Below are positions 1 to 46,202 of a DNA stretch of 46,202 nucleotides, in pieces. A program made the position numbers and the translations under genes. The notes beneath the pieces were generated by a model that saw nothing but the letters and a program-made list of their open reading frames with translations, was not told where the DNA came from and did not search any database. The stretch is from a virus. Each line of letters opens with the position of its first letter. The first letter of the stretch is position 1. The stretch is taken from IMG/VR virus record IMGVR_UViG_3300025598_001488, positions 1 to 46,202 of that record. One strand, given 5' to 3'.

Positions 1-2
1 CA

Positions 3-1760
3 ACAACAGATATTGGCGATGTTGTTGATGATTTTAGACGCAATACTGGTTATCGTGCACGAGCAAGCAGCGGTTATCACGGAGCAGATCGTGATGAAAC
101 CACTTGGATATTTGAACCAGATAGTTCGCTAGATAGTCCAAGCAACGATGGCGACGGTGGCATTGAACTTGTATCGCCACCAATGAACCTAGAAGATGGT
201 TTGGCTGCGTTAGAGAATGTATTCAGTTGGGCAAAGAGCAATGATTATTATACTAACCGCACAACAGGTTTCCATATTGGTGTTAGTATCCCTAACCAAA
301 CAATGGAAAACATTGACCATCTTAAAGTGATTATGTTGCTTGGCGATGAGTATGTGTTAAAAGCATTTGGTCGTGCTGGTTCTCGTTGGACAAAGAGTAG
401 TTTTGACCAAGCCAAGCGTGAAGTGCGTGGCAGAAGTGGCAGAAAGAATGTGCCAGCAATCCTTGATAAGATGCGTGGTGGATTGGAAGATATTGCCAAA
501 AAAGAAATCAATAAACTGTTGGTTCCTCGTGGCGACCGTTATGTTAGCGTAAACATCAAGCCAAACTATATTGAGTTCCGTAGTGCTGGCGGTAATTACT
601 TTGAGCAATATGAAGAAATCCGCAAGACTATGTTGCGTTATGTTCGTGTTATGGGAGCAGCCGCTGATACCGAAGATGCTCGTCAAGAATATCAAAAGAA
701 ATTGTATAAGTTTGTAAGTGGCGGCATTAGTGAAAAAGATAACACTATGCAACTGTTTGCCAAATATACTGCTGGCGCTATTGACAAAGAACAACTTGTA
801 AAAGAATTACGCACTGCTCAAGAGCGTCGTAAGCCTGTTGCACCACTTGGGTCTGGTCCAGTTGATGGTTTCTTAGAAAATGAAGACGGTGAGCAAGTTG
901 TAAAAATCAATGGCACTGCTCCATATGATATGATTGAGACGGCAATAAAGTTCGCTAACGCTCGTCAAATGCCATTGGGTGATATAAACTTACGCTATCC
1001 TGGCTACAGTATGGTTCGTGTTCAATATTATACTACACACCAAAATGAAACAGATAGTGTAACACTGGTCTATATACCTGGCGTTGATTTGTATACTACA
1101 TACAGCAGTGAAATAACAAAGATGGCTGTTCCTGTTGCAGAAAAGCACTGGGGCGTAAGTAAATTACCAATAGAACGTTTTGCTGTGCGAGTGTTAGATG
1201 AATATTCACTACAATATATGCGTGATGAAGTGATGCGTATTACCACCCGTGGCGAAGACCGTGCACCAACGCCACCACAAGCACAACCACAACCGCAAGC
1301 CGCACCAGATGCAAATGATGATGAGGGCAGACAAGTTAGATATATCTTGAAATACACATCAAACGGCAACGAACTAACTAACTTTGCTACCAGTAGTCCA
1401 AGTCAAGCAAAAATATATAGTAATAATTTGGTAAGAAATAACAGTCAACTTCGTTGGGGCGGCACAATAGGCGGTTTGCGTGGTGTTGTATTGTTTAGAG
1501 TTGATCCAGATACCCAAGAACAAGAATTATTCTTTATGGGACCAGGCGAGGCTATTGTAAATCAACCTGCTGCTGAACCTGCAACAGCACCTGCTATTAG
1601 AAATCCTGGTGGTCGTGGAACTTATGCTTTATTTGTTAGCAATGGATCGCAGGTATCACAAGAATTAGAATTTAATTCTTATCAAGATGCGTTACGACAT
1701 TTCACGCCGCTGGCAAATAGTTCAGGTTTCACAGGTTGGAGTGTAAAGCAACTATCATGA
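3..1760 (+). CDS. Amidoligase-like protein, 5' end outside window
   Basis: The frame is open from the left edge (585 residues visible), so the annotated ATG at 183 is internal and the true start lies upstream. Visible residues 55-60 read ELVSPP, 87-94 read TTGFHIGV and 189-197 read YIEFRSAGG. This order (E-x-V-S-P-P, then T-G-x-H, then E-F-R) is what I know from the putative amidoligase family of the glutamine-synthetase/GCS2-like fold, which joins amino and carboxyl groups using ATP. The C-terminal ~200 residues are Ala/Pro-rich followed by two alpha/beta-looking segments I do not recognise. Substrate unknown. Its stop overlaps the next start (ATGA). Confidence 0.7.
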   Translation, partial: TTDIGDVVDDFRRNTGYRARASSGYHGADRDETTWIFEPDSSLDSPSNDGDGGIELVSPPMNLEDGLAALENVFSWAKSNDYYTNRTTGFHIGVSIPNQTMENIDHLKVIMLLGDEYVLKAFGRAGSRWTKSSFDQAKREVRGRSGRKNVPAILDKMRGGLEDIAKKEINKLLVPRGDRYVSVNIKPNYIEFRSAGGNYFEQYEEIRKTMLRYVRVMGAAADTEDARQEYQKKLYKFVSGGISEKDNTMQLFAKYTAGAIDKEQLVKELRTAQERRKPVAPLGSGPVDGFLENEDGEQVVKINGTAPYDMIETAIKFANARQMPLGDINLRYPGYSMVRVQYYTTHQNETDSVTLVYIPGVDLYTTYSSEITKMAVPVAEKHWGVSKLPIERFAVRVLDEYSLQYMRDEVMRITTRGEDRAPTPPQAQPQPQAAPDANDDEGRQVRYILKYTSNGNELTNFATSSPSQAKIYSNNLVRNNSQLRWGGTIGGLRGVVLFRVDPDTQEQELFFMGPGEAIVNQPAAEPATAPAIRNPGGRGTYALFVSNGSQVSQELEFNSYQDALRHFTPLANSSGFTGWSVKQLS

Positions 1761-1921
1761 GAGCGCACGAGTTTATAACCGAAACACTTAAAAAAGTAAA
1801 AGGTCGGTGGGCGCTTGTCAGTAAAACAACGGGAAAACCGCTACAATACTATAAAGGTCACGGCAAACCAAGCAAAGAATGGGTGAGCAAAGTAGAACGC
1901 CGTGTTCACTCTTTTGGCTAA
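1757..1921 (+). CDS. Small basic protein with CTS-like N-terminus
   Basis: 54 residues, rich in Lys/Arg/Gly/Trp. I chose the ATG at 1757, which overlaps the TGA of the amidoligase-like gene, over an upstream ATG at 1736 that lies inside that gene. The N-terminus MRAHEFITE closely resembles the capsid-targeting peptide of T4 internal proteins (MKTYQEFIAE), with a possible prohead-protease site after I-T-E. The rest (VKGRWALVSKTTGKPLQYY, then SKEWVSKVERRVHSF) looks like a compact DNA-binding or virion-internal protein. Function not recognised. Confidence 0.65.
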   Translation: MRAHEFITETLKKVKGRWALVSKTTGKPLQYYKGHGKPSKEWVSKVERRVHSFG

Positions 1922-2281
1922 TCATTTCATTGTTTGATTAGAAATTTTCTGGACTAATGCTTTTTGCAATTTTACTTTTGCTGGCGTTCCAGTTCCGCTC
2001 TCATCGTGTGTAAAGAAACCGTATAGTGAAATTACGTGTGGATTTTGACCACTCAAACTATAAATTAAACTTATATCCCAAGTCATGCCTGCGTGTATAA
2101 GTTTTGGTTTATGACTTGGCAATGGACCATCACCGCTATATGGGCGATCCTTGCTACCAAATGAAGCCATTGCATTAGCTTCTTTGGTTTTCTTAAAATC
2201 CGTAAATGCTTTTAGAACCGCGCTGCCATGTGATTTTAATGTTTCATCAAATAACGCACAGGTTCTAAAAACTGTTGCCAT
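1922..2281 (-). CDS. Unknown 119-residue protein, possibly RelE-like
   Basis: Second gene of a two-gene minus-strand unit. Its ATG shares one base with the upstream stop (TAATG), so it is translationally coupled. Sequence features are a helical N-terminal half with F-x-x-FKKTKE, then S-K-D-R-P-Y, and a C-terminal stretch WDISLIYSLSG...HVISLYGFFTHDE that predicts alternating beta strands. A small alpha/beta protein behind a shorter partner recalls RelE-superfamily mRNA interferases, but I see no diagnostic catalytic residues. The toxin idea is inference only; it could equally be a conserved phage accessory protein. Confidence 0.7.
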   Translation of the reverse strand: MATVFRTCALFDETLKSHGSAVLKAFTDFKKTKEANAMASFGSKDRPYSGDGPLPSHKPKLIHAGMTWDISLIYSLSGQNPHVISLYGFFTHDESGTGTPAKVKLQKALVQKISNQTMK

Positions 2282-2466
2282 TATTGCATTCCAAGAACAG
2301 TTTTCATATGTTCAATAAGTTCATCGCCGCTCATAGGCTCGCTGAAATCACTTTCCTTTACGGCAAGGATGCGAGCAGTATCTTCCTGAGAAATAACAGG
2401 ATTAGCAGTGGTTACAAACTGACCAGAAAAATCTTCATTTGTAGGAATAACTTCCTTGATGCGCAT
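2281..2466 (-). CDS. Small acidic protein, first gene of minus-strand pair
   Basis: 61 residues from ATG 2466. That start has GGAG six bases upstream and is preferred over the GTG at 2478, which lies within the ribosome-binding region. The N-terminus MRIKEVIPTNED resembles the MRI-x-EI leader found on several virion-like proteins in this window. The rest is acidic with a predicted C-terminal helix (SGDELIEHMKTVLGM). It overlaps the next gene by one base. If the pair is a toxin-antitoxin module this would be the antitoxin, but a small virion protein is just as likely. A perfect TATAAATA box lies upstream. Confidence 0.65.
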   Translation of the reverse strand: MRIKEVIPTNEDFSGQFVTTANPVISQEDTARILAVKESDFSEPMSGDELIEHMKTVLGMQ

Positions 2467-2481
2467 TGGAAACTCCACTAA

Positions 2482-2489
2482 TATTTATA
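2482..2489 (-). promoter_or_regulatory. T4-type late promoter box TATAAATA
   Basis: The minus strand reads TATAAATA exactly, the T4 late promoter consensus, about 15 bases upstream of the chosen ATG at 2466 and before its GGAG. This predicts late transcription of the two-gene unit 2466-1922. Confidence 0.6.
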
Positions 2490-2533
2490 CCTTATAATAG
2501 CACAAACTGCCTATCTGTCAAGAGGGAAATTTG

Positions 2534-2540
2534 CTAAATA
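2534..2540 (+). promoter_or_regulatory. Late-promoter-like CTAAATA box for GIY-YIG gene
   Basis: CTAAATA occurs five bases before the base of the leader hairpin (2546). In T4 late promoters transcription starts about this distance downstream, so the transcript would begin at or next to the hairpin. The second GIY-YIG copy (minus strand, 45986-45980) has ATAAATA in the same position. Confidence 0.4.
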
Positions 2541-2545
2541 ATAAT

Positions 2546-2591
2546 GTAGGTCGCGGGCTGGAACCCCACCTACTCTATCGCCTAGGAGGGC
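2546..2591 (+). ncRNA. Structured 5' leader of GIY-YIG gene, copy 1
   Basis: A hairpin with outer stem GTAGGT (2546-2551)/ACCTAC (2568-2573) and inner stem GGG (2555-2557)/CCC (2564-2566). It is followed by an invariant stretch containing the strong Shine-Dalgarno AGGAGG (2584-2589), flanked by GCC (2580-2582) and GGC (2589-2591) which could form a weak 3-bp stem around it. A second copy with compensatory changes lies on the minus strand before 45921. The covariation indicates an RNA-level structure, probably regulating translation of the endonuclease. Confidence 0.6.
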
Positions 2592-2597
2592 AACAGC

Positions 2598-3194
2598 ATG
2601 AATATTTATTATGTATATCAATACATACGAGAAGATTTAACTCCATATTACATTGGCAAGGGCAAAGGCAATAGAGCCTGGCAAAAGCACTCCATACCTC
2701 TTCCAAAAGATAAAAATCATATTGTTATAATAGCAGAAAATCTTACAGAAGAACAAGCATTAAATGCAGAAAAAGAACTTATTGCCAAATATGGTCGCAA
2801 GGATTTAGGAACTGGTATATTACACAATCGCACAAATGGCGGCGAGGGAGTAAGTGGATATAAAGTTCCAGATGAAATAAAATACAAATATATTAAAATT
2901 GGCAAGGCAAATGGCATGTTTGGTAAAAAACATAGCCATAAAGTAAAACAAGATTCAAGTTTAAGAAGAAGTAAAACCAATAGTTGCCGAAAATGGTATA
3001 ATAACGGTGAACAATGTTTATTTGCTCCCGAATTACCAGGACCAGAATGGAAGTTGGGAAGAATAAATCAAAAACCAACTACTACTGGATATACTTGGTG
3101 GAATAATGGTGTAGTAAATTATAGCGCAAAAGAAAAACCAAAAGGCAACGAATGGGCAAGAGGAATGTTGCCTAGAAATCGCTTGACAAAATAA
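2598..3194 (+). CDS. GIY-YIG homing endonuclease-like protein
   Basis: 198 residues. Residues 4-22 read YYVYQYIREDLTPYYIGKG, a phage-type GIY-YIG nuclease motif, followed by RAWQKH and a conserved acidic ELIAKYGRKDLGTG segment. The C-terminal half carries two copies of a W-Y/W-N-N-G ... W-x-x-G/A-R DNA-recognition-type repeat (near residues 133-156 and 169-190) also seen in free-standing phage endonucleases. Start is fixed by AGGAGG eight bases upstream. It is AT-rich and lies between oppositely oriented genes as a stand-alone mobile gene. Its N-terminal half is closely similar to the product of 45921-45370. Confidence 0.85.
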   Translation: MNIYYVYQYIREDLTPYYIGKGKGNRAWQKHSIPLPKDKNHIVIIAENLTEEQALNAEKELIAKYGRKDLGTGILHNRTNGGEGVSGYKVPDEIKYKYIKIGKANGMFGKKHSHKVKQDSSLRRSKTNSCRKWYNNGEQCLFAPELPGPEWKLGRINQKPTTTGYTWWNNGVVNYSAKEKPKGNEWARGMLPRNRLTK

Positions 3195-3209
3195 CAATTA
3201 TGATATAGC
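3183..3209 (+). promoter_or_regulatory. Possible sigma70-type promoter before nucleotidase
   Basis: TTGACA at 3183-3188 lies within the last codons of the GIY-YIG gene, and TATAGC at 3204-3209 gives a 15-base spacer. A downstream GTTATAG resembles the promoter cassettes at 18.7-25.9 kb. Spacing is suboptimal, so the call is weak. Confidence 0.3.
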
Positions 3210-3246
3210 ATGTGTTATAGAGGGTAAAAAAGAGGTAAATAAAACT

Positions 3247-3759
3247 ATGGTTGCTCATAACAAGTTTAGATGCTATATTGATTTAGATGGCGTGTTGGCT
3301 GATTTTTTTGGTGAGTGGGCCAAATTGGACGGCAAAAACCACTATAAAGATATAGACAATCCAGAAGCAAAGCTAGAACTTGTGCGACAACATCCTACAT
3401 TTTGGGTTGACCTACCGTTACTACCACACGCACGTCAACTGGTCCAACACGTTATTAAAGAATTTGGTGAATATTATATTTGTAGTACCCCACTTAGTGG
3501 AGATTCTCGTAGTTCGCCAGGTAAAGTTTCATGGGTAAATCAACATTTTAGTGGCATGATGCCAAAATATATTGAACTAACACATAATAAAGCTGAGTTT
3601 GCTACTAGTAATGGTATACCTGCAATCCTTGTTGATGATTACGGAAAAAATATAACATCATGGCAAAGTGCAGGCGGTATTGGTATCAAATATGAAGATC
3701 AAGATTTTGCACGAGTTGCAAGAACACTCTCTAGTTTTGCAAAATTAGGGAGAGAATAG
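3247..3759 (+). CDS. HAD-family 5'(3')-deoxyribonucleotidase
   Basis: 170 residues. HAD motif I is near the N-terminus (YIDLDGVLADFF, with the nucleophile and acid/base aspartates), motif II is in ICSTPLSGD, a motif-III lysine lies between them and motif IV, and motif IV is ILVDDYGKN. The size and order match the small phage/bacterial nucleotidases that dephosphorylate (deoxy)nucleoside monophosphates, so a role in nucleotide pools is likely. RBS AGAGGT lies upstream. A terminator hairpin follows at 3845-3879. Confidence 0.8.
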   Translation: MVAHNKFRCYIDLDGVLADFFGEWAKLDGKNHYKDIDNPEAKLELVRQHPTFWVDLPLLPHARQLVQHVIKEFGEYYICSTPLSGDSRSSPGKVSWVNQHFSGMMPKYIELTHNKAEFATSNGIPAILVDDYGKNITSWQSAGGIGIKYEDQDFARVARTLSSFAKLGRE

Positions 3760-3774
3760 CATGGGGGAACTGCA

Positions 3775-4035
3775 ATGCATGAAACACAGTGGCACGAAGT
3801 TACAAACCTTTGGGAAGAATTTCAACAAACAGCAATATACCCACAGCCTGTCTCACTAAAAAGACAGGCTTTATTTTTTCTACGTAAAAAATTGAATAGA
3901 AAAATAACACGCAGTGATTTACGACGTTTAAGTGCTAAAATAAACAAAATAAAAAATAGCGAAAATTTGCAAGAACGTAACCGTAGCACTAAATTATATA
4001 AAGATTTGGTTTCAGTATTCAATTGTCAGAAATAA
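3775..4035 (+). CDS. Hypothetical ORF spanning a terminator hairpin
   Basis: 86 codons encoding a basic, helix-rich product (FLRKKLNRKITRSDLRRLSA...). ATG follows GGGGG by six bases. The reading frame runs straight through a strong intrinsic-terminator-like hairpin (3845-3879), which argues that most transcripts from upstream end inside it. Either it is a genuine gene whose expression is attenuated, or the N-terminal part is not translated. No family recognised. Confidence 0.4.
   Translation: MHETQWHEVTNLWEEFQQTAIYPQPVSLKRQALFFLRKKLNRKITRSDLRRLSAKINKIKNSENLQERNRSTKLYKDLVSVFNCQK
3845..3879 (+). terminator. Rho-independent terminator inside ORF 3775-4035
   Basis: A perfect 9-bp inverted repeat, AGCCTGTCT (3845-3853) and AGACAGGCT (3862-3870), with an 8-base loop and followed by TTATTTTTT. 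It lies 86 bases after the nucleotidase stop and fits its terminator. Confidence 0.7.
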
Positions 4036-4349
4036 ATGAATTTAAAATAGGTTTATTATTAGTGCCACAGTCTTATGATTATGGCACGGAAGACATTGTT
4101 TATAGAATATTTGTAAACAATCAATTAATAATTGAACGTTCTATGCCTTTATTAGATTCTAATCAAGCAGTTCTAGATACATTTTTTGTAAGTTGTTTAT
4201 TAGATAATATTAAAAGTTTTAATATTTTAGTTAAAAATATACAAGATAAAAAAGTTTTATTAAGAACAATAATTTTAAACGATAAAGACGTTGGTAATTT
4301 AGAACACATAATTTCAGAAGATCATAGTATTTCTATAACAGTAGCGTAG
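4023..4349 (+). CDS. Hypothetical beta-rich protein, TTG start
   Basis: 108 residues beginning at TTG 4023; no in-frame ATG is available nearby. The start overlaps the end of ORF 3775-4035, so coupling is likely if both are expressed. Alternating hydrophobic residues (FKIGLLLVP, YRIFVNNQLIIE, SISITVA) suggest a small beta protein. No family recognised; base composition is AT-rich. Confidence 0.6.
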   Translation: MSEINEFKIGLLLVPQSYDYGTEDIVYRIFVNNQLIIERSMPLLDSNQAVLDTFFVSCLLDNIKSFNILVKNIQDKKVLLRTIILNDKDVGNLEHIISEDHSISITVA

Positions 4350-4350
4350 A

Positions 4351-4357
4351 ATAAATA
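4351..4357 (+). promoter_or_regulatory. Late-promoter-like ATAAATA box
   Basis: ATAAATA(AAT) directly follows the stop of the preceding gene. AGAGGT (RBS) and the ATG at 4375 follow. Confidence 0.4.
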
Positions 4358-4374
4358 AATCTAGAGGTATTTCT

Positions 4375-5295
4375 ATGGTTTATGAAATTTACAATAGTTC
4401 ACTACACGGAAAAATTTTATCTAAAAATGGCAAACCTGTCATTGAAAATTACGAAAATGCAGGCAAATTATCGGAACGTTTTGGCAGTTCTCGTCTCAAA
4501 GTATTTGAGAATAGATACATGATTAAATTGCCAGAAAATATTAATTCAATCCAAGAGTGTGATTGTGAGATTATGGGTCAAGAAGAACCATATTCAGTTG
4601 GTTCAAACTATAGCGAAGAACCACGTGATAACGAAGTTCACATGGCTCGTGCTGATCTTTATCGCACAGCAAAGTTAGCAATCATGCTACATGAGATGCT
4701 CAAGAATGTAAGCGAAGAACGTGGACTTGATGGATGGGTGCAGCGTAAACTAACTCGTGCTGCAGATTATATTGAAAGCGTATTTGATTATATGGATTAT
4801 GAAATGCGTTATCCAGAAGAAATGCATGAAGATGATGTGCAGTCTGGTCAGTTACAACCGCCGCAAAATCAACAACAGGGCGTACCACAACCTAATATGC
4901 AAAACAAAATGCAACAAGCTGGTCAAAATCCAAATGCTGGAAAAAACCAAACACCTGGCATGGTAAAGATGGCAAAATTAGATACTAATGGCAAGGTTCA
5001 AGGTTTACCAATTATGGTATCTGCTGCTCAAGTTAAAAGTAAACAACAGGCAGGATTTCACGTAATTGGCGAAAGTGCAAGTGCTGGTGCAAGTGGTGCT
5101 GGAGGTATTGCAATGGGTGCTATGAATGGCGGCGCGGGCAGTAATAATGTTGGTTCTCTGTTTGGCGGAACCTATAATCAGAAAAAGAAAAAGAGAAAAA
5201 CGGAAGCCAAAGGTGAAACTGGTCCAAAATTTACTGGGTATTGGATGGGAACCGATAAAGGCAAACCAGGTAAAAAAATGGTAGGAAGCAATTAA
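4375..5295 (+). CDS. Conserved modular phage protein, virion-associated?
   Basis: 306 residues. It has an N-terminal unknown domain, then a helical module near residues 90-145 (RADLYRTAKLAIMLHEML ... GWVQRKLTRAADYIESVFDY), a Gln/Asn/Pro-rich linker (150-195), a Gly/Ala-rich stretch (235-265) and a C-terminal GYWMGTDKGKPGKKMVG tail. The helical module and the tail are of a type I associate with modular proteins of marine T4-like phages. Exact function unknown. One base separates it from the next gene. RBS AGAGGT lies upstream. Confidence 0.7.
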   Translation: MVYEIYNSSLHGKILSKNGKPVIENYENAGKLSERFGSSRLKVFENRYMIKLPENINSIQECDCEIMGQEEPYSVGSNYSEEPRDNEVHMARADLYRTAKLAIMLHEMLKNVSEERGLDGWVQRKLTRAADYIESVFDYMDYEMRYPEEMHEDDVQSGQLQPPQNQQQGVPQPNMQNKMQQAGQNPNAGKNQTPGMVKMAKLDTNGKVQGLPIMVSAAQVKSKQQAGFHVIGESASAGASGAGGIAMGAMNGGAGSNNVGSLFGGTYNQKKKKRKTEAKGETGPKFTGYWMGTDKGKPGKKMVGSN

Positions 5296-5296
5296 G

Positions 5297-7054
5297 ATGA
5301 CAACAACAGTATTATTTGAAGCAGCAGATTTTAATCCACTAATGGAAAGTTGGAATAATGCTGGTCGTGCGATTAGTGAAGCAAAACTAAGTCCAGAACA
5401 AATTACTGCGCTATTTGGTGCAATTGAACAAGGCGCACGTGCAAGTGGCACTAACCGAACTGCAATTGGCAAAGGCGCAGATGCTGTTGGTGCAGCCGCA
5501 GGTGCTGTAAACAATGCATATCAAGGCATTATCTCTAAGATTGGTAATTTAGGACCAGTCAAAGGATTTGATAACGCATTTGATAGTATGGCAAGTAAAC
5601 TTAAAGATGCAACAGGCGGTGACGAAGGTATTGCCAAATATGTTTATGCTTATCGTGCGTTTGCTAAAAATCACCCTATCTTACAAAACCTAATATACAG
5701 TGCACTGATTGCTGGCGTTGGTTTAGCAACTGGCGGTGTTGCACCAATCGCTGTTTTAGGTTTATTTAAGGCCACTGATCGTTTGCTACAAGGTGACAGA
5801 TTAAGTGCAGCGTTGATTAAAGGTGGTGTTACTGCCGGTGCTGCTGGTCTTTTCCGTGAATTACAAAGTTATTTAAAAGGTGCCGCACAACCAACTGCTT
5901 CCCAACAACAAGGCATGATGGGTAGAGGTTTACCCAATGATACAAGTCGTGCAATTCCAAATTATGATCAGCAACAAGGCATGTTAGGTCGTGGTTTACC
6001 GCCAAGAGGACCAACACTTCCACAAGGCGCAAATCCAGGTGATGTTGCAACTGGTGGTTATGGAGCACCTAGTGTTGGTGGGTTTAATTATTCTATTCAA
6101 CCGGGCGATACACTGAGTGATCTTGCAAAGAGATTTAAAGTAAGTGTGAATGATATTCTCAAAGCAAATCCAGGTTATGATCCAACAAGTATTCGTGATA
6201 ACCCAGATTTAATACAGAAATTTAGAAGTATTAAAATACCACCTGTCACTGGAAATAAAATCTATGATCTTGGAGTAGGCACAGCCGCAGATACAGCCCG
6301 TAGAAAAGCACTTGCACAAGATAAGTGGAGTGATGGATATGAAACAACGGGTTCATCTAACCTATCAGAATATATTGATAGAGAAGCAACTATTCAAAGT
6401 TGGTTCCTAAGTGAAGGTGTACTTGATGATGGTAGCCGCAGCGTTTGGGTATATGAAACTGCAGTCCCTGTAATTTTCCAACAAATTGAAGAAGCAGGTT
6501 TTTTCCAAGGACTTAAGGACATCGGTAGTTCAATTGGTAAAGGTATTGGAAGTGCTGCAAGTGCAGTTGGTAAAGGTATTGGAAGTGCTGCAAGTGCAGT
6601 TGGCAACTATGTAGGCACTGCAGCACGTAATATTGCTAACAAGACTACTGCTGATAAGTTGAACACGGCTTGGCAGAAATCTACATATAGTCAGGGTGGT
6701 GGTAGTGTTGATAGTAAAACCGTTGTTCAGTTTTTACGTCAAATGGGTGTAGAAGATGCGATAATTAAGTCTACCTTTAAGAGTATGAAAATACCATTTC
6801 CTCGTGGTCCACGCAAGCCAAAAGCAGCAGCGCCACAAGCAGCAACAGCGGCTAAACCAAAAGTGCGTGTGCCCGCTGGTAGTAAACCATCCACTCCATT
6901 TAAAGGTTTTGGAGGTGCATTGCAGTCAGCGGCAGAAAGTGTTAGTGATGAAGATATCATGAACATGATCAGTGAGGCAAAAAATCTAGCACAGCAAGCG
7001 GCTATTGCTATCAATATGAAGAAGCGTGGTAAGAAACCTAAAGGTAAAAAATAA
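5297..7054 (+). CDS. LysM-containing modular protein
   Basis: 585 residues. The N-terminus MTTTVLFE|A fits a prohead-protease-like site. Residues 10-195 are helical with a hydrophobic stretch at 130-158. Two QQQGM-x-GRGLP repeats lie at about 203-213 and 225-235. A LysM domain (263-316: YSIQPGDTLSDLAKRFKVS...ILKANPG) binds glycan such as peptidoglycan in known families. A duplicated 11-residue GKGIGSAASAV repeat follows, and then a module reading GGGSVDSKTVVQFLRQMGV. The C-terminus has a basic tail (AQQAAIAINMKKRGKKPKG). Likely a virion or lysis-associated protein; enzymatic activity not evident. Confidence 0.7.
   Translation: MTTTVLFEAADFNPLMESWNNAGRAISEAKLSPEQITALFGAIEQGARASGTNRTAIGKGADAVGAAAGAVNNAYQGIISKIGNLGPVKGFDNAFDSMASKLKDATGGDEGIAKYVYAYRAFAKNHPILQNLIYSALIAGVGLATGGVAPIAVLGLFKATDRLLQGDRLSAALIKGGVTAGAAGLFRELQSYLKGAAQPTASQQQGMMGRGLPNDTSRAIPNYDQQQGMLGRGLPPRGPTLPQGANPGDVATGGYGAPSVGGFNYSIQPGDTLSDLAKRFKVSVNDILKANPGYDPTSIRDNPDLIQKFRSIKIPPVTGNKIYDLGVGTAADTARRKALAQDKWSDGYETTGSSNLSEYIDREATIQSWFLSEGVLDDGSRSVWVYETAVPVIFQQIEEAGFFQGLKDIGSSIGKGIGSAASAVGKGIGSAASAVGNYVGTAARNIANKTTADKLNTAWQKSTYSQGGGSVDSKTVVQFLRQMGVEDAIIKSTFKSMKIPFPRGPRKPKAAAPQAATAAKPKVRVPAGSKPSTPFKGFGGALQSAAESVSDEDIMNMISEAKNLAQQAAIAINMKKRGKKPKGKK
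6534..6599 (+). repeat. Exact 33-bp tandem duplication
   Basis: Two identical 33-base units (6534-6566 and 6567-6599), beginning TTGGTAAAGG, encode the repeated GKGIGSAASAV segment. A third copy begins (TTGG) and diverges. The exact identity indicates recent duplication. Confidence 0.9.
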
Positions 7055-7458
7055 TGCGTATTGGGCAGATTACCAACGAAGCTGATAAGACTGATACGGT
7101 ATCTCTAGATATTCCGCTACTACTTCGTATGATGGAATATGCTCGTGAAGATGCCAAGACTGATCTAGATTTACATGATGTTGCCGAGAAGATGATTGCC
7201 TTAAGTAAGAATCATGATTATCTTTGCATGGATAACTATAATGAAATCGTTGGCAGTGCTGGTCACGACCATGTAGAAGAAAGTTGCCCTCATTGCGGCG
7301 GACTGATGTATGAAGCAAGTCTTATGAATGAGAAGAAAGATGCTTGCTACTATAAAGTCAAGAGTCGTTATAAAGTATGGCCAAGTGCGTATGCAAGTGG
7401 TGCGTTAGTAAAATGCCGTAAAAGTGGTGCTAAAAACTGGGGAAATAAATCCAAATGA
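7054..7458 (+). CDS. Modular small protein with CxxC and CTS-like leader
   Basis: 134 residues, start overlapping the previous TAA (TAATG). MRIGQITNE|A leads, then a helical module at 15-66 (PLLLRMMEYAREDAKTDLDL...), a CPHCGG knuckle (78-83) and an L-M-Y-E|A site at 84-88. It ends in a basic module, YKVKSRYKVWPSAYASGALV (100-119) plus KCRKSG. These modules recur in proteins of marine phages and may be DNA- or zinc-binding. Stop overlaps the next start. Function not established. Confidence 0.7.
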   Translation: MRIGQITNEADKTDTVSLDIPLLLRMMEYAREDAKTDLDLHDVAEKMIALSKNHDYLCMDNYNEIVGSAGHDHVEESCPHCGGLMYEASLMNEKKDACYYKVKSRYKVWPSAYASGALVKCRKSGAKNWGNKSK

Positions 7459-7940
7459 AGATGGAAGATGTTCTTGGCGAAGCATGTTGGAAAGGTTACC
7501 ATAAAGAAGGTAACAAAAAGATGTTTGGCAAGACATATCCAAACTGCGTCAAGAATAAAAAGAAACGTAGTGAAAGCACAGAAATTAAATGCGATCCAAT
7601 CACAGAAAGCGTGTTGCTTGAACAAGTTGATTATTGCATGCACTGTGGCAATTTAGTGCTACCAGAAGCAAGCGGCAATCTTCACAAGTGGTTTAAAGAC
7701 AAGTGGGTAAACATTGGTAAGAAAATTGGTGGCAAGCATCCACCATGTGGAACCAGCGGTAGCAAGCGTGGTTATGCCAAATGTGTGCCAGCAGCTAAAG
7801 CACGTCGTATGAGTGCTGCGCAAAAGAAGAGTGCAGTTACTCGTAAGCGTAAAGCACAGAACGCAGCAGGTCGTGGTGGTAAAGATAGTGGTGGCAGTGG
7901 CAAGGCACCAATTCGTGTGAGCACCAAAGCAAAATCATAA
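7455..7940 (+). CDS. Modular basic protein, resembles DUF5872-type proteins
   Basis: 161 residues. N-terminal MKMEDVLGE|A is followed by WKGYHKEGNKKMFGKTYPNC (12-31), a zinc-knuckle-like CMHCGNLVLPE|A (61-72), and then a C-terminal module with WFKDKWVNIGKK, PPCGTSG, GYAKCVPAAKARRMS and an Arg/Lys-rich tail. The last module resembles a viral family I believe is called DUF5872 (moderate certainty). It overlaps the upstream gene by four bases (ATGA). Probably a packaged or DNA-binding virion protein. Confidence 0.7.
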   Translation: MKMEDVLGEACWKGYHKEGNKKMFGKTYPNCVKNKKKRSESTEIKCDPITESVLLEQVDYCMHCGNLVLPEASGNLHKWFKDKWVNIGKKIGGKHPPCGTSGSKRGYAKCVPAAKARRMSAAQKKSAVTRKRKAQNAAGRGGKDSGGSGKAPIRVSTKAKS

Positions 7941-7947
7941 CTACTAT

Positions 7948-9189
7948 ATGACTAATAATTTTCACTTCAAAAAATTTCCAATCAACACAGCAACCTCATG
8001 TCAAAGTAAATGGACATGGAGTACTATTTGGTTAAATACTGCACAAACAGCAAGTTGTTTTCGAGTTGACCAAATAAATTTAACACCTGAAAATTTTAAT
8101 AATTTTCATAATTTACCTGAAAAAGTAAGTGATCGTGAAAAAATGTTACAGGGATTATGGCCAGATAATAATCGATGCAATTACTGCAAAGAAATAGAAA
8201 ATGCAGACGGATATAGTGACCGCATGAACTATAATAGTATAGGTGGTTATACTCCCAAAGAACTTGCAAAAGATAGCCAAGCAACTGTAATAACTCCAAC
8301 AATTGTTGAAGTAAGCTATGCAAATGAATGCAATCTTGCTTGCATTTATTGCAGTGCCCGATTTAGTAGTAAAATAGAAGCAGAAAATAATAGATACATT
8401 GATAAAGAAAGTAAAAAAAATATTTATTCACCATATAAAGAAGAACTATATCAACAATTTTTAGAATGGTTAAAAACTAATATAAAAAATTTAAGAAGAT
8501 TAAACTTACTCGGCGGTGAAACTTTTATTCAACATAAATTTATGAATGACATAATTGAAATTATTTCTGAAAACCCTAATCCTGCTCTACAATTAAACAT
8601 TATTAGTAATTTTAATGCTCCTAAAAAATATTTTTTAAAATACATAAATGAAATAAAAAAATTATATAATTCTAAAAAAATTGCAAGATTTGATTTAATG
8701 TGCAGTCTTGACTGTTGGGGAGTAGAACAAGAATATGTTCGCAGTGGACTTAAATTAGAATTATTAGACGAATATCTTTCCTATGCTGCAGAACAAGACG
8801 AAAAGTGGTTGTATTTAAATATAAATTCTACAATTACATCAATGACTATAAAAACTATGCCACAATTGTTAAAAAAAATTAAACAACATAGTCAAAATAG
8901 AAAAATACATCACTCATTTGAGTTTGTGCAAGGTAGACCACTTCAACATCCAAAAATATTTAATTATTCCCTTTGGAAAGAAGATTTTAATACTATAATA
9001 AATTTTATGAAAGAAAACAGTGTTGCATCTACTAACCGAGTAGAAAGAATGGAAGGTTTACAAAAATTTTTAGAAGTAAATTGTAAACAAGATGATGAAA
9101 AGATTGCGCAACTTCATGCTTATCTTGATGAGTTAGATCGTCGTCGTAATACCAATTGGAGACCATTGTTTCCATACTTAATTGTCTAA
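7948..9189 (+). CDS. Radical SAM protein, N-terminal twitch/SPASM-like (group 1)
   Basis: 413 residues. Radical SAM core cysteines are C128-x3-C132-x2-C135 (CNLACIYC) and the SAM-binding GGE is at 189-191. An N-terminal cysteine set (C18, C37, C77, C80; last pair CNYCKE) resembles an auxiliary-cluster domain. The C-terminus (DELDRRRNTNWRPLFPYL) aligns with the D-x-RR-x-x-N-x-x-x-x-FP tails of the products at 41068-39716 and 44201-42762, making these one subgroup. No Shine-Dalgarno is visible, and the gene is clearly more AT-rich than its neighbours, suggesting insertion. The modified substrate is unknown. Confidence 0.85.
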   Translation: MTNNFHFKKFPINTATSCQSKWTWSTIWLNTAQTASCFRVDQINLTPENFNNFHNLPEKVSDREKMLQGLWPDNNRCNYCKEIENADGYSDRMNYNSIGGYTPKELAKDSQATVITPTIVEVSYANECNLACIYCSARFSSKIEAENNRYIDKESKKNIYSPYKEELYQQFLEWLKTNIKNLRRLNLLGGETFIQHKFMNDIIEIISENPNPALQLNIISNFNAPKKYFLKYINEIKKLYNSKKIARFDLMCSLDCWGVEQEYVRSGLKLELLDEYLSYAAEQDEKWLYLNINSTITSMTIKTMPQLLKKIKQHSQNRKIHHSFEFVQGRPLQHPKIFNYSLWKEDFNTIINFMKENSVASTNRVERMEGLQKFLEVNCKQDDEKIAQLHAYLDELDRRRNTNWRPLFPYLIV

Positions 9190-9192
9190 ATA
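9186..9192 (+). promoter_or_regulatory. Late-promoter-like CTAAATA over radical SAM stop
   Basis: CTAAATA overlaps the TAA stop of the radical SAM gene and precedes the ATG at 9212 by 20 bases, with AGGA (9200-9203) in between. It would drive the downstream modular protein. Confidence 0.4.
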
Positions 9193-9211
9193 ATATAGCA
9201 GGATTTATAAC

Positions 9212-10063
9212 ATGAGTGATATGCGTTCTTTAATTGAAAAACTTACTGCCATAGCAGAAGACCGTCCAACGATTGGCGATGGTGTTTATCTAGAGTTTGG
9301 TAACATACTAGAAGTAGATACCGAAATTATGGAAATGAGTGGCGATAGTATTACTCTACTTGGTGATGAAAGACTGTTTAAGGTTCTTGAAAACCTAGAC
9401 GAAGCAGAAGATAAGCATGGTTCACCATATGATCGTGGTCGTGCTGACTCTTATTATGGTCGCAGACACAATCCACATAAACTTGTTCCAAATGCGCATG
9501 GTGGACATGAACATGAAAAGCTAACTGACCCACGAGAAATTGAAGACTATGGCCGTGGCTATGATGAAAACACTGATAAGAAAGATTACGGTGAAAGTGT
9601 TAATGAAGGTGAAGTAGTTTCTTTACAAAACAATCCGCAAACTTTAAAACGATTGGTAAAAATGTGGTGGAATGGTAGTCAAGAACAATATGCACAGGCT
9701 GCCAAAATGTTAGATAATATGGGTTGGGAAATTGAAGAAGAAGACGATGATGTTGTTCTATACAAAGACGGTGAAGAAATTCGTTTCTTTATGGATGATC
9801 TTTATGAGGAAATGGTTGCAGAAGCAGAATATCATGGTCGCAAGGTTCCACTTAGCAAACCTATGCGAGGCGATGTAAAAAAATTCAAAGTGTTTGTCAA
9901 AGACCCAAAGACTGGCAATGTAAAGAAAGTCAACTTTGGTGACCCTAATATGCGTATCAAGAAGAGTAATCCAAAGCGTCGTAAAAGTTTCCGTGCTAGA
10001 CACCATTGTGAGAATCCAGGTCCCCGCACAAAGGCTCGTTATTGGTCCTGCCGTAAGTGGTGA
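9212..10063 (+). CDS. Four-module conserved phage protein
   Basis: 283 residues. Modules in order: a small beta domain (21-60, DGVYLEFGNILEVDTE...), a PYDRGRADSYYGRR / DPREIEDYGRGYDEN module (70-126), a helical/beta unit (136-200), and a C-terminal basic module with KKFKVFVKDPKTGNVKKVNF (223-242), RRKSFRARHHC and ARYWSCRKW. Module borders carry L-D-E|A (64-65) and V-A-E|A (204-205), which look like T4 gp21-type cleavage sites. These modules occur in many marine phage proteins. A virion or head-internal role is inferred. Confidence 0.7.
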   Translation: MSDMRSLIEKLTAIAEDRPTIGDGVYLEFGNILEVDTEIMEMSGDSITLLGDERLFKVLENLDEAEDKHGSPYDRGRADSYYGRRHNPHKLVPNAHGGHEHEKLTDPREIEDYGRGYDENTDKKDYGESVNEGEVVSLQNNPQTLKRLVKMWWNGSQEQYAQAAKMLDNMGWEIEEEDDDVVLYKDGEEIRFFMDDLYEEMVAEAEYHGRKVPLSKPMRGDVKKFKVFVKDPKTGNVKKVNFGDPNMRIKKSNPKRRKSFRARHHCENPGPRTKARYWSCRKW

Positions 10064-10068
10064 TTTGA

Positions 10069-10278
10069 ATGTTATTAACCGAATTATTTGACCTTGATGA
10101 AGCCGCTGGTGTAGGCGTAGTTCCCCCTAATAAGAAGGCGGCAAAAGACCCTCGTTATGCGAATGCGCTAACAGTTGATATTCATCCAGGTGAAACACAA
10201 AAACAAGCTGCTAAATTTGGCAATAAAACTGACAAGATTGGTCGTCCACCTGTCATGAATCCAAATGGTAAAATTTAG
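10069..10278 (+). CDS. Small conserved phage protein (KDPRYANALTVDI type)
   Basis: 69 residues. MLLTELFDLDE|A looks like the CTS-type leaders of neighbours. The body PPNKKAAKDPRYANALTVDI and HPGETQKQAAKFG is a pattern I associate with small proteins of marine T4-like phages. It starts six bases after the previous gene. Function unknown. Confidence 0.65.
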   Translation: MLLTELFDLDEAAGVGVVPPNKKAAKDPRYANALTVDIHPGETQKQAAKFGNKTDKIGRPPVMNPNGKI

Positions 10279-10284
10279 TAAATA
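10278..10284 (+). promoter_or_regulatory. Weak late-promoter-like GTAAATA
   Basis: GTAAATA lies six bases before the ATG of a radical SAM gene at 10290. If used, the mRNA would be essentially leaderless; no Shine-Dalgarno is visible. Confidence 0.25.
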
Positions 10285-10289
10285 TTTTT

Positions 10290-11381
10290 ATGGAAAAATT
10301 ACCAAAAAATTTTTGCTGGCGGCCTTTTACACAAATAGTATTAAATGAAAATACGCATAGACCATGTTGTTTTTTTAATAAATTTTTAGAAAACAACAAA
10401 GAATTTAATAAAGAAGTTCGTGATTCTATATTAGAAAACAAATGGCATGATGGTTGTTCAAGATGCAAAGATTTAGAAGAAAATAAAAATACTAAACAAA
10501 GAAGTTTTAGAATTTTATATGATGGTCCTAAAGATATTAATCTTGTATTACAAAATAAATTTAGCAGTAAAATTGTTGAAGTTACATTTGATAAAACATG
10601 TAATTTTGCATGTATAACTTGCAATTCTGATTCAAGTACAAAATGGCGTTCAGAAAATTTAAGAATGGGGATAGAAGATAGTAAAAAATATTCTTTTAAT
10701 TTACTTCCCTATAAAAATTTAAATCTTTGGGAAAATGTTGAATCCTGTATAATATATGGCGGCGAGCCAATGTATAGTAAAAATACTTTATCTCTTTTAA
10801 AATTTTTAATTGAAAATCAATTTTCGCAAAAAATATCTCTTACATTTTATACTAATGGTTCAATTATTAATGATGAAATTGCTGACTTATTACAAACTTT
10901 TAAATCTTGTAAAATAAGTTTTAGTGTAGATGGAACATATGATCGTTTGCATGTTATTAGATGGCCCGGTGATTATAACATTATAAAAAATAATTTTAAA
11001 AAAATTTCTAAATTTAAAAATACAAAAGTTAGTGTAATTTACACATATAGTATTTTAAATGCAACATATTTTGCTGAAGATTATAAGATTATACAAGATG
11101 AACTAACTAATGACATTGTGTTAAATTCCCTTAATAAACCATTAATTTATGCAGCAAGAAATTTACCAATTAAAATTAAAACAAAATTAATTGATGAATA
11201 CAGCAATCATAATAATATAAAGGCAAAAGATTTTGAAATAGCCGTGGGTGAATTACAAATGTCTGCACATACTAATTCATTAGAAGCTTTAATTAAAAAA
11301 TTAAAAATGTATGATTCATATAGAAAAACAGATAGTAGTATTTTATTTACATCAGATGTATGGCAGTTGACCGATAAATAA
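10290..11381 (+). CDS. Radical SAM protein, N-terminal twitch/SPASM-like (group 2)
   Basis: 363 residues. Core cysteines C104/C108/C111 (CNFACITC) and GGE at 157-159. The N-terminal auxiliary-type set is C9, C26-C27 and C56/C59 (CWRPF...RPCCFF...GCSRCKD). It is closely similar along its whole length to the product at 24763-25857, including the SVDG and IRWPG segments and the C-terminal Y-R-x-T-x-S-x-x-LF. Strongly AT-rich relative to flanking genes, no visible Shine-Dalgarno. Substrate unknown; probably a peptide- or glycan-modifying enzyme. Confidence 0.85.
   Translation: MEKLPKNFCWRPFTQIVLNENTHRPCCFFNKFLENNKEFNKEVRDSILENKWHDGCSRCKDLEENKNTKQRSFRILYDGPKDINLVLQNKFSSKIVEVTFDKTCNFACITCNSDSSTKWRSENLRMGIEDSKKYSFNLLPYKNLNLWENVESCIIYGGEPMYSKNTLSLLKFLIENQFSQKISLTFYTNGSIINDEIADLLQTFKSCKISFSVDGTYDRLHVIRWPGDYNIIKNNFKKISKFKNTKVSVIYTYSILNATYFAEDYKIIQDELTNDIVLNSLNKPLIYAARNLPIKIKTKLIDEYSNHNNIKAKDFEIAVGELQMSAHTNSLEALIKKLKMYDSYRKTDSSILFTSDVWQLTDK
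11374..11380 (+). promoter_or_regulatory. Late-promoter-like ATAAATA over radical SAM stop
   Basis: ATAAATA is built into the last codons and stop of the radical SAM gene, immediately before the ATG at 11385. The same arrangement is seen at 9186. Confidence 0.35.
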
Positions 11382-11384
11382 CAT

Positions 11385-11738
11385 ATGCGCATAAGTGAAA
11401 TTACAGAAGCAACAATGAGTACTACAATACAAGGTCGTCATCCTGTAAGTGCTGGTGCGAGGGGATTGCTTGCGGCCAGATGGAAATATGATACTGTTGT
11501 TCAAGGTAGTGATAAGATGAATATGGCAAACGCTGTTGAGCGTCTTGCAAGCACACTTGATGGCGCAGAACGCACTGACTATGATGGCATTGATAGTATG
11601 ATGCAACAAATATGCCGTGAGTTTGAGGTTGATCCAAAAGACCTACACAATGCGTTTATTGCAAAATACAAATTGACACCCGATGCGATGGCTGCTAAAA
11701 TGAAGCATGATCGTAAAAACCGTCCAAAATCCGTCTAA
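11385..11738 (+). CDS. Small phage protein with CTS-like leader
   Basis: 117 residues. The leader MRISEITE|A fits a prohead-protease cleavage site. The rest includes GARGLLAARWKYD and a C-terminal module YDGIDSMMQQICREFEVDP / LHNAFIAKYKLTPDA that predicts an all-helical fold of a type seen in marine phages. It overlaps the next ORF by 32 bases. Function unknown; an internal head protein is a reasonable inference. Confidence 0.65.
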   Translation: MRISEITEATMSTTIQGRHPVSAGARGLLAARWKYDTVVQGSDKMNMANAVERLASTLDGAERTDYDGIDSMMQQICREFEVDPKDLHNAFIAKYKLTPDAMAAKMKHDRKNRPKSV

Positions 11739-12129
11739 TACAACATTTGCACCACCAATCGGTGCTACTGGTTCATCTACAACATATACAATTTCTGGTG
11801 GTGGAGGCGGCGGTGGTAATGGTGGCGCTGGATATCTAACAAATAGCGGTTCTATGAGTTGGGGAACTACTGGAAGTCCATCAGTATCAATTCTTGGTAG
11901 AGAATTGCAAATTACACCAGTTGATAAAGGTGATGCAATTATTAGAACCAATCATAATGAAATAAATCTTGATAAATTGTATAAAACTGTTATGATGATT
12001 GCAGATAAGATGATGATTATCGCAGATGATCCATATTTTACAGAAAAGTATCCTACACTTAAGGATGCATATGAGCAATACCAAACCCTATTAGAACTTT
12101 ACAAGCAAGGAGAAGAAAGTGGCGACTAG
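11707..12129 (+). CDS. Gly-rich protein, virion structural candidate
   Basis: 140 residues. The N-terminal third is Gly/Ser/Thr-rich (SGGGGGGGNGGAG). The C-terminal part (ELQITPVDKGDAIIRTNHNE...TEKYPTLKDAYEQYQTLLEL) predicts a beta segment followed by helices, and resembles a conserved small protein upstream of replication genes in T4-like marine phages. The start overlaps the previous gene; the exact start is uncertain. Its 3' end overlaps the GTG of the next gene. Confidence 0.6.
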   Translation: MIVKTVQNPSNTTFAPPIGATGSSTTYTISGGGGGGGNGGAGYLTNSGSMSWGTTGSPSVSILGRELQITPVDKGDAIIRTNHNEINLDKLYKTVMMIADKMMIIADDPYFTEKYPTLKDAYEQYQTLLELYKQGEESGD

Positions 12130-12388
12130 GAATTTTAGTGCAGAGGAACGCACGAAACTTAAGCAATTGATGAGCGAAAGTATGTCTGTAATGACCGAAG
12201 TAGAGGTTTTGACAGGCGGACTTAACGATACTATTAGTGCTATCGCAGAAGAAATGAATATCAAGCCAAACCTTCTTAAGAAGGCAATTAAGATGGCACA
12301 GAAGCGTGACTTTGACAAGGCTCGTGAAGACCTTGATATCATTGAAAGCATTCTTAACAGCACCAACAACTTGGATAACGAACAATAA
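12119..12388 (+). CDS. DsbA-like transcription/dsDNA-binding protein
   Basis: 89 residues, starting at GTG 12119 with AGGAG (12108-12112) upstream. The helical sequence (KLKQLMSESMSVMTEVE, IAEEMNIKPNLLKKAIKMA) resembles the small T4 DsbA-like proteins that bind DNA and assist late transcription. The I-A-E-E-x-x-I-K-P-x-x-L-x-K-A-I-K-x-A core is the main basis. Its stop overlaps the polymerase ATG by one base, so the two are coupled. Confidence 0.6.
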   Translation: MATRNFSAEERTKLKQLMSESMSVMTEVEVLTGGLNDTISAIAEEMNIKPNLLKKAIKMAQKRDFDKAREDLDIIESILNSTNNLDNEQ

Positions 12389-15051
12389 TGGCATATGTAG
12401 ATGCACTACTTGACCGACAGAAAGAAAAAGTATTCGTTGTTGAGCGAGTAGATGGTAAACGCATCTACAAAGACTATCCTATAAATTATGTATTTTACTA
12501 TGAAGATGGTAACGGAAGTTTCAAGAGTATCTATGATACTCCTGTCCGTCGTGTATCTTGCCGCAGTGGTCGTGATTTTCGCAAGGAACTCACGGCACAT
12601 GCTGGTAAAAAACTTTATGAAGCCGACATCAACCAAACGTTTCGTTGTTTAGAAGAAAATTATTTGGGCAAAGATTCGCCACATTTACAAACCGCGTTCT
12701 TTGATATTGAAACGGACTTTGATAGTGTCCGTGGCTACAGCACCCCAGATGATCCATTTACCAAAATTACAGCAATTACGCTTTATCTTGATTGGCTTGA
12801 CCAACTAATTACACTTGCTATGCCACCAAAAACCATGAGTATGGAAGAAGCAAATCGTATTGCATCACGTTTTGAAAATACTTTTATCTTTGACAGCGAA
12901 CGTGAATTGCTACTTACTTTTCTAGAACTTATTGATGACGCTGATGTATTAAGCGGTTGGAACAGTGAAGGGTTTGATATTCCATACACGATCAATCGTG
13001 TTGCACGTGTATTAAGCAAAGATGATACTCGTCGTTTTTGTTTGTGGGATCAATTTCCTAAAGAACGTGAATATGAAAAGTATGGCAAAACAAGTAAAAC
13101 ATTTGATTTAGTTGGACGAGTTCATCTAGATTATATGTTATTATATCAAAAATACACATATGAAGAACGCCATAGTTATAGTCTCGATGCTATCGGTGAA
13201 TATGAATTAAATGAACGAAAAACTGTGTACGAAGGTTCGCTTGACCAGTTATACAATCGTGACTATGAAACATTCATTGCATACTCTCGTCAAGACGTTG
13301 CACTTCTTAATAAATTAGATAAGAAACTACGCTTCCTTGATTTGGCAAACGAAATTGCGCATGATAATACAGTGTTGCTCCAAACTACAATGGGTGCAGT
13401 TGCAGTGACAGATCAAGCAATTATTAATGAAGCACATCGCCGTGGTATGGTTGTTCCTAATCGTCGCCCAAAAACTGAAGAGGTAAACACACAGGTTGCT
13501 GGTGCATATGTGGCATATCCAAAAAAGGGCATTCACGAATGGATCGGTGCTATTGATATTAACTCACTGTATCCATCTACAATTCGTGCACTTAATATGG
13601 GACCAGAAACTATCATTGGTCAACTACGTCCAATCATGACGGAAGCACATCTTAAAGAAAAAGTAGACGATGGCAAAAGTTTTGCTGCTGCGTGGGAAGG
13701 TTTATTTGCTTCACTAGAATATGAAGCCGTTATGCGGCGTGATATTGGCACCGAAATTACTATTGACTGGCAAAATGGCAGCAGTGAAGTATTAAGTGCT
13801 GCACAAATATATGATATGATTTTTGACAACTATGCGCCATGGGCATTGAGTGCCAATGGAACTATTTTCAATCTTGAGCATCAAGGAATTATTCCAAGTT
13901 TGCTTGAGCGTTGGTATAGTGAGCGTAAAGAACTGCAAGCCAAGAAAAAAGACGCAAAAGATGCAAAAGAGATTGCATTCTGGGATAAACGTCAGTTGGT
14001 TAAGAAGATTAACTTGAACTCACTATATGGCGCTATCCTTAATGCAGGTTGCCGTTTCTTTGACCAACGCATTGGACAAAGTACTACACTGTGCGGTCGC
14101 ACAATTGCAAAGCACATGGATGCAACAGTTAATGAACTCATTACTGGTGAGTATGATCATGTTGGCAAATCAATCATCTATGGTGATACTGATTCTGTGT
14201 ATTTTAGTGCGTGGCCAGTGATTAAAGAAGAAGTTGAAAGTGGTCGCATGGAGTGGAATAAAGAAATTTGTATTCAACTCTATGATAGTATTGGCGAGCG
14301 GGTAAACGAAACATTTCCAAAATTTATGTATGAAGCATTTCATACCACACCAGAACTTGGTTCTATTATTAAAGGTGGACGTGAACTTATTGCTTCTCGT
14401 GGATTGTTTATTACTAAGAAACGCTATGCTGTGTTAATTTTTGACCTTGAAAGTAAGAGATTAGATGTAGATGGCAAAACTGGCAAAGTTAAAGCTATGG
14501 GTCTTGATCTTAAACGGTCGGATACTCCAAAAATTGTACAAGATTTTCTTGCCGATATTTTAAAGAAAGTACTGGATGGTGCTGAGCGTGAACAAATTAT
14601 TGAAGAGGTTCGCCAGTTTAAATATACGTTTAAGGACTTACCAAGTTGGGAAAAAGGAACCCCAAAACGTGTTAATAGGCTAACTTACTATGGTAATCTA
14701 GAAAAAAAACAAGGCAAGGCAAATATGCCAGGCCATGTTCGTGCGGCGATTAACTGGAATAATCTCCGCAAAATGCACAGTGATTCTCGTTCGCTTGAAA
14801 TTGTAGATGGTATGAAGACTATTGTATGTAAACTACGCGATAACCCACTTGGTTTAACTAGTATTGGGTATCCAACTGATGAGTCGCGTATTCCACAGTG
14901 GTTTAAAGATATGCCATTTGACCAAGACCTAATGGAAGATACTATTGTTACACAAAAGGTAGAAAACCTACTTGATGTGCTGCATTGGGATATTACCAAT
15001 GCTACTAATATTACTAACACGTTTACTAGCCTATTTGATTTTGAGGTTTAA
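12388..15051 (+). CDS. 43: Family B DNA polymerase (T4 gp43-like)
   Basis: 887 residues, the usual length. The 3'-5' exonuclease has Exo I D106-I-E108, Exo II GWNSEGFDIPY (190-200) and Exo III with D303 (YSRQDVALL). Polymerase motif A is DINSLYPSTI (D390), motif B KKINLNSLYGAI (539-550) and motif C YGDTDS (598-603, D600 and D602). All catalytic residues are intact, so this is an active replicative polymerase with proofreading. It is translationally coupled to the DsbA-like gene, and a clamp gene lies nearby. Confidence 0.97.
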   Translation: MAYVDALLDRQKEKVFVVERVDGKRIYKDYPINYVFYYEDGNGSFKSIYDTPVRRVSCRSGRDFRKELTAHAGKKLYEADINQTFRCLEENYLGKDSPHLQTAFFDIETDFDSVRGYSTPDDPFTKITAITLYLDWLDQLITLAMPPKTMSMEEANRIASRFENTFIFDSERELLLTFLELIDDADVLSGWNSEGFDIPYTINRVARVLSKDDTRRFCLWDQFPKEREYEKYGKTSKTFDLVGRVHLDYMLLYQKYTYEERHSYSLDAIGEYELNERKTVYEGSLDQLYNRDYETFIAYSRQDVALLNKLDKKLRFLDLANEIAHDNTVLLQTTMGAVAVTDQAIINEAHRRGMVVPNRRPKTEEVNTQVAGAYVAYPKKGIHEWIGAIDINSLYPSTIRALNMGPETIIGQLRPIMTEAHLKEKVDDGKSFAAAWEGLFASLEYEAVMRRDIGTEITIDWQNGSSEVLSAAQIYDMIFDNYAPWALSANGTIFNLEHQGIIPSLLERWYSERKELQAKKKDAKDAKEIAFWDKRQLVKKINLNSLYGAILNAGCRFFDQRIGQSTTLCGRTIAKHMDATVNELITGEYDHVGKSIIYGDTDSVYFSAWPVIKEEVESGRMEWNKEICIQLYDSIGERVNETFPKFMYEAFHTTPELGSIIKGGRELIASRGLFITKKRYAVLIFDLESKRLDVDGKTGKVKAMGLDLKRSDTPKIVQDFLADILKKVLDGAEREQIIEEVRQFKYTFKDLPSWEKGTPKRVNRLTYYGNLEKKQGKANMPGHVRAAINWNNLRKMHSDSRSLEIVDGMKTIVCKLRDNPLGLTSIGYPTDESRIPQWFKDMPFDQDLMEDTIVTQKVENLLDVLHWDITNATNITNTFTSLFDFEV

Positions 15052-15052
15052 T

Positions 15053-15898
15053 ATGGACGATTTAGAAGCATATGAAATGTATCAAAAAATACTTGATTAT
15101 AAAAAATTTTATATAGAATATGCTGAACATCAAGGAAATTTTGAAAATACAATTCGTGCATTCAATAAGTTATTAATTGAACTAGATGATACATTATTGC
15201 ATGGAAAGCTACGGATGTTAGCCAAAAGTCGCTATATGGCTGATAAACTAGTTTTAAAAAATTTAGAAGAGCGTAGAAATTTTGTAAATGATAATAAATT
15301 GCAAAATTCAGATATAGAAATTTTAACTAGTTTAATTACAAAAAATGTTGCTAACAATAATCCTACTCTAGAACTTTTCCCTGGGAAAGGACAATTTTTA
15401 CCATATGCTGTTGCAAGTGAACCACTTTATGTTGTTGATCGCTTCAAAGAAATTTTAGATGAAGCAGCATCAGTTTTAAATAACGATTTTTATTCAACTA
15501 GAAGGTTAAGAAAATATGTTGTTTCAGATTACAATTTATCACAATTGCCCCAAGAATCATTTGGACTAGTTTATTGTTTCAATGAATTTTTTCAAGCAGA
15601 TGAACAATACATTTATAATTGGGCTTGTGAAGTTTACAAATTATTAGAAAGTGGCGGTAAATTTATTTTTAATTTTTTACCATACGATCAACATTGGGCA
15701 ATTAAGGCAACATTTACTAAAATATTTAGTGTAATTGATTATAAAAGTTTGATAGAAAAGTTAAAAGATTTTGGTTATGAAATAGAAAAATGTGAAATCA
15801 GAGAATTTTGTGCTAGTTATATTTGCATTAAAAAACCTGGCACTCTTGCTCCACGTATAAAAATTAATGGAAGTATTGCAGAAATTATTGACATCTAA
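15053..15898 (+). CDS. SAM-dependent methyltransferase-like protein
   Basis: 281 residues from the ATG one base after the polymerase stop; a longer ORF from 14972 runs inside the polymerase and is not credible. After a helical N-terminal region (1-100), a class I Rossmann-like order appears: LELFPGKGQ (motif I, 106-114), PLYVVDRF (acidic residue after strand 2), FGLVYCFNEFF (motif IV region) and ESGGKFIFNFLP. Motif I is degenerate (no GxGxG), so catalysis is uncertain. AT-rich. Substrate unknown. Confidence 0.65.
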   Translation: MDDLEAYEMYQKILDYKKFYIEYAEHQGNFENTIRAFNKLLIELDDTLLHGKLRMLAKSRYMADKLVLKNLEERRNFVNDNKLQNSDIEILTSLITKNVANNNPTLELFPGKGQFLPYAVASEPLYVVDRFKEILDEAASVLNNDFYSTRRLRKYVVSDYNLSQLPQESFGLVYCFNEFFQADEQYIYNWACEVYKLLESGGKFIFNFLPYDQHWAIKATFTKIFSVIDYKSLIEKLKDFGYEIEKCEIREFCASYICIKKPGTLAPRIKINGSIAEIIDI

Positions 15899-15938
15899 AA
15901 TTATATAAACTATAATTAAACAAAAGTAAAGGTGATAC

Positions 15939-16667
15939 ATGAAAGATTTTCTTACAGATATTGTTGCACATACACAAGTACTTGGTGTTATTGACACAAT
16001 TAAAATTACTGGCACAGATCAAAGTACAATTATTGAAAGCGTAAGCGATGATCGCAGCGTTATTCTTAATGCTACGTTTAATGCTGTAAATGCAGCATTT
16101 AGTGGTGTGTTTGGTATGCCAAACTTGACAAAACTCAATACTATTCTTAATATTCCTGAATATAAGGAAAATGAAACTATTACAGTTGTAACACAACAAC
16201 GCAATGGTGATGCAGTACCAGTAGGATTGCATTTTGAAAATGCAGGCGGCGATTTTAAGAACGATTATCGTTTTATGACAACTGAGACTGTCAATGAAAA
16301 GTTGAAGACTGTAAAGTTTAAAGGTGCCAATTGGAATATCACCATGCAGCCAAGCGTCACTAATATTCAACGTCTTAAGTTTCAAAGTCAAGCAAATAGC
16401 GAAGAAAAGATGTTTACAGTTAAGACTGAAGGAACTGATTTAAAATTTTATTTTGGCGACCATTCTACTCATGCTGGTAACTTTGTATTCCAAAGTGGTG
16501 TTAGTGGTAAACTTACCAAGAATTGGTCGTGGCCAGTTGGTTTATTCTTATCAATTCTTAACCTTCATGGTGATAAGAGCATTCAGTTTAGTGATGATGG
16601 TGTAGCCAAGATTACAGTTGATAGCGGTCTTATCAAGTATGAGTATCTACTACCTGCAAAGGCATAA
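15939..16667 (+). CDS. 45: Sliding clamp, DNA polymerase accessory (gp45-like)
   Basis: 242 residues, close to T4 gp45 (228). It has the PCNA-like double beta fold pattern and a signature of marine T4-like clamps around residues 47-67 (FSGVFGMPNLTKL followed by ILNIPEYKENETITV). It forms the trimeric ring tethering the polymerase encoded upstream. RBS AAAGGTG lies seven bases before ATG. Its stop overlaps the next start. Assignment is by pattern and by gene context. Confidence 0.8.
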   Translation: MKDFLTDIVAHTQVLGVIDTIKITGTDQSTIIESVSDDRSVILNATFNAVNAAFSGVFGMPNLTKLNTILNIPEYKENETITVVTQQRNGDAVPVGLHFENAGGDFKNDYRFMTTETVNEKLKTVKFKGANWNITMQPSVTNIQRLKFQSQANSEEKMFTVKTEGTDLKFYFGDHSTHAGNFVFQSGVSGKLTKNWSWPVGLFLSILNLHGDKSIQFSDDGVAKITVDSGLIKYEYLLPAKA

Positions 16668-16993
16668 TGATGAGTAACATTGAAGATATATCAGTAAAAC
16701 ATGATGACCTGAAAGTATTTCTTTCATGCGAATGTAGCAGTGCTGAACATACCATTGTTGTTCAGGTTTTTGATTGGGGCAATGAAATGCCCTATAAACC
16801 AGATTTTATTGTTAATGTTCAGGCTGTAAATTATCGTCCATTTCACAAGCGAGTTTGGGCTGCATTGAAGTATATTTTTGGGTCAGATTTGGTGTGGGAT
16901 GATGTATTTGTAGATAGGAAAGATATTCCTAAACTACAAGCAGCGATTGATCACTATAATAATTTACTTGACAAAAATAAGAAAACAAACTAA
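16667..16993 (+). CDS. Conserved phage protein next to clamp
   Basis: 108 residues, starting at the ATG sharing bases with the clamp stop (or at the ATG three bases on). Features are alternating beta-like hydrophobics (TIVVQVFDW) and a compact W-x-A-L-KYIFGSDLVWDDVFV segment. I have seen similar small proteins in marine phages but know no function. Confidence 0.7.
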   Translation: MMSNIEDISVKHDDLKVFLSCECSSAEHTIVVQVFDWGNEMPYKPDFIVNVQAVNYRPFHKRVWAALKYIFGSDLVWDDVFVDRKDIPKLQAAIDHYNNLLDKNKKTN

Positions 16994-17040
16994 TATAAGA
17001 ACTATGGCACTGGCAAGTCGTCCATAATAATTTTAACCCT

Positions 17041-17047
17041 CTAAATA
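17041..17047 (+). promoter_or_regulatory. Late-promoter-like CTAAATA
   Basis: CTAAATA lies 15 bases before ATG 17063, with AGAGAAAG between as a weak RBS. It is in the 69-base gap that precedes a run of small genes. Confidence 0.4.
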
Positions 17048-17062
17048 AAAAAGAGAAAGCAA

Positions 17063-17281
17063 ATGATTCGTAATTCAAATGTAAACCGTGTATTCAATGA
17101 TTTGGATGCATATCGTAATTTTTGTCGTGACTATGGGTATTCGTTTAACGAAGCTGATTTATATCGTAGAAATACTGCCTATTCTTTTTATGAAAAAGCA
17201 AGACGTGGTGAAACTGTAAAAGATAATTGGGCTGCAGATGCTGAGTTTTTTGCTCAGCGTGAGCAGACAAAAACTCATTAA
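17063..17281 (+). CDS. Small conserved phage protein
   Basis: 72 residues, aromatic and charged, mainly helical (VFNDLDAYRNFCRDYGYSFN, FYEKARRGETVKDNW). The pattern is familiar from marine T4-like phages but has no assigned role. First of a run of small same-strand genes ending at 18735. Confidence 0.7.
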   Translation: MIRNSNVNRVFNDLDAYRNFCRDYGYSFNEADLYRRNTAYSFYEKARRGETVKDNWAADAEFFAQREQTKTH

Positions 17282-17291
17282 TTAAAAAGAC

Positions 17292-17576
17292 TTGCCAGTG
17301 CCAAACTTAGATGTTCCATTTTATAATAAAGATGAATCTAAGATAGCAAGATTTCCACTTGCAAAATTTAATAATTCTGCTAGATACAATTTGTGGAATA
17401 AACGCAATGTAGCAATGCGACAATTAAAAGATATTTTTACTCACCACGGGCTACGCAATGGGCAAGATTATGTTTTTCTACAAAATGAAAATGGACAAGA
17501 ATTGCCTGTTATGTTCGCAGATGAACATCATGTAAGTTTTTTTATGTTGGCTTATGAATGTCAAAAAAACCCCTAA
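17292..17576 (+). CDS. Small conserved phage protein
   Basis: 94 residues if started at TTG 17292, or 92 from GTG 17298; neither has a strong RBS. The C-terminal half (GLRNGQDYVFLQNENGQELP, FADEHHVSFFMLAYE) resembles the C-terminal half of the next product (GYRYGVDFTFLTCGLGKVHI, FHSKEAAAHAAM), suggesting a shared small alpha/beta fold. Function unknown. Overlaps the next gene. Confidence 0.6.
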   Translation: MPVPNLDVPFYNKDESKIARFPLAKFNNSARYNLWNKRNVAMRQLKDIFTHHGLRNGQDYVFLQNENGQELPVMFADEHHVSFFMLAYECQKNP

Positions 17577-17863
17577 TACTTGAATTTCCAAGCAAAGCAC
17601 TTACGCAACGACCTGTTTCAAACAGTTATGCAATTGGTCCTGGTGATTATGTAGAAGGCGGCGCACTCAACGCCAACTACCAAGACGTAGAAGCTGCCTG
17701 TATTATATCTAATGCGATGGGCGAAGCAGGTTATAGATATGGTGTAGATTTTACATTTTTAACTTGCGGTTTGGGTAAAGTTCATATAGAATTTCACAGT
17801 AAAGAAGCAGCGGCACATGCTGCTATGAGATTGCCTATGCAGAAAGAAAAATACGATGATTAG
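17558..17863 (+). CDS. Small conserved phage protein
   Basis: 101 residues. The C-terminal ~60 residues form an alpha/beta unit (ISNAMGEAGYRYGVDFTFLT, GLGKVHIEFHSKEAAAHA) related to the preceding product. It overlaps both neighbours by a few bases, so translation is coupled. No function known. Confidence 0.65.
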   Translation: MSKKPLILEFPSKALTQRPVSNSYAIGPGDYVEGGALNANYQDVEAACIISNAMGEAGYRYGVDFTFLTCGLGKVHIEFHSKEAAAHAAMRLPMQKEKYDD

Positions 17864-18203
17864 TGAAGAAAGAATTTGGGGACATTTTACAGTCCTATAT
17901 GATGCTGGTAATGTTAAAGTAAAACAACTGGTTGTAAAACCAAGCCATTGTTTAAGTTACCAAAAGCACAACAAGCGCAATGAATTTTGGGTAGTGCAAA
18001 GTGGTGTTGCCAGAGTTATAAAAAATTATAATGGTGCCGTAGACAATGATCACACTAAAATCTTACAGGTAGGCGAAACTGTTTCAATTCCTGTTGGTAA
18101 TTGGCACCAAGTTGTAAACATTGGTAAGGAACCACTAGTTATTATTGAAACACAATATGGCGAGGCTTGTAGAGAAGATGATATTGAAAGGCAGTTCCAA
18201 TGA
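17856..18203 (+). CDS. Cupin-domain protein, mannose-6-P isomerase type II-like
   Basis: 115 residues forming a single cupin. Metal-ligand pattern: S-Y-Q-x-H (Q36, H38), then E43 in the NEFWVV segment, and H84 in PVGNWHQV. This is the order seen in the C-terminal domain of GDP-mannose pyrophosphorylase/phosphomannose isomerase type II enzymes. It may act in sugar-nucleotide supply together with the epimerase and aminotransferase at 29.8-31.8 kb, but a non-sugar cupin role is possible. It overlaps both neighbours. Confidence 0.75.
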   Translation: MISEERIWGHFTVLYDAGNVKVKQLVVKPSHCLSYQKHNKRNEFWVVQSGVARVIKNYNGAVDNDHTKILQVGETVSIPVGNWHQVVNIGKEPLVIIETQYGEACREDDIERQFQ

Positions 18204-18499
18204 AATGGTTTGATCGGTGGTTCCAAAAACAAGCAAAGCGGGCTTGGGAATCAGCACAAGAAGAAAATAATTTGATACATTTGAAACCAGTAGGAATGGG
18301 GAGCCGAGATAGAATTGATGCCAATGGTATCAATATGAAACTACATATTGCTAATGGTGGATATATTGTAGAGTTTCATCGTTATGATGATCGAAAAGAT
18401 CGTGCTTTCAATGAACTGCATGTTATCAATGATGGTGAAGACTTGGGTCAGCGTCTAAGCGAAGTCATTGTTCAGTATATTTTGAGTAATCACGGATGA
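18200..18499 (+). CDS. Small conserved phage protein (MKWFDRWF type)
   Basis: 99 residues. The amphipathic aromatic/basic N-terminus MKWFDRWFQKQAKRAWE could associate with membranes, and is followed by a beta-like domain (GGYIVEFHRYDDRKDRAFNE) and a C-terminal helix. Four-base overlaps with both neighbours. Recurrent in marine phages; function unknown. Confidence 0.7.
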   Translation: MKWFDRWFQKQAKRAWESAQEENNLIHLKPVGMGSRDRIDANGINMKLHIANGGYIVEFHRYDDRKDRAFNELHVINDGEDLGQRLSEVIVQYILSNHG

Positions 18500-18735
18500 C
18501 CGAAGAAGAATTTCTTGATATTGACATCACCGATGAAGAAGTAGAGTATCTAATACTAAAGTATATTAGAGACCAAACTGCTCTCGGACGAGACAAAATT
18601 CCTGTTGCTGAAATTTACGAATATCTTAATGCAGAAGCCCCCGATGAAGAAGATTTAGAAGAGGTTTTTGCCGTCTTAACAGGCGATGCAGAGGCAGCAA
18701 TTGCCCGTTTTGAGGCTAAAAATAGATTAAATTAA
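18496..18735 (+). CDS. Small acidic conserved phage protein
   Basis: 79 residues, strongly acidic (TEEEFLDIDITDEEVEYLIL, EAPDEEDLEEVFAVLTGD). Helical prediction. Start overlaps the previous gene (ATGA). Acidic small proteins of this kind may mimic DNA or bind host factors, but nothing specific is visible. Confidence 0.65.
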   Translation: MTEEEFLDIDITDEEVEYLILKYIRDQTALGRDKIPVAEIYEYLNAEAPDEEDLEEVFAVLTGDAEAAIARFEAKNRLN

Positions 18736-18738
18736 CCC

Positions 18739-18766
18739 TTGACAAACCCGATAAATATGTTATATT
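18739..18766 (+). promoter_or_regulatory. Sigma70-type promoter cassette
   Basis: TTGACA 18739-18744, a 16-base spacer, TATATT 18761-18766. It is followed by TTATAGTCAACTGGAGA as in the cassettes at 23188 and 23488. Drives the secreted-protein gene. Confidence 0.8.
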
Positions 18767-18793
18767 GGTTATAGTCAACTGGAGAAAGTTACC

Positions 18794-19096
18794 ATGCGTA
18801 AAACCCTAGCTATTCTACTTGCAGCTACTACATTGATTTCCGCAACGGCAGCAAATGCCGAATGGCGTGATCGCCGTGATTATGGTCACCGTGAATATCA
18901 TGGCGGTGGTGGCGGTAATTGGGTTGCTCCTCTTGTTGGTGGATTAATTGTTGGTGGTATTCTAGGCAGCATGGCTGAACAGCAACAATATCAGCAACCG
19001 CAATACTATCAACCGCAAACATTCTGCCGCATGGTCCCTGTCTATGATGCATGGGGCAACTATGTAGGTCGTCAACGTCAGTGCTGGCAACAATAA
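18794..19096 (+). CDS. Secreted small Gly-rich protein with signal peptide
   Basis: 100 residues. A classic Sec signal peptide (basic MRKT, hydrophobic LAILLAATTLISATA, cleavage after ANA at about residue 22). The mature part is Arg/His/Gly-rich, with a glycine-zipper-like hydrophobic stretch (APLVGGLIVGGILGSM), a Gln/Tyr-rich segment and two cysteines near the C-terminus (FCRMVP, RQCWQQ). It looks like small proteobacterial envelope proteins rather than a phage structural protein, so host origin is likely. Possible roles are envelope alteration or superinfection exclusion. It has its own promoter. Confidence 0.75.
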   Translation: MRKTLAILLAATTLISATAANAEWRDRRDYGHREYHGGGGGNWVAPLVGGLIVGGILGSMAEQQQYQQPQYYQPQTFCRMVPVYDAWGNYVGRQRQCWQQ

Positions 19097-19104
19097 GGTG
19101 ATGT

Positions 19105-19527
19105 ATGGGATTTCTCGACAAATTATTTGGTAAATCAAAAATTAACGACGCTACTGCCTCTACTGTAATAACAGAAAGCGCACCACTAGCCTCTACTCAA
19201 ACTAACACAAAACCGAAAAAACCACGTAAGACAAAGGCAGAAAAGGTTGAAGAACCTGCTGCAGAAGTACAACCGGAAGTTCGTGTACTTAAATTTGACT
19301 TTGACCCACAAAATCCACAAATTGGTTCTATGGAACTTGACTGGAATGCAGAGTTTATTGAAATGTTACGACAAGCTGGTTATCGTGGTGTTAATCCAGA
19401 AGCATTAGTAGATGCTTGGTTAAATGATATTGCTCGAAATATCATTAATAGTTCACAATCCGCCGATGGTACCAATCGATATGTAAGTCGTCGAGATTTA
19501 GGCGATGGTTTTAGCGAAATACGTTAA
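19105..19527 (+). CDS. Hypothetical two-part protein
   Basis: 140 residues. A short N-terminus (MGFLDKLFGKSK) is followed by a Thr/Pro/Lys-rich linker (30-60) and then a compact domain (FDFDPQNPQIGSMELDWNAE, LRQAGYRGVNPEALVDAWLN) typical of small phage proteins. The start is eight bases after the preceding stop, with AAGGTG as RBS. Function unknown. Confidence 0.65.
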   Translation: MGFLDKLFGKSKINDATASTVITESAPLASTQTNTKPKKPRKTKAEKVEEPAAEVQPEVRVLKFDFDPQNPQIGSMELDWNAEFIEMLRQAGYRGVNPEALVDAWLNDIARNIINSSQSADGTNRYVSRRDLGDGFSEIR

Positions 19528-19530
19528 TAC

Positions 19531-19559
19531 TTGACAAACCCCTTGTAAGAGATTATATT
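19531..19559 (+). promoter_or_regulatory. Sigma70-type promoter giving a leaderless mRNA
   Basis: TTGACA 19531-19536, a 17-base spacer, TATATT 19554-19559. The exonuclease ATG begins only seven bases after the -10 box, where transcription would start. Confidence 0.75.
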
Positions 19560-19565
19560 AGTATT

Positions 19566-20567
19566 ATGAAATATCTTCTTGTAGATACAGCAAACCTATT
19601 CGCTCGTGCACGTCACAGCACTTCCCGTGGCGCAGATACATGGCAAAAGATTGGTTTAGCATTGCATATTATGTTCAATGTCATACAAAAGATGCATCGT
19701 TTACACAAACCAGACCATGTTATTTTTGCACTTGAAGCCCGCAGTTGGCGCAAAGATCATAACACAACTTACAAAGCAAATCGTGCTGTTGTTAAGAACA
19801 AAATGACAGTTCGCGAAGCAGAAGAGGATAAAGAGTTTTGGGAAGTTTATAGTGAACTTACTAAATGGATTGATGAGCGTACTAACTGCAGCGTAATACG
19901 TGTTGAACGTGCAGAAGCAGATGATATCATTGCTCGTTGGACCGCACTTCATCAAAACGATGAACATATCATTTTATCCAATGACACTGATTTTTATCAG
20001 TTGCTTAGCGATAAGGTTACTATCTATAATGGTATGACCAATCAACACATAACCTTACAGGGTTTCTTTGAAGATAATGGTAAACCTGTTATTGATAAAC
20101 TTACTAAGGCACCAAAGACCGTTGGTGACCCTAAGTTTATTCTATTTGAAAAATGTATGCGTGGTGATCCTACAGATAATATTATGACTGCAAATCCTGG
20201 CGTTCGCACTAAAGGCAGTGCCAAGAAAGTAGGTCTTACAGAAGCCTATGCTGACCGTGAACGCAAAGGATATGCATGGAACAATATGATGTTGCAGCGT
20301 TGGGTTGACCATAATGGCACCGAACACCGTGTGCTTGATCGCTATGAAGAAAACCGTGTGCTTGTTGATCTCACTGCACAACCGCAAGAAATTCGTGATG
20401 CTATAGATGCTACTCTGCTTTCAATTAGTCCTAAAGAAAATCGTCAGATTGGCACACAATTAATAAAGTTCTGCTCAAAGTATGAACTTATTAAACTTAG
20501 TGAAAATGTTCAACCTATTGCTGAAATTCTCAGCAAACCACTTGTAAAGGAATCTCAATATGCGTAA
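19566..20567 (+). CDS. 5'-3' exonuclease (T4 RNase H/FEN-like)
   Basis: 333 residues. Metal-binding acidic residues occur in the expected order: D7 (LLVDTAN), the E114/E117/D119/D120 cluster (VERAEADDIIA) and D140/D142 (LSNDTDFYQL), with a later GDPTDN segment before the helix-hairpin-helix region. This is the PIN-like flap endonuclease family that removes RNA primers at the fork. The conserved D7 supports this ATG as the start, yet no Shine-Dalgarno precedes it. Its end overlaps the next gene. Confidence 0.88.
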   Translation: MKYLLVDTANLFARARHSTSRGADTWQKIGLALHIMFNVIQKMHRLHKPDHVIFALEARSWRKDHNTTYKANRAVVKNKMTVREAEEDKEFWEVYSELTKWIDERTNCSVIRVERAEADDIIARWTALHQNDEHIILSNDTDFYQLLSDKVTIYNGMTNQHITLQGFFEDNGKPVIDKLTKAPKTVGDPKFILFEKCMRGDPTDNIMTANPGVRTKGSAKKVGLTEAYADRERKGYAWNNMMLQRWVDHNGTEHRVLDRYEENRVLVDLTAQPQEIRDAIDATLLSISPKENRQIGTQLIKFCSKYELIKLSENVQPIAEILSKPLVKESQYA

Positions 20568-20769
20568 TTTTTTTGTAAAGTATTTTCCATGGGCAGTTCT
20601 TGCTGTATTCTTAATTGAAATTTATGAATACTGGAATGTTGATCATGACCGTGTTCTAATGGATATCGTTGCTGCCATTGGTTGGGCTTCATTCATTGAA
20701 GTTCGTAGTGAATATAATTCATTTGTAGATATGATCGAAGGAAAGATTAAAGATGACACTCAAGGCTAA
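20560..20769 (+). CDS. Small membrane protein
   Basis: 69 residues with one predicted transmembrane helix (residues 9-25, FPWAVLAVFLIEIYEYW) and a second weaker hydrophobic stretch (VAAIGWASF). Positive residues precede the helix. It overlaps the exonuclease end by eight bases and the next start by 17. Unknown function; could act at the host inner membrane. Confidence 0.65.
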   Translation: MRNFFVKYFPWAVLAVFLIEIYEYWNVDHDRVLMDIVAAIGWASFIEVRSEYNSFVDMIEGKIKDDTQG

Positions 20770-21229
20770 GAATATTGTTGAAAATCGTTTTTGGATTATC
20801 GAAAACGATAAAGGCGAGCGTATTGGAAATATTGCGCAAACTACCACTGGTATTCGCTGTACTGTAGATGATAGTGTAGAAGTATTTCCAGATATGCAAG
20901 AAATGATGCAAAAAAAGAATATTGTCATTTCTAGAAAAATACGTGAAAACAAAACTATTGCAGATAATGAAGTATATGGTTTTCCTACCAGTCATACTGC
21001 ATATAATCAAATTTGGAATGTAAAACTTAAACTTCCAATTTATACAAAAAACAACAAAAGTAGTTCATATTTTTGTGCTGGATATTATGTTGTAAAATAT
21101 GATAAAGTTTGGGTTGCTGAATATTGCCCAAAATTTATTACACTACAACGGTATCAATATTATGGTCCTTATAAATCTAAAATAGAACAATCCGAACGGT
21201 TGAGGAATGTAAGTAATGAGACCGCCTAG
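20753..21229 (+). CDS. Conserved phage protein (SYFCAGYY type)
   Basis: 158 residues. The N-terminal ~60 residues are a small beta unit (FWIIENDKGERIGNIAQTTT). The C-terminal half has KLPIYTKNNKSSSYFCAGYY and CPKFITLQRYQYYGPYK, a signature I associate with a family widespread in marine T4-like phages and lacking a known function. Overlaps both neighbours. RBS AAGGAAAGATTAAAG lies inside the upstream gene. Confidence 0.75.
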   Translation: MTLKAKNIVENRFWIIENDKGERIGNIAQTTTGIRCTVDDSVEVFPDMQEMMQKKNIVISRKIRENKTIADNEVYGFPTSHTAYNQIWNVKLKLPIYTKNNKSSSYFCAGYYVVKYDKVWVAEYCPKFITLQRYQYYGPYKSKIEQSERLRNVSNETA

Positions 21230-21440
21230 AACTTATCACATACGTGAATTTATTAATCGTGGACAAAGCATTGTAGGTAATAACTTAGTATTTGATAAAG
21301 ACACGGTTTCAAATATTACTAAAGAACTTGCTGATGTTCTTGCTTATGTGCTTGAATTAGAAAATAAAATTGATGAATTGCAAAATAAAGTTGACGAATC
21401 ACAAATCATTACAGTAGAATTAACTGGGGAAAATTTTTAA
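21216..21440 (+). CDS. Small coiled-coil protein
   Basis: 74 residues. The C-terminal half is a heptad-rich coiled coil (VLELENKIDELQNKVDESQI). The N-terminal half is basic. It starts inside the end of the previous gene. No family recognised. Confidence 0.65.
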   Translation: MRPPRTYHIREFINRGQSIVGNNLVFDKDTVSNITKELADVLAYVLELENKIDELQNKVDESQIITVELTGENF

Positions 21441-21456
21441 AGCATTTTTATAGTTA

Positions 21457-21463
21457 ATAAATA
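21457..21463 (+). promoter_or_regulatory. Late-promoter-like ATAAATA
   Basis: ATAAATA lies 20 bases before the ATG at 21484, in a short intergenic region. Confidence 0.35.
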
Positions 21464-21483
21464 ATTATGCAAAGTATTCAATT

Positions 21484-21777
21484 ATGTCAAGACCAAAGCC
21501 CCAAGTTATAGTAGAAATAACAAATAAAACAACTTATAAGTCAGAACAAGTTTTGGCTAGCGAAGGTATATGGGCTATTTTTTATGATAGTAAACCAATT
21601 AATTTGAAAACTACTTCTATGTTGGCACAGTATCCAGGTCCAAAGTATAAGAAAACCAGTTTCTCGAATCCAGGTCATGCAATTAATTTGTGTAAGAAAC
21701 TTAATATACAATTTAAAACTACCAAATTTAGCGTAGTGTTGTTGAACAGTGGCTCAACCGTTTATCCAACCAAATAA
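21484..21777 (+). CDS. Small conserved phage protein
   Basis: 97 residues with beta-like segments (PQVIVEITNKTTYKSEQVLA, WAIFYDSKPINLK) and a conserved-looking YPGPKYKKTSFSNPGHAINL stretch. No strong RBS. Overlaps the GTG-started gene that follows. Function unknown. Confidence 0.65.
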   Translation: MSRPKPQVIVEITNKTTYKSEQVLASEGIWAIFYDSKPINLKTTSMLAQYPGPKYKKTSFSNPGHAINLCKKLNIQFKTTKFSVVLLNSGSTVYPTK

Positions 21778-22150
21778 TAAAACTAAAACTGAGTGGACAC
21801 ATGAACTTTATCATTTAGCCTATGGTGAAGATGCATTTGTTCCAAACATAAATCAAAAAAATATCTATATTCTTTATTGGTATAATAATAACAAAAATTT
21901 TGGTTTTAGATTAAACAACACCGCTTTTGAACTTATGCGTAGTTATGGTTACAAATTTTATGAACATCAAATTGATAGACGCAAATATCAAATCAATGGC
22001 AAAGAACTCGTGCTAATGGATCGTTACCATCCACACCCTTGGTTTTACCAAATGAGTAAAGGGGAACTATTCCTAATGGATAGTGAACTCTCTATGATGA
22101 TAGAACTTTGTGGTGGAAATTTAAGTCAAGCTATACAAAATATGTCTTGA
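21749..22150 (+). CDS. Hypothetical protein, GTG start
   Basis: 133 residues from GTG 21749, 29 bases inside the preceding gene. Aromatic-rich (YILYWYNNNKNFGFRLNN, DRYHPHPWFYQMSKGELFLM). No family recognised. Its TGA stop is embedded in the TTGACA box of the next promoter. Confidence 0.6.
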   Translation: MAQPFIQPNNKTKTEWTHELYHLAYGEDAFVPNINQKNIYILYWYNNNKNFGFRLNNTAFELMRSYGYKFYEHQIDRRKYQINGKELVLMDRYHPHPWFYQMSKGELFLMDSELSMMIELCGGNLSQAIQNMS

Positions 22151-22174
22151 CAGCCATTAAATTTGTGTTATATT
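22147..22174 (+). promoter_or_regulatory. Sigma70-type promoter cassette
   Basis: TTGACA 22147-22152 (contains the TGA stop of the previous gene), a 16-base spacer, TATATT 22169-22174, with the same GTGTTATATT core as the cassettes at 22846 and 23188. Confidence 0.8.
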
Positions 22175-22201
22175 TGTAATATAAGCAATGGAGAACTAGC
22201 A

Positions 22202-22849
22202 GTGACTGATACCATTTCTCTCAAAGATGCCATGACTGCCGCCGTGGCCGCCCAACGGGTTAATGGCAAATATATCAAGCGTTATGATGCCAAGGAAGGT
22301 GAACTTTCCAATGGTGCACTTATGCGTGAATTTCTCAATCCAGAAATGGTAAACTTTGACCATTTGCCACAAGACATTGAAATTGCTGATCAAATTCTAG
22401 AGTATCTTGATAGCAAAATGATTGAACTTATTGCTGGTACTCTCCATGATTATTGGAAGAATCTTGTCCTATTGACAGAACAAAAGGCGATTAATGCCAA
22501 GGATTTCAAGACCTTAGCACTAGTTGCCAGCGTTCCTAACTCCTATTTTAACGCAATTGGCCGTGAAAAAGCCAAAGATGAATTGCGTATTATTGGCGAA
22601 ACTAGCCGTCATATTGGCAAGGTTGGTGACAATATTGAGGCGGATTTGACCATCAAATCAGCGGTTTATAGTGCCAACTATAACAAATGGTACCATACAG
22701 CCCTTACAAGTGACCAAAATTTAGTCTGTTTTCCGCTCGCAGAACAGCTAAATCGGGGCGATATTATCGCTATTTCGGCTAGAATTTACAAGCATGACGA
22801 CAATAATCAGACCCGTTTGCACTATGTTAGGGTCAAAAAAAGTGCTTGA
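22202..22849 (+). CDS. Unknown protein with OB-fold-like C-terminus
   Basis: 215 residues. I chose GTG 22202, which has GGAG upstream, because the longer ORF from 22163 begins inside the promoter. The N-terminal part is helical (ISLKDAMTAAVAAQRVNGKY...). The C-terminal ~85 residues (SAVYSANYNKWYHTALTSDQ, LNRGDIIAISARIYKHDDNN, RLHYVRVKK) have the strand pattern of an OB-fold nucleic-acid-binding domain. Function unknown; likely an early gene. Confidence 0.7.
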   Translation: MTDTISLKDAMTAAVAAQRVNGKYIKRYDAKEGELSNGALMREFLNPEMVNFDHLPQDIEIADQILEYLDSKMIELIAGTLHDYWKNLVLLTEQKAINAKDFKTLALVASVPNSYFNAIGREKAKDELRIIGETSRHIGKVGDNIEADLTIKSAVYSANYNKWYHTALTSDQNLVCFPLAEQLNRGDIIAISARIYKHDDNNQTRLHYVRVKKSA

Positions 22850-22873
22850 CAACCGTTAAATCTGTGTTATATT
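22846..22873 (+). promoter_or_regulatory. Sigma70-type promoter cassette
   Basis: TTGACA 22846-22851 (overlapping the TGA at 22847-22849), a 16-base spacer, TATATT 22868-22873. An A-rich tract (AAAAAAAGTGC) precedes it like an UP element. Confidence 0.82.
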
Positions 22874-22899
22874 AGTAATATAAACAATGGAGCGGCGAA

Positions 22900-23178
22900 A
22901 TGGCACAAGTAAGCACCCGTAAGGCTAAGATTTCCACTATCCTTCATAACCGCTATTTTACCAAAGGCGTTCAGGATGCGGTAGCAGGTCGCCCATTCGA
23001 CCCCGATTATGACAAGTGGGAAACTGCTTCTCACGGTGCTGCACAATGGTGCTATGAGCGTGGTCGTCAATATGGTATTGCCACAGGCGGTAAAGTTCCT
23101 ACCAAAACTGGTAAGCGAATTAACTATTTTGCTATTCGTGAGTTTAACCGTCTTTACCATGATGGTTCAATTATTTGA
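22900..23178 (+). CDS. Small early phage protein
   Basis: 92 residues, basic. The motif KGVQDAVAGRPFDPDYDKWE followed by QWCYERGRQYGIATGG resembles small proteins with a G-x-x-D-A-x-x-G-R-P-F-x pattern in phages. It has GGAG before the ATG and its own promoter. Function unknown. Confidence 0.7.
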   Translation: MAQVSTRKAKISTILHNRYFTKGVQDAVAGRPFDPDYDKWETASHGAAQWCYERGRQYGIATGGKVPTKTGKRINYFAIREFNRLYHDGSII

Positions 23179-23187
23179 AAAAAGTGC

Positions 23188-23215
23188 TTGACAACCCCTA
23201 AATCCGTGTTATATT
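23188..23215 (+). promoter_or_regulatory. Sigma70-type promoter cassette
   Basis: TTGACA 23188-23193, a 16-base spacer, TATATT 23210-23215, preceded by AAAAAAGTGC and followed by TTATAGTCAATTGATGGAGA. Nearly identical to the cassettes at 22846 and 23488. Confidence 0.85.
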
Positions 23216-23245
23216 AAGTTATAGTCAATTGATGGAGAGCGAGAC

Positions 23246-23491
23246 ATGACTGCCACCGATCTTACGATGTTTGGTATGACCAAAGCCGATATCCGTGACC
23301 AATATATCAACAGCATCTCTGCTAAACTGGTTGGCGTGGAGATGGTCGTCATGGGTATTCTTTCCGATTGTCAGGAAATGATTGCTATGAAAAATCCAAC
23401 AATTCCGCATCCGCGTGTTGACGAACACATCCGTAAACAGATGAATATCGCCAAGTTTATTCTTGGTGAAATGATGCAAAAAAATGCTTGA
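23246..23491 (+). CDS. Small early phage protein
   Basis: 81 residues, helical, Met-rich (MFGMTKADIRDQYINSISAK, GVEMVVMGILSDCQEMIAM). The A/G-x-x-SD-x-QE-M motif and a closing KQMNIAKFILGEM helix recur in small marine-phage proteins of unknown role. Its TGA stop lies within the next TTGACA box. Confidence 0.7.
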   Translation: MTATDLTMFGMTKADIRDQYINSISAKLVGVEMVVMGILSDCQEMIAMKNPTIPHPRVDEHIRKQMNIAKFILGEMMQKNA

Positions 23492-23515
23492 CAGAACAAA
23501 ATAATATGCTATATT
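23488..23515 (+). promoter_or_regulatory. Sigma70-type promoter cassette
   Basis: TTGACA 23488-23493 (overlapping the stop at 23489-23491), a 16-base spacer, TATATT 23510-23515, then TTATAGTCAACTGATGGAGA. Drives the AAA ATPase gene. Confidence 0.85.
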
Positions 23516-23544
23516 AAATTATAGTCAACTGATGGAGAAACACA

Positions 23545-24675
23545 ATGGCTAAGAACACTGACACTGCACTTTCAGAAGTGCGCACGGTTACCCTTGCTGC
23601 TGCAAAGCGTGAGGTCATGGTTTGCGCTCGTCGCAAGCGTCCTGTATTCCTTTGGGGTGCGCCCGGTATCGGTAAGAGCGAACTTGTTGCAGACCTTTGC
23701 GAAAGCATGGGTGGTAAGTTGTATGATTTGCGTCTTGCACTGATGGACCCTTCTGACTTGAAGGGCGTTCTCTACTACAATCCTACTGTTGGTAATGCTA
23801 TGTGGAATGCTCCACCTGATTTGCCATCCGCAGAAGAAGCTGCCAAGTATCCTGTGGTATTCCTGTTCCTTGATGAAATGAACTCTGCTGCACCCGCAAC
23901 ACAAGCTGCTGCATATCAGTTGGTTCTTAATCGTCGTGTTGGCACCTATGAGTTGCCCGACAACGTTGTTATCGTTGCCGCTGGTAACCGTGATACTGAC
24001 CGTGGTGTCGTGTATCGTATGCCATCGCCACTTGCCAACCGTTTTGTTCACTTGAACTTGCGTGTTGACTTTGAGTCGTGGAATGATTGGGCTATCAACC
24101 ATGCTATCAATCCTGATGTAGTTGCGTATGTTACCTGCAACAAGAACGACTTGTTCAACTTTGATCCTCGTTCAAGCGGTGCATCGTTTGCTACGCCTCG
24201 TTCTTGGTCGTTCGTCAGTGAGTTGCTGCAAGAAGACCTTAACGATACCGAACTCAATGACCTTGTATCGGGTACTGTTGGAGAAGGCGTTGCACTCAAG
24301 TTTGCAGCCCATCGTAAGGTTGCAAGCCAGATGCCTAACCCTTCTGATATTCTGTCTGGTAAGGTCAAGGAACTTCGTACCAAGGAAATCGGTGCCAAGT
24401 ATTCTCTCACGGTGTCTTGTTGCTATGAGTTAAAAGACTCGTTTGACAAACGTGGTGGTGAGCGTATGAAAGAAAACGATAACGTTGCTTGGCACGAGGA
24501 ACTGGACAACGTGTTTCGTTTCTATCTTGATAACATGGACACTGAGTTGCAAGTTATGATGCTTGCTACTATCCTTCGTAACTACAAGTTGCCTATGAAA
24601 ACTAGTCGCTTGAAGAACTACAAGGATTACCATGCCAAGAACGGTGATTATATCCTCGCCGCTGTGCGTGACTAA
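23545..24675 (+). CDS. MoxR-type AAA+ ATPase
   Basis: 376 residues. Walker A is GAPGIGKS (38-45), Walker B VVFLFLDE (D110, E111), sensor 1 asparagine N148 in AAGNRDTD, arginine-finger-like R166 in LANRF. The order and spacing match MoxR/CobS-like ATPases, which usually act with a VWA-domain partner; that partner is encoded at 25897-27159. The pair may remodel a target protein, perhaps to insert a metal or disassemble a host complex. Base composition is less AT-rich than neighbours. An intrinsic terminator follows. Confidence 0.88.
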   Translation: MAKNTDTALSEVRTVTLAAAKREVMVCARRKRPVFLWGAPGIGKSELVADLCESMGGKLYDLRLALMDPSDLKGVLYYNPTVGNAMWNAPPDLPSAEEAAKYPVVFLFLDEMNSAAPATQAAAYQLVLNRRVGTYELPDNVVIVAAGNRDTDRGVVYRMPSPLANRFVHLNLRVDFESWNDWAINHAINPDVVAYVTCNKNDLFNFDPRSSGASFATPRSWSFVSELLQEDLNDTELNDLVSGTVGEGVALKFAAHRKVASQMPNPSDILSGKVKELRTKEIGAKYSLTVSCCYELKDSFDKRGGERMKENDNVAWHEELDNVFRFYLDNMDTELQVMMLATILRNYKLPMKTSRLKNYKDYHAKNGDYILAAVRD

Positions 24676-24715
24676 TTCTCTCGCCCCATCGTTCTCCATC
24701 AGTGAGGGCGAGATA

Positions 24716-24746
24716 ATAGGGGAGCAATTTGCTCCCCTATTTTTTT
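24716..24746 (+). terminator. Rho-independent terminator after AAA gene
   Basis: A perfect 10-bp stem, ATAGGGGAGC (24716-24725)/GCTCCCCTAT (24731-24740), a 5-base loop and a run of T to 24746. Confidence 0.93.
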
Positions 24747-24750
24747 ACCA

Positions 24751-24757
24751 ATAAATA
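24751..24757 (+). promoter_or_regulatory. Late-promoter-like ATAAATA for radical SAM gene
   Basis: ATAAATA sits between the terminator and the radical SAM ATG at 24763, the only candidate promoter for this gene. The leader would be nearly absent. Confidence 0.4.
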
Positions 24758-24762
24758 TTCTT

Positions 24763-25857
24763 ATGTTTGATTTTGAAAATATTTTATGTTATCGTGCGTT
24801 TACGGAATTATATATTGACATAGACAAAAAAAATTATAAACCATGTTGCCATTTTGATCCTAAAAAAAGTATTATATACAATGGGATGGTAGATTTTCAT
24901 GAAACCGTTAGAAATGATAATTTAAAAAATAATTGGTCTTCTGGATGTGAAAATTGTAAATATGCAGAAGAAAATAAAGGTGTAAGTCACAGATTAAATT
25001 GTTTAAATAAACCTGATCATAAATTAATATTTGAAAATAAATTTTTACTTAAACATTTAGAATTGCGATTAGATAACACATGCAATCTTGCCTGTATTAC
25101 ATGCGACAGTGCGTCAAGTAGTAGATGGGCGCAAGAAGATACAAGAATGTATGAAAAAAATTTAAGTAAAAATGCAAAAGTTGATTATGATTGGATTTTT
25201 GATGAAAAACTATGGGAAAATGTAGAGTCACTTGTATTGTATGGTGGAGAACCTTTCTACTCTAAAAAATTAAAAAATATATTATATTGGTTAATAAAAA
25301 ACAAATTTTCTGCAAATATAAAAATATTTTTTTATACAAATGGTACTATTTTTAATGAAGAATTAATAGAATTGTTAAGAAATTTCAAATCTGTCTGCAT
25401 TGGTGTAAGTATTGATGGTGTAGGAGAAAATTTTGAAATAATCAGATGGCCAGCCAAATGGGATGAAGTTTTAAATAATATCAATAAAATAAAAGAAATT
25501 GAAAACAGCGAAATTTACATAACCTATACTGTAAGTGTCCTTAATATTTTTAATCTTAAAAATGATTATTATTTTTTAAAAAATATATCAAATAATATTT
25601 CTTTTAATTTTCTTATAGAACCAAACTATTACAATATTAAAAATTTACCAGAAAAATTTAAAATAAATTTAATAAATGATTTAAAAAAAGATAAAATTTT
25701 TTTGGAAGTAATTAAAAAAATTGTTAAAGATGGCAACAATGAAGTATTAAAAGAGTGTTTTAATAGGTTAAAAATCCTTGATAGGTATAGAAATACCCAT
25801 AGCAATGTACTTTTTCCCACAAATTTTGTAAACTATTTGCTTGACAATACCCTATAA
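24763..25857 (+). CDS. Radical SAM protein, N-terminal twitch/SPASM-like (group 2)
   Basis: 364 residues. Core cysteines C107/C111/C114 (CNLACITC), GGE at 161-163. N-terminal auxiliary-type cysteines C9, C28-C29 and C62/C65. It is a close homologue of the product at 10290-11381. It is extremely AT-rich compared with the AAA and VWA genes on either side, and it lies after a terminator and before a promoter, the layout of a moron. Its last codons contain the TTGACA box of the next promoter. Substrate unknown; no Shine-Dalgarno. Confidence 0.87.
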   Translation: MFDFENILCYRAFTELYIDIDKKNYKPCCHFDPKKSIIYNGMVDFHETVRNDNLKNNWSSGCENCKYAEENKGVSHRLNCLNKPDHKLIFENKFLLKHLELRLDNTCNLACITCDSASSSRWAQEDTRMYEKNLSKNAKVDYDWIFDEKLWENVESLVLYGGEPFYSKKLKNILYWLIKNKFSANIKIFFYTNGTIFNEELIELLRNFKSVCIGVSIDGVGENFEIIRWPAKWDEVLNNINKIKEIENSEIYITYTVSVLNIFNLKNDYYFLKNISNNISFNFLIEPNYYNIKNLPEKFKINLINDLKKDKIFLEVIKKIVKDGNNEVLKECFNRLKILDRYRNTHSNVLFPTNFVNYLLDNTL

Positions 25858-25868
25858 TGTGGTAATAT
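25841..25868 (+). promoter_or_regulatory. Sigma70-type promoter for VWA gene
   Basis: TTGACA 25841-25846, a 16-base spacer, TAATAT 25863-25868, aligned with the other cassettes (ATTATAGACA, then TTGGAGA). A TATAAT at 25853-25858 is too close to the -35 box. Confidence 0.7.
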
Positions 25869-25896
25869 AAATTATAGACATTTGGAGAACACGATT

Positions 25897-27159
25897 ATGG
25901 CTAAGATTAAACAAGGTGCTGGTAAAATCAGCGAGACGATTGATGCAGTGCAAGACGAAGCCGCACGTCAGGCTATTCTCAAGGCTCGTATTGCCCTCGT
26001 GCTTAAGCAACCCTTCTTTGGCAATCTTGCCATGCGTCTTACCCTTAAGAACGCTGACAGTTGGTTGACGACTGCTGCTACCGATGGTCGCCACTTCTTT
26101 TATAATAGCGAGTTTATCCTTAAACTTCCTACCAATCAAATGATGTTCTTGTTCTGCCATGAGTTGCTTCATTGCGCTTATGACCATATGAACCGTGGTC
26201 GTGGTTATAACCGTGACCTTGCCAATATTGCTATGGATTATGTTGTCAATGCCGATTGCATCAAGTACAACCTTGGTCAAAAAATTACGGTCGTGCCTGT
26301 TCTTTATGATCGCAAGTATGACGAGTGGAACTTTGAACAGGTCTATGATGACCTTATCAAAAATGCTAAGCAGATCAATATTGAAGATTTGCTTGACCAG
26401 TTGCTTGACGAACATATGGATGGTTCGCAAGGCAAAGGTGACGGTGGTGATAAGGATGAGAAGGATGGCAAGGGCAATGGTCGCCCTAATCCGCTGACAC
26501 CAGAAGAGCGTCAGGCTGTCAAGGACGAGTTCAAAGAAGCCATGCTTGCTGCTGCACAGTCTGCAGGTGCTGGCAATACGCCTGGCAACATCAAGCGCAT
26601 GATCAATGAACTTACGCAACCTAAAATCAACTGGCGTGAACTTATCACACAGCAAATCCAATCTACCGTTAAGAACGATTACACTTGGACTATTCCTAAC
26701 AAGAAGATGTTCTCACAAGGTTTCGTTCTGCCTAACATGCGTAAGGATCAAGCAATTGATGTTTGCGTTGCAATTGATACTAGTGGCTCTATTGGTCAAG
26801 AGCAGTTGAATAATTTCTTTGGTGAAATCAACGGTATCATGCAGTCATATGATGACTACAAGGTAAAGATTTGGTGTTTTGATACATCTGTTCATAACCC
26901 ACAAGATTATGATACTTCAACAGGTGATGACCTTGTAAACTATGAACCAAAAGGTTTTGGTGGCACTGATTTTGATGCCAACTGGACGTGGATGAAGCAC
27001 GAAGGCGTTGAGCCTAAACTGTTCATCGTGTTCACTGATGGCGAACCATATGGTTCTTGGGGTGATGAGAACTATTGTGATACAGTGTGGATTATCCATA
27101 ACAAGTATAACAAAGCTATCGAACCACCATTTGGTATCCACGCTTACTACGAAGATTGA
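25897..27159 (+). CDS. Metallopeptidase-like/VWA protein, partner of the AAA ATPase
   Basis: 420 residues from ATG 25897 (GGAG upstream; the longer ORF starts inside the RBS). Zinc motif HELLH at 88-92 with downstream IAMDYVVNADC, as in the putative metallopeptidase domain DUF2201. After an acidic Gly/Lys-rich linker (173-197) comes a C-terminal VWA domain with MIDAS D294-x-S-x-S (DTSGS), T357 (GGTD) and D381 (FTDGE). With the MoxR-type ATPase it forms a AAA/VWA pair of the CobS/CobT or RavA/ViaA kind. Target unknown. A terminator follows. Confidence 0.87.
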   Translation: MAKIKQGAGKISETIDAVQDEAARQAILKARIALVLKQPFFGNLAMRLTLKNADSWLTTAATDGRHFFYNSEFILKLPTNQMMFLFCHELLHCAYDHMNRGRGYNRDLANIAMDYVVNADCIKYNLGQKITVVPVLYDRKYDEWNFEQVYDDLIKNAKQINIEDLLDQLLDEHMDGSQGKGDGGDKDEKDGKGNGRPNPLTPEERQAVKDEFKEAMLAAAQSAGAGNTPGNIKRMINELTQPKINWRELITQQIQSTVKNDYTWTIPNKKMFSQGFVLPNMRKDQAIDVCVAIDTSGSIGQEQLNNFFGEINGIMQSYDDYKVKIWCFDTSVHNPQDYDTSTGDDLVNYEPKGFGGTDFDANWTWMKHEGVEPKLFIVFTDGEPYGSWGDENYCDTVWIIHNKYNKAIEPPFGIHAYYED

Positions 27160-27195
27160 GACTGTTTCTTTCCTATCCTTTCTTAACGGTCTCGT

Positions 27196-27226
27196 AAGGC
27201 TCCGAAAAATTTTCGGAGCCTTTTTT
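27196..27226 (+). terminator. Rho-independent terminator after VWA gene
   Basis: Stem GGCTCCGAAAA (27198-27208)/TTTTCGGAGCC (27210-27220), flanked by AA and a run of T. The rest of the 102-base gap 27160-27261 holds a pyrimidine-rich stretch and the box below. Confidence 0.92.
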
Positions 27227-27232
27227 ATTTTA

Positions 27233-27239
27233 TTAAATA
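27233..27239 (+). promoter_or_regulatory. Late-promoter-like TTAAATA
   Basis: TTAAATA lies between the terminator and the gene at 27262. CGGAG follows as RBS. Confidence 0.35.
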
Positions 27240-27261
27240 CTACTATAATACGGAGATTACT

Positions 27262-27480
27262 ATGACTGATACAACAACCGCAGAAACAACACCACCAAGT
27301 TTAACAATCAATGATATTGGTTTTCTTGTGCAAATTATTGAAACAGTTGCACAGCGTGGTGCTTTCCGAGCAGATGAACTAAGCAGCGTTGGTGCTGTGT
27401 ATGATAGAGTTAAAGCATTTATTACTGCTAACACCCCACAACCAACAGCAGATCAAACAACAGAGGAAGTAAATCAATGA
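27262..27480 (+). CDS. Small conserved phage protein
   Basis: 72 residues. Thr/Pro-rich ends flank a helical core (LTINDIGFLVQIIETVAQRG, FRADELSSVGAVYDRVKAF). The core pattern is common to small proteins in marine T4-like phages, often next to a gene like the one that follows. RBS CGGAG. Stop overlaps the next ATG. Confidence 0.7.
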   Translation: MTDTTTAETTPPSLTINDIGFLVQIIETVAQRGAFRADELSSVGAVYDRVKAFITANTPQPTADQTTEEVNQ

Positions 27481-28145
27481 GTTTTTTTAAACACGTTGGA
27501 ACTGTCAACAATAAGAAAGTTATTATTGTTCAGCGCCAAATGAGCGGCGACGAATCACATATGGCAGTAGTGATTTATAGCGAAATTATGCCAAGCAAGT
27601 ATCATGATGATGTTATGAAAGTTCTTGAAAGTGAAGAAGGTCAACAAGCATATGAGTTCCGTGATATTCTCGAACGTCGCATGATGGCAGATGGGAACAA
27701 CATGATGCAAGCATTGAGTCAAGAAAACTACCTCAAACGAGTGCCTGCTAGCAATGTTATGATTACACCAAATAGCAAAAGCAGCATGCGCCTTGATGAA
27801 CTTAATAAGTTACTTGGTGAAGTTGGCAAGGGACCAGATGCAATTAATCGTCTTGAACGTATGGAAAATAATCAAGGATTTGCTGATCCCGCAAAGCAAG
27901 CACTTACAGATGCACTAGTAAGTGAAAGCGTTAATATGGACGAATTAAATCCTCCAATAACCGCTGCTACTGTTGCCCCGCCAGTTCCAGATCAAAATGC
28001 ACTTATGATGCAAATGATGCAAACTATGCAAGCGATGCAACAACAGATTAATGAAATGCGTGGTGCTACAGCACCTGCGCCAAAAGCCAAAGCAACACCA
28101 AAGGCAAAAACAGCACCAAAGACTAAGACCGCTGCCCGTGCCTGA
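27477..28145 (+). CDS. Conserved phage protein with Ala/Lys-rich tail
   Basis: 222 residues. The N-terminal domain (MSFFKHVGTVNNKKVIIVQR, VVIYSEIMPSKYHDDVMKVL, SEEGQQAYEF) is a signature I know from T4-like marine phages. A Met/Gln-rich helix follows (ALMMQMMQTMQAMQQQINEM), then a highly basic Ala/Pro/Lys C-terminus. The function is unassigned; the tail could bind nucleic acid. Overlaps both neighbours. Confidence 0.72.
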   Translation: MSFFKHVGTVNNKKVIIVQRQMSGDESHMAVVIYSEIMPSKYHDDVMKVLESEEGQQAYEFRDILERRMMADGNNMMQALSQENYLKRVPASNVMITPNSKSSMRLDELNKLLGEVGKGPDAINRLERMENNQGFADPAKQALTDALVSESVNMDELNPPITAATVAPPVPDQNALMMQMMQTMQAMQQQINEMRGATAPAPKAKATPKAKTAPKTKTAARA

Positions 28146-28449
28146 CAATACCAAGTTCAGTGATGAGTTTTACGAACGATGGGAACATCTGATTTCAACA
28201 GTTGAAATTTCAGAGGTTCCCATGCGTTTTATACGAGAAGTAAGTGTCAAACTTGACACAGGAGAAACTCATAATTTTGACATTGGACTAATGTTACAAA
28301 AAGGGTATGAAGCTGAACATCTAGAAGAAATTGTCCAAGATTATCTTGATGCGCACAGTGATTTAATTGATGTTGTAGATTTTCATATTAATCTATCTGC
28401 GCTTGCAGAAGAAGTAGAACCTAAGACTCTTAAAATTTTAGAGCAATGA
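28138..28449 (+). CDS. Small conserved phage protein, GTG start
   Basis: 103 residues from GTG 28138; the longer ORF from 28051 lies antiphase inside the upstream gene and its extra N-terminus is low-complexity. Core FYERWEHLISTVEISEVPMR, VKLDTGETHNFDIGLMLQKG and VVDFHINLSALAEEVEPKTL match a widespread phage family of unknown role. The start sits eight bases before the upstream stop and the end overlaps the DHFR start. Confidence 0.68.
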   Translation: MPDNTKFSDEFYERWEHLISTVEISEVPMRFIREVSVKLDTGETHNFDIGLMLQKGYEAEHLEEIVQDYLDAHSDLIDVVDFHINLSALAEEVEPKTLKILEQ

Positions 28450-28946
28450 TTAAAGCTATCTTTGCAGTTGATCGTAATGGTGGTATAGGCAAGAATAACA
28501 CACTTCCATGGGCATATGATAAGCAAGATATGCAATGGTTTTCGTCTAATACACGTGGACATATAGTTGTAATGGGTAGCAACACTTGGCTTGACCCAAA
28601 GATGCCCAAGCCACTACCAGACCGCCACTGTTGCGTAGTAACAAATAAACTAGTTGATAGCTTCCGTGATGCCCATACTATCATTCATGGCAATTATATT
28701 GAACAAAGTTTGGCAGTAATTAAAGCACAGAATCCAGATAAAGATATATGGATTATTGGTGGAGCAAAACTTATTAACAGCACCAAACATCTGTTTCAAC
28801 AAATATATCTTACCGTTTTTGATGATAATTATAATTGCGATGTTAGCGTAGATGTGGTAGAATTACTACATAATTTCCAAATGGATTGGGAAACATACGG
28901 CAAAGATAAAGTATTTCAGGTGTGGAAACGACATGCAAAATTATAA
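28446..28946 (+). CDS. folA: Dihydrofolate reductase
   Basis: 166 residues. IKAIFAVDRNGGIGKNNTLP is the N-terminal strand plus Met20-loop region, followed by W-x-x-x-x-D-M-Q-W-F, GHIVVMGSNTWL and IWIIGGAKL (the NADPH-binding GG). It regenerates tetrahydrofolate consumed by the thymidylate synthase encoded next. Start overlaps the previous gene by four bases; end overlaps thyA by 14. Confidence 0.92.
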   Translation: MIKAIFAVDRNGGIGKNNTLPWAYDKQDMQWFSSNTRGHIVVMGSNTWLDPKMPKPLPDRHCCVVTNKLVDSFRDAHTIIHGNYIEQSLAVIKAQNPDKDIWIIGGAKLINSTKHLFQQIYLTVFDDNYNCDVSVDVVELLHNFQMDWETYGKDKVFQVWKRHAKL

Positions 28947-29775
28947 TGAATTATGTAAAAAAATTATACTAACAGGACCGCAAAACATAGATAGAACTGG
29001 CGTTGGTACTGTTAGCTTATTCGGAGAACAATTGCGATTTAATCTGCAAGAGGGTTTTCCAGCAATCACAACTAAAAAACTTGCATGGAAAAGTGTAGTC
29101 AGCGAATTACTTTGGTTTATAGAAGGAAGTGGCGATGAGCGACGATTGGCAGAAATACAGTATGGCACACGAGATGATGCAAAGAAAACAATCTGGACTG
29201 CAAATGCTCGTGCAAGCTATTGGCTTCCAAAATCTCGTTATACTGGCGATTTGGGTCGCGTATATGGTGTACAGTGGCGTCATTGGCGTACTCCTGATGG
29301 AACCGAAGTAGATCAATTAAGGGAACTGATTGATGGATTGAAGAACGATCCAACAGGTCGTCGTCATATTTTAACAGCATGGAACCCTGGCGAATTAAAT
29401 GATATGGCATTACCACCTTGTCATATGTTTGCTCAATTTTATATTCGTAACAACATTTTATCTTGTCAAATGTATCAACGCAGTGCAGATTTATTTTTAG
29501 GTGTGCCGTTTAATATTGCAAGTTATGCATTACTAACACACTTAGTTGCCAAGACGATTGGTGCTAAAGTTGGTGAACTTATTCTGACATTTGGTGATGT
29601 ACACATCTACAATAATCACATTGAACAAGTTTTAGAATTGCTTGAAAGAGAACCTTATCCACAACCATATCTTGATTTAAGCGATGTTAAAGATGTATGG
29701 TCAGCACAGTTGGAAGATATTCGGTTAATGAATTATACGCATCATGCAGCAATTGTAGCAGAAATGGCGGTATAA
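28933..29775 (+). CDS. thyA: Thymidylate synthase ThyA
   Basis: 280 residues. Catalytic Cys163 in ALPPCHMFAQF, phosphate-binding arginines in RTGVGT and YQRSADLF, and N194 in PFNIASYALL, the residue that favours dUMP over dCMP. The TIWTANARASYW...GDLGRVYGVQWR insertion is typical of a phage/viral branch. It should therefore make dTMP rather than hydroxymethyl-dCMP. Coupled to DHFR. Confidence 0.95.
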   Translation: MQNYNELCKKIILTGPQNIDRTGVGTVSLFGEQLRFNLQEGFPAITTKKLAWKSVVSELLWFIEGSGDERRLAEIQYGTRDDAKKTIWTANARASYWLPKSRYTGDLGRVYGVQWRHWRTPDGTEVDQLRELIDGLKNDPTGRRHILTAWNPGELNDMALPPCHMFAQFYIRNNILSCQMYQRSADLFLGVPFNIASYALLTHLVAKTIGAKVGELILTFGDVHIYNNHIEQVLELLEREPYPQPYLDLSDVKDVWSAQLEDIRLMNYTHHAAIVAEMAV

Positions 29776-29776
29776 C

Positions 29777-30652
29777 ATGCATATATTATTTACAGGTGGA
29801 TACGGATTTATTGGGCATCACGTTGTAAAACGTCTTAAAGATAGTGGTCACAGGGTTACTATCATTGATGATTTACGCTTTATCAATACAGAACTATATA
29901 TGGCTCGTGGGCGACATATGGAATTTGCATATGATGATTGGATTAATGCAGATTGTAGTAGCACTATTGTTCAAGATGTAGATGTGATTGTTCATCTTGC
30001 TGGTGAGCCAAACCAAGCAACTTTTTCCAAAGATAATCTTGCTGCTTGGCGCAATACTGTTCAAAGTACAATTCATTTATTAACCACTTATCCTAATGCT
30101 AAGATGGTTTATATTTCAAGCAGCATGGTTTATGGCGATTGGAGTGGAGAAATTGTAGAAGATGCACAATTAAAACCCATTAATGATTATGGTAGGGCTA
30201 AACAACTATGCGAACAATTGGTTAGAATTATCGCCAAACAGTGGGTAATCATTCGTCCAACCGCAGTATATGGCAACCGCGATGATAATAAAAGGGTAAT
30301 TTCAAAATGGGTAAGGGCTGCATTAAATCAAGAAACAATTCATGTTGATGATCCTCATGCAACGCTTGACTTTACATATGTAGAAGATACAGCACAAGCT
30401 ATAGCTAATGCCGCAATGTTTGACACTCACAATTTTATTGCTAATGTAAGTTATGGTCAGGCAAGAACACTGCAAGATGCTATTGAAATTATCAAAGGTT
30501 TGACAAATACTAAAAGCAAAATCCTATATGGTGATGGCATACCATTTGATATGCCCAAGCGTGGTTCTTTAAACATACGCAATGCTGTTCAATATCTTGG
30601 ATATACTCCTAAATTTAGTTTAGAAGATGGCATACAGAAACTTATCAAATGA
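29777..30652 (+). CDS. NAD-dependent sugar-nucleotide epimerase/dehydratase
   Basis: 291 residues, extended SDR. GGYGFIG (7-13) is the dinucleotide-binding loop, VIVHLAGEPN the strand-4 motif, SSSMVYG the catalytic serine region, Y138-x3-K142 (YGRAK) the catalytic pair, and IIRPTAVYG the substrate loop. It acts on NDP-sugars in this family. It starts one base after thyA and overlaps the aminotransferase, so the two probably work in sequence to make an amino or deoxy sugar. Confidence 0.88.
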   Translation: MHILFTGGYGFIGHHVVKRLKDSGHRVTIIDDLRFINTELYMARGRHMEFAYDDWINADCSSTIVQDVDVIVHLAGEPNQATFSKDNLAAWRNTVQSTIHLLTTYPNAKMVYISSSMVYGDWSGEIVEDAQLKPINDYGRAKQLCEQLVRIIAKQWVIIRPTAVYGNRDDNKRVISKWVRAALNQETIHVDDPHATLDFTYVEDTAQAIANAAMFDTHNFIANVSYGQARTLQDAIEIIKGLTNTKSKILYGDGIPFDMPKRGSLNIRNAVQYLGYTPKFSLEDGIQKLIK

Positions 30653-31755
30653 TTTCCTATTATAATCTTAAAGAACAATATGCAGATTGCCAAAGTTTTA
30701 TTCTTGGTGGTATGCAAGCTGTATTTGCAAGCGGTCAATTTTATAGTGGTGAAGCACATGATGCTGTTGCTCGTTATATACGAGTCAAGTATGATGATTC
30801 ACATGTAGAACTTACTAACAGTGGCACAAGTGCTCTTATAGCCTCGCTTATGGCGCTTTATACCAAGCGTGGTTCACGTGTTCTTTTACCAGCAATTACC
30901 TATGCTGCTACTGCACAAGCAGTCATTGCTGCTGGTTGTATACCTACATTTGTTGATATTGATAGCAGTTGGTTGCTTGACGTTGAATTACTAGATGCAT
31001 TGTATGCAAAGTATGGTGATGAGATAAGCACACTTATCACAGTAGATTTATATGGGCAAGGTGTTGAATTAGAACGAGTTCGTAAATGGTGTGATAAGCA
31101 TGACATAAAATGGATTATTGATGCAGCACATAGTTTTGGCATATGTTCAAAAGATTATAATCAAACTGTTGCCGATGCTATTTGTTTAAGTTTTAATCCA
31201 CTTAAAAATCTCGGTGGCAGTGGTGGTGGTGCAGTTGTAAGTAAAACAATTCATCCAACTATTTTAAGTGCCACATGTATGATGGGCAAAACTGAACGTG
31301 GACCACATGGTGCAATTGAATTAACTGGTCTTAACTTTCGTATGTCATCTACGCAAGCAGCCACATTAGTGGCAAAGGCTCCTTACTTTGAAGACCATAT
31401 TATACGCAAGATGAAAATTTGCGAAACCTATTATAATCATTTCAGAAATTATCCAGATAAGATAGACTTACCCATTCGCAAATTATGGGGAACATGGAAT
31501 TATTATTCATTTTCTATTGCGCCAGTAAAACACGAGATTGTCAAAACAGCATTAAAATTAGCTGGTATTGAATGCAGTAGCCACTATGCAAAGCCACTTA
31601 ATCGCGAAGGTTTTGTTAAATCTTATGGGTATCAGTCATGCCCACAAGCTGAATATATTACAAGCAATGAACGAATTATAAGTTTACCAAGTCATTGGCA
31701 TTTATCAAATGAACAGGTTAATACGGTTATCACAACTATACTGGCTGTAATATAA
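30649..31755 (+). CDS. DegT/DnrJ/EryC1-type PLP aminotransferase
   Basis: 368 residues. LTNSGTSALIASLMALYTKR (cofactor phosphate region), IIDAAHSFG (D158) and the PLP lysine K186 in SFNPLKNLGG, as in sugar 3- or 4-aminotransferases, which convert keto-NDP-sugars to amino sugars. It overlaps the epimerase by four bases. Its 3' end overlaps the convergent minus-strand gene by 20 bases, with no terminator in between. Confidence 0.88.
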   Translation: MISYYNLKEQYADCQSFILGGMQAVFASGQFYSGEAHDAVARYIRVKYDDSHVELTNSGTSALIASLMALYTKRGSRVLLPAITYAATAQAVIAAGCIPTFVDIDSSWLLDVELLDALYAKYGDEISTLITVDLYGQGVELERVRKWCDKHDIKWIIDAAHSFGICSKDYNQTVADAICLSFNPLKNLGGSGGGAVVSKTIHPTILSATCMMGKTERGPHGAIELTGLNFRMSSTQAATLVAKAPYFEDHIIRKMKICETYYNHFRNYPDKIDLPIRKLWGTWNYYSFSIAPVKHEIVKTALKLAGIECSSHYAKPLNREGFVKSYGYQSCPQAEYITSNERIISLPSHWHLSNEQVNTVITTILAVI

Positions 31756-34700
31756 GACGAGCATAGTGTTCGCTTAACCAATCCCATTCACTTGTTAGCA
31801 TTAATGCTTCTTCATTTCCACCGCTTGCTGCATAATATTCTTCTGCGTGGGTAACTGCTAACTTTTGAATTTGTGCATTGTTACCATTAGCAACATTACG
31901 CCATGCCCATAGTCTATAATCATTTTCTACACTAGGGCTTTCTCTTCTATAGTGCAATATCTTGATAACTTCACGAAATGCTGTGCGCCAAGTTAACCAA
32001 TCATCACCTTCAAGGTTGGTTTCACTTATAGTAATTGGCACGGTCGTGTGACGTTGAGCAAGAGTCATGTCGAGTCCGCCTCTATTCTCATACATAAGTT
32101 GACAATGATATGCGATGGGTGCCATATGTCCATATTCAAGCCCGTTGTTTAAATTACGGTTATGGAAAATATAATGTTTAGGTTCTTGCCAAAAATCTGG
32201 TTGCCAATTTAATTCTGCAAAATTATCTAAGACATGACACTTGGCAAACACGGCAATGAACCACGGTGTATCGCTTTGGAATGCTGCCGCACGATATGCC
32301 TCTAGTCTACCTTTAATTCCACTGACTAATTTTGCATTTGGATGAACAGTTAATAACCTATTCCAGTTTTCATTTGCACAACTTTCTTTATTATCAATAA
32401 AGATTACATCAATAAGAATATCCGTGCCATATTCTGGATAACGAAGTAAGTATGGATATTCATATATTTCTTTATCAACAATGCAGTCACGAGGAACAAG
32501 ACAGGTGCTATTGCTGCGATTAAGGCTTACTACAGGTCTTTTTTCCCACAAGCAAACATCTGGATAATCTATAAAACTAGTATATGAGTATACTGTATAA
32601 ATTCCACGATTACGAGTTTGGTTATTCAAATCCCATGCTAAGCAATTGTCAGTAACCGATACAACAGGCCAACGTTTACGTTGTAGTGGTTCATGTGCAA
32701 AATTAAATTTTAATTTATCACTATTAAAACTAGGAACATGAACTAGGAATGTATCACCCTTCTCACATGTTCCACTTGGCCAACAATGTATTTGATCGCA
32801 TTGGTCAAGATCAGGCAACCAATTCCAATCAAAATTAGTATAATCACAAACATCACTATATATCCATAACCATTCACGGTTACTTTTGTTAACCGCCGCC
32901 TTAATAGATTCTTCCATTGTCGTAATGAGGCGAACTTGAAAATCTGCAACAAATGGATTATCAAACGTGTTGGTATTTAAAAAACACATATCAGCATATG
33001 TATCATTAAATTTAAGGTGTGATTCATGGTATTTGTAATCTATAAAATTTGCAATAGCATCACGGTGAATGAGAACTGTATAACTTAATTGTTTTTTGCC
33101 AGCCATAGTAAAAGAATGAATGTAGTTAGTGTCCCAACCATCAGGCAACCACTCAAAATCCCATTTACTATAATCAATACGGCGGTCAGCAATCCACGTC
33201 CATTCATTTCCCATAGCTAAATTTTTAATAGTTTCAAGATTAAATGTATTAGTATAATCTTGCCAATAAATGACAGGACGAACTTGTGGCAAAAAACGTA
33301 AATTACTGCGATGATATATTGTTTTTGGATTGGTAATATTTGTGTTTATGAGTTTAGTATACCCAAGATGCTGCGTGCCCGCCATACAAAAAACATGGGT
33401 TTTATCTGCATCCCAAGCATCGGGCAACCAGTCAAAATCAAAATTTGTATAATCAATGCGATCATCTGTCACCCATACCCACTCATCATTTTCAATATCG
33501 CTTTTAAATCGTAATTGTGTTGTATGATATTTTGTTTCAATACTTGCAATTTTAGTGTTGCGCAAAAAAGTATAACATAGCTGCTCAGTACCACGCATTG
33601 CAAAAGCATGTGTTTTGTTAATATCCCATTCGTCTGGTAACCAATTAAAGTCAAAACCAGTATAATCAATACGATCATCTGTTATCCACACCCACTCATC
33701 ATTTGGTTTTTTAAAATCAAATTTTAAGTTAGATTTATGATATTTTGTTGTTGTTGTAGATTTAACTTTAGTATTGGTTAAAAATGTATAGGCTAGCTGT
33801 TTTGTACCTTGCATAGTAAAAGCATGTTTTTTATTAATATCCCACGCATCAGGCAACCAAGTAAAATCAAAGTCATTATAATCTATGCGGTCATCTGTAA
33901 CCCAAACCCATTCGTCATTGGGTTTATTAGGATCAAAAAATAATTTTGCATCATGATACTTTATTTCTTTGCTAGAAATCTTAGTATTGTGCAAAAAGGT
34001 ATAAGCAAGTTGCGTTGTCCCATTCATGGTAAAGGCATGTGTTTTGTTTATGTCCCACGCATCAGGCAACCAATTGAAATTAAAATTGCTATAATCAATA
34101 CGATCATCTGTAACCCAAACCCATTCGTTATCAGTGGGCAATAGCGAATGCACTTTCTCAATTTCTTTAAAGAGCAAATAAGAATTGTGATATACACGCT
34201 CATTAGTGCATCCTTTACGCATTAAACGTGTATACGATAGTTGTTCGGCACCCCACATGCAAAACTCATGAATCTTATCAGCTTCCCATGCATCTGGTAG
34301 CCAGTTAAAATTAAAATCACTATAATCTATACGACTGTCAGCAATCCAATTCCATTCATAAGGAGAGTTATTTAAATCATCCATATCATACCAAATGCCA
34401 ACAGATTTAAATTGCAAATTACTAGTATGATATTTTTTTTCTTCACCAATGCATACACTTGTATAGGATAGTTGTGTAGTTCCTCTCATAGCAAAATGAT
34501 GTTGTTTACCCCAATCCCAAACATCGGGGTACCATTTAAAATTAAATTCATCATAGCATACCTGTTCACTTGTAACCCATTGCGGAAGTTTTATGATGTT
34601 TAATACCTCATCATGGTAACACATTTCGCCATTATTTTCAATTGGTATTAACCAAGTTGTGTAGCACTGTGGATTATCATGACTTGCCCATGCATGTAGC

Positions 34701-34867
34701 ATGTGAGCCTGATGACGATGCGGCATAAAACGTAAATTAAAATTGTTATAATCAACGGCACGATGACACAACCAAATATATTCTGTTTTGCTGCTAGCTA
34801 TTGCTTTAGCAATTAATTTATTAATATCCGTGCAATCTTCATAATCATACCAATAGGTATCAAACAT
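31736..34867 (-). CDS. 1043-residue tandem-repeat protein with GT-like C-terminus
   Basis: Last gene of the minus-strand operon. At least eight divergent repeats start near residues 97, 171, 248, 319, 391, 462, 555 and 665, with a fainter one near 30. The best-conserved unit is W-V-W-V-T-D-D-R-I-D-Y, F-x-F-x-W-L-P-D-A-W-D, H-x-F-x-M-x-G-T-x-Q-L-x-Y-T, then Y-H-x-S-x-L-x-F, about 71-77 residues per period. Residues 815-1043 resemble the product of 45105-44167, a glycosyltransferase-like protein, and the repeats resemble that protein's central DGD...WRAKN...GNGG segment. The C-terminal copy lacks the DGD (reads FIAVFAKCHV), so it may bind rather than catalyse. No signal peptide. Function unknown. 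Confidence 0.85.
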   Translation of the reverse strand: MFDTYWYDYEDCTDINKLIAKAIASSKTEYIWLCHRAVDYNNFNLRFMPHRHQAHMLHAWASHDNPQCYTTWLIPIENNGEMCYHDEVLNIIKLPQWVTSEQVCYDEFNFKWYPDVWDWGKQHHFAMRGTTQLSYTSVCIGEEKKYHTSNLQFKSVGIWYDMDDLNNSPYEWNWIADSRIDYSDFNFNWLPDAWEADKIHEFCMWGAEQLSYTRLMRKGCTNERVYHNSYLLFKEIEKVHSLLPTDNEWVWVTDDRIDYSNFNFNWLPDAWDINKTHAFTMNGTTQLAYTFLHNTKISSKEIKYHDAKLFFDPNKPNDEWVWVTDDRIDYNDFDFTWLPDAWDINKKHAFTMQGTKQLAYTFLTNTKVKSTTTTKYHKSNLKFDFKKPNDEWVWITDDRIDYTGFDFNWLPDEWDINKTHAFAMRGTEQLCYTFLRNTKIASIETKYHTTQLRFKSDIENDEWVWVTDDRIDYTNFDFDWLPDAWDADKTHVFCMAGTQHLGYTKLINTNITNPKTIYHRSNLRFLPQVRPVIYWQDYTNTFNLETIKNLAMGNEWTWIADRRIDYSKWDFEWLPDGWDTNYIHSFTMAGKKQLSYTVLIHRDAIANFIDYKYHESHLKFNDTYADMCFLNTNTFDNPFVADFQVRLITTMEESIKAAVNKSNREWLWIYSDVCDYTNFDWNWLPDLDQCDQIHCWPSGTCEKGDTFLVHVPSFNSDKLKFNFAHEPLQRKRWPVVSVTDNCLAWDLNNQTRNRGIYTVYSYTSFIDYPDVCLWEKRPVVSLNRSNSTCLVPRDCIVDKEIYEYPYLLRYPEYGTDILIDVIFIDNKESCANENWNRLLTVHPNAKLVSGIKGRLEAYRAAAFQSDTPWFIAVFAKCHVLDNFAELNWQPDFWQEPKHYIFHNRNLNNGLEYGHMAPIAYHCQLMYENRGGLDMTLAQRHTTVPITISETNLEGDDWLTWRTAFREVIKILHYRRESPSVENDYRLWAWRNVANGNNAQIQKLAVTHAEEYYAASGGNEEALMLTSEWDWLSEHYARLILQPV
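33008..34579 (-). repeat. Protein-coding repeat array (R1-R7)
   Basis: Seven consecutive repeat units of the 1043-residue protein, the central four (residues 248-525, DNA 34126-33293) being most alike. The DNA is recognisably repeated (for example the CATCxGGxAACCA and CATCTGT segments recur), but codons differ, so these are not recent duplications. Confidence 0.85.
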
Positions 34868-35981
34868 AAGTTTTATAACCTGGCATTAAATAGTTAATTT
34901 GACGCTGTTCATAATCATCATCCGCCCAACTATAATCATAAATTGCTTTGATTCCATCTACTTCAATACTATAAATGTCTAGTTTATCACTCATTATATT
35001 CCAAATTTTATAAGGATCATGAGTTCCAAAGCTACTTTCTAAATCAACATGACCTAATTCAAGATATCCTAAACTTAAATTAACATCGGACGGGTCATAT
35101 CCTTCACGACGTAACCACTCTGTAAACGCATCTTGGGTTTTTTTATGCCAAGCATGTTGGCTATATATTACATCACGTCCCCACTCAACATCAAATTCAC
35201 CACTATAGTACTGTAAATGAGTAATCGCATCGCATGTTGTTTGGTCCAAATGAGGAGCGCCTTCGTCATGAAAAACTTCTATTAAGGTTTTGCCAATCTG
35301 CGTCCAATGCATATAAACATGGGCAAATCTGCGGTCATATCCATTAATTGTAAAACCTGTACGATGTTCATCTTTTAAATATTGTCGTGTTGCATTTAAA
35401 AATGTTGTAATTTGACTTGGACGCACCCAATCAGGTGCATAATATTCTTTTCTAATGCTTAAACAGAGTGTTTCAATTTCATGACAAAGATTATTAATTT
35501 GTCTAATACTATATTTTACTTCTGGTGTTGCAAATTTATAATATAGACTTAAATTTTCAACCGTTCCTTGTAAGCGTTCAAAATAATTATGAACTTCATT
35601 CATTACATCATGATTAGGTCCACCGCCCCGTTTATTTGGTTCATCTATGCCGGTAATCGGTATCATAATATCATTTGCGGTATAATTAGTGCGAATATTA
35701 AATGGTGTTAATCCAATACTTTGCCAAATTCCAGTTTGATTAAAATTCCAAATTCTAGTTGCATGTTTTGTTAATTCGGACGCGAGGTAGTCAAGATTTC
35801 TTTGTGTCTTTGGCCAACCATGCCAGCAATAATTTTTTTCAAGTTCGCTATTCTTTTGTAATTCAAGTTTAAGAGCATCTACCCAATCACGTGCCAATTG
35901 GCTATTATTTGGTTTAATATAATACGTAAGCATATCATTCTTGCTTACTGGATTACGAATTGTTACTGCTATCTTGCTCAT
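34860..35981 (-). CDS. Conserved unknown protein of the radical SAM operon
   Basis: 373 residues from the ATG overlapping the upstream stop (TAATG); the longer form from 35999 lies inside that gene. No cysteine clusters. A distinctive C-terminal segment reads LQYYSGEFDVEWGRDV, then DAFTEWLRREGYDPSD, LSLGYLELGHVDLESSFGTH and KLDIYSIEVDGIKAIYDYSW. I believe similar proteins occur beside radical SAM and glycosyltransferase-like genes in marine phages, but know no function. Overlaps the repeat-protein start by eight bases. Confidence 0.75.
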   Translation of the reverse strand: MSKIAVTIRNPVSKNDMLTYYIKPNNSQLARDWVDALKLELQKNSELEKNYCWHGWPKTQRNLDYLASELTKHATRIWNFNQTGIWQSIGLTPFNIRTNYTANDIMIPITGIDEPNKRGGGPNHDVMNEVHNYFERLQGTVENLSLYYKFATPEVKYSIRQINNLCHEIETLCLSIRKEYYAPDWVRPSQITTFLNATRQYLKDEHRTGFTINGYDRRFAHVYMHWTQIGKTLIEVFHDEGAPHLDQTTCDAITHLQYYSGEFDVEWGRDVIYSQHAWHKKTQDAFTEWLRREGYDPSDVNLSLGYLELGHVDLESSFGTHDPYKIWNIMSDKLDIYSIEVDGIKAIYDYSWADDDYEQRQINYLMPGYKTYV

Positions 35982-37273
35982 TATATATTTTTCCACCAAT
36001 CCAAGACATCACCTGTTAGGATATCTTCCATCTTTATCTTAGCATCTTTTCTCAGTGATTCCAATTTTAAAAGATGTGCTTTACCCTTAATTGCCTCTCG
36101 CTTATAGGTATCAGGAAATTGTTCCGCAAAGGTAGGACGGCTTTTAAGGTGTTCTAACGTGTCCCATAAGCTGCGTGTGCGATGAGTAATTAGTGGTTTA
36201 ATACGTGCCTGTATGCCCTCTAAGAGCGGTTCTAATACCATTCTAGGCAGTGCAAGAGGACTTAATACTATATCAGGAGAAAAGGCAAATACTACCTTAC
36301 TCAGCAGTTCTACATTTAGTTCATCGGATAAATTGATAATATTCTCAAGGTCAAAAAGACCAGGTAAAGTAAGAGTAAAATCAATACGCATTTGTCTAGG
36401 GTTTTTTGAAGATTCAACCCCCCGTCGAAAGCTATTATACCACTCGCTATAATTAAGACCAGTCCTAACATATTCACCAATTGCTCCTGTTCCGTCTAAA
36501 CTTGCGCATATTTCCCAGTGTGGAAAGTTTTGAAGAAGTTCCCATAAAGTTCCCTCTTTGTCTTGGCAATAACTTAAGTTTGTATTATATCTTACACGAA
36601 CTTGATGGGCATAGTCAAGTGCTATTATTCTACGCATAAATGCCCAATGCTCGTCATATAATAGTGGTTCACCACCAACCCAATAGATTTCACGCACACT
36701 TTTATTTTCAATAGCTTCACGAAACTCTGGTATTACTACATCACGAGTAAAGTCACGAATAGCATGACGGTTTTTAGGTTGCATCCAGTGATTTTTTGGG
36801 TTAGACAAATCAACCATATTGTTTTTACGAACTTCAACTTCCCATGCACTACTCAACATATCGCCACACATGCGGCACTTGAAGTTACATACATTGCTAT
36901 AGCGATAGTCCCAAGAGATAGGTTCTAAGGTCGTGTAGCCATTGCTATCTGTAGAAGAAATAATGTCCCCTCGTAAATTCCCAAAGAGGTTCCCAAAATA
37001 ATCACGATATACAGAAGTGTTAAGCAACTTTTTATCACATACTTCGCAAGCAGAAGGAACCACACCAGCCAACCACTGTTTTCTAATTTCTCTAATATGT
37101 TCGCCATTCCACCAATCTTTTAATGTAAGTGGCGTAAACTCACCATCGCCACCAGCAGTATCGATATACTGTTGAAAATTTTGTGCAGGTTCACGAGAAG
37201 CACAGCATAATCGACGTTCTCCTTGTGGAGAAATGTACGTATGCGTAAATGGAGCCAAGCAAAAATCATTCAT
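35981..37273 (-). CDS. Radical SAM protein, N-terminal twitch/SPASM-like (group 3)
   Basis: 430 residues from ATG 37273 (the longer ORF uses TTG). Core cysteines C129/C133/C136 (CNFKCRMC), GGE in WVGGEPLLY. The N-terminal set is C5, C23-C24 (RRLCCAS) and C76/C79 (CEVC), with LAPFTH and W-W-N-G-E-H-I-R-x-I-R between, like the SPASM/twitch pattern but ahead of the core. It overlaps both neighbours by a few bases. Substrate unknown. Confidence 0.88.
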   Translation of the reverse strand: MNDFCLAPFTHTYISPQGERRLCCASREPAQNFQQYIDTAGGDGEFTPLTLKDWWNGEHIREIRKQWLAGVVPSACEVCDKKLLNTSVYRDYFGNLFGNLRGDIISSTDSNGYTTLEPISWDYRYSNVCNFKCRMCGDMLSSAWEVEVRKNNMVDLSNPKNHWMQPKNRHAIRDFTRDVVIPEFREAIENKSVREIYWVGGEPLLYDEHWAFMRRIIALDYAHQVRVRYNTNLSYCQDKEGTLWELLQNFPHWEICASLDGTGAIGEYVRTGLNYSEWYNSFRRGVESSKNPRQMRIDFTLTLPGLFDLENIINLSDELNVELLSKVVFAFSPDIVLSPLALPRMVLEPLLEGIQARIKPLITHRTRSLWDTLEHLKSRPTFAEQFPDTYKREAIKGKAHLLKLESLRKDAKIKMEDILTGDVLDWWKNI

Positions 37274-38429
37274 AACCAATTGCCGCTGCTATCTCTGGAT
37301 GATGATCACTGAACTTTTGATTACGCTGTACATCACTATTCTTTAATGTCTGAACAAGTTTTGAACAATCACTGCCTTCGCCTTGTAACATGAACTGCAA
37401 CAAATTAGCAACTTCATCGCTATATGGTCCGCTATAATTTTGCAGCTTGTTGTAGATTAGTGTCTTTGCACCATCATTTAGACGAGCGATACTAAAATGC
37501 CATGCGTCATGTAACACATTAAAATAAACATAATCAAAACGTTGTTGCGCAATCCATTCACACATTTCATCAATATAATAAAAATTTTGCACATTTGAAG
37601 TCATACATAGTTGTAACTTGATATTGGTATTGGCATCACGCAAATCATAAAAACGTTGTAGATTATCCATAGCTTTATCCCAATTAGCGCCATAACGTTG
37701 GTATTCAAACCGTGAACCAATATCATCTATACTAACCGCTATTTCTACTGTTTTAAAATATGGCCACAATTCTAAACCCCGTTTTGGAAAAGTAGTAACA
37801 TTTGTATTATAATGAATTTCAATATCACTAGCATATCCCATTTTAACAGCAATTTCTAACAATGTAAAGTGTTCATCAATTAAAAAAGGTTCGCCACCAG
37901 TAAATTCAAAATATTTTGTGCGTGATAATAATTGAGTTAAATCTTCCCAAAAATTTTGTGCTTCACGAGGCCAACGACCTAACTCAAGATTTTTACGTGC
38001 AGTAATATTATTTGGATGAATATCTATTTCTTCTTGTGCCCATTTTGAACTACTAAAACTTCCACATATACGACACTTCAAGTTACATATATTACCAAGT
38101 TTTAAATCAAGAAACATTAATTTGCTATCATCTATACTAGTAAAACTCATATCTTTTATAATGTCTTTAAGTCTAGTTAAACTATTCATACGTTTACTAG
38201 TTCTGCCACTATCTTCTTCTGCCCAGCAACGATTGCAATTTGCTGGTTTTTCACCATTTAAAAAACTTTCTCGTAGGTTTTTCATATATGGACTGTTAAA
38301 TGCTTCTGTTAACGTATTTGTTTTTAAATCAATATCTGGTATAGTTTCATGACTTAGACAACATACCTTACATTTACCAATAGAATCAGCCTCAATACTT
38401 ACAAACGGCAATACACAAAAATTATCCAT
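37266..38429 (-). CDS. Radical SAM protein, N-terminal twitch/SPASM-like (group 3)
   Basis: 387 residues, AGGAA before the ATG. N-terminal cysteines C5, C23-C24, C65/C68 (MDNFCVLPFVSIEADSIGKC, KVCCLSHE, CNRCWAEEDSG), core C115/C119/C122 (CNLKCRIC), GGE in FTGGEPFLI, and SIDDIGSRFEYQRYGANW as in other SAM-fold strands. Its order of motifs matches the neighbouring group 3 enzymes, implying paralogous duplication. Overlaps neighbours by eight bases. Confidence 0.88.
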   Translation of the reverse strand: MDNFCVLPFVSIEADSIGKCKVCCLSHETIPDIDLKTNTLTEAFNSPYMKNLRESFLNGEKPANCNRCWAEEDSGRTSKRMNSLTRLKDIIKDMSFTSIDDSKLMFLDLKLGNICNLKCRICGSFSSSKWAQEEIDIHPNNITARKNLELGRWPREAQNFWEDLTQLLSRTKYFEFTGGEPFLIDEHFTLLEIAVKMGYASDIEIHYNTNVTTFPKRGLELWPYFKTVEIAVSIDDIGSRFEYQRYGANWDKAMDNLQRFYDLRDANTNIKLQLCMTSNVQNFYYIDEMCEWIAQQRFDYVYFNVLHDAWHFSIARLNDGAKTLIYNKLQNYSGPYSDEVANLLQFMLQGEGSDCSKLVQTLKNSDVQRNQKFSDHHPEIAAAIGYE

Positions 38430-39726
38430 GTAACATTCCTAATTGAGGAACAACATCAAGCAATTTTTCACCACGAATTGTGTCCATTTTATTTGTGCGA
38501 TCCCAAAACTGTGGTATAAGATGCGACTTATCATCTGCCATCATAAAATTGATAGCACTTTCAAAACCAGTAGTTGCTCTTTTTAACCTATCTAATGGTG
38601 TTAGCCACTTGATATGTTCAAGATACAATTCTTGAATATCTAATTTGTATTGAAATGGTAGAATATCTATTCTAAAAAATGGTGGGTCTTGTAAAATATT
38701 AACGTGCAAATCTTGTGGTTTTAAGAAACCTTTGGCAACCCAATCACGATGAAAACTTGGTAATTGTAGTGCATTCATTACGCTTAGTGTTGGACTAATA
38801 TAAAAATCAACATGCGGACATATGCGCAACATTTCTTCTCGATTGCGTTCGGTTTTTGCCCACACAGTTCCTTTGCGTACTAATTCTGCAAGTGGTCCCA
38901 TCGCATCAAGGCTTGCTCCTACACAAACATCTGTAAACTCATTCCAAAGTTCTAATACATTTTGTTTTCTATAACGTAATTCACTGAAATTAGTATTATA
39001 GGTAAGTCTTACATTATTTTTGCCTTTTTTAAGAAGTGCATCAAGAATACGATAATGTTCTTCCATAATTAACGGCTCTCCGCCCGCAAAGTAAATATGT
39101 TCAACATAATCAAGATGCGGTTCAAGTTGCTCCCATACGTCCAGTTGAGTGCGTCCGGCATATTCGATTCGTGCACTTCTTTTTTTAAATTTTTCAGCAT
39201 TACCACCATTCATTTCAATCAGTTTTAATTGATCATCATACCAATTTGAACTAAAAATATGACCACAACTGCGGCAACGAAAGTTGCAAAGATTTGAAAA
39301 ACGAATATCCCAATAAGACAAAGTAAGTTCTTCAAGATGACCGTTGGATTCGGTATTATCTACACGGCTAATATGATGACCAAATCTTTTATTAAAGCTA
39401 TTGCGCATGCTGAAAAAACCCGCCTCTTCTTGCTCATAACACTTTTTACAAGCACCACATTTTTTTTCTGTTAACATGTTTGTTCTAGTTTGACGCATAG
39501 CATCACTATTCCAAACTTCTTTAATTGTAGATTCTCGCAGATTGCCTATTGAATGATCCATTTCAGCAGCACAGCAAATATATGCTGGACCCGTTGGAAA
39601 TGCATGTAAATGAGTCCAAGGCAGCATGCAAAAAGTTTTGCTTTCCATTAGCAAGAACTTTTGTCGTTCATTAAGTTCTTCTACAGTAATAAATTCAGGT
39701 GTACGTTCGTTGTAATTATAAGTCAT
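38422..39726 (-). CDS. Radical SAM protein, N-terminal twitch/SPASM-like (group 3)
   Basis: 434 residues. N-terminal cysteines C33, C51-C52, then C90/C93/C96 (FCMLPWTHLHAFPTGPAYIC, then KCGACKKC); an extra cysteine pair is present here. Between them lies IGNLRESTIKEVWNSDAMRQ, a pattern typical of SPASM-type domains. Core C147/C151/C154 (CNFRCRSC), GGE in YFAGGEPLIM. Overlaps the upstream gene by 11 bases and the downstream one by eight. Confidence 0.88.
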   Translation of the reverse strand: MTYNYNERTPEFITVEELNERQKFLLMESKTFCMLPWTHLHAFPTGPAYICCAAEMDHSIGNLRESTIKEVWNSDAMRQTRTNMLTEKKCGACKKCYEQEEAGFFSMRNSFNKRFGHHISRVDNTESNGHLEELTLSYWDIRFSNLCNFRCRSCGHIFSSNWYDDQLKLIEMNGGNAEKFKKRSARIEYAGRTQLDVWEQLEPHLDYVEHIYFAGGEPLIMEEHYRILDALLKKGKNNVRLTYNTNFSELRYRKQNVLELWNEFTDVCVGASLDAMGPLAELVRKGTVWAKTERNREEMLRICPHVDFYISPTLSVMNALQLPSFHRDWVAKGFLKPQDLHVNILQDPPFFRIDILPFQYKLDIQELYLEHIKWLTPLDRLKRATTGFESAINFMMADDKSHLIPQFWDRTNKMDTIRGEKLLDVVPQLGMLHG

Positions 39727-41068
39727 TATACCAATCTGCTAATTCAGGAAATGTTTCAATCAAATTTTTGTCACGTCGTTCATCATACTGTTTATAAAAT
39801 GTTTTAAAATCTTTTTCTAATATTTCTAGTGGACTTGCACCAGTATGTGGCAATGTAACAGTATTTAAGTATTCTACAAGACGACGGATATGTTCTATTT
39901 CCATTTGATGTAGATAATATCCATCGCTATACTTTTCTAAAAATACATTGAGTTTATCTACACATTCTTTTTTTATGTAATCAGGCATTACCGTAGGACT
40001 TTGAAAACTAGGAAAACGCAATATATTAAGAGTGACAGTAACAGCATCACGTCCACGACCAACTTTAATATCCATTAAATGGTCTAAAAACTTAGGAAGA
40101 TTGGGTAAACACAGTCCATTAATAGTTGCCATAACATGCATTTTAATGCCAGCAGATTGCAGCGCCAATAGGTTATCTATCCATTGTTTATAATCTAAAC
40201 CATCACGAATATATTCTGCTTGTTGTCCAAAACTTTCGCAACTTGTATAAATTTCAAGATCAGGTATATCCTTAACCTTATCAATAAATTCTTTTAATTT
40301 TTCTTTAATCATGCCAAGATTACTATTGATTGCTAGTTTTGTTTGACTTTTACCCACATTTTCTTTGAACCAATCTAGTAGTTGCCATGTATGTCCACTC
40401 ATGAGTGGTTCACCACCTGTAATACGCAATTCACGCAAGGTTTTATGCAAATCACTTTCCCACCACTTGAAAAATGCTTCTACATAAGGGTTAGTATCTG
40501 TATACCCATAGAGTTGGCTGTTGTCGTGAGCATGTGTAAAATGATTACGCCCATCGCTAACCAACCCGCTATAACCGCCATTCGTCTTAACATCTCGGAC
40601 CCAGGTAGAACTAAATGCAGGATTACAATAAGAGCAGGCAAAATTGCAAGTGCGGTCAAAGGCTATCTCCAATGTTCTAAGATTTACATCACTTTCACTA
40701 GAAAGATTAAATGCATCATTTAATTCTTCTTCACTGTATATCATCGTTTTATATGGTCTGTCACTAATAGCAGTTGCGCTACTATCTTCAATTTTCCAAC
40801 AATATTCACAACCACTTGGTCGCTTGCCATTTTGCATCTGGCGTCTTTGTTCTTTTTTTTCGGGAGTATTATGTAGAGCAGCAGGATTTGCTAATACTTG
40901 TTCAACACTAACTTGATGTGGCAAGGGATGATGACAACTTGTTGTTTGACCACTACCTAACCATATAGTTGCGTTATACCATTTTGCACCACAAAATGAT
41001 ACACTCTTGGTATCTAATACACGCTGTTTATATTCTAGAAAACTTTCGTCTGGTCGCTTACTTCGCAT
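39716..41068 (-). CDS. Radical SAM protein, N-terminal twitch/SPASM-like (group 1)
   Basis: 450 residues. N-terminal C26-x-x-KW, IWLGSGQTTSCHH (C45), NPAALHNTPEKK and C87/C90 (GCEYCWKIE), then a conserved SDRPY. Core C141/C145/C148 (CNFACSYC), GGE in LRITGGEPLM. C-terminus YDERRDKNLIETFPELADWY, shared with the enzyme at 44201-42762 and, more weakly, with 7948-9189. Clearly paralogous to those two. Overlaps SDR by 11 bases. Confidence 0.88.
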   Translation of the reverse strand: MRSKRPDESFLEYKQRVLDTKSVSFCGAKWYNATIWLGSGQTTSCHHPLPHQVSVEQVLANPAALHNTPEKKEQRRQMQNGKRPSGCEYCWKIEDSSATAISDRPYKTMIYSEEELNDAFNLSSESDVNLRTLEIAFDRTCNFACSYCNPAFSSTWVRDVKTNGGYSGLVSDGRNHFTHAHDNSQLYGYTDTNPYVEAFFKWWESDLHKTLRELRITGGEPLMSGHTWQLLDWFKENVGKSQTKLAINSNLGMIKEKLKEFIDKVKDIPDLEIYTSCESFGQQAEYIRDGLDYKQWIDNLLALQSAGIKMHVMATINGLCLPNLPKFLDHLMDIKVGRGRDAVTVTLNILRFPSFQSPTVMPDYIKKECVDKLNVFLEKYSDGYYLHQMEIEHIRRLVEYLNTVTLPHTGASPLEILEKDFKTFYKQYDERRDKNLIETFPELADWYNDL

Positions 41069-41639
41069 TAAAATTCACATAAAAGGTAGTTTCTTCAACA
41101 CATGTATTTTCAGATAGATTAGCAATAAACTTAATATATTCAGCAACATTGCTGCATGATATTCCGTTACCTGTCCAACTTTCTCTGCTACGAGATAGTG
41201 GAGTATCCAATCTATCTAATGTAATTAGAGTTGTTTTAAATAGTACTAAATTATTTTTAAATGCAGCAGTGCATTGTTTGCTAGCAAATTCAAGTGCAGC
41301 TTTTGCTGTGCGATAAGTTTCAAAACTTGGCTCAGGTGCAACAATATATTTACTACCAACACTGCCAATATTAATAATCCACCCACTTTTATTTGCAGAT
41401 TTCCATTTTTCATATACAGCAAGAAGTACATTTACTTGACCAAAGTTAGCCCACTGTTCCTGTGGTGGTCCGTCAAATGCATTATTAATAAATATATCGT
41501 GTTGTAAACTAAGTTCGGCAATTTCGTTTACATTTTTTGTAATGTCGTAGCCAGTTGATCTACTGATGCCGTGACCCCCTAACTGATTACACAATTCTAA
41601 ACCTAGCCCACGATTACCGCCTGTAATTAAATAACTCAT
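41058..41639 (-). CDS. Short-chain dehydrogenase/reductase
   Basis: 193 residues, slightly short for a classical SDR. TGGNRGLG (6-13) binds NAD(P), NNAF lies at 52-55, S93 in INIGSVGS, and the catalytic Y109-x3-K113 (YRTAK) is intact. It overlaps the upstream radical SAM stop (ATGA) and the next gene. A redox step on the operon's product, sugar or modified peptide, is a fair inference. Confidence 0.85.
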   Translation of the reverse strand: MSYLITGGNRGLGLELCNQLGGHGISRSTGYDITKNVNEIAELSLQHDIFINNAFDGPPQEQWANFGQVNVLLAVYEKWKSANKSGWIINIGSVGSKYIVAPEPSFETYRTAKAALEFASKQCTAAFKNNLVLFKTTLITLDRLDTPLSRSRESWTGNGISCSNVAEYIKFIANLSENTCVEETTFYVNFNAK

Positions 41640-42772
41640 CGTTTATTTCCACCTTGATCCCATACTTTTGTCAATTTCTTTCCACAAGTCATTGCACATT
41701 CAAATATTCTACCACTTTTTAAATCTTTTTTCCAACTATTAATTACATAATCCCAAAAAGAATTAGTATATATTTTTTCAATAGAATTATATTTAATGTT
41801 TAGATTATCTTTGCCAAATTGTTCTATGATTTCTCTAATTTGATTTTTTCCGTCTATAAAACTTAAATGGTTACAACTTGGCAAAATTGATGGATCATGA
41901 AACCTAGCATCATAAAGATTATGATTAAAAAAATTGCATGGCAATACCAATCCTTCAGCATTGATTGCTACTTTATTTCCTATTAGAGCATCACATTGAA
42001 TTTCAGTTAAACTAAAATATTCTGAAATATCAGGATATTCTTTTTTAATTGCATCAAGATTCATCATACTATTATTACGATAATCTGAGTTTGCTGGCAC
42101 TTCAAGATCATATAAATGTTCACCAGATTTATCTTTAACTGGCCAACTATTCATTTCTGTAATTGTATCGTGTTTAAAAAATCTTCCTGTTTTTCTTGCA
42201 AGGAATGTTTCAAATCTATATTCTTTGCTAAGTGCACGTGCTGCTTCTACTTGATGTTCATTGTGTTTAAAAATTATAAAGTTCCATTGTGCCTTGCCAC
42301 CAGCATTTATAAAGGCACGAGCATTTGTCATCGAGGTTGAAAAATTTACATTTCGACGATATAAATGATTGGTGTCGGCTAACCCATCAATACCAAAATC
42401 AATTTTACCATATCCATTTATAATTTTGGCAAGTTTTGTCCACCATTCAGGTTTTCTAAATCCAGCATTAGTGTGAATATAAATCCAAACATTTGGGTTT
42501 TTTTTACGAAACATACGGCAAATATCTAAGAAATCTGGATGCATGATTGGATCACCATAGCTTCCACAAAAAAATATTTGTCTTATTCTGTTAACTAATT
42601 CAGTTGGAAATGCACTATCCAATACAGAAAGTGGAAGGTGTTCTAGATACATATGCGGATTAATTCCGCTACCAAAGTTGTTTCTAGGACATTGCGGACA
42701 AGCAGCATTGCAATAACTGGTAACTTCAATTTGGTATTCATCAATTATATTATAATCAAATTTATTTTGCAT
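41636..42772 (-). CDS. Radical SAM/SPASM protein, core-first architecture
   Basis: 378 residues from ATG 42772; the longer ORF from 42808 starts inside the upstream gene. Unlike the other eight, the core comes first: C21/C25/C28 (CNAACPQC) near the N-terminus, then FFCGSYGDP in place of GGE. C-terminal cysteines follow (IQCDALIG, LPCNFF, FECAMTCGKK), consistent with a SPASM domain holding auxiliary clusters. This is the MoaA/peptide-modifying type of arrangement. AT-rich relative to neighbours. Confidence 0.87.
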   Translation of the reverse strand: MQNKFDYNIIDEYQIEVTSYCNAACPQCPRNNFGSGINPHMYLEHLPLSVLDSAFPTELVNRIRQIFFCGSYGDPIMHPDFLDICRMFRKKNPNVWIYIHTNAGFRKPEWWTKLAKIINGYGKIDFGIDGLADTNHLYRRNVNFSTSMTNARAFINAGGKAQWNFIIFKHNEHQVEAARALSKEYRFETFLARKTGRFFKHDTITEMNSWPVKDKSGEHLYDLEVPANSDYRNNSMMNLDAIKKEYPDISEYFSLTEIQCDALIGNKVAINAEGLVLPCNFFNHNLYDARFHDPSILPSCNHLSFIDGKNQIREIIEQFGKDNLNIKYNSIEKIYTNSFWDYVINSWKKDLKSGRIFECAMTCGKKLTKVWDQGGNKR

Positions 42773-44201
42773 TATCTGACCAATACTTACAATTATTATA
42801 CCAATCACTCATCTCTGGGAATGTCTCAAGAAAGTTTGTTTTACGACGAGCATCATGCTCATTAAAAAAACGATAGAAATCTGCCATGGCATTAGTATCT
42901 TCACGGTGATGTTCATACATCCAATCTATTACACGTTGAAGTTTAGCAATTTCATAATCTTTAAATCCATTGAATCGTGTAGCTACTGTTTCTGCCCGTG
43001 GCTGCATCCAACCAACAATATTTTGCAAGAACCAAGCATAACTTTGCGGTAAGATATCAATACACTGCCATGCGGGTTCACGAAGAATTGGAGTATCAAA
43101 CCAAATGCGTTGATAGGTCTTACTATACTTGGCACGAAGTTCAAGAATCCATTCCATTAGTTCTTTGAGACTCGTAATGTTCAACACATTCATTGTAATA
43201 ATAAATGTCACGCTGTTACGACTTGGAACTTCAGTTAAGAACCGTTCTACATTACTCTTCATAAGTTCAAAATCAAGACCATGGCGAGCATATTCAGCAC
43301 GTTCTCCGTATCCATCAATAGAGACGAACTGCATGAAATGCTCTAGCACATGGTTACCACACATGTGTTTAACATAAGTTAAATACTTGTCAAACACATA
43401 TTCATCTTGGCTAAAGTTACTAGTTACATTAAGATGTAAATCTTTCTTAGGATTCTCTAGCACATAATCAAATACACGATAGGTATTGCGGTCCATAAGA
43501 GGTTCACCACCTGTCATTCGAAAATGTTTTAAGTTAGGGTAGAGTTCGGGCCACCATCGCCAGAACGCATCAACATAAGGATTATCTTCCCTATTTGGTA
43601 TAGGTTTACGATCACCCCGAAAATAAGCAGGACTATTATGGCTATTAGAGGTAGGATAAGCACCAAATTCATTGATTTCCTTCATCCAACTAGTGCTGAA
43701 TTGTGGACTACAATATGAACAACTTAAATTACACGCACTGTTAAAATTAACTTCCACATACGCAGGATTCACGTTCCATGTTAAGGGGTCTTGAACCAAA
43801 ATCTCGCTAAACTTCTCAGCAGCCCAAGGTTCCCCCGATCTGTAATGTCGGTCGGATAGGTTTCCCGTGGCTTCAACTCGCCAGCAATATGAACATTCTT
43901 CTGGCTTCTCTCCACCAAGCATTCGTGCTCTCTGGGTTTTTTTATGAGCGGTGTTATGCAGCGCACTGGGGTTATCTTGTAACTCATCGGCATCAATCCT
44001 GTGTAATGGTGGATGATAACAACTATTAGTATGTCCAGTTGTTAGGTGCAAACTTGTCTGCTGCCACTTTGCAAGACAAAGAGCAGTTCCAAGTTTTTGC
44101 TGCATTTTTTCCGCAGCAGACATAAAATCACTGTGAAGGTTACCATCGTTATCGACGACCGCTTTATCACCACTGTTGTTTAGCAGCGTTTCTGATGACA
44201 C
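42762..44201 (-). CDS. Radical SAM protein, N-terminal twitch/SPASM-like (group 1)
   Basis: 479 residues if started at GTG 44201, which has an AAGGGA RBS; the ORF is open to 44273, where it overlaps the upstream gene by 107 bases. Counting from the GTG, core cysteines are C157/C161/C164 (CNLSCSYC), with GGE in FRMTGGEPLM. The N-terminus has C-x-x-KW, TTGHTNSCYHPPLHRI, NPSALHNT and CSYCWRVE, then SDRHY. C-terminus NEHDARRKTNFLETFPEMSD. Close paralogue of 41068-39716. Confidence 0.85.
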   Translation of the reverse strand: MSSETLLNNSGDKAVVDNDGNLHSDFMSAAEKMQQKLGTALCLAKWQQTSLHLTTGHTNSCYHPPLHRIDADELQDNPSALHNTAHKKTQRARMLGGEKPEECSYCWRVEATGNLSDRHYRSGEPWAAEKFSEILVQDPLTWNVNPAYVEVNFNSACNLSCSYCSPQFSTSWMKEINEFGAYPTSNSHNSPAYFRGDRKPIPNREDNPYVDAFWRWWPELYPNLKHFRMTGGEPLMDRNTYRVFDYVLENPKKDLHLNVTSNFSQDEYVFDKYLTYVKHMCGNHVLEHFMQFVSIDGYGERAEYARHGLDFELMKSNVERFLTEVPSRNSVTFIITMNVLNITSLKELMEWILELRAKYSKTYQRIWFDTPILREPAWQCIDILPQSYAWFLQNIVGWMQPRAETVATRFNGFKDYEIAKLQRVIDWMYEHHREDTNAMADFYRFFNEHDARRKTNFLETFPEMSDWYNNCKYWSDNAK

Positions 44202-45105
44202 TATTGTAATCCCTTTCTGGCAACATAATATCAACATTGTGATATTGTCGTTGATTGCGTTTGAACCAAGCACTTTGTTCTGCTTGCATAGTTATTATAT
44301 CAAGATTTAGTCGCTTACGCAATATGTTTGCAAAGTGTTCGCTTTGTTGCAATCCATCTTCCATTGTATATTGCCATAAGGTTTCTAATTTCTTGAAATC
44401 ACGAACTTCACGATAATCCCAAGTATCTTCAAACATTGTCAAATAGGCACCTTGTCTGGCACCCATTATTGCCCACTTGCCAAACTCTACATCAGCACCC
44501 ACCGAACACCATATGACAAGATTTAGACGATTGCCAATCCATGTTGCGGTTTCAAATTCTTCGGGCGTAGGGCGACGACCACGATCAAGACATAGTTTTA
44601 CGCCTTCACGAAATCCTGCTTGCCATGCTTGTTGCGGCGAAGAGTTAGGATACGTAGTGCTCCATACATCATGCATTGCCCAATAACGGTTATCAAAACA
44701 AAACTCAACTGCAGTATCATCGCCGCCATCGGTTGCTTCATGTGTTCGCATATTATTAACAAAATCTTTAGTCCAACTTGAAATGCCGCCATTGCCATAA
44801 CATAAGCCATTGATGGCGTTTTTTGCTCGCCAACGAAATACACAATCGGCATTGCGTTCATCAAGACGTAGTTGCTGATTAAAGAACTCTGGATTAGGTT
44901 GATTGTCGCCATCTATTAGAATGAATCGCTCTGTTTCACTGGCAGCAGCGGCTGCTTTGTGTGCAGCATCCGAACCTTCTATACCATCAACACGCTTTGC
45001 CCATGGTGCAAATGAACGCAAGTATGCAAAGTTAGCATCTGCATTTGGTTCTTTGTAACTTAAAAAGATGCAATCTAATTCACTAATATCAATTAACTCA
45101 GGCAT
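44167..45105 (-). CDS. Glycosyltransferase-like protein (GT-A type)
   Basis: 312 residues from ATG 45105, which has AAGGA upstream; the ORF is open to 45123. An N-terminal strand and loop (DCIFLSYKEPNADANFAYL), then KRVDGIEGSDAAHKAAAAAS, and FILIDGDNQP with a DxD-like DGD are the pattern of a phage glycosyltransferase-like family. A later segment WRAKNAINGLCYGNGGISSW is shared with the repeat protein. Likely transfers a sugar, but family function is not established. It overlaps the 77-residue gene by eight bases. Confidence 0.7.
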   Translation of the reverse strand: MPELIDISELDCIFLSYKEPNADANFAYLRSFAPWAKRVDGIEGSDAAHKAAAAASETERFILIDGDNQPNPEFFNQQLRLDERNADCVFRWRAKNAINGLCYGNGGISSWTKDFVNNMRTHEATDGGDDTAVEFCFDNRYWAMHDVWSTTYPNSSPQQAWQAGFREGVKLCLDRGRRPTPEEFETATWIGNRLNLVIWCSVGADVEFGKWAIMGARQGAYLTMFEDTWDYREVRDFKKLETLWQYTMEDGLQQSEHFANILRKRLNLDIITMQAEQSAWFKRNQRQYHNVDIMLPERDYNSVIRNAAKQQW

Positions 45106-45331
45106 ATTTCCATCCTTGCACATTTGGATAACCAGTATTCACGGGAAACTGATAATCATCATGCAGCGTATAATAATTTGTGCCGCCTTTTACCAATATA
45201 TTTTGTGTTGGTATTTTAGGTTGTGGCATCATTGGTGGAGTTGGTGGGTTAGGATCGTTTGGTTTAACTTGTTTGGCAAGTTCTCGTTCAAACTCAGCCC
45301 ACCATTCAGCGATTTCTTCTTCCGTATTCAT
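45098..45331 (-). CDS. 77-residue leading peptide of the operon
   Basis: First gene of the operon. It has an acidic amphipathic N-terminal helix (MNTEEEIAEWWAEFERELAK), a Pro-rich linker (NDPNPPTPPMMPQPK), then a C-terminal part rich in Tyr, Asn, Trp and Gly (LVKGGTNYYTLHDDYQFPVN, then TGYPNVQGWKYA). Its leader-plus-aromatic-core layout fits a substrate for the radical SAM enzymes behind it, but this is inference. A simple virion protein is the main alternative. Possible TATAAT box at 45344-45339. Confidence 0.6.
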   Translation of the reverse strand: MNTEEEIAEWWAEFERELAKQVKPNDPNPPTPPMMPQPKIPTQNILVKGGTNYYTLHDDYQFPVNTGYPNVQGWKYA

Positions 45332-45338
45332 AAGAGTA

Positions 45339-45344
45339 ATTATA
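45339..45344 (-). promoter_or_regulatory. Candidate -10 box for the radical SAM operon
   Basis: The minus strand reads TATAAT, eight bases before the ATG at 45331, in the 38-base gap after the GIY-YIG gene. The -35 position is only TTTAAA. It is the only promoter candidate close to the operon start. Confidence 0.3.
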
Positions 45345-45369
45345 CCATATGTTATAAGTCATTTAAACT

Positions 45370-45921
45370 TTATTTTTGTATTTTTTTACCTTTATTAGGA
45401 TTTGGTCTTCCTTTAAGTGCCGCTGATCTTTTTGCAAGATGTTCTTCGCTTTGTTTATAACCTTTATGAGATTCGGATAATTTTTGACGATGCTCTTGTG
45501 AGAAATTTTTTCCTTTGTTGGAACCCATTTTCCCTTTATTTGAGTTAGATATTTTTTCACAGGTTTCTTTTGATAGTTTGACACCCTTTCTATTACTAAC
45601 TCTTCCCTTTGCAGCAACAGATTGTTTGGAACGTGTTTCGCTCGTTGGAACCCAACCACTATTTCCTTCGCCGCCATCTGTTTTATTTCTTAAGATACCA
45701 GTTCCTAAATCCTTGCGACCATATTTTGCAATTAGTTCTATTTCTAAATTAAATGCTTGATCTTCAGTTAGGTTTTCTGCTAATATAGAAATACGAGTTA
45801 AATCACTTGGGAGTGGTATTGTTGAGTGTTTTTGCCAGGCTCTATAACCTTTGCCCTTGCCAATGTAATATGGAGTTAAATCTTCACGAACGTATTGATA
45901 TACGTAATAAATATTTGTCAT
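45370..45921 (-). CDS. GIY-YIG homing endonuclease with NUMOD3-like repeats
   Basis: 183 residues. The nuclease domain (YYVYQYVREDLTPYYIGKG, RAWQKH, ELIAKYGRKDLGTG) is closely similar to that of the gene at 2598. The C-terminal part differs: it holds several short basic repeats of the form K-x-S-x-E-x-x-x-K/R-I/L-S-x-S-x-K-G, the NUMOD3 DNA-binding motif. Same leader and RBS (AGGAGG) as copy 1. It sits just upstream of the radical SAM operon, between two of its genes or next to it. Confidence 0.86.
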   Translation of the reverse strand: MTNIYYVYQYVREDLTPYYIGKGKGYRAWQKHSTIPLPSDLTRISILAENLTEDQAFNLEIELIAKYGRKDLGTGILRNKTDGGEGNSGWVPTSETRSKQSVAAKGRVSNRKGVKLSKETCEKISNSNKGKMGSNKGKNFSQEHRQKLSESHKGYKQSEEHLAKRSAALKGRPNPNKGKKIQK

Positions 45922-45928
45922 TGCTGTT

Positions 45929-45974
45929 GCCCTCCTAGGCGATAGAGTAGGCAGGATTGCAGTCCGTGGCCTAC
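45929..45974 (-). ncRNA. Structured 5' leader of GIY-YIG gene, copy 2
   Basis: Read on the minus strand: outer stem GTAGGC/GCCTAC, inner stem GGA/TCC, loop CTGCAA, then a stretch of more than 20 bases identical to copy 1 that includes the AGGAGG Shine-Dalgarno. Relative to copy 1 the sixth outer pair changes T-A to C-G and one inner pair G-C to A-T, both preserving pairing. Confidence 0.6.
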
Positions 45975-45978
45975 ACTA

Positions 45979-46200
45979 TTATTTATGCATATTTTTATAT
46001 CCCCATTCATATCTATCCACTAATTCATCGGTGCAAAAAGATTTCTCTACATAATGTATTGGTCTTGTTTGTTTATAATGTCCAATCGTTGGGATAAAAT
46101 CAGGTTGAATGTCCCAATGCAATTGTTCTTGCCAAGGTTGTTTGCTTGGACAATGCTGCAATTCAGATTTCATATGCACGAATCCAAATCCAGTATCACG
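45979..46200 (-). CDS. Partial gene, 5' end beyond right edge
   Basis: The frame is open to the right edge (about 73 residues visible), so the apparent start at 46179 (GTG) is probably internal. Visible sequence RDTGFGFVHMKSELQHCPSK, QPWQEQLHWDIQPDFIPTIG and YEWGYKNMHK, aromatic-rich. No family recognised. It lies on the same strand as the radical SAM operon and may belong to it, separated by the inserted GIY-YIG gene. Confidence 0.6.
   Translation of the reverse strand, partial: RDTGFGFVHMKSELQHCPSKQPWQEQLHWDIQPDFIPTIGHYKQTRPIHYVEKSFCTDELVDRYEWGYKNMHK
45980..45986 (-). promoter_or_regulatory. Late-promoter-like ATAAATA for GIY-YIG copy 2
   Basis: The minus strand reads ATAAATA, overlapping the stop of the preceding gene and six bases before the leader hairpin, as in copy 1. 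Confidence 0.4.
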
Positions 46201-46202
46201 TG

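Follow-up and report, generated by a model that had tools for sequence, protein, structure and literature searches.

A conserved radical SAM cassette of jumbo phages and the sugar-based decoration that it may build and edit

What would a phage make with six radical SAM (rSAM) enzymes encoded in one unbroken run of genes? The question is raised by 46,202 nucleotides of viral DNA (IMG/VR record IMGVR_UViG_3300025598_001488, positions 1 to 46,202; hereafter the window), in which the original prediction, made from the letters alone, saw eleven minus-strand genes overlapping end to start and suggested a multi-step pathway modifying a peptide, protein or glycan.

Layout of the operon and its radical SAM enzymes

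An ORF recount returned the eleven minus-strand ORFs at 31736-45331, in the place and order first described, with neighbors overlapping by 4 to 107 bases. The longest overlaps, 107 bases for GT318/RS5 and 47 for RS5/RSx, both hinge on choosing the first possible start codon, and the true start of RS5 probably lies further in (downstream of 44273), because its twitch domain begins only at residue 64. The genes discussed here are as follows.

45098..45331, minus strand: PEP77, 77-residue shortened member of a small-protein family, middle domain lost
44167..45123, minus strand: GT318, predicted GT-A-type glycosyltransferase with a DxDN motif (IDGDN), head of the cassette
42762..44273, minus strand: RS5, twitch rSAM (NF033640, 340.7 bits)
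41636..42808, minus strand: RSx, rSAM of another subfamily (NF033640, 21.5 bits, below the cut-off)
41058..41639, minus strand: SDR, short-chain dehydrogenase/reductase (PF00106, E 4e-8; YRTAK and GxxxGxG)
39716..41068, minus strand: RS4, twitch rSAM (NF033640, 315.9 bits), own clade in the tree
38422..39726, minus strand: RS3, twitch/SPASM rSAM (NF033640, 388.7 bits; SPASM E 2.9e-12)
37266..38429, minus strand: RS2, twitch rSAM (NF033640, 340.4 bits), own clade
35981..37279, minus strand: RS1, twitch rSAM (NF033640, 270.3 bits), own clade
34860..35999, minus strand: YSG, conserved protein of LQYYSGEFD type, predicted cyclophilin-like barrel with a helical insert
31736..34867, minus strand: REP, tandem repeats of ~71 residues and a C-terminal GT-A domain (about 815-1040) without DxD
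30649..31755, plus strand (convergent): DegT-family sugar aminotransferase (PF01041, E 4.4e-55)
29777..30652, plus strand (convergent): NAD-dependent sugar epimerase/dehydratase (PF01370, E 2.6e-35)
24763..25857, plus strand: RS8, twitch rSAM outside the operon, flanked by MoxR and VWA genes (NF033640, 224.5 bits)
10290..11381, plus strand: RS7, twitch rSAM outside the operon (NF033640, 192.3 bits)
7948..9189, plus strand: RS6, twitch rSAM outside the operon (NF033640, 195 bits)

The six rSAM enzymes first counted in the operon all match Pfam Radical_SAM (with E values from 1.4e-9 to 7.7e-5, two matches falling below the curated cut-off), keep CxxxCxxC, and are intact ORFs without stops; three more on the plus strand raise the window's total to nine rSAM genes. 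Both RS1-RS5 (270-389 bits) and RS6-RS8 (192-225 bits; RS7 and RS8 are 36% identical) exceed the curated cut-off of 170 bits for NF033640, the NCBIfam model of rSAM proteins with an N-terminal twitch domain, while RSx, at 21.5 bits, is not a member. CxxxCxxC, the motif for the SAM-binding 4Fe-4S cluster, is invariant in all eight twitch proteins (RSx reads CNAACPQC), as are the extra cysteines for a second Fe-S cluster (C33, C52, C93, and C96 in RS3 numbering). The motif is present in 429/429 rSAM orthologues, a count that was not de-duplicated, and 102/102 RS5 orthologues have both CxxxCxxC and GGE. In the tree, RS1-RS4 form separate old clades, and RS5 needs one extra change. Because the clades are separate and old and the motif is kept throughout, RS1-RS5 are predicted to be five distinct enzymes that are probably active.

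A search of the PDB with the rSAM profile returned generic relatives only, such as SkfB, viperin, BlsE, and MoaA, and one with the RSx sequence returned nothing significant. RSx, encoded at a variable position between RS5 and RS4, shares 37% identity with a protein from a Bacteriovoracaceae chromosome. The rSAM/SPASM-twitch enzymes are best known for modifying peptides and proteins, which counts against a sugar-based product.

The glycosyltransferase, its repeat-protein relative, and the small protein

GT318, first described as "GT-like," can now be assigned to a predicted GT-A glycosyltransferase family by homology, since it is homologous to the REP C terminus (hhalign 99.6%, E 5.6e-24), which models as GT-A (Foldseek matches to many GT-A enzymes, with probabilities reaching 1.00; Z up to 9.0). 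The DxDN motif is invariant in all 109 GT318 homologues (109/109). A PDB sequence search with GT318 gave nothing significant, and we count this want of a solved relative by sequence against a sugar-based product. In the REP C-terminal domain, DxD is absent and FAKCHV stands at that place. The REP repeats match part of this same domain (hhalign 96.4%, E 1.2e-9), and the repeat units compared directly with the GT318 profile gave no match (0.6%), so the link runs only via the C-terminal domain. Family members have about 2-12 copies of these GT-A-derived repeats. REP is a tandem repeat protein that derives from pieces of a glycosyltransferase, and it is probably a noncatalytic scaffold or a binder of the acceptor or glycan.

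In each of the 26 loci that were found by searching with YSG, its gene immediately follows RS1 (26/26). The YSG model has a pLDDT of 88.5 and a best Z of 8.1, which is borderline; the fold search had no Foldseek match at E 0.001, and a PDB sequence search found nothing significant. Matches to cyclophilin and KslB at Z 6-8 are likewise borderline, and we set them aside as evidence of function.

The 77-residue peptide of the original prediction is indeed present, but it is no orphan: it belongs, in shortened form, to a conserved family whose gene immediately precedes GT318 in 89/109 loci. Alignment A6 ties PEP77 to the full-length forms via L002 and L016, and the family HMM does not match the window's own PEP77. 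It is possible that PEP77 is an acceptor, carrier, or adaptor. A conserved small protein heading the cassette would also fit peptide modification, which again counts against a sugar product. In such a RiPP-like pathway, the small protein or a virion protein would be the substrate, twitch/SPASM rSAMs would alter its residues by cross-linking, epimerization, or other means, and GT318 would attach a single sugar, as in glycocins. The position of the small-protein gene would suit this scheme, as would the SPASM/twitch domains, which are mostly known from peptide maturases, and the fact that SunS/ThuS S-glycosyltransferases turned up when the REP C terminus was compared by fold. However, no common core motif was seen in the small-protein tails, the conserved middle domain is lost entirely in the window's clade, no protease or transporter was recognized in the window operon, and the accessory genes described below are mostly of sugar or small-molecule type. 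We therefore consider this scheme rather unlikely.

Conservation, setting, and relatives of the cassette

Searching other phage genomes for co-occurrence of the main families, the check proposed with the original prediction, showed strong linkage. IMG/VR phage contigs repeatedly show the order small protein - GT318 - RS5 - RS4 - RS3 - RS2 - RS1 - YSG - (variable genes) - REP. The series RS5-4-3-2-1 is complete and in sequence in 46 of the 69 nonredundant loci, and 56 of the 60 loci with at least four of the five rSAMs are in order. Since dozens of independent contigs share this arrangement of orthologues, chance can be ruled out for the operon, and the linkage supports a multi-step modification pathway.

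Around this core the gene content varies. The DegT protein is only 29% identical in L001, versus 84-94% for most core proteins; the sugar-nucleotide genes beside the cassette are swapped between close relatives, and the core is not. DegT, the epimerase, and SDR (not found in the 16 nearest loci) fall outside the strictly conserved core. Accessory genes across phage loci comprise 15 carbamoyltransferases, GDSL, a Stf0 sulfotransferase, a hexapeptide transferase, and DegT; a UDP-sugar dehydrogenase was found in one related cluster. This variability bears on whether the cassette makes a small molecule or cofactor of benefit to the infected cell, as suggested for Campylobacter phage rSAM genes. 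Many cofactors are made by rSAM enzymes, and a metabolic-fitness interpretation has been offered for CP220 (PMC2853527), but variable repeats and swapped neighbors are unlike a fixed metabolic pathway, and no known cofactor family was assigned. Such an auxiliary metabolic role appears improbable.

The window may come from a relative of Rak2-like jumbo phages (Atu_ph07, Phosso, and the 121Q group), whose DNA polymerases are 44-48% identical to its own. Tail-fiber and virion genes lie upstream of the cassette; the genes U5/U4 are shared by relatives, and terminase and capsid lie outside the window. In ten large relatives no tail sheath (PF04984) was found; in the five with a terminase match, the terminase is separated from GT318 by tens of kilobases or more. 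An identification of the genes upstream of GT318 as T4 neck proteins gp13-15 was considered and rejected: PHROG gave it no support, and U1, which precedes the small-protein gene, is instead homologous to a protein from a cyanophage GT/GDP-mannose glycan cluster. The T4-type late promoter TATAAATA has one match in the window, fewer than chance, and none at the operon, and sigma-70 and terminator scans were at chance level. Adjacency and strand would be consistent with co-expression of the cassette and the virion genes.

GT318 homologues also occur in 18 of 291 bacterial genomes labeled Bdellovibrionota (a label that rests on one MAG), near NF033640 genes in 11 of the 12 checked. These clusters share GT318, a REP-like single GT-A protein, RSx, and a twitch rSAM with the phage cassette, and one genome has RS5 and YSG side by side. 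Unlike the phage cassette, they showed no RS4-RS3-RS2-RS1 set, and part of them have GT2 genes: 12 PF00535 genes lie within 15 kb of bacterial GT318, against 1.3 expected. These come from just 4/10 genomes checked, a further count against a sugar product.

Chromosomal relatives of GT318, RSx, RS5, and YSG, in part with GT2 genes, would also be expected if the cassette remodeled polysaccharide on the host surface, perhaps as a barrier to superinfection, instead of decorating the virion, a role proposed for pelagimyophage glycosyltransferases (PMC7029224). Yet no protein of the operon has a membrane segment (the highest 19-residue hydropathy among operon and convergent proteins is 1.55), so the operon encodes no flippase, polymerase, or lipid-linked transferase, and the cassette adjoins tail-fiber and structural genes. 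Host-surface remodeling is accordingly an unlikely purpose. Modification of phage DNA bases seems far-fetched: DNA glycosylation is known in phages, and thymidylate synthase and DHFR genes lie near the cassette, but these two are commonplace in phages, the cassette was not seen to encode a base hydroxylase or kinase, and the related bacterial clusters lie partly beside GT2 genes.

Phages with 8-12 rSAM genes have been reported as "highly unusual," namely, CP220/CPt10 (PMC2853527) and 332-Vera (PMC12390700). The Campylobacter phages CP220/CPt10 encode 11 and 12 rSAM proteins (PMC2853527) and, like the window, combine many such genes in one phage, together with nucleotide-diphospho-sugar transferase-like and amidinotransferase genes; however, RSx alone is weakly similar (25.6%), and GT318, YSG, and REP have no match there. 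Aeromonas phage 332-Vera, by description, carries eight rSAM genes within a structural gene cluster, among tail and structural genes (PMC12390700), but belongs to the Chimallinviridae. The host-recognition region of pelagimyophages carries rSAM cassettes (PMC7029224): these phages and Pelagibacter phage Mosig have rSAM-type (MoaA-like), carbamoyltransferase, DegT aminotransferase, and epimerase genes beside tail-fiber genes, yet the rSAM subfamilies differ and the conserved five-rSAM order was not seen. In Vibrio phage K566, rSAMs adjoin GT8 genes and a weakly GT4-like gene. Closest by DNA polymerase among isolates are Atu_ph07 (Agrobacterium) and Phosso (Sinorhizobium), with rSAM clusters at the same site, downstream of U5/U4 homologues and a virion structural gene, but with three rSAMs per cluster and no GT318, YSG, or REP homologues (tblastn, HMM), so that these clusters count as analogues and not as homologues of the core. 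Neither 50,697 deposited phage genomes (GT318, YSG, REP) nor tblastn against phage isolates (these three and the small protein) gave a match. The original claim that no phage pathway of this composition had been described holds for this gene set, of which we found no description in the literature, nor a proven function for any such multi-rSAM cluster; multi-rSAM phages as such were already known (PMC2853527, PMC12390700, PMC7029224).

A proposed radically edited sugar decoration

The nature of the product, originally left among peptide, protein, and glycan, now leans toward sugar, because a GT-A protein heads the cassette, sugar-nucleotide genes are swapped beside it, the accessories include carbamoyl-, sulfo-, and hexapeptide-transferases and GDSL, and several of the bacterial genomes have GT2 genes next to the related clusters. 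With moderate confidence, we propose that the operon is a conserved jumbo-phage biosynthetic cassette that builds and then radically edits a sugar-based decoration. We infer its substrates, reactions, order of steps, and acceptor as follows. The nearby epimerase and DegT aminotransferase (here also SDR) would supply an activated sugar, and GT318, as a soluble GT-A enzyme, would transfer it to the acceptor. REP, an array of GT-A-derived repeats with a DxD-less GT-A domain, would hold the acceptor or growing product, while each of the five twitch rSAMs would make one radical change, either to the sugar or to the residue that bears it (candidates are dehydrogenation, epimerization, deoxygenation, and C-C/C-S bond formation). 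YSG may aid these rSAM steps, and accessory enzymes of other phages may add carbamoyl, sulfate, acyl, or hydroxyl groups. The likeliest acceptor would be a concurrently produced virion protein, because the cassette follows virion structural and tail-fiber-like genes and lacks membrane proteins; the host surface is our second choice. More tentatively, the cassette could be an assembly line in which GT318 primes a virion protein or the upstream small protein, REP holds it, and the five twitch rSAMs in turn carve a radical-edited glycan or glycopeptide on the virion.

The NF033640 model names no reaction, and in the phage cassette five separate clades of the family stay together in fixed order. 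The cassette would give the family a context in sugar-based modification. Atu_ph07 and Phosso, as isolates with rSAM clusters at the same site, offer a test bed. The core order kept in dozens of giant phages and the resemblance to bacterial clusters lying partly beside sugar-chain genes suggest that these phages probably build an uncommon, chemically edited sugar decoration. In sum, with five rSAMs held in order by many uncultivated giant phages while GT318, YSG, and REP have no match among the deposited phage genomes, the cassette points to a virus chemistry that is common but uncharacterized.

Layout and conservation of the radical SAM operon

The original prediction described eleven consecutive minus-strand ORFs that overlap end to start and encode six radical SAM (rSAM) enzymes. 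Both points were borne out: the run extends from 45331 down to 31736, and Pfam and NCBIfam place rSAM domains in six of its ORFs, transcribed in this order:

45331-31736, minus strand: PEP77 (77 aa); GT318, a predicted GT-A-type glycosyltransferase; rSAM proteins RS5 and RSx; an SDR; rSAM proteins RS4, RS3, RS2, and RS1; YSG, an LQYYSGEFD-type protein of no assigned function (379 aa); REP, a repeat protein (1043 aa)

RS1 to RS5 belong to the twitch domain-containing rSAM family NF033640 and RSx does not; a search of the whole 46,202-base record found three further NF033640 genes on the plus strand (RS6 to RS8). CxxxCxxC and four more cysteines are common to all 8 twitch proteins in an alignment. 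Convergent with the operon are epimerase and DegT aminotransferase genes, preceded by thymidylate synthase and DHFR genes; the 3' ends of DegT and REP overlap by 20 bases (31736-31755). RS8 is flanked by MoxR AAA ATPase and VWA/metallopeptidase (DUF2201) genes (23545-27159), a MoxR-VWA pair kept in relatives and in Phosso. The T4-type late promoter motif TATAAATA occurs once in the whole window versus 7.1 expected, a rarity that may reflect avoidance outside real promoters.

Conserved linkage in other phage genomes, which the original prediction proposed looking for, was found. A GT318 profile scan gave 574 relatives, 80 of which were taken for comparison; the loci with GT318 (n = 109) form 91 groups at 95% identity, 69 with at least 9.5 kb downstream. 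RS1 to RS5 are complete and in order in 46 of these 69 non-redundant loci. Individual genes are present in 65 (RS5), 62 (RS4), 65 (RS3), 59 (RS2), 51 (RS1), and 42 (YSG), many of the absences being places where the sequence ends at the 10-kb flank. Of 60 loci that retain four or more members, 4 depart from the order. Searching IMG/VR with YSG yielded 26 loci, every one with RS1 directly upstream (26/26), and searching with RS3 yielded 22. A tblastn search of 50,697 isolate phages gave no match to GT318, YSG, or REP. All 429 rSAM orthologues (not de-duplicated) retain the catalytic motif. A tree of 138 rSAM proteins was built by a quick method and has several long branches flagged; in it, RS1, RS2, and RS4 each occupy one side of a branch with good support, RS3 needs one change, at low support, and a single distant contig raises the number for RS5 to two.

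Six residues of a helical insert in YSG (N134, H137, E141, H173, E174, and E176; gene at 34860-35999) are invariant and could form a metal site. The identities of RS3 and RS2 (37266-39726) to relatives split into high (~80 to 94%) and low (~55 to 63%) groups, a split unmatched by other core genes that suggests allele exchange. Between RS5 and RS4, loci carry varying rSAM genes or none, and none of the 16 nearest loci has a close counterpart of the window's RSx or SDR. DegT is only 29% identical between the window and locus L001, while most core proteins are 84 to 94% identical (RS4, 77%); in L002, where the core is slightly more distant than in L001, it is 72% identical. Pfam families among 132 accessory proteins include rSAM (18), carbamoyltransferase (15), DUF6071, B12-binding, GDSL, AMP-binding, DegT, Stf0 sulphotransferase, Asp/Arg hydroxylase, hexapeptide transferase, and others.

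Glycosyltransferase-related proteins and the small protein at the cassette head

REP and GT318 are homologous over the C-terminal part of REP (BLAST E = 1.3e-8; hhalign E = 5.6e-24). The REP model has a mean pLDDT of 84.2 and a pTM of 0.49, the latter making the domain arrangement uncertain; in structure comparison, residues 815-1040 fall among GT-A glycosyltransferases, with moderate matches (Z of 7 to 9) in a list almost wholly of GT-A type. The DxDN motif is kept in 109/109 GT318 homologues, and the REP domain has FAKCHV at the equivalent position. The ~71-residue repeats match part of the same C-terminal domain (hhalign 96.4%, E = 1.2e-9) and by motif count number about 2 to 12 among relatives. 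We infer that REP is non-catalytic and originated when part of a glycosyltransferase was multiplied. In 7 of 10 large records, GT318 is followed downstream on its own strand by a second GT-A match, which is REP-like.

Directly upstream of GT318, 89 of the 109 loci encode a protein of ~95 to 130 residues whose consensus comprises an N-terminal MTEEEFW segment, a middle domain (YRLYYDxxG...YSMEDLPGxYIxVD...VxDGKL), and a tail; PEP77 keeps only the first and last parts. This small protein could be an acceptor, carrier, or adaptor.

Genomic setting and relatives

The window's B-family DNA polymerase is nearest to those of the jumbo phages Phosso, Atu_ph07, and the 121Q group (44 to 48% identity), and cassette-bearing relatives include contigs of 320 to 354 kb. 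The small protein is preceded upstream by three genes (U3, U2, U1) and, beyond them, by U4, U5, and a large gene for a virion structural protein; of U3, U2, and U1, the window contains only the apparent end of U1. At L061 the protein in the U4 position matches tail-fibre PHROGs, and cyanophage ACG-2014f has a U1 homologue within a cluster of glycosyltransferase and GDP-mannose genes. The same site of Atu_ph07 and Phosso, following their U4 homologue, is occupied by another cluster, one that has three rSAM genes; rSAM clusters of differing composition are therefore found at this site beside adhesin-type genes. Genes for probable homing endonucleases (NUMOD3; PHROG 314) lie at 45370-45921, between the apparent U1 end and PEP77, and at 2598-3194; in L005 and L011 the place of the former is taken by an ORF of comparable length.

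Bacterial relatives lie in Bdellovibrionota, where GT318 occurs in 18 of 291 genomes, with twitch rSAM genes nearby in 11 of 12 checked; these clusters also have REP-like single-domain proteins and RSx (identity to the window proteins, 37% for RSx and 33% for GT318). GT2 genes number 12 within 15 kb of the best GT318 match, versus 1.3 expected, and come from 4 of 10 genomes; because they cluster, the enrichment is only rough. A bacterial genome search found YSG in two genome contigs. In a Bacteriovoracaceae MAG it directly follows an RS5-like gene amid ordinary chromosomal genes, without GT318 beside them (L058, 8493-10909); elsewhere in that genome, three twitch rSAM genes adjoin GDSL-like and membrane-anchored proteins (L145, 8265-16245). 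A second contig, C6 of a MAG titled Rickettsiales (G020; L147, L148), has GT318 and a UDP-sugar dehydrogenase alongside more than 10 rSAM genes and may be mis-binned phage.

Novelty and probable product

Many rSAM genes with no known function have been reported in the single phages CP220/CPt10 (PMC2853527) and 332-Vera (PMC12390700) and in pelagimyophages (PMC7029224). Vibrio phages K566/K567 interleave twitch rSAM genes with GT8 genes, and the cultured phage Mosig EXVC030M has a comparable gene mixture beside tail-fibre genes. We found no account of the present cassette in the open-licence papers searched; phages with numerous rSAM genes are already known, and this particular cassette appears to be a new form.

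Several features together point to a sugar-based product: the predicted GT-A enzyme at the head, the swapped sugar-nucleotide genes, accessory genes of sugar-tailoring type, and the presence of GT2 genes next to some of the bacterial relatives. The small protein at the cassette head would also fit a product centred on a peptide, a less likely reading. The lack of membrane proteins in the cassette and its place after virion genes favour a soluble protein as acceptor, most likely one of the virion.
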